Positions 1 to 32,607 of a stretch of DNA of 32,607 nucleotides are shown piece by piece. The translations under genes were made by a program, and so were the position numbers. The DNA lies in assembly GCA_900314565.1 (NCBI GenBank), contig OMVU01000021.1, positions 1 through 32,607 on the forward strand, written 5' to 3'. The notes under the pieces are model-generated. The model saw only the letters and a program-made list of their open reading frames with translations. It was not told the DNA's origin and ran no database searches. Source of the stretch: an uncultured Eubacteriales bacterium (GTDB taxonomy: Bacteria; Bacillota; Clostridia; Lachnospirales; Lachnospiraceae). Positions within the stretch are counted from its first letter, which is position 1. Each line of letters begins with the position of its first letter.

Positions 1-76
1 AAAACAATTTTCCGAACGTTATCATGATAATTGGTATGAGCAGAACCATTATCAGCATAAATACCCAAAATCCCAC
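1..76 (-). CDS. SdpI family protein, 5' fragment (runs off the window)
   Basis: This is an open frame that leaves the left edge. Only about 25 residues are visible. They form one hydrophobic helix beginning MGFWVFMLIMVLLIP, which resembles the first membrane helix of SdpI-family (immunity or signalling) membrane proteins of Firmicutes. The proposed start is a GTG at 76 preceded by GGAGG with 8 bases of spacing. The frame stays open upstream for about 30 further codons with no better start. The family call rests on a short stretch and is tentative; the membrane nature is clear. Confidence 0.5.
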   Translation of the reverse strand, partial: MGFWVFMLIMVLLIPIIMITFGKLF

Positions 77-198
77 GCGAGGAACCTCCACAAACTTCGT
101 CTGAACAATCTCTGAATATGCTCCGAAGAATCTACAGAAAAGCTTTTTCACCAGGTGCTTGGCTCACACCATATTTCCCATGAAGATCCATTTAGATT

Positions 199-915
199 TC
201 ATTTCTCTCCGCAAAATATCTGCCGGTCGCAGAAGAACCGGCTCACACCAATATCGTAGGTCAAAATCGGGTGTCCATGCATCTCGCCCGGCACACCCTC
301 CACAGTGCCCGCGAGAATCGCTCTGGCGCCTTCGATCAGTTTTGGAATGATGTTCTTGCTGACAGGCATTTTGGCGTGCGAGGGATATATGAAATCATAC
401 TCCGCCTCGAACTCCCATACATGCTCCAGCCACAGCACATAGGCTTCCATGTCCCGGTATGGGCCGAACATATAAATGCCGCCATCCTCCTGTATCGGAT
501 CCCCGCCGATCAGGCTCCGATGTCCGACGTCCAGAAGAGAAATGCTGCCCGGCGTATGCCCCGGGATGTGAAGGACCTTAACCACCCGATTTCCCAGAAC
601 AAAAGCGGTGCCCTCGTAGACGGGTGTTATTTTTCCGGTGCCAATCGGACCGTGATGGTATGCCGCGGCCTCGGCCGGGTGCATATAAAAGGAATCGAAT
701 GCGCCGTTCCCGGCGACATGATCCATATCCGCATGGGTGTTGACCAGAAAGAGCGGCAGAGGTGTCAGCCCGCCGGCCAGAGTGCGGATATCCAGGCCTG
801 TCATGCCCGTGTCGACCACCATGGCCCGCTCAGTCCCTTCGAGCACGAAGATTCGAACGCCTCTGTCCTCGATGGCCCATGTGTTTTCGTAAAGTTGCGT
901 GACCGGTGCTTGCAT
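199..915 (-). CDS. MBL-fold metallo-hydrolase
   Basis: This 238-residue protein belongs to the metallo-beta-lactamase superfamily, cytosolic hydrolases that use one or two metal ions. The metal motif reads THADMDHVAGN near residue 62, followed by IPGHTPGS, LIGGD and PSHA in the usual order. The second His of the classic HxHxDH motif is an Asp here, as in some other family branches. The start at 915 is chosen because AAGGAGGAGCA lies just upstream; a longer frame reaching 951 would put that ribosome binding site inside the gene. No signal peptide is visible. The substrate cannot be told from sequence. It lies alone between the SdpI-like fragment and the Rpn-type nuclease terminator. Confidence 0.85.
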   Translation of the reverse strand: MQAPVTQLYENTWAIEDRGVRIFVLEGTERAMVVDTGMTGLDIRTLAGGLTPLPLFLVNTHADMDHVAGNGAFDSFYMHPAEAAAYHHGPIGTGKITPVYEGTAFVLGNRVVKVLHIPGHTPGSISLLDVGHRSLIGGDPIQEDGGIYMFGPYRDMEAYVLWLEHVWEFEAEYDFIYPSHAKMPVSKNIIPKLIEGARAILAGTVEGVPGEMHGHPILTYDIGVSRFFCDRQIFCGEK

Positions 916-1006
916 ATCATTGCTCCTCCTTATGTGAATACTGCAGTTCATGCCGTCTCTCTTTCAGCCTGTCTTTCATTTATGTTGTTGATAATATTTT
1001 ATCATA

Positions 1007-1047
1007 TAAAAAGGTCCCCTGTGAATTTATGTATATCACAGGAGACC
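1007..1047 (-). terminator. Rho-independent terminator of the Rpn-type nuclease gene
   Basis: A 12-bp stem (GGTCTCCTGTGA on the minus strand, one mismatch) has an 11-base loop and is followed by a T run on the minus strand. It sits about 85 bases past the stop codon at 1131. Confidence 0.75.
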
Positions 1048-1130
1048 CGAAATGAATTCCCAATTTTGTTTTGCTGTGATTCTTCAGCTGCTATGTGTCA
1101 CTGCTGAAAAATATTTTTAAAGAGTCTTAC

Positions 1131-2063
1131 CTAACATGTTGTCAATCCCAGTTCGGTCATAACAGATTTCCTGTACTCATCCCTCTTCGTTTCAGGGATA
1201 TGAAACGTATCCAGGCATTCCTCGATGTCCATATTTTTATTTTTCATCAATAATACGATATACTGTACAGTTGTTGTATCAACAGCCTTCTTAAAGCCGT
1301 TATCATAGCCACTATTATACACACCCTTACTCAGATTACACACTTTCTCTAAGCCCCCCTCCAAATTTCTAGTCATCGGAATCCCAAATTCATCCTGCAG
1401 GATCGACTTTTTCTCTGCAGCCTCCATCTGTTGTGAAAAAAGCACATCCAACATCTTCAGCAGCCCGGTATATCGTTCTTTTCCTCCCAGACATACCATC
1501 ACCACTGTGATCAAATCATAATTTTTCTTATTATCCTTGATCTCTCCAACAAGGTCGGTTTTTTCCAGAGAATATCTGGCTATTGTATTATACAGGTATT
1601 CAGGCGGGTTCGTACATATCCAAATACTGGCGACCTTCTTTATTTTCTGATATTCCGATTCCTCAAATACAGTCCCATACTGTTCAGAAATCATCCTGCA
1701 GGTATAGTATACACCACGTTTCTCGATCCTGTATCCCGGATAAAAATCATTCTGAGCCTCTACATTTATGACCATGTCGGCACCTTCGCGTGTTTCAGGT
1801 AAAATCGTTCGAAATTTTATATCAAACGTAGTTTTTCCCTCGCGTATGGATGTGCTCTCATTCCTCATTCCCTTAACGAATCCCGCAGTCTCATCCAAAT
1901 GAACCGGCTCAGTCGAAACAAACGCATCCCCCTCAATATATTTCTCTGCAATCGCATGGATATCCTCACCCATGTACTCCCGAATACCAGATTTCAGAAT
2001 CCAGGCAAGAATATATTTATTTGCCAGTACCTGCTTACAGGCATCGTCATATGATATCATGAC
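1131..2063 (-). CDS. PD-(D/E)XK (Rpn-type) nuclease-family protein
   Basis: This roughly 310-residue protein resembles the PD-(D/E)XK nuclease/putative transposase proteins common in Lachnospiraceae, related to Rpn recombination-promoting nucleases. Visible landmarks are the N-terminal YILAWILK segment, the E-x-Q core in INVEAQNDFYPGYRIEKRG, then YYTCRMIS, IWICTNPP, and the C-terminal LQDEFGIPMTRNLE and CNLSKGVY blocks. Family members usually begin just before the YILAWILK block, so I prefer the ATG at 2063. The frame also extends to a TTG at 2222 that follows a stop immediately. Neither start has a good ribosome binding site, and the 53 residues between them match nothing I know. A terminator follows. 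The role may be DNA cleavage linked to recombination, which is inferred from the family. Confidence 0.8.
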   Translation of the reverse strand, partial: VMISYDDACKQVLANKYILAWILKSGIREYMGEDIHAIAEKYIEGDAFVSTEPVHLDETAGFVKGMRNESTSIREGKTTFDIKFRTILPETREGADMVINVEAQNDFYPGYRIEKRGVYYTCRMISEQYGTVFEESEYQKIKKVASIWICTNPPEYLYNTIARYSLEKTDLVGEIKDNKKNYDLITVVMVCLGGKERYTGLLKMLDVLFSQQMEAAEKKSILQDEFGIPMTRNLEGGLEKVCNLSKGVYNSGYDNGFKKAVDTTTVQYIVLLMKNKNMDIEECLDTFHIPETKRDEYRKSVMTELGLTTC

Positions 2064-2271
2064 TCCGGCTGCATCTATTCTGTTTGCTAAAACATTCGGA
2101 ACCTGCACAAAAGAACCTCCTTCACTATACAACGAACTGAAATTGGGAATTAATGAATTCAACTCGCCATATACAGATGCAAAGAATATCTCGTCATCAA
2201 TTACATCAACTGTAACAATCAATCCATTCCGTATTCAAGTCCGAATAGTTACCAAAGGTCTTCTGGATTTT

Positions 2272-2754
2272 TCATGCACCTTTACTGAGTAAGGGCCGGC
2301 CGATCCCGGTGACGCAGCATATTAACATGATGATCCAGATGCCCAGCTGTAAAATGCAGTGAACATCATATCACCTGCACCCAGTTTGGGAAGGAACGTA
2401 TACGTATCCATCATGGACGATACACCGCCCAGGAACAGCAGGACGCACCCGCCGTAAGGCAGGAAGAACGGGAAGGAACATATGGTGGTCGCCAGTATGT
2501 TTGCCCTGCGATAAGGATGCAGTCCGTTTTTCTTTCCGATCGCATTGACGAACGGGGCGACACAGATATTTGCGATCGTGTTAATCGCGGCGATCAGGAT
2601 TCCGAAGATCGTAGCCAGGCAGAACCGCATCCGCAACGATTCCTTCCGACTTGTCCGGATCGATATTTTCGTCCGCAAGGACCGGCACAGTAAAAAGGTT
2701 TGCAGCCATAAAAAGCATACCGGCAAATGTAATTTTGTTCCATTTCTTACTCAT
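2272..2754 (-). pseudogene. Decayed NhaC-family Na+/H+ antiporter, C-terminal remnant
   Basis: The longest piece (2322-2726) contains FGILIAAINTIAN, VNAIGKKNGLHPYRRANIL and FPFFLPYGGCVLLFLGG, which resemble the C-terminal helices of NhaC-type antiporters. It stops early after FYSWAS. In a neighbouring frame the homology resumes as LGIWIIMLICCVTGIGRPLL and ends at a TGA at 2272, so one frameshift near 2340 is needed. Upstream, a third frame starting at 2754 reads a signal-like MSKKWNKITFAGMLFMAANL segment and stops at 2581. NhaC proteins are normally about 450 residues, so most of the gene is missing. It lies directly upstream of the Rpn-type gene. The remnant should be non-functional. Confidence 0.65.
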
Positions 2755-2814
2755 TTCGCTCTCTCTCAGTTGAAAATCAATTACAACAACAGGAAGAAGG
2801 AATGTCCCTCTTTT

Positions 2815-3579
2815 TTAATGTTTTGCCAGGCGATGACATTCCTCCGCCGCCTTACGGACCTGCTCTCTGTCTGTACGTATGACCATGTACTCAGAAAAGC
2901 CGGGTATCCCCATCGAGACCTGCTCATTTCGATAAACCATACCGCTCTTGACGTTCTTTTTACCCGAGAGATGAAAATTTCGCACGCCGGTCAGCTCATG
3001 AATCTCTGCGATATTTTTTTCATTTACGCCGCTGCCTGCCATGATCTCAATTTTATCACCAAAGGAATTCACAAGATTTCTGATCACCGGAATGCCGGCA
3101 TACGCGGTATCTGCATGACCGGAAGTCAGAACAATATCCACGCCGCATTTTACAGCCTTTTCCGCTGTATCTGACGGATCGCTGCTCATATCGATCGCCC
3201 GATGCAGCGTAAGATTCAACCCATCCGACCGGTCTCTGATTTGCCGCATTCTCTCAAAGTCAAGGATGCCGTCCGGTCTCAGCAGGCCTGTTACAATTCC
3301 GTCCGCACCAAGTTTTTTAAACGAGTCGATACAGTCGAGCATTATCTGATATTCATGCTCTGAATATAGAAAGTCACCGAATCTGGGACGGATCATGACA
3401 TGGATCGGAAGATCCACTGCTCTGCGGACTCTGCGGAAAAGAGCTTCGGAGGGGGTCGTCCCACCGATGACCAGATCAGCGCAGAGTTCCAGGCGGTCAG
3501 CACCGCCCGCCTGAGCCTCAATGGCACTTTCTGCTGAATCTACGCATACTTCCAGAAAAAACCTGTTTTTATCCCGCAT
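2815..3579 (-). CDS. cutC: CutC family protein (copper homeostasis family)
   Basis: This 254-residue TIM-barrel protein is full length for the CutC family, cytosolic proteins linked to copper homeostasis whose biochemical activity is still debated. Diagnostic blocks are FLEVCVDSAESAIEAQAGGADRLELC near the N terminus (quoted in part: EVCVDSAES, GGADRLELC), GGTTPS, VMIRPRFGDFLYS, GADGIVTGLL and LTLHRAIDM. The start at 3579 sits 9 bases after GGAGG; an ATG two codons upstream is only 3 bases from it. The gene stands alone, with a pair of 24-bp direct repeats in the gap upstream and a decayed antiporter downstream. Nothing in the sequence shows copper-dependent control. Confidence 0.93.
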   Translation of the reverse strand: MRDKNRFFLEVCVDSAESAIEAQAGGADRLELCADLVIGGTTPSEALFRRVRRAVDLPIHVMIRPRFGDFLYSEHEYQIMLDCIDSFKKLGADGIVTGLLRPDGILDFERMRQIRDRSDGLNLTLHRAIDMSSDPSDTAEKAVKCGVDIVLTSGHADTAYAGIPVIRNLVNSFGDKIEIMAGSGVNEKNIAEIHELTGVRNFHLSGKKNVKSGMVYRNEQVSMGIPGFSEYMVIRTDREQVRKAAEECHRLAKH

Positions 3580-3648
3580 ATCCATCTGCCTCCGTACAAA
3601 GTTGACTGATTACCTGAAGTCTGTTTTTTCTAAAATCTGACTTCCCGG

Positions 3649-3731
3649 ATCACGTGAATTCCGCGTCAGAGAATAGTTTCTCCCTGCGCATTCATCTCAT
3701 GATTGAAATCACGAGAATTCTGCGTCAGAGA
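3649..3731. repeat. Two 24-bp direct repeats, 59-bp period
   Basis: Copies at 3649-3672 and 3708-3731 match at 22 of 24 positions around the core GAATTC-GCGTCAGAGA. They fill the gap between cutC and the TPR gene. Confidence 0.7.
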
Positions 3732-3748
3732 TTAATATTTGCAAAAGC

Positions 3749-4165
3749 TTACAGAAGATCACTGATAATACGTAAATACTTAACATCACACTCTTCAAAC
3801 AGTTCTCTTCCCTCCATAGAATAAGCAGCCAGCAAATGTTCTTTTGCAAGCTGCTCATTTCCTGTTTCATACAGACATTCTCCATAACGCAGCCTGGTGA
3901 ACGGATTCCCATATTCTTCATACTCTGCCATCAGTTTTCGAAAATACTCTAATGATGCGGCAAAATCCTTTAACCAAAAGTAACAGTCTCCTATGGCCGC
4001 AATTAACCACACAGATGCTTCCCACCGATGTTTCGGTTCGGGAATCAGATCAAATGCCTTGTTATACTCTGTCAGTGCTTCGGAGAACCTGCCATCAAAA
4101 AACAGCGTCTCACCCTCCGCACTGTACTCTTTGATTTTTTCATATATATTCGTCTCCAGCTCCAT
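3749..4165 (-). CDS. Tetratricopeptide repeat protein
   Basis: This short 138-residue protein is almost wholly alpha-helical TPR repeat. Helix pairs with the TPR spacing appear at about residues 13-45 (GETLFFDGRFSEALTEYNKA), 55-85 (IGDCYFWLKDFAASLEYFRK) and 91-120 (RLRYGECLYETGNEQLAKEH). It has no signal peptide, membrane helix or catalytic domain, so it is probably a small cytosolic protein-binding scaffold; the partner is unknown. The start follows GAGGGGGG with a short spacer. A possible extended -10 box lies about 210 bases upstream at 4374-4382. There is no operon partner. Confidence 0.85.
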   Translation of the reverse strand: MELETNIYEKIKEYSAEGETLFFDGRFSEALTEYNKAFDLIPEPKHRWEASVWLIAAIGDCYFWLKDFAASLEYFRKLMAEYEEYGNPFTRLRYGECLYETGNEQLAKEHLLAAYSMEGRELFEECDVKYLRIISDLL

Positions 4166-4580
4166 TTTCCCCCCTCAAAATCATACAATCAGCAGCTGAC
4201 CCTGCATGGCTTTCCTGATCGCACCGGGCAGTCTCTGTGCCATATCTTCCAATCCGCAGGTGTCAGTGATTGGGAACCAGGGAAATCAACCCATTCCTAA
4301 AGCGATCAATCCCGGCAAACTTCCATCTGACACAGATGTTCTCTCGGGAATCCGATACCTGTGCACTGCATTAATTATATCATATCTCCCAGGACCGATA
4401 TGGAGCTTTCAGTATTCGCTTTAAAGAAAAGACTGTCCCATACTGTCAGAAGATATCCCGTAAATAATTCTTCAGACAGAAGCTCAATAAGCTTGTCGGA
4501 GAAGACCATGCGATTCGGAAACATGTTTATCAATAAGCCGGATGTACTCTTTTGTGCTGTTCATCGTCCACAATTATCCA
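4166..4580. other. Intergenic region of about 400 bases between divergent genes
   Basis: No convincing gene is visible on either strand. The minus strand would be the leader of the TPR gene. It has a perfect 7-bp inverted repeat (GTGTCAG with CTGACAC) spanning roughly 4262-4335 that could fold into a long-range stem. I do not recognise a known riboswitch. Confidence 0.4.
4374..4382 (-). promoter_or_regulatory. Possible extended -10 box for the TPR gene
   Basis: The minus strand reads TGATATAAT, a perfect extended -10 element. No good -35 box is seen. Transcription from here would give a leader of about 200 bases. Confidence 0.35.
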
Positions 4581-4609
4581 TTGTCTGCGGAAAGACCGTG
4601 CTGTAAAAT
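4581..4609 (+). promoter_or_regulatory. Candidate sigma-A promoter of the YczE-like gene
   Basis: TTGTCT at 4581-4586 and TAAAAT at 4604-4609 are separated by 17 bases, close to the vegetative consensus. The start codon follows about 75 bases downstream. Confidence 0.6.
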
Positions 4610-4683
4610 ACTTCCCCGAAAGGAAAACATCCGAAAAAACGGTCTCTGTTTTCCAAAGCGTTCCCTAACAGAAAGGAGCTCCT

Positions 4684-5316
4684 ATGAACAGTGAAATGAA
4701 ACGCAGGCTGGCCATGACCGTGGCCGGAGTTCTGATCGCAGGCTTCAGTGTTGGAATGTTCCAGTATTCTGCCATGGGACTGGATCCCTTTCAGGTCTTT
4801 GCCCACGGTGTCTGGAAAAGAATCAACGGTCCCAGCTTCGGCTTTGTATATATGGTCCTGAATATGCTCCTGCTGGCTGTCGACTTCTTTTTTCTGGACA
4901 GAAAAAAGATCGGCATCGCCACCTTTATCAACCTTTTCCTTTTGGGCTATGTGGTGGACTTCTCAGCCTGGCTCTGGAAGAGCCTTCTTCCGGACCCCTC
5001 TTTCCTGATCCGCCTTTTCTTTCTGATCATGGCGGTAGTCATCATGTGCCTGGCCTCCGCGCTCTATTTTACAGGAGATCTCGGTGTCTCCACCTACGAT
5101 GCCATTGCCCTGACGTTGTCGGAGAAAAAGGGTTGGGATTTCCGCATCGTCCGTGTGGTCTCGGATCTTATCTGTACCCTGACCGGAACCCTTCTGGGCG
5201 TCATGCCCGGAATCGGGACCATCATCACTGCATTTTTCATGGGTCCTCTCATTGCATTTTTCAGGAAAACGGTGGCGGATCCTCTTCGCTTTGGAAAGAG
5301 CAGGACGTCTCAATAA
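4684..5316 (+). CDS. YczE/YitT-like integral membrane protein
   Basis: This 210-residue protein has five to six membrane helices and resembles the YczE family (in Bacillus, a membrane protein linked to surfactin production; function otherwise unclear). Typical blocks are AGVLIAGFSVGMFQYSAMGLDPF (core: FSVGMF, AMGLDPF) in the first helix region, FINLFLLGYVVDFSAW, and GDLGVSTYDAIALTLSEK before the last helices. The length is typical. The start has AAAGGAG five bases upstream. It is the only plus-strand gene in this part and is flanked by its own promoter candidate and a strong terminator, so it is probably a single-gene transcript. Transport substrate, if any, is unknown. Confidence 0.85.
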   Translation: MNSEMKRRLAMTVAGVLIAGFSVGMFQYSAMGLDPFQVFAHGVWKRINGPSFGFVYMVLNMLLLAVDFFFLDRKKIGIATFINLFLLGYVVDFSAWLWKSLLPDPSFLIRLFFLIMAVVIMCLASALYFTGDLGVSTYDAIALTLSEKKGWDFRIVRVVSDLICTLTGTLLGVMPGIGTIITAFFMGPLIAFFRKTVADPLRFGKSRTSQ

Positions 5317-5352
5317 AGCAGGAATGACCTTTGCACATCACCAATTATTATT

Positions 5353-5400
5353 AAAAAATCCTCGCTGCCGGAATTCACTGACAGCGAGGATTTTTGTTTT
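5353..5400. terminator. Bidirectional Rho-independent terminator
   Basis: The stem ATCCTCGCTG / CAGCGAGGAT is flanked by an A run on the left and a T run on the right, so it can end both the YczE-like gene and the convergent DUF2809 gene. Confidence 0.88.
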
Positions 5401-5448
5401 GGAGCCTTCCCGGAGCATCCGTATTGTAATCAATCTGAAAGAATCGGA

Positions 5449-5850
5449 TCACTTCTTCATTACTCCCTGCCTGATCAAAGCAGTAAGCCCGTAAATAACG
5501 GCTATCCCTATAGTGTACGCGAGCAGATCACTCCAGAGAAATCCCTGCCCCAGCAGCATGTGTCCCAGAAAGGTCGATCGGATCTTCACCAGCCAATCCG
5601 GTGTCAGCATCTGCGAAAATTCAATTGCGAAAGACGTGATCAAAGCAGCCATCGCAGAAATGATCATTGGCTTCCTTATAAGTACAATACGAAAGCAGCA
5701 GTACACCATCATTGCCCACAGTGCGTCTCCGCAGGCAGCCGGGACGAACTTTACCCTGCGCGATAAAAGTCCGAGGGCAATCAGCACTACTGTCCCTGAC
5801 AAATAACATATTCTGAGTTTTCTTGCCTTTTCTCTGCTCATATCATTCAT
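5449..5850 (-). CDS. DUF2809 family membrane protein
   Basis: This 133-residue protein is predicted to have four to five membrane helices. The LGLLSRRVKFVP segment and the following CGDALWAMMVYCCFR match the DUF2809 signature; the function of the family is unknown. A conserved acidic position is also visible in ITSFAIEFSQ. Its start overlaps the stop of the upstream GNAT gene by four bases, so the two are translationally coupled and probably co-transcribed. The bidirectional terminator at 5353-5400 ends the pair. Confidence 0.82.
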   Translation of the reverse strand: MNDMSREKARKLRICYLSGTVVLIALGLLSRRVKFVPAACGDALWAMMVYCCFRIVLIRKPMIISAMAALITSFAIEFSQMLTPDWLVKIRSTFLGHMLLGQGFLWSDLLAYTIGIAVIYGLTALIRQGVMKK

Positions 5851-6608
5851 AATTGTTTTTTACGAATAACCGTATTTACCCTGAACGGTCTGAACCCTGC
5901 ACTGACGGCCGTTCTCCCTGAGCCGGTATTGTTTTTCGCATGTGCCCATACCGGCTTTTTGCCCTGCTTTATTATTTCCCCGCACATCTTATAAGCCAGA
6001 TAGGATGCAAGCCCGTTATGCCTGTAAGGCTCCGCGGTCTCAACACCGATATCCACCTCTTCCGGGCTGATCGCGCTCGAAAATGCCACCGCTGCAAAAC
6101 AGCCGTCTTCCCTGCTTCTGGCAAGAAATCCAAAACCGTTCTCAAGAAATGAATGTCTGCTTTTCCACGAGAAGGACGGAATGATCCTTCCATGAATGTC
6201 TGCATAATTTCCCGCAGTAATCCGTTCCAGGTCAAAGCCGGCAGCCAGTTTCGGAGCATTCTCAGGTATTCCACTGTGAACATATTCGATCCTTTGACCA
6301 AGCCGGACCAGCTCCCGGTCTGAATAATGACCTGAAACAAAGTCCGAATCCGTGATCAGCAAAAATCTTCTGTCCGTTTCCGGCACAAAAAACTGCTGAT
6401 ATATTTCTTCAAGGACATCCGAGCTCACAGTTCCCGAAATATACGCGAAGCCGCAGTAATGCCGGAACAGCAGGCATCCCCTGTCATCTGTATATATTTC
6501 TCCATCCTGAATACCGGCAGCGACTGACATCGGATACACCCGGTCAGCCGCACATTTTTTTGCAAAATCCATGCATTCTCTGTATTTACTTCGATCGATC
6601 TTTCTCAA
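5847..6608 (-). CDS. GNAT family N-acetyltransferase
   Basis: This 253-residue protein has a C-terminal GNAT fold that would transfer an acetyl group from acetyl-CoA to an unknown amine. The acetyl-CoA loop is visible as YRHNGLASYLA near residue 200, preceded by the beta strand VDIGVETAE and followed by VWAHAKNNTGSGRTAVSAGF, the usual end of the fold. The N-terminal 130 residues are a less recognisable domain. The start appears to be TTG at 6608, with AGAGGT eight bases upstream; the first internal ATG is 13 codons further on. It is coupled to the DUF2809 gene by a 4-base overlap. Two diverged direct repeats lie just upstream. Confidence 0.82.
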   Translation of the reverse strand: MRKIDRSKYRECMDFAKKCAADRVYPMSVAAGIQDGEIYTDDRGCLLFRHYCGFAYISGTVSSDVLEEIYQQFFVPETDRRFLLITDSDFVSGHYSDRELVRLGQRIEYVHSGIPENAPKLAAGFDLERITAGNYADIHGRIIPSFSWKSRHSFLENGFGFLARSREDGCFAAVAFSSAISPEEVDIGVETAEPYRHNGLASYLAYKMCGEIIKQGKKPVWAHAKNNTGSGRTAVSAGFRPFRVNTVIRKKQL

Positions 6609-6645
6609 TATCAGGTACCTCTTTATCAGTGAACACCTGTCGGTA

Positions 6646-6702
6646 TTTCACATTTTCATGGACGAATATCTTGTGACTGTTTACACTTTCATGAGGGAAT
6701 CC
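6646..6702. repeat. Diverged direct repeat pair upstream of the GNAT gene
   Basis: Two copies of a 20-25 base unit (TTTCACATTTTCATG and TTTACACTTTCATGA cores) stand 34 bases apart in the gap before the GNAT start. Confidence 0.5.
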
Positions 6703-6704
6703 TC

Positions 6705-6750
6705 GAAAAAAGCAAAGGGCCCTGTAAATTAACAATTCACAGAAGCCCTT
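6705..6750 (-). terminator. Rho-independent terminator of the secreted-protein locus
   Basis: On the minus strand AAGGGC-CTGT pairs with ACAG-GCCCTT across a short loop, and a T run follows. It lies about 120 bases past the stop codon at 6871. Confidence 0.6.
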
Positions 6751-6870
6751 GTACTCTCCCACATCAGGATTGCTCGGAACTCTTTTTGATCTTTTCTCAA
6801 AGATTCTTTTTACTGAGAATGACCTCCTGATACGGTCTTATCTCATTTCCTGTCCATACGGCAGGCAGCA

Positions 6871-7903
6871 TCAGGCAGCGTACCCGGAAGGTTCACCTTC
6901 AGAGACTGTCTCCCAGGCGCTGCTTTCCGACACATCTGTCTGCTCCTCAGAACAGTCTGAGCCTGCATCTTCAGCGGGCTCGTCCCGGACCGCTGTCTCT
7001 GCAGCCGGCGAGACAGTTTCCGCTGCAGGCACACTGTTGATCTCCGCTGCGGCATCATGTTCCGATGCAGCTTCCTGTCCCGTCGCAGCTGCCGGTTCCG
7101 CTGCAGCTGCCGTTTCCGGCACAGCTTTTGCTTCCGCTGCAGCTCCCTGTTCCGGTGCAGCTTCCTGCTTCAGTAAAGTATCCTGTTCCGGCAAACGTTC
7201 TCAAAATTGTTGGCGTAAAACTCTACTTTGTATCTGTTATCGGCACCGCTTTCCATGTTAAATGTTGTTCCAAGTGTGCCTGGCGAAGAATAACATATAC
7301 GAAGTCCGACTTCCTTTCCGAGTTCCCTGTCTCCGGCTGCCTGAAAAGCAGGAATCCTGTCCTTGATCAGGTTTACCGCATGAGGCTGAATAACATTTAC
7401 TATGAGGTCCAGAAACTCTTCCAGGTCATCCTGGCTGATATAAAGACCTGCTCTGTCATCACAGGCTTTTTTCAATTCTTCCGGCAATGATGCCAATCTA
7501 TCCACACGCACTGCAGAATATGCATTTTGTCTCGGAGTCCGGATCGTATTCCTGTTCCAGTCAGAACTTTTCAGCTCCTCAATGCCCAGATAATTGTTCA
7601 TCATAGTATTAATGTTTCTGCTGGGGCTGGTCAGATAACTCATCTCTTTAAAACCGAATGCGTCTATATAAGCGTACCAGTCTATTTCATCAAGATCACT
7701 GGCCCCGTTCGGAAAGAGGATTCCGAAATCAGGATTTTTCGTATCCCTGTAATAGGAATCCGCGAACAGTTCGTACTTGGTTGCGTCTTAGATCTTTCAT
7801 CCGTCGGAACGATCACAGGTGCATCCAGGGCCTGGACGGGCATTGCGGATACCAGAATCAGGATCATGCTGAGTAAGAACGCGATCCCTTTTCTAAGTGT
7901 CAT
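6871..7903 (-). pseudogene. Secreted protein of unknown family, interrupted by two frameshifts
   Basis: Three minus-strand frames join into one protein of about 344 residues. Frame one (from 7903) gives a clear signal peptide, MTLRKGIAFLLSMILILVSA, with cleavage near MPVQA. Around 7787 the reading must shift to give KYELFADSYYRDTKNPDFG, then SYLTSPSRNINTMMNNYLG and on to VEFYANNFENV. Near 7193-7195 a second shift at a three-base T run leads into the tail LPEQDTLLKQEAAPEQ and a low-complexity Ala/Glu/Pro region built on an 18-bp repeat. Each shift is repaired by adding one base. It may be a recent pseudogene or carry sequence errors. AAGGAGG precedes the start well. I do not recognise the central domain. 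Confidence 0.65.
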
Positions 7904-7964
7904 GTCGACTGCCTCCTTTATAATGTTCCATCACCCTGCGCAGGATACGCGGGATTTCAGAGTC

Positions 7965-8055
7965 ATGAGTGAGCTGACTGATTATTATGTTCTTTGTTCG
8001 TAAAACACATTTCATGAGTGAACTGACAAATCTGTTATGACCTTTCCTTGTCAGT
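7965..8055. repeat. Direct repeat of GTCAGYTCACTCATGA plus an inverted repeat
   Basis: On the minus strand the 16-base motif occurs twice, 47 bases apart, between the GH4 stop and the secreted-protein start. The downstream flank also forms an 8-bp inverted repeat (ACTGACAA at 8022-8029, TTGTCAGT at 8048-8055) that spans the GH4 stop and may act as a weak terminator. The same motif reappears upstream of acpP at about 11837-11855. Confidence 0.5.
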
Positions 8056-9478
8056 GATATGCAGGCAGCCAGTCACCATGGGCTTCGATCAGTTCATCGC
8101 ACATAGCGACAATATCATCGATGGAAAGCTCGGCGCCGGTATGCGGATCCAGCATGACCGCCTGATAGATGGCCTCTTTTCTGCGGGTCATCGCTGCCTC
8201 TATCGCCATCAGCTGCACATTGATGTTCGTTCGATTGAGGGCTGCACACTGCTCGGGAAGGTCACCGACATAGCACGGCTGCACGCCGTTACGGTCGACC
8301 AGACAGGGGACTTCCACACAGGCGTTGGAAGGCAGGTTGGTGATCAGACCATTGTTCAGTACGTTGCCGCCGATTTTGACAGGCTTATCAGTTTCCATCG
8401 CTTCCATAATATAGCTTGCGTATTCTTTCGAGCGGGTATGGGAGAGATACGGATTGGCGGTCAGCTCATGGCCGCGCTTCTTCCAGTCTTCAATCTGCCT
8501 GATGCATCTGCGGGGATATTCATCCAGCGGGATGCAGTAGCGATCGATCAGTTCCGGATACTCTCTCTTGATAAAATACGGGGTATACTCCGACGAATGC
8601 TCGCTGGACTCTGTGATATAATATCCGAATCTGCGCATCAGCTCCAGTCTGACCATATCATGATGTTTCCCTTCCGACTGGTAGAGATCATACTCTTCTC
8701 TTGCTTGCGCGATCCGCTCCTCATCCCACTCCTCATCCATCATTAGCATGCGGAGCCTGTCTTCCCAGCTGCCGATGTCCAGCTTGCCTTCATTATAGAG
8801 GAGCGCTCTTCTCCTGATCTCCGGATAAATATCCTGACCGTTCTTGGTGCATGAAAGAAGCCATGCCTGATGATTGATCCCGGCGATCCTGCACTGTACC
8901 GTATCGTCATAGCCGATCCCCAGCTCGTTCAGAATGGTCGGAGCACAGACCTGCACGCTGTGGCAGAGGCCGACGGTCTTCACGCCTGTATAACGCAGCA
9001 TAGCGCCGGTCAGCATAGCCATCGGATTGGTATAATTGAGGAGCCATGCATCCGGACATACCTCTTCAATATCTCTTGCAAAATCCATCATGACAGGAAT
9101 CGTGCGGAGAGCTCTGAATACTCCGCCGACACCAAGTGTATCCGCAATGGTCTGCTTAAGACCATATTTCTTCGGAATCTCAAAATCCGTGATCGTGCAG
9201 GGATCATACCCGCCGACCTGGATGGCATTGACCACATAATTGGCACCTGCCAGTGCCTTTTTACGATTCTCTGTTCCCAGATACTTCTCGATTCTTGCCC
9301 TGGATCCCGCATTCCTGTTGATCGCCTCCAGCATAGCTGCAGATTCTTCAAGGCGAACCTGATCGATATCATAAAGCGCGATCGTACTCTCCGCGAGCGC
9401 CGGTGTCATCATGCTGTCTCCCAGCACATTTTTTGCAAATACCGTTGATCCGGCTCCCATAAATGTAATCTTAGGCAT
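8051..9478 (-). CDS. Glycoside hydrolase family 4 (alpha-galactosidase/alpha-glucosidase)
   Basis: This 475-residue enzyme belongs to GH4, cytosolic glycosidases that use NAD+ and a divalent metal in an oxidation-elimination mechanism. The nucleotide-binding start ITFMGAGSTVFAKN is followed by NYTNPMAMLT and the metal-ligand motif CHSVQ near residue 173, which points to the MelA/LplD-like alpha-galactosidase or alpha-glucosidase subgroup instead of the 6-phospho enzymes. GINHQAW supplies the second conserved His region. Length is typical. AGGAAG lies eight bases before the ATG. No transporter or sugar regulator is adjacent, so the substrate is inferred only from the subgroup. Confidence 0.9.
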   Translation of the reverse strand: MPKITFMGAGSTVFAKNVLGDSMMTPALAESTIALYDIDQVRLEESAAMLEAINRNAGSRARIEKYLGTENRKKALAGANYVVNAIQVGGYDPCTITDFEIPKKYGLKQTIADTLGVGGVFRALRTIPVMMDFARDIEEVCPDAWLLNYTNPMAMLTGAMLRYTGVKTVGLCHSVQVCAPTILNELGIGYDDTVQCRIAGINHQAWLLSCTKNGQDIYPEIRRRALLYNEGKLDIGSWEDRLRMLMMDEEWDEERIAQAREEYDLYQSEGKHHDMVRLELMRRFGYYITESSEHSSEYTPYFIKREYPELIDRYCIPLDEYPRRCIRQIEDWKKRGHELTANPYLSHTRSKEYASYIMEAMETDKPVKIGGNVLNNGLITNLPSNACVEVPCLVDRNGVQPCYVGDLPEQCAALNRTNINVQLMAIEAAMTRRKEAIYQAVMLDPHTGAELSIDDIVAMCDELIEAHGDWLPAYH

Positions 9479-9561
9479 AATTCATTCTTCCTTTTCGACT
9501 GTACTATGTAGTGATTTGAATACTGTTTTCATCTCTGCTGCACTTCCCAGTGACGGGGAAA

Positions 9562-9632
9562 TTGCCCCCCATCGCCTGTCGTCTGCAGCTTTCTTTAATT
9601 TTATTTAATCATGAAAAAAGACAGGGGGCAAC
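9562..9632. repeat. Imperfect long inverted repeat
   Basis: ATTGCCCCCC-atcg-CCTGTC at 9561-9580 is complementary to GACAGGGGGCAA at 9620-9631 with a four-base bulge and a 39-base AT-rich loop. It lies between the small membrane-protein gene and GH4 and could end or punctuate transcription. Confidence 0.5.
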
Positions 9633-9638
9633 TCATGT

Positions 9639-10265
9639 TTACTCGTCATCTGATTTTTCCGGGAGCATGAATCTCAGAACACTTATGGCTTCATGGATCA
9701 GGTCATCGGCTTCCTCTTTTCCTTTTTTATTTGCGCCAAGAATGAGGACATCTATCTCTCTTTCATACTCTTCTTCCGGATCCCGTACGGTCGCTATAAT
9801 GTACGTTGCAGACCCCCGCGCGTAGGAACGTGTCTCTGTATGAAAAGAACGAATAAGTCCTGTTTCAACAATCTTTTGCTCCATGCGCAGAAATGTATAC
9901 TCTTTTCCGATTTTAACATTTCCCCGAAACACAGTGGCTGCCTCTGCAAAGTTTTTATTTAACCTTTCTTTCTCTTCCTTTGTTGGCCATCGTTTTTCTA
10001 TGGATTTCATGAGAAGGCGTGAACGAACGAAATAAATTAATGCGTAAAAAAGACAGCCTGCAGGGAAAATGCTTGCACAAAAGATTCTTTCTGTCATTGA
10101 CAGCGGACGGAAACCCGTCGATGGCCCGCCGGTTGACGAAATAGCATACATCATCGCAAATAAGGCAATGATCAGGACAATACATCCAAGTATCCCTTTA
10201 ATCGTCGGCCGAGGCCAGAAAAAATTCCTGAGATCCGGAAGAAGTTCATCTGCTTTTCTCTTCAT
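9639..10265 (-). CDS. Hypothetical membrane protein with two helices and a soluble tail
   Basis: I do not recognise this 208-residue protein. A short charged N terminus (MKRKADELLPDLRNFFWPRP) is followed by two hydrophobic helices at about residues 24-44 (GILGCIVLIIALFAMMYAI) and 58-80 (FCASIFPAGCLFYALIYFV). The remaining 120 residues look cytosolic and mix beta strands with charged helices, ending with KSDDE. This pattern fits small YcxB-like or PH-like membrane-anchored proteins, but no signature confirms it. The start at 10265 is preferred because TGGAG sits six bases upstream; two other in-frame starts exist up to 10328. It follows the aldo/keto reductase and a small possible peptide on the same strand. 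Confidence 0.65.
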   Translation of the reverse strand: MKRKADELLPDLRNFFWPRPTIKGILGCIVLIIALFAMMYAISSTGGPSTGFRPLSMTERIFCASIFPAGCLFYALIYFVRSRLLMKSIEKRWPTKEEKERLNKNFAEAATVFRGNVKIGKEYTFLRMEQKIVETGLIRSFHTETRSYARGSATYIIATVRDPEEEYEREIDVLILGANKKGKEEADDLIHEAISVLRFMLPEKSDDE

Positions 10266-10333
10266 TATGTGCTCCATTTCTCTTTCGTCAGTGCTGCCAT
10301 CCAAGGCCGTAAGTCCTGCACTTCGCACGGAAT

Positions 10334-10413
10334 GTCCGGAACTTCAAGGAGTTCCTGACGCTTTACTGAAAATCCCCTGCCGAGATTTCTCTGAACGCCG
10401 AGGCGTTTTTGAA
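10334..10413. repeat. REP-like palindrome cluster
   Basis: A hairpin GGAACT-AGTTCC (about 10338-10355) and a second one, GAACGC-cga-GGCGTTT (10393-10409), fill the gap. The second palindrome recurs nearly unchanged at 25701-25721, so it appears to be a dispersed element. Confidence 0.45.
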
Positions 10414-10428
10414 ATAATTCTCATGATT

Positions 10429-10530
10429 TCAATCTTCGTCAGGATCTTTCTTATAGAACAGGAAATACGCTCCGCAGAATGTAAGGAGACCAAGGCTCCA
10501 GCCCACCCCGCTCACTATCCATTCAAGCAT
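10429..10530 (-). CDS. Possible 33-residue membrane peptide
   Basis: The short frame encodes MLEWIVSGVGWSLGLLTFC followed by GAYFLFYKKDPDED, one hydrophobic helix with a charged C-terminal tail. This is a sensible single-pass membrane peptide. It starts 25 bases after the stop of the aldo/keto reductase on the same strand. No clear Shine-Dalgarno sequence precedes it, so translation may depend on coupling. I know of no family match. It could also be a chance frame. Confidence 0.4.
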   Translation of the reverse strand: MLEWIVSGVGWSLGLLTFCGAYFLFYKKDPDED

Positions 10531-10554
10531 GTCAGCATAAATATGTCTGTCTCA

Positions 10555-11691
10555 TCAGTTTCCGAGCTTTTCCGAGAAATCTGCAAGGACTTCAGAGATT
10601 TTGATCTGCTGAGGACATACCTGCTCACAGCTCCGGCACTGCAGACATGCCTGCGGCTTCTTCTCCTCCGGAAGCGCTGAAAGTGCCATGGGCGCGATGA
10701 ACCCGCCTCCGGTGAATGCGTGCTCGTTATAAAGGGAAATAAGATGCGGGATATCCAGGCCCTGCGGACAGTGGCTCACACAGTAATGGCAGGCTGTGCA
10801 GGGGACCGTCCCCACAGAAAGCATCTGATCTGCAATGCCAAGCAGTGCTTTCATCTCCGTATCGTCGAGCTTCCTGTCCGTCTCAAATGTCTTTAAATTC
10901 TTCTCCAGCTGCTCCTGATTTGACATACCGGAGAGGATCATCGTAACGGAAGGGATGCTCTGAAGAAAGCGGAACGCCCACGCCGGAATCTCCTCATCCG
11001 GACGAAGCGCCTTCAGCTCTGCTTCATGCTCCGGCTTCAGGCTCGCCAGCTTTCCGCCGCGAAGCGGTTCCATGACCCACACAGGAATATTCCATTTATC
11101 AAGAAGCTCGACCTTTCCCTTTCCATTCTGGAATGTCCAGTCAAGGTAATTGAGCTGCAGCTGGCAGAATTCCATATCTTTTCCGTAAGCATCAAGGAAT
11201 CGTTTCAGTACATCCATGCTGCCATGGCAGGAAAATCCCAGATGTCTGATCCTGCCGTTCCTCTTCTGCTCCATCAGGTAGCTGTAGATGCCGTACTTCT
11301 CATCATCCAGGTAGGCGTCGATATTCATTTCACAGACATTGTGGAAGAGATAGAAATCAAAGTATCCGACCTGAAGCTTCTCGAGCTGTTTTTCGAAGAT
11401 CTCTTCTACGTGTCCCCAGTTAGACGGATCGTACCCGGGGAACTTCGTGGCGATACAGAACTTCTCCCTCGGATAGTTCTTCAATGCTCTTCCCATGATG
11501 ATCTCCGAGTTCTCACCGTGATAGCCCCAGGCTGTATCGTAATAATTAATGCCTGCAGCCATCGCAGTATCCACCATGCGGAGAGCGGCGGCTTCGTCGA
11601 TCCTGCCGTCGTTCCCATCGATCACCGGCAGGCGCATTGCTCCAAATCCAAGTGCGGACAGCTTTATTCCCTGAAAATCTCTGTAAATCAT
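10555..11691 (-). CDS. Aldo/keto reductase with C-terminal 4Fe-4S domain
   Basis: This 378-residue cytosolic oxidoreductase has an N-terminal aldo/keto reductase barrel: FGAMRLP at the start, the catalytic Asp/Tyr region YYDTAWGYH near residue 50, ATKFPGY with the conserved Lys, and the His region LGFSCHG. The C-terminal 100 residues carry two ferredoxin-like cysteine groups, CTACHYCVSHCP and CLQCRSCEQVCP, which should bind two 4Fe-4S clusters. This COG1453-type fusion is common in anaerobes and probably couples carbonyl reduction to ferredoxin-like electron transfer; the substrate is unknown. Length is typical. It is divergent from the fatty acid operon, with a 372-base gap between the two starts. 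Confidence 0.92.
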   Translation of the reverse strand: MIYRDFQGIKLSALGFGAMRLPVIDGNDGRIDEAAALRMVDTAMAAGINYYDTAWGYHGENSEIIMGRALKNYPREKFCIATKFPGYDPSNWGHVEEIFEKQLEKLQVGYFDFYLFHNVCEMNIDAYLDDEKYGIYSYLMEQKRNGRIRHLGFSCHGSMDVLKRFLDAYGKDMEFCQLQLNYLDWTFQNGKGKVELLDKWNIPVWVMEPLRGGKLASLKPEHEAELKALRPDEEIPAWAFRFLQSIPSVTMILSGMSNQEQLEKNLKTFETDRKLDDTEMKALLGIADQMLSVGTVPCTACHYCVSHCPQGLDIPHLISLYNEHAFTGGGFIAPMALSALPEEKKPQACLQCRSCEQVCPQQIKISEVLADFSEKLGN

Positions 11692-12063
11692 ATCCGGTCC
11701 AATCCTTTCTTTAACTGTATTCTGCTTATCCCCGATCAGGGATCGGGAAATCCATAGAGTCTCTTTTATTATAACCGTTCGCAGAAATATACGCTAATAC
11801 CGTTATTTCATTTCATGATATTCATCTCCGGAATATCTCATTTGTCAGCTTACTCATGACTGAAGCCGCGATCATCCCGCACAGATCTGATGAAGGATCG
11901 AACGGTCGAATCCGGAAAATCGGCCAAATTCATAAATTATTTACAAAAGGGAACGCTTTTGGAACGCCTCGGTTCTTTTGACGGAACGGAGGACTGGTAT
12001 ATTAGTCAGCGGCAGGCAGGAAAACGCTGCCGCAGGAATTTCATTTTTTGGAGGTATTTCATT
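11692..12063. other. Intergenic leader region of the fatty acid operon
   Basis: This 372-base gap separates the divergent aldo/keto reductase and acpP genes. It holds the motif GTCAGCTTACTCATGACT (about 11838-11855), also found before the secreted-protein gene. TTGACG at about 11978-11983 with TATTAG 16 bases later is a weak promoter candidate. A hairpin GCGGCAG/CTGCCGC at 12009-12033 precedes the acpP ribosome binding site and a T-rich stretch, so an attenuator is possible. I do not see a clear FapR or FabT box. Confidence 0.4.
12009..12033 (+). promoter_or_regulatory. Leader hairpin before acpP
   Basis: A perfect 7-bp stem (GCGGCAG with CTGCCGC) and an 11-base loop are followed, after 10 bases, by TTTTTT. 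It resembles a weak intrinsic terminator or attenuator placed about 30 bases before the acpP start. Confidence 0.4.
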
Positions 12064-12285
12064 ATGTATTTTGATTCAATTGCAAAGATCGTTGCGGAGC
12101 GCACAGGCTGCGATATTTCAGCAGTAAGACCGGAGAGCAGGTTCTCTGAGCTCGGCATCGACTCTCTCGACACGGTAGAGCTTCTTATGAGTCTGGAGGA
12201 CGAGATCGGAATCGAGATCGATCTGGATCAGAAAGTGGAGACCATCGCCGATCTGGATCAGTTCATCCAAAGCAAAAAGGGTTGA
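12064..12285 (+). CDS. acpP: Acyl carrier protein
   Basis: This 73-residue acidic protein carries the growing acyl chain on a phosphopantetheine arm. The attachment serine is Ser34 in the motif ELGIDSLDTVEL, and helix II continues with LLMSLEDEIGIEID as in all type II ACPs. The length is typical. The start at 12064 follows GGAGG by eight bases; the longer open frame upstream has no ribosome binding site and no homology. It is the first visible gene of the operon. fabK follows at once, its start lying six bases past the ACP stop. Confidence 0.95.
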   Translation: MYFDSIAKIVAERTGCDISAVRPESRFSELGIDSLDTVELLMSLEDEIGIEIDLDQKVETIADLDQFIQSKKG

Positions 12286-12290
12286 TGCAT

Positions 12291-13235
12291 ATGATCAAAT
12301 CAGCAATCTGTGAAATGCTGGGAATCAGGTACCCCGTATTCCAGGGCGGTATGGCCTGGGTCGCTGACGGCCGGCTGGCCGCTGCGGTTTCGGAGGGCGG
12401 AGGTCTCGGCATCATCGGGGCCGGAAACGCTCCCGGTGATTACGTCAGACAGCAGATCCGGATCGCCCGGGGTATCACCGATAAACCGATCGGCGTAAAT
12501 ATTATGCTGCTGAGTCCGTTCGCGGAGGAAGTCGCGAAAATCGTGATCGAAGAAAATGTCGAAGTCGTGACCACCGGCGCAGGCAATCCTTCCAAATATA
12601 TCAAAGAATGGCTTGCCGCGGGGATCAGGGTGATCCCGGTCGTCGCATCGGTCGCAATGGCGCGTTTGATGACCCGTCTCGGAGCTTCCGCTCTGATTGC
12701 GGAAGGCGGAGAAAGCGGCGGGCACGTGGGCGAGCTCACAACAATGGTCCTCGTTCCGCAGGTCTGCGACGCGACCACGCTGCCGGTCATAGCGGCAGGC
12801 GGCATCGCGGACGGAAGAGGTGTTGCGGCTGCATTTATGCTGGGCGCTCAGGGCGTCCAGATGGGGACCCGTTTCCTCAGCGCCCGGGAATGCAGTATCC
12901 ATCCTGTTTATAAGGAAAAGATCCTGAAGGCCGGCGATCTCTGCACAATGGTCACCGGAAAACGTCTGGGTCATCCGGTCCGAAGTCTCAGGACGCAGTT
13001 CGCAAGGGACTACTCGAGAGCTGAATACGGAGGTATGCCGGATGACGAGCTGGAAAAGATGGGCGTGGGAGCACTGCGTCTTGCCGTACAGGAAGGCGAC
13101 ATCGAAAAGGGCTGTTTTCTTTCCGGGCAGATCGCTGCCATGGTCAGGAAGGAACAGCCTGCAGCGGAAATAGTGAAGGAAATTATGGAGGAGGCGGAGC
13201 CTGTCCTCCTCGGAGCATCACAATGGGTAAAATAG
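12291..13235 (+). CDS. fabK: Enoyl-ACP reductase II (FMN-dependent)
   Basis: This 314-residue flavoprotein carries out the last step of each elongation round, reducing trans-2-enoyl-ACP with NAD(P)H. FabK hallmarks are the N-terminal GIRYPVFQGGMAWVAD, the FMN/phosphate-binding AEGGESGGHVGE near residue 142, and the second phosphate loop AAGGIADGRGVAAAF followed by LGAQGVQMGTRFL. The start at 12291 fits the usual family beginning (MIKSAICEMLGI); ATG and TTG codons just upstream (12285, 12282) are alternatives. It overlaps fabD by 13 bases. FabK in place of FabI suggests that the organism is insensitive to FabI inhibitors unless a fabI lies elsewhere. Confidence 0.94.
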   Translation: MIKSAICEMLGIRYPVFQGGMAWVADGRLAAAVSEGGGLGIIGAGNAPGDYVRQQIRIARGITDKPIGVNIMLLSPFAEEVAKIVIEENVEVVTTGAGNPSKYIKEWLAAGIRVIPVVASVAMARLMTRLGASALIAEGGESGGHVGELTTMVLVPQVCDATTLPVIAAGGIADGRGVAAAFMLGAQGVQMGTRFLSARECSIHPVYKEKILKAGDLCTMVTGKRLGHPVRSLRTQFARDYSRAEYGGMPDDELEKMGVGALRLAVQEGDIEKGCFLSGQIAAMVRKEQPAAEIVKEIMEEAEPVLLGASQWVK

Positions 13236-14122
13236 CTTTTGTTTTTTCAGGTCAGGGCGACCAGTTCCCGGGTATGGGAAAAAATCTGTATGAAAAATAT
13301 CCGGCCGCCCGAAAGATTTATGATTTATGTGACGGGATCCGTCCCGGTACGTCTGCCCGGTGCTTTGACGGCACGGAGGAGGAACTGAAGGAGACCGGTA
13401 ATACGCAGCCCTGCCTTTTTGCAACGGAACTGGCGGCAGCGTGTGTTCTGATGGAGAAAGGGATCATCCCCGACATGACTGCAGGATTTTCTCTCGGCGA
13501 GGTCGCTGCGGCTGCGGTCAGCGGATTGTTTGACTATGAGACCGGGTTCCGTCTCGTCTGTAAGCGAGGAGAGCTGATGCAGGCCGAGGCTCGGAAATTC
13601 GACACGTCGATGGCTGCTGTCCTGCGGCTTGCGCCCGAAAAGGTCGAGGAAGTGTGCGGGAAGTATTCCGATATTTACCCTGTAAATTACAGCTGCCCCG
13701 GCCAGATCACGGTATCCGGTCTCTCCTCTCAGATGGCGGATTTTTTCGCCGACGTGAAGACGGCGGGTGGCAGGGCCATTCCGCTGAAAGTGAAGGGAGC
13801 TTTTCATTCTCCGTTCATGAATGAAGCTGCGAAGGAATTTGCCGGGGAACTGGCAAATGTGAAGATGGGCAGACAAAGCATCCCACTCTACTCCAATAAG
13901 ACGGCAGAGCCTTATGAGGAGAATGCAGTAAGCTTGCTATCCTCCCAGATCTGCAGTCCCGTGCAGTGGGAAAAGACCATCCGAAATATGATTGAGGACG
14001 GCGCGGACACGTTTATCGAGATCGGTCCCGGCAGAACACTCACCAATATGATCAGGAAGATCAGCACGGAAGTGCGGGCGCTCACCTGTTTCGAATATCT
14101 TGAGGAGGCGGAAGGATGCTGA
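13223..14122 (+). CDS. fabD: Malonyl-CoA:ACP transacylase
   Basis: This 299-residue enzyme moves malonyl from CoA to ACP. The oxyanion-hole motif FSGQGDQFPGMG is at the N terminus, the nucleophilic Ser is in GFSLGEVAA near residue 90, the conserved Arg region is LVCKRGELMQ, and the catalytic His is in KGAFHSPFM near residue 197. The C-terminal IEIGPGRTLTNMI block is also typical. GGAG lies seven bases before the ATG, inside the end of fabK. It overlaps fabG by seven bases, so fabK, fabD and fabG are probably translationally coupled. Confidence 0.95.
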   Translation: MGKIAFVFSGQGDQFPGMGKNLYEKYPAARKIYDLCDGIRPGTSARCFDGTEEELKETGNTQPCLFATELAAACVLMEKGIIPDMTAGFSLGEVAAAAVSGLFDYETGFRLVCKRGELMQAEARKFDTSMAAVLRLAPEKVEEVCGKYSDIYPVNYSCPGQITVSGLSSQMADFFADVKTAGGRAIPLKVKGAFHSPFMNEAAKEFAGELANVKMGRQSIPLYSNKTAEPYEENAVSLLSSQICSPVQWEKTIRNMIEDGADTFIEIGPGRTLTNMIRKISTEVRALTCFEYLEEAEGC

Positions 14123-14844
14123 AAGGAAAGACAGCGGTCGTGACCGGAGGTTCCCGCGGGATCGGTGCAGCGATCGTCTGTAAGCTGGCATCGATGGGTG
14201 CGAATGCAGCGGTCATTTATGCGGGAAATGCAGCCGCTGCGGAGAATGTCTGTGAGAAATGCAGACAGGAATACGGCGTGCAGGCAAAGGCTTATCAATG
14301 CAACGTTGCTGATTTTTCTGCGACGAAAGAAACCGTTGCAAAGATCAAGGCAGATTTCGGCACGGCTCAGATCCTCGTCAACAATGCAGGCATCACCCGG
14401 GACGGGCTGCTTGCGATGATGAAGGAGGAAGATTTTGATGCGGTCCTGAGTACCAACCTCAAAGGCGCCTTCAATATGATCCGCCACATGACGGGGCTCT
14501 TCCTTCGGGCACGGGAGGGCTGCATCATCAATATCGCCTCGGTGTCCGGCATGATGGGCAACGCAGGACAATGCAACTATTCTGCCTCGAAAGCCGGCCT
14601 GATCGGACTGACGAAGTCTGCGGCGAAGGAGCTTGCATCCAAAGGCATCCGCTGCAACGCGATCGCACCCGGGTTTATCGCAACGGATATGACGGGAAAT
14701 CAGACGGACAATCCCCTGCTCCGCATGATTCCCCTCGGCAGGATGGGCGAACCGGAGGATGTGGCGGACGCGGCAGCCTATCTGGCATCTGCAGAATATG
14801 TGACCGGCGAAGTCCTCCGCGTTGACGGCGGAATCGCCATGTAA
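14116..14844 (+). CDS. fabG: 3-oxoacyl-ACP reductase
   Basis: This 242-residue short-chain dehydrogenase reduces 3-oxoacyl-ACP with NADPH. The Rossmann loop GGSRGIGAA is near residue 11, followed by NNAGITRDG, the catalytic Ser in NIASVSGMMG, and YSASKAG with the catalytic Tyr and Lys. The C terminus RVDGGIAM is the normal FabG ending. GAGGAGG precedes the ATG. The end of this gene is unusual: its last codons, stop codon and following purine-rich stretch are repeated in three further degenerate copies before fabF (14821-14948). Confidence 0.95.
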   Translation: MLKGKTAVVTGGSRGIGAAIVCKLASMGANAAVIYAGNAAAAENVCEKCRQEYGVQAKAYQCNVADFSATKETVAKIKADFGTAQILVNNAGITRDGLLAMMKEEDFDAVLSTNLKGAFNMIRHMTGLFLRAREGCIINIASVSGMMGNAGQCNYSASKAGLIGLTKSAAKELASKGIRCNAIAPGFIATDMTGNQTDNPLLRMIPLGRMGEPEDVADAAAYLASAEYVTGEVLRVDGGIAM

Positions 14845-14948
14845 GGAAAGAAATTGATGGCGGAATCGCTGTGTAATGAAAAGGTCGACGGTGGAATCAC
14901 CATGTAAAGAATAAAGTCGGCGGTGATATCGCCACGTAAGGAGAAAAT
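14821..14948 (+). repeat. Four tandem copies of the fabG 3' end
   Basis: The genuine end of fabG (VDGGIAM, stop) at 14821-14844 is followed by copies beginning at 14853, 14884 and 14916, at periods of 32, 31 and 32 bases. The copies would read IDGGIAV-stop, VDGGITM-stop and VGGDIAT-stop. All but one of the base changes are transitions. The last copy supplies the TAAGGAG ribosome binding site of fabF. Confidence 0.85.
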
Positions 14949-16190
14949 ATGATGAGTCAGAACAGACGAGTTGTCGTCACCGGAATCGGTGCGGTCACTC
15001 CGTTGGGAAACAATACTGCCGATACCTGGCAGAATATGAAGAGCGGCAGGAACGGCATTGCTCCCATCACACATTTCAATACGGATAATTTCAAAGCAAA
15101 GCTGGGTGCTGAGGTCAAAGGCTTCGACCCGAAAGAGTACCTGGAGGTAAATGAAGTACTGCGCACCGACCGCTTTGCCCAGTTCGCCGTTGCAGCATCA
15201 CAGCAGGCGGTGGAGGAAAGCGGCGTGAAGGGAACTGTCGAACCGGAACGCTTTGCCGTACTCTTCGGCACGGGGATCGGCGGGATCGGTACATTTGAGA
15301 CAGAACACACCAAGCTGATGGAGAAAGGCCCGCGCCGGGTCTCCCCGCTGTTCGTCCCTATGATGATCGGGAATATGGCATCCGGCCTGATCGCGATCCG
15401 CCACGACTGCCGCGGACCGGCTATGCCTGCCGTCACCGCCTGCGCTTCCGGTTCCAATGCCATCGGAGAAGCGATGCGCCTTATCCGCCACGGGTATGCC
15501 GACGCCGTGACCACCGGCGGTGCGGAAGCTTCCATCGTTCCGATCGCTGTCGCAGGTTTTTCCAATATGAAGGCGCTTTCCGTTTCCGAAGATCCGGACG
15601 CAGCCTCACTGCCGTTCGATAAGCGCAGAGGAGGATTCGTGATCGGTGAGGGCTCTGTCGCGCTTGTCCTTGAGGAATACGAACACGCAAAGGCCCGCGG
15701 GGCAAAGATCTACGGCGAGGTGTGCGGCTACGGTTCCACCTGCGACGCTTACCACATCACCGCTCCGCATCCCGACGGGCGCGGAGGCGCGCAGGCGATG
15801 GCGAATGCCATGAAGGAAGCCGGCTATACGGAGAACGATACCGTGTATATCAACGCGCATGGAACAGGTACGCCGATGAACGACGCAGTCGAGACGATTG
15901 CGATCAGGAAAGCGCTTGGAGAGGAAAATGCAGGGAAAGCGTTCGTCAGCTCCACGAAGTCCATGACCGGACATATGCTTGGCGCTGCAGGCGCGGTCGA
16001 AGCGATGGCCTGCCTCTTCGCTCTGAATGAGGGAATCATTCCTCCAACAATCAACCTGCTGGAGCAGGATGAACAGTGTGACCTGAACTGTGTTCCGAAT
16101 ACAGCCGTGAAGGCGGAGATCACACTGGCGCTCTCCAACTCTCTCGGATTTGGCGGTCACAATGCCTGCCTCGCATTCAGAAAGGTATGA
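14949..16190 (+). CDS. fabF: 3-oxoacyl-ACP synthase II
   Basis: This 413-residue condensing enzyme elongates acyl-ACP with malonyl-ACP. The thiolase-fold triad is complete: the nucleophile Cys in VTACASGSNAIGEA near residue 164, His in YINAHGTGTPMND near residue 305, and His in KSMTGHMLGAAGAVEA near residue 340. GFGGHNA near the C terminus is also standard. The ATG at 14949 (or the next one, at 14952) follows TAAGGAG, part of the fourth tail repeat. accB begins four bases after its stop. Because no fabH is in the cluster, FabF may be the only condensing enzyme encoded here. Confidence 0.96.
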   Translation: MMSQNRRVVVTGIGAVTPLGNNTADTWQNMKSGRNGIAPITHFNTDNFKAKLGAEVKGFDPKEYLEVNEVLRTDRFAQFAVAASQQAVEESGVKGTVEPERFAVLFGTGIGGIGTFETEHTKLMEKGPRRVSPLFVPMMIGNMASGLIAIRHDCRGPAMPAVTACASGSNAIGEAMRLIRHGYADAVTTGGAEASIVPIAVAGFSNMKALSVSEDPDAASLPFDKRRGGFVIGEGSVALVLEEYEHAKARGAKIYGEVCGYGSTCDAYHITAPHPDGRGGAQAMANAMKEAGYTENDTVYINAHGTGTPMNDAVETIAIRKALGEENAGKAFVSSTKSMTGHMLGAAGAVEAMACLFALNEGIIPPTINLLEQDEQCDLNCVPNTAVKAEITLALSNSLGFGGHNACLAFRKV

Positions 16191-16194
16191 TTCG

Positions 16195-16626
16195 ATGAAA
16201 GAAACAGAGATTCGTAAATATGCCGGGCTGATGAAGGAACTCGGGCTGACCGGACTGGAAATTACGGTGGAGAACCGCAAAATCCGTCTGGAACGTTCCG
16301 TCCCGGCATCGATCACAGAAACCGTATATTCTGTTCCCGAATCTGACGGCAGCGCGCCGGCTGCATCGGCTCCAATGGCTCCAATGGATTATATCAGTGT
16401 GAAGTCCCCCATCGTCGGCGTGTTTTATGCGGCTCCGGCAGAAAATGCCGACCCCTATGTCTCCATCGGGGACAATGTGGCAAAGGGGCAGACTCTCTGC
16501 GTCGTGGAGGCCATGAAGCTGATGAACGAGATCGCTGCCGAGGAAGACGGTGTTATTTCGGAGATCTGTGTTGCCAACGGGCAGGTCGTTGAGTACGGGA
16601 CAGAGCTGTTCCGGATCCGCAGATAA
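16195..16626 (+). CDS. accB: Biotin carboxyl carrier protein of acetyl-CoA carboxylase
   Basis: This 143-residue protein holds the biotin that shuttles carboxyl groups between AccC and AccD/AccA. The biotin lysine is in the motif VVEAMKLMNE, within a C-terminal biotinyl domain starting at about residue 68 (VKSPIVGVFY). An N-terminal helical part (KYAGLMKELGLTGLEI) and an Ala/Pro-rich linker precede it, as in other AccB proteins. The start at 16195 has AAAGG nine bases upstream; the longer frame overlaps fabF. The C-terminal coding end is echoed twice downstream before fabZ. Confidence 0.94.
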   Translation: MKETEIRKYAGLMKELGLTGLEITVENRKIRLERSVPASITETVYSVPESDGSAPAASAPMAPMDYISVKSPIVGVFYAAPAENADPYVSIGDNVAKGQTLCVVEAMKLMNEIAAEEDGVISEICVANGQVVEYGTELFRIRR

Positions 16627-16709
16627 GAATTGAGCGAAGAACTGAGCTTTTCCGGATCCGAACGTAAGGAATTGTGTACGGAACAGAGCCGTTTTTGATC
16701 CGGAGGAAA
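16591..16709 (+). repeat. Three tandem copies of the accB 3' end
   Basis: The accB end (EYGTELFRIRR, stop) at 16591-16626 is followed by copies at 16632 (ERRTELFRIRT, stop) and 16674 (VYGTEPFLIRRK). The periods are 41 and 42 bases. The third copy ends in CGGAGGAAAT and runs into the spacer before the fabZ ribosome binding site. Confidence 0.8.
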
Positions 16710-16735
16710 TATAGTGTGTATCAGGAGGCAAAAAG

Positions 16736-17152
16736 TTGAACAGAGAAGAAATCATGACGATACTGCCTCACAGAGACCACATGCTGCTCCTTGACGAAGT
16801 GGAAAACAGGGAAGGCACTGCCATCGGACAATATGCTGTTCGCGGTGACGAGTTCTTCCTGAAGGGACATTTTCCCGAGAATCCCATCGTTCCGGGCGTG
16901 ATCCTCTGTGAGATCCTGGCGCAGACCGCCTGCGTACTTCTGCAGGATGTTTTGAGCGAGGGAAAACTGCCTGTCTACACCGGGCTGAACAATGTAAAAT
17001 TCCGCTCCCCGGTAAGGCCGGGCGATACGATCGAGACGCAGTGCCGCATCAAACGCGTGAAGCATCCGTTTTATTTTGCCGAGGGCACTGTCTCGGCGAA
17101 CGGACGGCTGTGCGCGTCGGCTGAGTTTTCTTTCGCAGTTACAGGAGCGTGA
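16736..17152 (+). CDS. fabZ: 3-hydroxyacyl-ACP dehydratase
   Basis: This 138-residue hot-dog-fold enzyme dehydrates 3-hydroxyacyl-ACP to the trans-2-enoyl form. LPHRDHMLLLDEV at the N terminus, the catalytic His in GHFPENPIVPGV and the catalytic acid in LCEILAQTACV are all present. Translation appears to begin at a TTG (16736) that follows AGGAGG with a seven-base spacer and gives the usual MNREEIMTILPHR start. The length is typical. It sits between accB and accC, the common Firmicute order. The gap behind it contains a faint copy of its own tail. Confidence 0.94.
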   Translation: MNREEIMTILPHRDHMLLLDEVENREGTAIGQYAVRGDEFFLKGHFPENPIVPGVILCEILAQTACVLLQDVLSEGKLPVYTGLNNVKFRSPVRPGDTIETQCRIKRVKHPFYFAEGTVSANGRLCASAEFSFAVTGA

Positions 17153-17187
17153 ACACACTCATGGCTGAAGCATCCTGTACTGGTTGA
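17120..17187 (+). repeat. Possible faint echo of the fabZ 3' end
   Basis: The fabZ end reads AEFSFAVTGA-stop (17120-17152). The gap before accC contains AEASCTG-stop in 17164-17187. The match is short and gapped, so this is suggestive only, but it fits the stronger cases at fabG, accB and accA. Confidence 0.35.
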
Positions 17188-17204
17188 TGAGAAAGGTAGT
17201 GACT

Positions 17205-18512
17205 ATGTTTTCAAAAATACTGATCGCCAACCGCGGCGAGATCGCTGTCCGAATCATTCGGGCCTGCAAGGAAATGGGCGTGGCCACGGTCGCTGTGTAT
17301 TCCGAGGCGGATCAGAACGCCCTGCACGTCGCGCTCGCCGATCAAAGCTACTGCATCGGGGGGCCCGAAGCATCGGAAAGCTATCTGAATGAAGATCAGA
17401 TCATCAGCACCGCTCTTCTGGCAGGTGCGCAGGCGATCCATCCCGGCTACGGATTTCTTTCCGAGAATGCGCATTTTGCCCGTGCCTGCAGAAAGAACGG
17501 GCTGGTGTTCATCGGCCCCGATCCCGACAGCATGGAGCGCCTCAGCGACAAGGCAAAATTGAAAGAGCTGATCCGTGGAACAGGTCTTTCGGTCATCCCG
17601 GGAACAAAAGCCGTGGCTTCTGCTGCGGAGGCAGAACGGGCAGCCGAAAGGATCGGGTATCCGGTCATGCTCAAGGCCTGTGCAGGCGGGGGCGGTCGCG
17701 GGATCCGCCTGATCCGTTCCGAAGAGGAGCTTGCGGATGCATATCATCAGGCGTCAGGCGAAGCCCTGAACGCTTTCGGTGACGGGAGCCTGTATCTGGA
17801 AAAATATATCTTCCCTGCAAGGCACGTAGAATTACAGGTCCTCGCCGACGAGTACGGGAATGCCGTATGTCTCGGAGACCGCGACTGTTCTCTGCAGAGG
17901 CGAAATCAAAAACTGCTGGAGGAATCGCCCTCTCCCGCTGTCGGCGGCGGACAGCGCGAAAAGATCATGGCGCTTGCGGCGGAGGCCGTAAAAAAGATCG
18001 GATATGTCGGTGCAGGTACCCTTGAATTTCTGCTCGATCGTGAGGGCCGCTTCTGGTTCATGGAAATGAACGTACGTCTCCAGGTCGAACACTGCGTAAC
18101 GGAAATGCTGACAGGTGTTGATCTCGTGAAATGGCAGATCCGCATCGCTGCCGGCATTCCGCTGAATTTCACGCAGAAAGACGTCCGGATGAATGGGTCG
18201 GCCATCGAATGCCGGATCAATGCGGCAAGCTGCGGTACTTTGAAAATGCTCCACGTTCCGGGCGGTCCGTCCGTGCGCTTCGATACCTGCCTGGTCGCCG
18301 GGACGGTCGTTTCTCCGTACTACGATTCGCTGCTCGGAAAGTTGATCGTTTACGCGAAGACGAGGGAGGAGACTCTCCGCAAAATGCGTGCCGCGCTTTG
18401 CGAACTGGTGATTGACGGCATCTCGACGAACATTGAGGAACAGCTGCGGATCGTCGGGGATGAGCGCTTTACGTCCGGCGATTATGATCTGACCTTTATG
18501 GGAAACAGGTGA
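17205..18512 (+). CDS. accC: Acetyl-CoA carboxylase, biotin carboxylase subunit
   Basis: This 435-residue ATP-grasp enzyme carboxylates the biotin on AccB with ATP and bicarbonate. FSKILIANRGEIAVRII opens the protein. The glycine-rich ATP loop is KACAGGGGRGIRLI near residue 160, and the active-site block reads EMNVRLQVEHCVTE near residue 290. The catalytic Glu, Asn, Arg and Glu are kept, although most family members read MNTRIQVEHPVTE. The following loop (INAASCGTLKMLHVPGG) is several residues shorter than the usual one, which has PSPG. The start at 17205 follows AAAGG; an ATG seven codons upstream (17184) is less likely. Confidence 0.94.
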   Translation: MFSKILIANRGEIAVRIIRACKEMGVATVAVYSEADQNALHVALADQSYCIGGPEASESYLNEDQIISTALLAGAQAIHPGYGFLSENAHFARACRKNGLVFIGPDPDSMERLSDKAKLKELIRGTGLSVIPGTKAVASAAEAERAAERIGYPVMLKACAGGGGRGIRLIRSEEELADAYHQASGEALNAFGDGSLYLEKYIFPARHVELQVLADEYGNAVCLGDRDCSLQRRNQKLLEESPSPAVGGGQREKIMALAAEAVKKIGYVGAGTLEFLLDREGRFWFMEMNVRLQVEHCVTEMLTGVDLVKWQIRIAAGIPLNFTQKDVRMNGSAIECRINAASCGTLKMLHVPGGPSVRFDTCLVAGTVVSPYYDSLLGKLIVYAKTREETLRKMRAALCELVIDGISTNIEEQLRIVGDERFTSGDYDLTFMGNR

Positions 18513-18516
18513 TGAA

Positions 18517-19377
18517 ATGGCTTTGTTGAATTTTATGAAACCCAAAAATCAGCTGGAGGAAGGCGGGCGTACTTCGGCTCCCGTTCAGCGTGACTCCGGT
18601 GAGCCTGAGAAAAAATGCCCGAACTGTCACAGGGATATTCCGCTGAGCCGTCTCTGGGCGAATGATCTTGTCTGCCCCTGCGGATACCATTTTCGAATGA
18701 AAGCGCGCCAGCGCATACAGATGATAACCGACAGGGGAAGCTTTCACGAACTCTTTTCCGATATGCGGGCGGAAAATCCGCTGAATTTTCCCGGCTATAA
18801 CGACAAGATCGAGACCGTCCGCGCGGCGAGCTGCGAAAAAGAAGCCGTGATCTGCGGGTCCGCTCTGATCGGCAGGCAGAAGTGCTGTCTGTTTGTTATG
18901 GAGCCTTACTTCATGATGGGCAGCATGGGCAGCGCTGTCGGCGAAAAAATCACTTCCCTGTTTGAATATGCCGTGCAGCACCGTCTGCCGGTCATCGGCT
19001 TTACGGTCTCCGGCGGTGCCCGCATGCAGGAAGGGCTGCTGTCGCTCTTGCAGATGGCAAAAACAAGCGCTGCGGTCAGGCGGCACAGTGATGCGGGACT
19101 CCTGTATATCGCCGTTCTTACCGATCCGACGACCGGCGGCGTGACGGCAAGCTTCGCGATGGAGGCGGATATTATTCTTGCCGAACCCGGCGCGACCGTC
19201 GGTTTTGCGGGGGCGAGGGTGATCGAACAGACGACGAAGAAAGCCCTTCCCGACGGATTCCAGAAATCTGAATTTGTCCTTGAGCATGGGTTCATCGACA
19301 GCATTCTTCCCCGCTTCGACCAGAAGAAATGTTTGGCGGAGCTCCTGAAAATGCACTGTGGGAGGGCGATGATATGA
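18517..19377 (+). CDS. accD: Acetyl-CoA carboxylase, carboxyltransferase beta subunit
   Basis: This 286-residue subunit forms the carboxyltransferase with AccA and transfers the carboxyl group from biotin to acetyl-CoA, making malonyl-CoA. A four-cysteine zinc ribbon is visible near residue 33 (CPNCHRDI, then VCPCGYHF). The crotonase-like core follows: MGSMGSAVGEKI, GFTVSGGARMQEG and LTDPTTGGVTASFA, all strongly conserved in AccD. The length is typical. The ATG is four bases past the accC stop, with GGTGATG as a modest ribosome binding site. accA begins 30 bases after its stop, in a duplicated leader. Confidence 0.95.
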   Translation: MALLNFMKPKNQLEEGGRTSAPVQRDSGEPEKKCPNCHRDIPLSRLWANDLVCPCGYHFRMKARQRIQMITDRGSFHELFSDMRAENPLNFPGYNDKIETVRAASCEKEAVICGSALIGRQKCCLFVMEPYFMMGSMGSAVGEKITSLFEYAVQHRLPVIGFTVSGGARMQEGLLSLLQMAKTSAAVRRHSDAGLLYIAVLTDPTTGGVTASFAMEADIILAEPGATVGFAGARVIEQTTKKALPDGFQKSEFVLEHGFIDSILPRFDQKKCLAELLKMHCGRAMI

Positions 19378-19420
19378 ATAATGCTGCGGCTGCAGGAAGG
19401 TGTTGGTATGAGTAATTCTG
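19356..19420 (+). repeat. Duplicated accA start region
   Basis: Segments 19356-19386 and 19390-19420 match at about 23 of 31 positions with a 34-base period. Each contains a Shine-Dalgarno-like stretch and an ATG. The first ATG (19376) opens a 13-codon frame whose stop overlaps the real accA start at 19408. Confidence 0.6.
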
Positions 19421-20199
19421 CTTATGAACGAGTAAAACTAGCCCGGGACAGTAAACGGCCGACAGGACTTGATTATATAAATTGTATTTTTAACAGATTT
19501 ATTGAGCTGCACGGTGACCGCCGCTATGCGGATGATCCGGCTGTAATTGGCGGTATTGCAAGGCTGAACGATACACCTGTCACGGTGATCGCAATCGAGA
19601 AAGGGCATACCGCAAAAGAGCGCACGTACCGAAATTTCGGTATGCCGCAGCCGGAAGGCTACCGCAAAGCCCTGCGTCTGATGAAGCAGGCAGAGAAATT
19701 CGGCAGACCGGTCATCTGCTTTGTGGATACAGCCGGCGCGTACTGCGGAGTTGGTGCTGAGGAAAGAGGCCAGGGACAGGCGATCGCTGAAAATCTGCTC
19801 GAGATGTCGACCCTCTGCGTTCCGATCATCTCCATTTTGATCGGGGAAGGCGGGAGCGGCGGCGCGCTTGCCCTTGCTGTCGCAGACAGGGTCTGGATGC
19901 TGCAGAATGCCGTGTATTCCGTCATTTCACCGGAAGGCTGTGCGAGCATTCTCTGGAAGGATTCCGGCAAAGCGGAAACCGCTGCCGCAAGTCTGAAGCT
20001 GACCGCAGAGGATGCCAAAAGTCTCGGCGTGGTCGAACGCATTCTTTCTGAAGATGACATCGGAAAAAAAGAATTTTATGACCGCATCCGCACTCTTCTT
20101 GCGGAAGAACTGAAAGAACTGGCAAGGGACACGGAGCTTACGCAGAAGCGTTATGACAGATTCCGCAGGGCAGGAACCGCTGCGGTCATTAAGGAATAA
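19408..20199 (+). CDS. accA: Acetyl-CoA carboxylase, carboxyltransferase alpha subunit
   Basis: This 263-residue subunit pairs with AccD. Typical blocks are the N-terminal [56 protein letters not shown] (core: [11 protein letters not shown]), [18 protein letters not shown], and [17 protein letters not shown], which forms the oxyanion hole for the CoA thioester. The protein is shorter than the roughly 320-residue E. coli form because it lacks the N-terminal helical extension, as in other Clostridia. The start at 19408 has AGGAAGGTG upstream. The 3' end is echoed in the long repeat-filled gap that follows. Confidence 0.95.
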
Positions 20200-20424
20200 G
20201 CAGGTCCGGATCAGTACAGGCCCTTATCGAATAAACGGTTTAAGATCAGTGCAGACGTAAAGGAGTCAGCAGGTCAGAGTGACCGATGCATTCTTGTAAG
20301 GACTGATAAAGCCTTTATGAAACAAGCTTGTAAGGACCGGTACAGCCTTTATGAAACAAGCTTGTAAGGACCGGTACAGCCTTTATGAAACAAGCTTGTA
20401 AGGACCGGTACAGCCTTTATGGAG
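20164..20424 (+). repeat. Tandem array of accA tail copies and 34-bp units
   Basis: The accA end ([11 protein letters not shown], stop) at 20164-20199 is followed by a frame at 20199-20234 reading [11 protein letters not shown], stop. More diverged copies follow. Four 34-bp units then start at 20293, 20327, 20361 and 20395; the second and third are identical and the last is partial. Each unit contains GTAAGGAC and, 12 bases later, an ATG. The last unit merges into GGAGTAAATATG, the start of the acyl-CoA synthetase gene. Confidence 0.8.
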
Positions 20425-20429
20425 TAAAT

Positions 20430-22106
20430 ATGAGTATCTACGAACAGTATTGTAAAGAAATTGTCGATGAGAACGGCAGACTGAATAAAATCACACTGGA
20501 CTATCCCGACAACTTTAACTTCGGTTACGATGTTGTCGATCAGATCGCAGATGAAACCCCGGAGAAACGTGCGCTTGTATGGTGCAACGTTGAAGGCGAA
20601 GAACATGTTTTTTCATTTGCGGATATAAAAAGATACAGCAATCAGATGGCAAATGTATTCCGCAGCGCCGGGATCGGCCGCGGCGACCGCGTTCTGCTGA
20701 TCCTGAAAAGGCACTATGAATACTGGTTCGCGGCCGTTGCCCTGCACAAGCTGGGTGCCGTGATGATCCCGGCAACGCATATGCTGACGGTCAGGGATTT
20801 TGTGTACCGCATAAAATCTTCCGGCGTAAAAGCCATTGTGTGCACGACGCAGAAAAAGGTCCCCGAGAAGATCACCGCAGCACTGAAAGCGGCCGGCATG
20901 ACAGCCCGACTGTGGTGTGTTCAGAAAGATATCGCCGGATTCGAAAATCTGACCAAAGCCATGCAGGGAGCCTCCGAAGAATTCGAGCGTGTCCAGACCC
21001 TGGCGACGGATCCGATGATGCTGTATTTCACATCCGGTACTACGGGCGAGCCCAAAGGTGTCATTCACGATCACAGCTATCCGCTCGCGCATATCGTCAC
21101 GGCGAAGTACTGGCAGCAGGCGGAGGAGGGCGGTCTTCATTTTACGGTTGCGGAGACAGGCTGGGCGAAAGCATCCTGGGGAAAGATCTACGGACAGTGG
21201 CTCGTCGGCAGTGCGGTCATGGTCTATGATTTCGATAACTTTGAGCCGAAGCAGCTGACCGCTGTGATCAATCGTTACGGAGTGACTTCCTTCTGCGCTC
21301 CCCCTACGGTCTACCGCTATCTCGTCCGCAAGGGGATTCCGGATATGCCTTCGCTGAGACATGCATCGACAGCGGGGGAAATGCTGGCACCCGAAGTATT
21401 CCGCAGGTTCACGGAGCGTACCGGTCTCCCGCTCTGCGAGGGGTACGGACAGACAGAGACGACGCTTTTGATGGCTAATTTCAGGGGATATGACGCTGTC
21501 GAGGGTTCCATGGGAACACCCTCTCCCTTTTATAACATCGAGCTGCGCGGAAAGAACGGAAAGCCTGTCGGCGTCGGCGAGGTGGGCGAAGTCGTCATCA
21601 TTCCCGAAAAAGAAGGCAGACAGTCAGGCGTATTTACCGCGTATCTGGACAACGAGGAACAGTACCGCTATGTATGGCGTGACGGCGTCTATCACACGGG
21701 AGATGCCGCATATATGGATGAGAACGGCCGATACTGGTTCCACGGCCGTTTCGACGATATTATCAAAACAGGCGGTTTCCGTGTCGGCCCGTATGAGGTG
21801 GAAAATGTGCTGATGGAGCACCCTGCCGTCGTGGAATGCAGTGTAATCGGCGTGCCGGATCCGCTCCGGGGCCAGGCGATCAAGGCAGTCGTTGTTCCCG
21901 GCGCGGGATATGATTCCTCCAGGGAACTTGAGGCGGAGATCAAAAACTTCTGCAACCGGAAGCTTGCGGAGTATAAGTGGATCCGCCACGTAGAATTCGT
22001 AAAGGAAATGCCGAAGACGATCAGCGGTAAAATTCAAAAGACTGTACTTCGCAGTCAGAAGCAGGTGGGCTATGCGAATAATTGCAGACGCTATGGGCGG
22101 CGATAA
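20430..22106 (+). CDS. AMP-forming acyl-CoA synthetase (ANL superfamily)
   Basis: This 558-residue enzyme activates a carboxylic acid with ATP to an acyl-adenylate and then an acyl thioester. The P-loop YFTSGTTGEPKGVIH, the adenine-binding YGQTETT, the YHTGDAAY hinge-region motif, and the C-terminal catalytic Lys in PKTISGKIQK are all present. The overall layout is closest to medium-chain acyl-CoA synthetases (ACSM/MACS). The start at 20430 follows GGAG; an in-frame ATG 15 codons upstream lies in the repeat array. Its last 35 bases overlap plsX in another frame. Placed within a fatty acid operon it may recycle exogenous or short branched acids into primers or acyl-ACP, which is inference. Confidence 0.9.
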   Translation: MSIYEQYCKEIVDENGRLNKITLDYPDNFNFGYDVVDQIADETPEKRALVWCNVEGEEHVFSFADIKRYSNQMANVFRSAGIGRGDRVLLILKRHYEYWFAAVALHKLGAVMIPATHMLTVRDFVYRIKSSGVKAIVCTTQKKVPEKITAALKAAGMTARLWCVQKDIAGFENLTKAMQGASEEFERVQTLATDPMMLYFTSGTTGEPKGVIHDHSYPLAHIVTAKYWQQAEEGGLHFTVAETGWAKASWGKIYGQWLVGSAVMVYDFDNFEPKQLTAVINRYGVTSFCAPPTVYRYLVRKGIPDMPSLRHASTAGEMLAPEVFRRFTERTGLPLCEGYGQTETTLLMANFRGYDAVEGSMGTPSPFYNIELRGKNGKPVGVGEVGEVVIIPEKEGRQSGVFTAYLDNEEQYRYVWRDGVYHTGDAAYMDENGRYWFHGRFDDIIKTGGFRVGPYEVENVLMEHPAVVECSVIGVPDPLRGQAIKAVVVPGAGYDSSRELEAEIKNFCNRKLAEYKWIRHVEFVKEMPKTISGKIQKTVLRSQKQVGYANNCRRYGRR

Positions 22107-23310
22107 CGCTCCCCTTGAAATCGTAAAAGGAGTTCTTGGCGCAGCGTCAAAGACAGATCACAGGTATATCCTGGTCGGACGAAAAAGTGAAATTCTGCGC
22201 TGTATCGGAAATAGTGCTGAACTCAGCGGTCATATTGAAGCAATCGATCATCAAAGCGAAATAGTGAATGATCCGTCCGATCCTGTCAACGGTCAGATCA
22301 GTGCAGGCAGGAAGCAATCCAATCCTGTCAACGATCAGATCAGTGCAGGCAGGAAGCAATCCAATCCTGTCAACGATCAGATCAGTGCAGGCAGGAAGCA
22401 GATCGATCCTGTCAAGAGTCAGATTGAAACAGTCACAGACAAGCCCGGAAAGATCAGAAATCGGTCCGATATAGTCAGGAATCAAATCGAAATAGTCAAC
22501 GCCGAACAGGTCATCACAATGGAGGATGAGCCGCTCGCTGCTGTTCAAAAGAAAAAAGATTCCTCCATGGTGGTCGCTCTCAAACTGCTTGCGGCGGGTT
22601 ACGGAGACGCTCTTGTGAGCGCAGGCAATACGGGTGCGCTGTTTGCGGGCGCGACCCTTCTCGTGAAGCGGGCACCCGGGATCAGGCGGGCGGCAATCGG
22701 AACACTCCTGCCCTCCTCCAGGCCGTGCCTGCTCCTCGACGCCGGCGCCAACGTGTCGGTCACGGAAGAATATCTGGAGCAGTTCGCGCTCATCGGCGCA
22801 GAGTATATGCGGACGGTCTGCGGGATCAGGGAACCCGAAGTCGGCCTCTTAAATAACGGGACCGAGGAATGCAAAGGCACAGTGCTGCAGATCGAAGCCG
22901 GAAAAAGGCTGCGGGCAAACAAAAGCATCAACTTCATCGGAAATGTTGAAGCATCTTCCGTGATGGCAGGTGTCTGTGACGTAGTCGTCTGTGACGGTTT
23001 TACGGGAAATGTATTCCTGAAGGCAACAGAAGGTATGGGCAGGGCGATCCTGTCTTCACTGAAAGATCTTTATTCTGAAAAGCCTGAAACGAAACTGTCG
23101 TATCTTCCTGTACAGAAGAAGATACAGGAGATAAAAAAGAGATTTGATCCTTCCGAGCACGGAGGATCTCCATTTCTCGGAATCTCCCGGCCCGTGATAA
23201 AGGCGCACGGCTCGTCCGATGCAGCCGCTTTTGAAAATGCGATTTTTCAGGCAATAAAGTATGCGGAATCGCGGAAATGCTATTATAATGGGGAAACGGA
23301 GTTATCGTAA
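22072..23310 (+). CDS. plsX: Phosphate acyltransferase PlsX with a repeat insertion
   Basis: PlsX converts acyl-ACP to acyl-phosphate for PlsY, the first step of phospholipid synthesis in most Gram-positive bacteria; it binds the inner face of the membrane. MRIIADAMGGDNAPLEIVKG opens the protein and VITMEDEPLAAVQKKKDSSM, SAGNTGALFAGAT, LLDAGANV and GFTGNVFLKATEG follow, so the enzyme is recognisable throughout. It is 412 residues long against about 330 normally. The excess is about 84 residues (55-139) of 14-residue repeats inserted between LSGHIE and IEIVNAEQ. The frame is preserved. The start overlaps the synthetase gene by 35 bases and follows AGGTGGG. The effect of the insertion on activity is unknown. 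Confidence 0.92.
   Translation: MRIIADAMGGDNAPLEIVKGVLGAASKTDHRYILVGRKSEILRCIGNSAELSGHIEAIDHQSEIVNDPSDPVNGQISAGRKQSNPVNDQISAGRKQSNPVNDQISAGRKQIDPVKSQIETVTDKPGKIRNRSDIVRNQIEIVNAEQVITMEDEPLAAVQKKKDSSMVVALKLLAAGYGDALVSAGNTGALFAGATLLVKRAPGIRRAAIGTLLPSSRPCLLLDAGANVSVTEEYLEQFALIGAEYMRTVCGIREPEVGLLNNGTEECKGTVLQIEAGKRLRANKSINFIGNVEASSVMAGVCDVVVCDGFTGNVFLKATEGMGRAILSSLKDLYSEKPETKLSYLPVQKKIQEIKKRFDPSEHGGSPFLGISRPVIKAHGSSDAAAFENAIFQAIKYAESRKCYYNGETELS
22294..22419 (+). repeat. Three 42-bp tandem repeats inside plsX
   Basis: Units at 22294, 22336 and 22378 encode QISAGRKQSNPVND twice and QISAGRKQIDPVKS. The first two are nearly identical in DNA. Weaker flanking copies (SEIVND, QIETVTD, SDIVRN, QIEIVN) extend the array to about 22240-22490. 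The unit is a multiple of three bases, so the frame survives. Confidence 0.9.
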
Positions 23311-23345
23311 TTGCTCACGGCCGGATCCCCTGATAGAATACGCCT

Positions 23346-23462
23346 GCGGGAGTGTCAGGGCAGACCGATAACGATGTGACGGACTCTGTACAGGAAGTAC
23401 TCCCTTGCGGGAGTGGCAGGGGCAGACCCGCCAGCAGAAAAAGAAACTCTGTAAAAGGAGAG
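23346..23462 (+). repeat. Two-copy direct duplication of about 62 bp after plsX
   Basis: GCGGGAGTG-CAGGG-CAGACC occurs at 23346 and 23407, and ACTCTGTA-AGGA at about 23384 and 23447. The second copy provides AAAAGGAGAG, the ribosome binding site of the PAS regulator gene. Confidence 0.6.
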
Positions 23463-23465
23463 AGA

Positions 23466-25472
23466 ATGAAGAACACGTTACCCAACATGGAGGAAATACT
23501 CAGTCATGAGATCTGCGGCTTTCACCAGTATGTGCTGACACCCCCGGTCCATCTGAACTACGTCAGCTGTAATTTGTGTGAACTGCTAGGCGTCAATGAA
23601 AGCGAGCTGCTTAATGACAGCACCGATCTCTATCTGAAGCTGGTGCACCCGGCAGACCGTGAAAAGTATTCCGACTTTCTTCAGCAGATTATAAAAAAGG
23701 AGCAGGCTCTCATCGGTGAGTACCGCCTTGTCAGAAAGGACGGTTCGATGATCCACGTAAGAGATACCCTGACGCCGAAAAGACTGGAGGACGGGACGCT
23801 CGTCGGTCATTCCGTTCTGACGGATATAACCGATCTGAAATCTGAAAATGAAGATCTGCATTTTTTGAATGATACCGTTCCCTGCGGATTTTTAAGATAC
23901 ACCTGCGAAAAGCAGCCGAAAATCACCTATATCAATCCGAAGATGATCGAGCTTCTGCGCTTTCCCGAAGTAAAGGAGGGTGAGCTGGATTATCTGGAAA
24001 TGTACAGGAGCAATATTTTCCTGATGATTCCCATGGAGGAGCGACGCAGATTTGCAAAATATCTGAACCGCGTTTTCTCCGCAGACGCTCCCATCGCCGG
24101 AGATATGACCCTGCTCCGCTGTGACGGGACCCGCGCGCATGTCTTCGGGTGGGTCACAAAATCCGTCAACGAACAGGGCGAAGCAGAGTTCCAGAGTGTC
24201 TGTATGGACGTGACAGAGCGCTATCAGGCAAGAAAATCGAGCGAAAGCAAGCGCTATCTGAAGGCCCTCAGCGACGTCTATGATAAGATTTTCGAGTTCA
24301 ATCTGGACGCCAATACGATAAAATGTCTGCGCTGTGAGGAGACATCTTATTTTAAGCGTTTTGAAAATATCGCGATGCGGATCGAGGATGCGCTGACCAG
24401 GTGGCTGATCAACTCCGTATCTTCGGAAGATCAGGATGCAGTCCGTCGGTTCTTCGCAGACTTCTGCCAGAAAAGGCTGTCCGGTACTGACGGAAGACCT
24501 CCGCAGATCACCTATAAGGCCCGTTCGACCGACCGTTCTTTCAAACAGTATACCGGCGTGTTCATTAAAGCGGATGAATCCGTAAGCTTTTATTGCTGCC
24601 GCGAGGTAAAGGAAACAGCGAAATCCGAGGCCTTAAAGGAGGAGAATGATCAGCTGAAAGAGGGAATGCGCAATATCGTGACACATTTTTCAGACGGGAT
24701 CGCGGCCTTTGAAGTGTCTCCGGAAGGAATGGTAAAGCCGCTGTATGCGACTGAAAATGCCTGCGAGTTCTTTGGCTATACCGAAGAGGAATGGCTGCCG
24801 CTGACCGAACGGTTCACTCCTCTGGAAGACTTTGTTGCCTACAGTGAAGAAGCCTATGAGAATTTCGCGAAGCTGCTGAAAACAGGGGAAGCCGAGTTTA
24901 CATACTTTGACTACCAATCCGAGTCCGAACGTAAAATCAAGGCGATCTGCTCCGAAAAGGAACCGAATGCCAGATTCTCGCGGTACGTTATGCTCTATCC
25001 GGTAGAAGGCAGTTCGGAAAATGACAGTCCTGCCCTTCCGGAGAACCGTACCGTTTCGATCCGTACATTCGGGTATTTCGACGTATTTGTCGGAGACACC
25101 CCCATCGCTTTCCGCAATAAAAAGTCCAAAGAGCTTTTTGCTCTGCTCGTCGACCGAAAAGGCGGATATGTCACTTCTGAAGAAGCGATCGGTTTCCTCT
25201 GGGAGGATGAGCCGGCAAATACTCTGACCCTCTCAAGATACCGCAAGGTCGCTCTCCGCTTAAAGAGCACTCTGGAGGAGTATGGGATATCCGATGTCGT
25301 TGAGACTGTAGACGGAAAGCGCCGGATCGTGCTGGAGAAGGTCGACTGTGATCTATATAACTATCTTTCCGGCAGGGAAGAATATTCACAGCTGTTCAAG
25401 GGAAGCTATCTGACGAATTACAGCTGGGGCGAGAACACGCTGGGAGAGCTGATCGGAAGTCAGGAATTATAA
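23466..25472 (+). CDS. Multi-PAS sensor with C-terminal winged-helix DNA-binding domain
   Basis: This 668-residue protein is soluble, with no signal peptide or membrane helix. PAS-type sensor modules are seen at about residues 15-115 (LVHPADREKYSDFL, GEYRLVRKDGSMIHVRD, VLTDITDLK), 125-240 (FLRYTCEKQPKITYIN, MDVTERYQA) and 385-505 (IAAFEVSPEGMVKPLY, FFGYTEEEW); a weaker one may lie at 245-370. Residues 528-628 form an OmpR/SARP-like winged helix (SIRTFGYFDVFVGDTPIAF, SKELFALLVDRKGGYVTSEE). It lacks kinase, GGDEF and receiver domains, so it is probably a one-component regulator with an internal ligand. The start at 23466 follows AAAAGGAGAG. As last gene of the fatty acid cluster it may sense a lipid or redox signal, which is inference. 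Confidence 0.8.
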   Translation: MKNTLPNMEEILSHEICGFHQYVLTPPVHLNYVSCNLCELLGVNESELLNDSTDLYLKLVHPADREKYSDFLQQIIKKEQALIGEYRLVRKDGSMIHVRDTLTPKRLEDGTLVGHSVLTDITDLKSENEDLHFLNDTVPCGFLRYTCEKQPKITYINPKMIELLRFPEVKEGELDYLEMYRSNIFLMIPMEERRRFAKYLNRVFSADAPIAGDMTLLRCDGTRAHVFGWVTKSVNEQGEAEFQSVCMDVTERYQARKSSESKRYLKALSDVYDKIFEFNLDANTIKCLRCEETSYFKRFENIAMRIEDALTRWLINSVSSEDQDAVRRFFADFCQKRLSGTDGRPPQITYKARSTDRSFKQYTGVFIKADESVSFYCCREVKETAKSEALKEENDQLKEGMRNIVTHFSDGIAAFEVSPEGMVKPLYATENACEFFGYTEEEWLPLTERFTPLEDFVAYSEEAYENFAKLLKTGEAEFTYFDYQSESERKIKAICSEKEPNARFSRYVMLYPVEGSSENDSPALPENRTVSIRTFGYFDVFVGDTPIAFRNKKSKELFALLVDRKGGYVTSEEAIGFLWEDEPANTLTLSRYRKVALRLKSTLEEYGISDVVETVDGKRRIVLEKVDCDLYNYLSGREEYSQLFKGSYLTNYSWGENTLGELIGSQEL

Positions 25473-25564
25473 ACGCGTGTGTGAAAAGGCAAGTTTCACT
25501 TTGCGCGCATATCTCATGTCTGAAGACACGAGGAAAAGCGCAATGAAGATAAAAATGAAAACAA

Positions 25565-25608
25565 AAGGCCTCCTGTGATATCAAACTCACAGGAGGCCTT
25601 GAATTTTT
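25565..25608. terminator. Strong bidirectional terminator
   Basis: A perfect 14-bp stem (AAGGCCTCCTGTGA / TCACAGGAGGCCTT) with an 8-base loop is flanked by an A-rich run on the left and GAATTTTT on the right. It lies between the convergent PAS regulator and GH13 genes and can end both. Confidence 0.92.
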
Positions 25609-25721
25609 CGACATCCGGATGTGCCGGACCCGAGATTCGCCTCAGGCGGATCTCAGCCGCGCAAAGAGGAAGGTGCTTCGCACCCTGCGCGGCACGTCAG
25701 GAACGCTGAGGCGTTCTTGAA
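25608..25721. repeat. Cluster of four hairpins (REP-like)
   Basis: Palindromes occur at 25610-25623 (ACATCC/GGATGT), 25632-25654 (GAGATTCGCC/GGCGGATCTC), 25656-25693 (GCCGCGCA/TGCGCGGC enclosing GGTGCttcGCACC) and 25701-25716 (GAACGC/GCGTTC). The last overlaps the end of the GH13 gene and recurs at 10393-10413. Confidence 0.65.
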
Positions 25722-27400
25722 TCAGCGAGGACGACCGCCTGATACGGTCTCAATCTCACTTTCTGTCCATTCCGGCCCAGCGAATCATAGTTATTGAGTA
25801 TGATCCTGTAATTCTCAAAACCGTCCGGAAGCTGATAGATCGTTGTATGTTTGCTGAAGTTGGCGCAGACGAAAAGCCTTCTGCCTTCATACGTCCTGCT
25901 GTACGCGATAATTCTCCGGTTCCGGTGATCATATTCCCGCGTCTCTCCAATCAGAGCCTCTTCATGTCTCTTTCTGATGCGCAGAAGTTTCTGATAGAAG
26001 CGGTAGACAGATCTTTCATTTTCCAGATCTTTCTTCACATTGATCTCCGGGTACAGAGGATTCACGCACTGCCACGGCGCATGGCCCTCATTAAATCCGC
26101 CATTGGCCGAATCATCCCAGGCGATCGGGACCCGGGAATGATCCCTTGCCCCGTACCTGATAAAGCGGAAGGCAAGTCCTTTCGGCATGCCGAAGCCTGT
26201 CATCAGATCATAAACAAAATGGCTGACCGGATCCATCATTTCTCTGATATTTTTAAAATCGCAGTTCGTTAGTCCCGCTTCCTGTCCCATGTAAATGAAC
26301 GGCGTCCCGTACCCCATATACATCACCGCCGCCAGCATCGTGGCTGCCTCATAGCGGTATTTTGACGCGTTGATCGAGAAGCGGTTCACTGAGCGCGGAT
26401 TATCGTGATTCTCCAGGACCAGCGTGTTCCAGCCATCCCTGTACGCCGCTCTCTGAGGATCAAAGAATCCCTTCTTGAACTGGCAAAGATCGAACGGCTT
26501 GGGGAAGAATTTCTTTCCCCCTATATTGTCCGAGTCGAGATGCCCGAAGCTGAAAATCGCGTCCAGCTCGCCGTTGCTCTCCCGCACATATTCGCGTGCA
26601 GCTTCCTCTGAAGGATGAAATGACTCACCGACCGTAAAAATATCATAATGAGAAAAGGACTTCTCATTCAGTTCCTTCAGGAACTCATGCATGCGCGGTC
26701 CGTCCACATAAAACGGTGCGCCCTTCTGGAACGAATCCTTCGAATGATCGTCCCGGATCGGGTAGACCTTGGAGAACATGTTAAATACATCGAAGCGGAA
26801 GCCATCCACCCCTTTGTCAAGCCAGAAGTTGAGAATGTCTGTGATTTCTTCCCGCACTTTCGGGTTCTCCCAGTTCAGATCTGCCTGCTCCTTACAGAAA
26901 AGATGCAGGTAGAACTCATCGCTGTCTGCGATCCTCTCCCAGGCGGATCCGGTAAACGTCGACTGCCAGTTGCTCGGGGGCAGAAGCTTCCCCTTCTCCA
27001 TTTTTCCTTTTCGTATGATGTAGTAATCCCTGTACGGGGAATCGGGAGACGAAACCGCCTCTTTGAACCACGGATGCTCCGTAGACGTATGGTTGATGAC
27101 CATGTCCATGATCACTTTCAGATCCCGCTCATAACATTCTGTGAGAAGCCTGTCGAAATCTTCCATCGTGCCGAACTTCTCATCGATAGCCCTGTAGTCA
27201 CTGACATCATATCCGTAGTCGTAATCCGGTGACTTGTACAGCGGGGAGAACCAGATTGCTGTCACGCCCAGATCCCGGATATAATCCAGCTTTGAAAGGA
27301 TGCCTTCTATGTCTCCCCATCCGTCATTGTTCGAATCCATAAAGCTGAAAGGATAAATCTGGTAGACGACTGCATTTTTGTACCACCTTGTTTTCATCAT
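25697..27400 (-). CDS. Alpha-glucosidase, glycoside hydrolase family 13
   Basis: This 567-residue enzyme belongs to the oligo-1,6-glucosidase/alpha-glucosidase branch of GH13 and should release glucose from malto- or isomalto-oligosaccharides in the cytosol (no signal peptide). The order is VVYQIYPFSFMDSNNDGWGD, DMVINHTS, the nucleophile Asp in GVDGFRFDVFN, the acid/base Glu in FTVGESFHPS and the transition-state Asp in LENHDNPRSVNR. Length is typical. The start at 27400 follows GGAGAGGAA; the next codon is also ATG. The last eight residues (ADSRTPQRS) are encoded by a dispersed palindrome and may be a late extension. The substrate is inferred from the family. Confidence 0.93.
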   Translation of the reverse strand: MMKTRWYKNAVVYQIYPFSFMDSNNDGWGDIEGILSKLDYIRDLGVTAIWFSPLYKSPDYDYGYDVSDYRAIDEKFGTMEDFDRLLTECYERDLKVIMDMVINHTSTEHPWFKEAVSSPDSPYRDYYIIRKGKMEKGKLLPPSNWQSTFTGSAWERIADSDEFYLHLFCKEQADLNWENPKVREEITDILNFWLDKGVDGFRFDVFNMFSKVYPIRDDHSKDSFQKGAPFYVDGPRMHEFLKELNEKSFSHYDIFTVGESFHPSEEAAREYVRESNGELDAIFSFGHLDSDNIGGKKFFPKPFDLCQFKKGFFDPQRAAYRDGWNTLVLENHDNPRSVNRFSINASKYRYEAATMLAAVMYMGYGTPFIYMGQEAGLTNCDFKNIREMMDPVSHFVYDLMTGFGMPKGLAFRFIRYGARDHSRVPIAWDDSANGGFNEGHAPWQCVNPLYPEINVKKDLENERSVYRFYQKLLRIRKRHEEALIGETREYDHRNRRIIAYSRTYEGRRLFVCANFSKHTTIYQLPDGFENYRIILNNYDSLGRNGQKVRLRPYQAVVLADSRTPQRS

Positions 27401-27505
27401 TTCCTCTCCTTCTTCTGCCGGCATAGCCAAATATTAAGATTACCGTTTTCATGATGCACCCGCAGACGGCTCCGTCGGCCGGGATGTCACGCACACTTTC
27501 GGTAT

Positions 27506-28033
27506 TCATTTGCTGTATCTGTAAAAATCCCTCACGTCATCAAACTTTATTCTCCGGCCGATCTTTATCGGGTTCCCGTCTCTGAAGAACAGGCTCTGTT
27601 CCCCGAGAATCGTCCCATGACCTTCCTGATCGGTCCTTGTCATGTGGATAAGCTGATAACCGTCAAATTCATGAAGGACCAATTCTATATATCCCTTAAG
27701 TATAATTTCTGACTTTTTCAGGAGCGTGATCAATGCATTTATATCGTATCTGACCTTTTCGTATTCGTTCTGCCCGATCTTCCATTCCGATGGATCACTG
27801 TTTCTGGCCTTAATGTTGAATACATAATAGCCGGGAGAGAAATACGTAAAGTCATCCGCCCTTTTCCCGAAGGTCACACTGTGTTCATACCTCATGCAGC
27901 TGACTCTTTTGATCTTATTGCCCTTTATGAAAAAATAAGCTCTGTATGCGGGAATGAATCCATTGTCCCGCCTGGCACAGATGTAATATTTCGGTTCGTT
28001 GCCATGACGGGCTTTTCTGCAAATACTGAACAT
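27506..28033 (-). CDS. Hypothetical protein, unrecognised family
   Basis: I do not recognise this 175-residue protein. It appears cytosolic: no signal peptide or membrane helix is visible. The sequence is rich in charged and aromatic residues, with probable beta strands in the first 80 residues (YYICARRDNGFIPAYRAYF, KIKRVSCMRYEHSVTFG) and an alpha/beta second half (YDINALITLLKKSEIILKG, GYQLIHMTRTDQEG). The start at 28033 is preferred because GGAG lies six bases upstream, and two in-frame ATGs at 28048 and 28045 would place that site inside the gene. It stands between GH13 and a possible short peptide gene. Confidence 0.6.
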   Translation of the reverse strand: MFSICRKARHGNEPKYYICARRDNGFIPAYRAYFFIKGNKIKRVSCMRYEHSVTFGKRADDFTYFSPGYYVFNIKARNSDPSEWKIGQNEYEKVRYDINALITLLKKSEIILKGYIELVLHEFDGYQLIHMTRTDQEGHGTILGEQSLFFRDGNPIKIGRRIKFDDVRDFYRYSK

Positions 28034-28110
28034 AATCCTCTCCATCATATGGGTCTGGCCCTTTTATAAAATTGTTGCATTTCCCATCAGGGGTGTCAAG
28101 AGGCGGAGCA

Positions 28111-28158
28111 GAAAAGAAAAATCGCTGCACTACAGCCTGTCAGACTATCGCGCAGCGT
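28111..28158 (-). terminator. Terminator downstream of the 27-residue peptide
   Basis: On the minus strand CGCTGC pairs with GCAGCG around an inner AGTCT/AGGCT stem, and ATTTTTCTTTT follows. It lies about 30 bases after the small frame ending at 28189. Confidence 0.65.
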
Positions 28159-28188
28159 TTCATTTCAATATAAATTTGGAAGAGGATG

Positions 28189-28272
28189 TCACGAGTTCTC
28201 ATTTGCCAGATTTCTCCAGCCGAAACGATAAATTGAAACCAGAATAGATATAATAGTGATGCTTTTACTCAT
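28189..28272 (-). CDS. Possible 27-residue hydrophobic peptide
   Basis: The frame encodes MSKSITIISILVSIYRFGWR followed by NLANENS. It consists of a short basic start, one hydrophobic segment (ITIISILVSIY) and a polar tail. GGGAGGTGCG lies directly before the ATG, one of the strongest ribosome binding sites in the window, and a terminator follows within 80 bases. That arrangement is typical of stand-alone small membrane peptides, including type I toxins, but the peptide is not one I know. No antisense RNA promoter is clear on the other strand. Confidence 0.5.
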   Translation of the reverse strand: MSKSITIISILVSIYRFGWRNLANENS

Positions 28273-28428
28273 CGCACCTCCCCATGACTGTATGATCAGA
28301 TCATAAGTGAGCGTACAGGGTGAACCGATCAGCTGAGACAGCCGTATTTTCTGTGCGTTATGCGTCCGGTATCCGATCGTTGTCACGGCAACGGACGTGA
28401 AAGGCAGCAGGCTGCTGCTTCCTTCCCC

Positions 28429-28794
28429 TTAATCACGAACAATAGTTGCCCCAAACGGACTCAGGGACAGTTTCGCAATCTTGAAAAACTGTATTCCGAA
28501 CGGAATTCCAATGATGGTGATGCACCACACACATCCGATTGCCAAATTTCCGAGGGCCATCCACCAGCCATTGAGCAGGAACCAGATTACATTTACAATA
28601 AATGAAACAGCTCCTCCGCCATATTCTATCCTTCTTCCGAACGGCCAGAAAGATAAGCCGGCAAATTTGAAACACTGCAGGCCATACGGTATTCCGATGA
28701 TGGTGATGCACCAGACAGCTCCGGACAGGACCCAGGCCATACCGCTGACGAATCCGCCTAAAAGAAACCAAAGGATATTGCCTATTAATCGCAT
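28429..28794 (-). CDS. YccF domain-containing membrane protein
   Basis: This 121-residue integral membrane protein has two copies of the YccF repeat: WFLLGGFVSGMAWVLSGAVW with CITIIGIPYGLQCFKFAGLS, and again WFLLNGWWMALGNLAIGCVW with CITIIGIPFGIQFFKIAKLS. The repeated CITIIGIPxGxQxFK block is the family signature, and the two copies even share long DNA stretches. Four membrane helices are expected. The family function is unknown. GGAGGAAATAT precedes the ATG. It follows the S41 peptidase gene on the same strand after a 130-base gap. Confidence 0.93.
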   Translation of the reverse strand: MRLIGNILWFLLGGFVSGMAWVLSGAVWCITIIGIPYGLQCFKFAGLSFWPFGRRIEYGGGAVSFIVNVIWFLLNGWWMALGNLAIGCVWCITIIGIPFGIQFFKIAKLSLSPFGATIVRD

Positions 28795-28924
28795 ATATTT
28801 CCTCCATAAATTTTATTTTCTTGATTTTAATTATTTATCATACCTGTTTAATCTGAACTGTCAACCGTAATGTATCAGTAATTTCCTGCACTGCAGCAGA
28901 CAGGAGACCTCCCAAAAATCCATA

Positions 28925-30808
28925 TCACTTCTGATGCCATTTTTCCATCATATCACCGATTTTTTCAAAATCATACATTTCCGAATAGTCAACGGTTCCA
29001 TCCTCCGCAATCGGAGATAAGACAAAATCCGGCTCCACGCCCTCAACGGTGCTGCCGTCCGAATCGACCAGCCGCTCCAGAGCAGAGGACATGTTGAACA
29101 GGAAGCCATCCGCAGATGCGAACTTCTGGATACTGCAGGAGCCGCCGGCCGTCCTGTGTCCGAAGACCGGAATATTGTTTTCCTTCATGAGTTCTGCGCA
29201 GAAATTTGCGCAGGAAAAAGACTTCAGGCTGGTAAGGACCGCATAATCCATATTATAGCTGACGTCTGCGTCTTTCGCATCAAATGTTCCGTTCAGGTCC
29301 CGATCCACCGCATACCTTATGGTTCGCTTCTGACCTTCCAAAGCGTTCTCTACGGTATATTCGCTTTTATTCAGCCATAAGCCCATGATTCCCATCAGGA
29401 CGTCGTTGGAACCGCCTCTGTTTTCAGTCAGGTCCAGCACAAAGTGTCGAACGGCCGAATCCGCTTTTGCTTTATTCATGGCATCGACGACGATTGCAAA
29501 AGAGTCATGTTTTGGCAGTTCACCCCCTCCGGCAAAGTATGTTTTCCATCCCTCATAGTCGATCCAATCGAAAGAATCCAGGACACAGACCGCCGTGTCT
29601 CCTGCCGTATAATATGTATTGTCCCTGCCATAAAGTTTCTCCCGGAAAGCTTTCATGGCCGCCGCATCTTCTTCAGGACCTGATTCTGGTTCAAGATCTT
29701 TCAGTTCCGTAATATCCCCAAAAAAAGTCTTCCCCTTCTGATTTTCATCGCTGCGGGCTTTCATCTCCTCAGCCAACGAGGGATTCAGTTCCTCATACTC
29801 CGTTTTCGGAATAAGATCGGTATGTCCGCCATCATCGCCTACGAGCATTCCTAACCGGACCAGTCCGGTGATATAGTCTGCCATGTCAGTGGAACACAGC
29901 AATTCCCTGGTATAGGTCCCGGGCTTTCCGAGACTTTCCAATGCCTTATCCAGTCCGGCTTTCTGCAGGTCTCCCTTCCGCTCGAGATACCCGATTCCGG
30001 GACAGCCGTAAAAATGATCAATGGCAAAGCACAGCTCATGATACGCAAATGCCGCCATATCCGCCGGCCGTTCATTTACAGCAATGCTGTCATAGTAGTG
30101 CTCGTCCCTCTTATCAGCTTCAGGCATGCTGTTATCAGAATTAATGTAAAGATTCACTCCGTTGTAACTGGAATAATGGTAGGCCTGATCCGCAAACATG
30201 TCCGACAGCGTAGCCAGCGGAAAGAACACGTCCGTTTCTCCCCCGTGAAGGTCAATATTGTAATCGGCAAATTCATATGTCACGTCAGACCTCTCCGGAT
30301 CACAGGACATTGAAGAAAAGCGCAGATACGGCGCACCGTCCAGAGAGACGTTGGGCATGCCCTCCTGCATCAGCGGCATCAGGTTGGTAAAGTCAGAAAT
30401 ATTGTCGGATGACATCGTTTCCTCATTGATGTCAATAACGGCATTTCCGTTTTCATGGTAGAGAAAATAGGATCCATCCTCATATCTTTCGACAGTCATC
30501 TCCGCGTTCGGGATCATCATCGTGTAATAGGCAGCGATACCCATATATGGAACATTCGGCTGGTCCTCGTAGAAGCGAAGCGGTACTTTCTCATCAGTCA
30601 GCTTTTCCCGAAAGACCGGTATTTCTTTTTCTGTATAAGGAATATCTGCTTTTTCGACATCGGAGGTACCGGTTGATTCCGTATCAGTCGCGCCGGCTGT
30701 TCCTCCGCAGGAGCATATTGTTGTACTGATGAGACATGCGGTCAGTAAGGCGGCTGCTGTTTTCTTCAGGTTTCTGTATTTCAGCATCTTTTCTACTATC
30801 CTTTTCAT
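28925..30808 (-). CDS. S41-type peptidase-like lipoprotein
   Basis: This 627-residue protein has an N-terminal lipoprotein signal (LLTACLISTTICSCGG), so it is probably anchored to the outer face of the membrane through Cys34 or Cys32. The C-terminal half resembles S41 (tail-specific protease family) peptidases: FVLDLTENRGGSND, then AVLTSLKSFSCANFCAEL with the likely nucleophile Ser532, and FGHRTAGGSCSIQ. A short acidic linker after the signal and a long N-terminal part of unknown fold precede it. Substrate and exact catalytic residues need checking. The ATG at 30808 lacks a strong ribosome binding site; an ATG seven codons later is an alternative. Confidence 0.78.
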   Translation of the reverse strand: MKRIVEKMLKYRNLKKTAAALLTACLISTTICSCGGTAGATDTESTGTSDVEKADIPYTEKEIPVFREKLTDEKVPLRFYEDQPNVPYMGIAAYYTMMIPNAEMTVERYEDGSYFLYHENGNAVIDINEETMSSDNISDFTNLMPLMQEGMPNVSLDGAPYLRFSSMSCDPERSDVTYEFADYNIDLHGGETDVFFPLATLSDMFADQAYHYSSYNGVNLYINSDNSMPEADKRDEHYYDSIAVNERPADMAAFAYHELCFAIDHFYGCPGIGYLERKGDLQKAGLDKALESLGKPGTYTRELLCSTDMADYITGLVRLGMLVGDDGGHTDLIPKTEYEELNPSLAEEMKARSDENQKGKTFFGDITELKDLEPESGPEEDAAAMKAFREKLYGRDNTYYTAGDTAVCVLDSFDWIDYEGWKTYFAGGGELPKHDSFAIVVDAMNKAKADSAVRHFVLDLTENRGGSNDVLMGIMGLWLNKSEYTVENALEGQKRTIRYAVDRDLNGTFDAKDADVSYNMDYAVLTSLKSFSCANFCAELMKENNIPVFGHRTAGGSCSIQKFASADGFLFNMSSALERLVDSDGSTVEGVEPDFVLSPIAEDGTVDYSEMYDFEKIGDMMEKWHQK

Positions 30809-30937
30809 CTTATTATTGATGTGTCTGTAAAGCGGCTCAGAGGTGCAGAAACTCCCTGCACAGCTTCATACTCCAAAGATCTTCAGAGACGAACACTTTC
30901 CTGATTTTCTCAGAGTTATATGCCCGCGCATGAAGTT

Positions 30938-31186
30938 TCAGAACAGTTCTTTCAATACAAGTATTGTGATTCCCTGATTATCCCCCGGAATGATCCTCTT
31001 TACCTTCTTTTCATAGCGATATTCGTCATAAATCATATTGCGCAGGCTTGTGCCGCGGTTATAGCCGTGGATCAGCTGTATCTGATACGTTGAGGGATCT
31101 GCCGAAGCAATCGCCCGGTCGATCACTCTGATTGCTTCCTCCTGCCGCAGTCCGTGAAGATCCACTTTTATAAACGGCGCGCTCAT
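30938..31186 (-). CDS. Small Smr-domain protein
   Basis: This 82-residue protein is almost exactly one Smr domain, the small MutS-related module found at the end of MutS2 and in stand-alone nucleases or RNA/DNA-binding proteins. VDLHGLRQEEAI near residue 8 carries the conserved DLHG, and IQLIHGYNRGTSLRNMI provides the second motif, here HGYNRGTSL in place of the usual HGxGxGxL. It overlaps the DUF1653 gene by four bases and is presumably co-translated with it. A nuclease role is inferred from the family and not certain. Confidence 0.85.
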   Translation of the reverse strand: MSAPFIKVDLHGLRQEEAIRVIDRAIASADPSTYQIQLIHGYNRGTSLRNMIYDEYRYEKKVKRIIPGDNQGITILVLKELF

Positions 31187-31416
31187 GGCAGGATCCTCTC
31201 AAAGCGCGGAAAGATCTTCCCATCCCGCTCTATAGTTTCATTCCACATTTCCGCCGGCCGCACCCAGACTCCTCCGTCCCCATACAGAGCACGGTAAACG
31301 ACCATCGGCTCTGTCGTCTCAGAATGCTTTGCAATGTATAGTACCTCGTACTCATTCCCTTTAAAATGCCGGTACCTGCCCGGCAGGACCGTCTTTACCG
31401 CCGATTCGTAATCCAT
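31183..31416 (-). CDS. DUF1653 domain-containing protein
   Basis: This 77-residue protein matches the DUF1653 family: PGRYRHFKGNEYEVLYIAKH, then TEPMVVYRALYGDGGVWVRP and MWNETIERDGK. The family folds as a small beta barrel and its function is unknown. The start at 31416 follows GGAGGG by seven bases; a GTG directly before it (31419) is an alternative. This ribosome binding site belongs to the last of six 29-bp repeats upstream. It overlaps the Smr gene by four bases. Confidence 0.88.
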   Translation of the reverse strand: MDYESAVKTVLPGRYRHFKGNEYEVLYIAKHSETTEPMVVYRALYGDGGVWVRPAEMWNETIERDGKIFPRFERILP

Positions 31417-31429
31417 CACTTATCCCTCC

Positions 31430-31590
31430 ATGCAGACTTTTGCGTCCGTTTTCCGCCGTCGCAGATCTTTGCGTCCATTTTCCTTCGTACAGATCTTTGC
31501 GTCCGTTTTCCTCCGTCGCAGATTTTTGCGTCCATTTTCCTCCGTCGCAGATCTTTGCGTCTATTTCCCTCCATGCAGACCTTTGTGGCC
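31430..31590 (-). repeat. Six 29-bp tandem repeats with a Shine-Dalgarno core in each
   Basis: On the minus strand the unit is GACGCAAAGATCTGCGA plus CGGAGGAAAATG. Copies are spaced 29, 28, 29, 29 and about 29 bases, with the conserved GCGTCC on the plus strand at 31442, 31471, 31499, 31528 and 31557. Most copies keep GGAGG or a one-base variant, several followed by ATG. The array lies between the short-chain dehydrogenase stop and the DUF1653 start. Confidence 0.9.
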
Positions 31591-31600
31591 GTTTCTGTGC

Positions 31601-32440
31601 TCATTCCCGAACCATCTCCTCACTCAGCTCAAACAGCCTCCCGGCAGTCCGCCTGCTCTTCGAACGCTTTGAGGATTTTGCGATCCGACATTTATAAAAA
31701 TATCCTCCGGAAATATGACTGACCGCCTCGTCCGTCGCAAGGTAAATGGCCGTTGCGGCTCCTTCCGCCGGCGTCAGGAAAAATGGTCTGAGCAGGCCTG
31801 TGATCGTTTTCCCGAACCCGGTCTCCCGGTCAACGCCCATATTGGTGGCGACCGCTCCCGGATGACAGCAGTTGACAGTGATTCCGCTGCCCTTCAGGCG
31901 TTCTGCCAGTTCTCTGGTGAACAGAACATTTGCGAGCTTGCTCTGGGAATAGGCCCTGACCACATTGTATCCATGGTGAAGATTAATATCATTGAAATGA
32001 ATCTCCCCGACTTTATGCGCGCCGGAAGCAACATTTACGATTCTGGAACCTGCAGGCATCCGATCAAGAAGCAGTGTGGTTAGAAGAAAATGACCAAGGT
32101 GATTGATTCCGAACTGCCTCTCTATTCCATCTTTGGTCTCCTGCCGGTCGAGGGAAATAAAGCCGGCGTTATTGACAAGAATATCGATATGGCGATACTT
32201 CGCTTTCACGCTGCGGACAAAGCTGCGGATCGAAGCAAAATCTCCCAGATCACAGATTATAAGATCCAGTTTCCGATTTTTCTCTCTCATCAGTTCGGCT
32301 AAAGCTTTCCTGCCTCGCTCTTCACTCCTGCAGAGCATAATGACAGTGGCTCCCTTATCACTGAGCGCCTCCACCGTGGCCATTCCCATGCCGGAATTTG
32401 CACCGGTCACGATGGCAATCTTGTCCTGTAAATCTGACAT
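31601..32440 (-). CDS. Short-chain dehydrogenase/reductase (retinol dehydrogenase-like)
   Basis: This 279-residue cytosolic NAD(P)-dependent oxidoreductase has the Rossmann loop TGANSGMGMA near residue 14, the CRSEERG turn that suggests NADP preference, NNAGF, the catalytic Ser region NVASGAHK and YSQSKLANVL with the catalytic Tyr and Lys. HPGAVATNMG follows as in retinol dehydrogenase/WW-domain oxidoreductase-like members. The basic C-terminal extension (KSSKRSKSRRTAGR) is odd. AGGAGAGGGC precedes the ATG, and an operator-like palindrome lies about 80 bases upstream. The substrate is unknown. It precedes the DUF1653-Smr pair on the same strand, separated by the 29-bp array. Confidence 0.88.
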   Translation of the reverse strand: MSDLQDKIAIVTGANSGMGMATVEALSDKGATVIMLCRSEERGRKALAELMREKNRKLDLIICDLGDFASIRSFVRSVKAKYRHIDILVNNAGFISLDRQETKDGIERQFGINHLGHFLLTTLLLDRMPAGSRIVNVASGAHKVGEIHFNDINLHHGYNVVRAYSQSKLANVLFTRELAERLKGSGITVNCCHPGAVATNMGVDRETGFGKTITGLLRPFFLTPAEGAATAIYLATDEAVSHISGGYFYKCRIAKSSKRSKSRRTAGRLFELSEEMVRE

Positions 32441-32519
32441 GCCCTCTCCTTTTCTTTACACAGTTTACACATTTATGCAAAATACTTCTTCGGACATTTT
32501 AAGTATATTATGATATGGT

Positions 32520-32536
32520 CGCCAAAAGTATTGGCG
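32520..32536 (-). promoter_or_regulatory. 17-bp palindrome upstream of the dehydrogenase gene
   Basis: CGCCAA-aagta-TTGGCG is a perfect 6-bp inverted repeat with a 5-base centre, the size of many repressor or MerR-type operators. It overlaps an AT-rich stretch that may contain the promoter (TATACT on the minus strand about 20 bases nearer the gene). Confidence 0.45.
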
Positions 32537-32607
32537 ATGACACCAATTACAAGCAACTATTAATTCTGCCCTTTGACAACTGAATACAGTTCATGAATTC
32601 CATATAG

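Follow-up and report, generated by a model that had tools for sequence, protein, structure and literature searches.

Tandem duplications of local sequence recur at the gene junctions of a fatty-acid operon in the 32,607-nt stretch of DNA analyzed here (the window), and further strong arrays were found across the genome that carries it (G000) and in related genomes. We propose that these arrays reflect a raised input of short tandem duplications, followed by selective filtering and then possibly by fixation through complementary decay, a reading that we hold at a probability of roughly one half. Tandem duplications of ~25-60 bp would arise at an elevated rate and at many sites in the related genomes, and within genes chiefly the in-frame ones would persist. 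A duplication spanning the stop codon at a junction could spare both genes, with the first copy terminating the upstream gene and the last offering a ribosome binding site. In a compact operon, the coding end and the binding site would overlap before duplication; afterwards, the binding site of the first copy may weaken by synonymous change and the last copy may lose its reading frame. Deletion of a unit would then harm one gene, such that the spacer would resist shrinking and may lengthen further. The compact fatty-acid operon itself would have come into the genus from a distant lineage and then have been stretched. We infer the lock-in itself, the way in which the operon was transferred, and what raised the input.

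More tentative, and in our judgment doubtful, is an extension in which frequent duplications and irreversible complementary decay act as a one-way ratchet that decompresses operons stepwise, acquired compact ones included. If true, the ratchet would contribute to the size of G000 (4.2 Mb) and its coding density (~83% in the sample) compared to the donor-like genomes G031 (1.9 Mb, 92% coding) and G033 (2.1 Mb, 91% coding).

Tandem arrays in the window

Junctions were assessed with a permutation test of tandem self-similarity (300 dinucleotide shuffles each) and with TRF. The features discussed below are as follows.

7043..7190, minus strand: 18-bp array where two predicted genes overlap (TRF)
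14116..14844, plus strand: fabG, whose last codons and stop form the first array copy (sequence, gene prediction)
14822..14952, plus strand: fabG>fabF array, ~4 degenerate copies of 31-32 bp (TRF, 32 bp x4.1; shuffles)
16589..16720, plus strand: accB>fabZ array, ~3 copies of 41-42 bp, beginning within accB (TRF, 42 bp x3.2; shuffles)
17153..17204, plus strand: fabZ>accC spacer, 52 nt, no significant tandem self-similarity (shuffles)
19356..19421, plus strand: accD>accA duplication, 2 copies of 34 bp (TRF, 34 bp x1.9; shuffles)
20165..20277, plus strand: accA>acs degenerate array, 35 bp x3.3, 61% match (TRF)
20293..20421, plus strand: accA>acs younger array, 34 bp x3.8, 96% match (TRF)
22276..22424, plus strand: in-frame array within plsX, 42 bp x3.5, 93% match (TRF)
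23311..23465, plus strand: plsX>PAS spacer, two-copy repeat, period 61 (shuffles)
31425..31594, minus strand: 29-bp array (86-bp higher order) that takes up the gap from an adh_short gene to its neighbor (TRF, shuffles)

The fab and acc gene names and acs are presumptive labels, in part those of the first-pass annotation. A domain search gave a PF02504 match for plsX and a PAS domain for the regulator, and no tRNA was found in the window. The arrays that the first-pass annotation had described after fabG, accB, and accA proved real, as did its leader duplication at accA (accD>accA) and its two-copy repeat before the PAS regulator. All five junctions exceeded every one of 300 shuffles (p <= 0.0033), with TRF agreeing at the first four, although the margin at plsX>PAS was narrow (score 13.8 versus a shuffle maximum of 13.0). 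The same threshold was passed by an array at 31417-31600 (p <= 0.0033) that was absent from that annotation's list, and most units of this minus-strand array carry a GGAGG-like site. A fainter array claimed after fabZ was not borne out by self-similarity (300 shuffles; p = 0.75). The in-frame expansion reported in plsX was recovered by TRF; it lies outside the main PF02504 stretch (residues 135-400) and belongs to a wider 21-bp periodic stretch (22230-22499).

Within the operon, a TAA is present in every copy of the fabG>fabF array, and the last copy carries TAAGGAG ahead of fabF. The degenerate accA>acs array begins within the end of accA, and the accD>accA unit holds a putative binding site together with the start codons of accA. 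To judge from the open frames, the operon arrays appear to leave the flanking genes and their predicted start and stop signals intact. We regard it as improbable that they are regulatory or structured RNA elements, such as attenuators or reinitiation relays, retained for their function. Compared to 100 shuffles, several junctions did fold more stably, both in the related genome G052 (fabG>fabF z = -4.3, accA -2.4, accB -2.1) and in the window (fabG -2.2, accA -2.1, plsX>PAS -1.7). However, the accB junction of the window (-0.7) and the segment at 31601 (-0.4) fold as their shuffles do, no Rfam match at the gathering cut-off was found in the window, and the sequence, length, and copy number of the units vary between sister genomes. 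It was noted that tandem copies alone can reduce folding energy.

Arrays across the genome and its relatives

We sampled 622 readable kb of G000 in 41 stretches including the window (four were all N and contribute nothing), and examined co-directional gaps of 25-600 nt. Strong arrays were found in 32/295 of these gaps, compared to 1.4 expected from shuffles, so that the idea survived the comparison with shuffled gaps and other contigs proposed in the first-pass annotation, for this part of the genome. The 32 arrays consist of head-to-tail units with periods of 23-86; of these, 10 begin in the upstream gene and 11 extend as far as the start region of the following gene, whereby two touch both ends and 13 touch neither. 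At fabG, accB, and accA, the copies take in the final codons and stop of the upstream gene; the claim that this is usual describes the operon more closely than it does the genome. Under strict scoring, gene-end echoes occurred in 9/273 co-directional gaps of G000 (control 0.02%), in G052 (2/70), G049 (1/73), G005 (1/30), and G053 (1/41), and in none of the gaps scored in G043, G036, G033, and G031. Gene-end echoing is real, yet confined to a minority of gaps. Among coding arrays in G000, the period was divisible by 3 in 38/39.

It is hardly credible that these arrays stem from an assembly artefact or from a dispersed mobile repeat that inserted at junctions. The position at start and stop junctions recalls mycobacterial MIRUs, and the G000 assembly is broken into 191 contigs, with 3.84% contamination. 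However, when the 46 noncoding-associated arrays of the G000 sample were compared all-against-all, only four pieces of a single locus (L133) proved related to one another, as expected from the earlier claim that each array has private units. The fabG array is found at a single place in the genome, and units copy the adjoining gene. The copies are diverged and present in separate assemblies of several species, and the window holds the only strong PlsX match of G000, which supports its place in this genome.

We then compared an array-rich set (G000, G005, G052, G049, and G042) to seven other genomes. In this grouping, which was picked after the data were seen, strong arrays occupied 56/545 gaps versus 6/287 (p = 5e-6), and the difference persisted without G000 (24/250; p = 2e-4). 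Fresh duplications, defined as those with a copy match of at least 93%, were ~3.2-fold more frequent in the array-rich set by small numbers, both in noncoding DNA (22 versus 3; p = 0.03) and in coding DNA (17 versus 4; p = 0.02). Three of the 22 noncoding cases, all of them 74-bp arrays, share one G049 contig and are possibly non-independent. The array-rich genomes do not form a clean clade, as G053 (arrays in 1/44 gaps) clusters with G000 and G005 in the RpoB tree (support 81/95). Co-directional gap medians were 83-125 nt in the array-rich genomes and 13-28 nt in G031, G033, G036, G043, and G011; G053 and G044 have long gaps (medians 82 and 103) and few strong arrays.

A process targeting gene ends or stop codons, such as nicking tied to the termination of transcription or translation, is very unlikely. 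Stop-spanning arrays are in excess in G000 (17 versus 5.9 expected, p = 3e-5; outside the window 12/39, p = 0.003) and in G052 (4 versus 1.2 expected; p = 0.02), and start-spanning arrays show no such excess (3 versus 4.8 expected in G000). Yet only 2/22 fresh noncoding duplications lie over a stop and one over a start, where random placement predicts a fraction of 0.13-0.19, and G049 has no stop excess (3 versus 2.5 expected). The excess in G000 looks like retention, or like easier detection since one copy is under coding constraint. Of the earlier suggestion that a process repeatedly duplicates junction DNA, the repeated local duplication is supported, and an aim at junctions is not.

In the array-rich genomes, 15/16 fresh two-copy duplications had 0-3 nt of extra homology, and slippage between longer repeats thus accounts for only some of them. 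Loss of mismatch repair was rejected as the cause of the raised input given a full-length MutS1 frame in G000, as was Ku end joining, since a search of 42 genomes of the genus (18 with a completeness of at least 90%) gave no Ku match; no cause was found among these two candidates in the genomes searched. Joins with 0-3 nt of homology in genomes without detected Ku raise the question of the duplication mechanism.

Compact donor-like junctions and the division of signals

We identified donor-like loci (L026, L027, and L028) in which the operon junctions are 2-13 nt or overlapping, with fabZ>accC at 3 nt. The RpoB proteins of these genomes are only 63-65% identical to that of G000, and the operon proteins, the PAS regulator excepted, are 58-90% identical. 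The fatty-acid operon looks to have been acquired horizontally on this comparison, with the genus as the presumed recipient. In G052, the same junctions of the fab operon are expanded as in G000 and copy numbers differ, accD>accA having ~3 copies of 31 bp versus 2 of 34 bp in the window; accC>accD is short in both.

Positive selection for wider spacers, in hosts that would disfavor tightly packed junctions and with duplication as the available route for a newly acquired compact operon, is a somewhat unlikely alternative. Stop-spanning arrays occur at 4/11 co-directional junctions of the operon versus 12/450 elsewhere in the sample (p = 3e-4), a post hoc comparison in a window that had been flagged for arrays. 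Selection of this type would also suit the shared expansion in G052, the long gaps of the array-rich genomes, and locus L123, where the expansions in G000 and G005 started from different units. There, a 47-bp array in G000 and G052 copies the gene end with equal copy number in both, and G005 carries a 60-bp array, the unit of which holds a AGAAGGAG site resembling one before the next gene. However, fresh coding duplications are raised by an equal factor, which selection on spacers does not predict, and the operon retains a short accC>accD in both species and a 52-nt fabZ>accC without detectable copies.

Under our preferred reading of raised input and filtering, coding end and binding site may begin to part between copies. 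Compared to L026, the binding-site match of the first copy is shorter at fabG, accB, and accA (3/3) in both species, which share ancestry. The last copy holds a full binding-site core at fabG and accB (2/3), and GTATCAGGAGG of the L026 junction recurs directly ahead of fabZ in the window. At accA, the last copy has GGAG only, a match no longer than the AAGGA that its first copy retains; the fabG first copy has lost just one base of the site. Judged on these predicted sites, the signals are clearly divided at accB and slightly so at the other two junctions.

The junction before L225:8522, where the upstream gene is taken as the longest ORF, has a 60-bp array in G000, a weak one in G038, and none in 13/15; the G000 array was not found in G052 or G005. 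For the G001 ortholog (74%) at the L131 junction, the gap is long and free of arrays. On contig C100, the middles of the five gaps listed looked hard to align between G005 and G000, and a single weak array was seen, in G005.

Relation to known systems

Bacterial minisatellites or VNTRs consist of tandem units of tens of bp whose copy number differs among related genomes. The arrays described here have head-to-tail units within the ~10-100 bp range of such repeats and a copy number that varies between species. They differ in being concentrated in some related genomes, in that 10/32 strong co-directional arrays start in a gene end, and in a division of coding end and binding site that appears to have begun at one to three junctions. 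In duplication-degeneration-complementation, overlapping functions are split among copies after duplication (subfunctionalization); here, the duplicated object is a 30-45 bp gene junction and not a gene, and its copies may both have become indispensable.

Some likeness to MIRUs was also noted, as units lie between co-directional genes and the translation signals of the neighbors stay usable (here as predicted). According to PMC12548453, MIRUs are apparently mobile repeats that insert at start codons; the window units are instead copied from adjacent genes, with no one family at many loci. PMC2784483 describes Shine-Dalgarno sites within upstream gene ends, where spacing and stop codons adapt to the overlap. 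The donor-like loci (AAGGAGTAA, AGGAGGTAG) correspond to that state, which duplication here undoes. In the Beggiatoaceae, PMC4679880 describes TAACTGA direct repeats that in one genome lie mostly right upstream of start codons; that repeat is one fixed heptamer genome-wide, whereas the copies here are local. Among the matches listed, open-access titles and abstracts gave no description of comparable junction duplications.

Spacers in bacteria are usually treated as trimmed by selection. If the lock-in is true, mutation input and loss of overlap, and not benefit, could drive spacer growth, and this group would be a natural system in which to measure short tandem duplication in bacteria. One operon can be viewed before and after, compact in donor-like lineages and stretched in two related genomes, and a single-copy site is known for another array, at hisA-like>hpf-like (genes that we presume to be such). 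The gap is 257 nt in G000, 244 in G052, and 243 in G005; duplication is not the sole route to long spacers, because the gaps of G052 and G005 are nearly equal to that of G000. Three copies of a 40-bp unit lie at this junction in G000, and a single one in each of G052 and G005, so that copy number differs between species here as in the operon, which supports repeated duplication of local DNA. In the single-copy G052, an 8-bp direct repeat is spaced at exactly 40 bp.

Tandem arrays in a probably acquired fatty-acid operon

Operon genes are named by the labels of the first-pass annotation, with orthology assessed by tblastn, and x>y denotes the junction between upstream gene x and downstream gene y. 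The tandem copies that this annotation had described at operon junctions were confirmed at fabG>fabF, accB>fabZ, accD>accA, accA>acs, and plsX>PAS, where tandem self-similarity exceeded that of all 300 dinucleotide shuffles. The fainter copies proposed after fabZ were not recovered, with fabZ>accC not above its shuffles (p = 0.75, n = 300). A further junction, previously unlisted, also exceeded all 300 dinucleotide shuffles (31417-31600, minus strand). Stop-spanning arrays were found at 4 of 11 co-directional operon junctions compared to 12 of 450 elsewhere in the sampled part of G000, the genome carrying the window (p = 3e-4; post hoc). No title or abstract describing junction duplications like these was found among the open-access papers searched. 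The array within plsX and the one at the previously unlisted junction have these features:

plsX: in-frame array, 42-bp unit, outside the main PF02504 stretch
31425-31594, minus strand: array of 29-bp units with a higher-order period of 86 bp

It was noted that most units of the 31425-31594 array contain a GGAGG-like site, which gives several possible ribosome binding sites ahead of the next gene. The plsX open frame spans 435 aa in the window compared to 336-372 aa in five other genomes. The repetitive in-frame insertion in PlsX (window 22230-22499) lies between approximately residues 58 and 138, a part that is unaligned to PlsX of other genomes.

The operon (window 12282-23310) was probably acquired horizontally from a distant lineage, judging by protein identities. 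The RpoB proteins of three donor-like genomes (G031, G032, and G033) share 63-65% identity with G000 RpoB, whereas their operon proteins are far closer (e.g., FabF 79-85%, AccC 85-89%). Among 42 genus genomes, many of them incomplete, FabF of this type was found only in G000 and G052 (93% identical to each other), with a 50-54% relative in seven others and none in 33. Transfer was probably into this genus, given that the FabF type was found in only these two of its genomes. Junction lengths in the donor-like operon loci (L026, L027, and L028) and the window were as follows:

Donor-like loci: fabG>fabF 11-13 nt; accB>fabZ 3-4 nt; fabZ>accC 3 nt; accA>acs 2-3 nt; accD and accA overlapping in L026 and L028
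Window: fabG>fabF 104 nt; accB>fabZ 109 nt; fabZ>accC 52 nt; accA>acs 230 nt (using the acs start set by homology at 20430; ORF list, 20385)

Array frequency across genomes

Arrays were counted where a gap of 25-600 nt had a TRF score of at least 80. The G000 sample comprised 41 stretches including the window (631 kb, 622 kb of letters, of 4.2 Mb), with genes predicted by a home-made gene caller. The excess over shuffles held in this sample, as 32 of 295 co-directional gaps carried an array compared to 1.4 in shuffles; convergent and divergent gaps yielded 1 of 42 and 2 of 36, respectively. Four relatives were also array-rich (G005, 11/76; G052, 6/74; G049, 5/79; G042, 2/21). The comparison genomes comprised five genus controls (G036, 1/56; G043, 1/21; G053, 1/44; G011, 0/27; G044, 0/26) and two donor-like genomes (G033, 1/48; G031, 2/65). 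With groups set post hoc and several samples small, the pooled frequencies were 56/545 and 6/287 (p = 5e-6); under the same post hoc grouping, the difference persisted without G000 (24/250 vs 6/287; p = 2e-4) and against the genus controls alone (3/174; p = 1e-4).

Array richness does not track one clean clade. The RpoB tree places G000 as sister to G005, with G049, G042, and G001 grouped nearby. Array-poor G053, however, joins G000 and G005 with support of 81/95, and the same wider clade also takes in G011 and G044. G052 had no RpoB match and was placed by gene identities only.

One G000 locus, L133, was the source of 4 of 26 arrays classed as intergenic, so this class is slightly overcounted; several related repeat blocks there (~6197-6950) were called intergenic and possibly represent a missed repetitive gene. 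Large repeats with units of 21-108 bp were also crowded in coding sequence at another G000 locus (L213, 1359-4757 and 10516-11498).

Duplication input and retention

We assessed fresh duplications, defined as nearly identical tandem copies (match of at least 93%, period of at least 15). Noncoding examples numbered 22 in 185 kb of the five array-rich genomes compared to 3 in 80 kb of the other seven (ratio 3.2; p = 0.03), and coding examples 17 in 978 kb compared to 4 in 734 kb (ratio 3.2; p = 0.02). Because the ratio is equal in coding and noncoding sequence, these small numbers point to raised duplication input in the array-rich genomes rather than selection on spacers alone. Three of the 22 noncoding cases sit on one G049 contig, as period-74-bp arrays with 95% match:

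L202, 10980-11267
L203, 3-325
L247, 19723-19999

The duplicating process proposed by the first-pass annotation is thus supported, but its aim at junctions is not, since only 2 of the 22 fresh noncoding duplications span a stop (1 of 22 spans a start). Among all G000 arrays, in contrast, 17 were stop-spanning compared to 5.9 expected (p = 3e-5), including 12 of 39 outside the window (p = 0.003). With no visible aim at stops, the excess probably reflects either longer retention or, since one copy is coding, longer recognisability.

Of 16 fresh two-copy duplications in the array-rich genomes, 15 ran at most 3 nt past two complete units. Exact two-copy tandem duplications, 31-38 bp in size and exceeding two units by 0-1 nt, were observed at L126 (1000-1076 and 2865-2926) and L211 (18247-18310); Ku was not found in the genome carrying them.

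Copy-number turnover and possible binding-site division

In the donor-like loci, the ribosome binding site lies in or on the upstream gene's end:

accB: AGGAGGTAG in L026
accA: AAGGAGTAA in L026 and L028
fabG: TAAGGAG

In the first copy of the window and G052 arrays, the consensus match is shortened (accB, AAG and AGGA; accA, AAGGA; fabG, AAGGA). The last copy retains the full core at accB (AGGAGG, AGGAGGT) and fabG (AAGGAG), while that at accA has GGAG only, no better than the remainder in the first copy (the G052 reading uses the start at 11175). By these motifs, the signal appears to be split between copies clearly at accB, slightly at fabG, and one-sidedly at accA. These are three cases rather than six, given the common ancestry of the window species and G052.

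Copy number differs between G052 and the window at fabG>fabF (5.0 copies of 33 bp vs 4.1 of 32), accB>fabZ (5.1 of 43 bp vs 3.2 of 42), and accD>accA (3.3 of 31 bp vs 1.9 of 34), and self-similarity at accA>acs is weaker in G052 (p = 0.013). As a counter-case elsewhere, a G000 array ahead of L225:8522 was absent in 13 of 15 genomes read, with only a weak one in G038. At L123, a 47-bp array copying the gene end is common to G000 and G052, with copy number alike by eye. The G005 protein there is 95% identical, and its 60-bp array has a unit with a AGAAGGAG site resembling one ahead of the next gene.

At the hisA-like>hpf-like junction, where, as a second counter-case, only 2 of 20 genomes have any array, a stop-spanning 40-bp unit is present three times in G000 and once in G052 and G005, with a weak 23-bp array farther along in G005. 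The single-copy G052 junction contains the 8-mer GATCTCCC twice, spaced 40 bp. Gap lengths are alike in G000, G052, and G005 despite the differing copy number.
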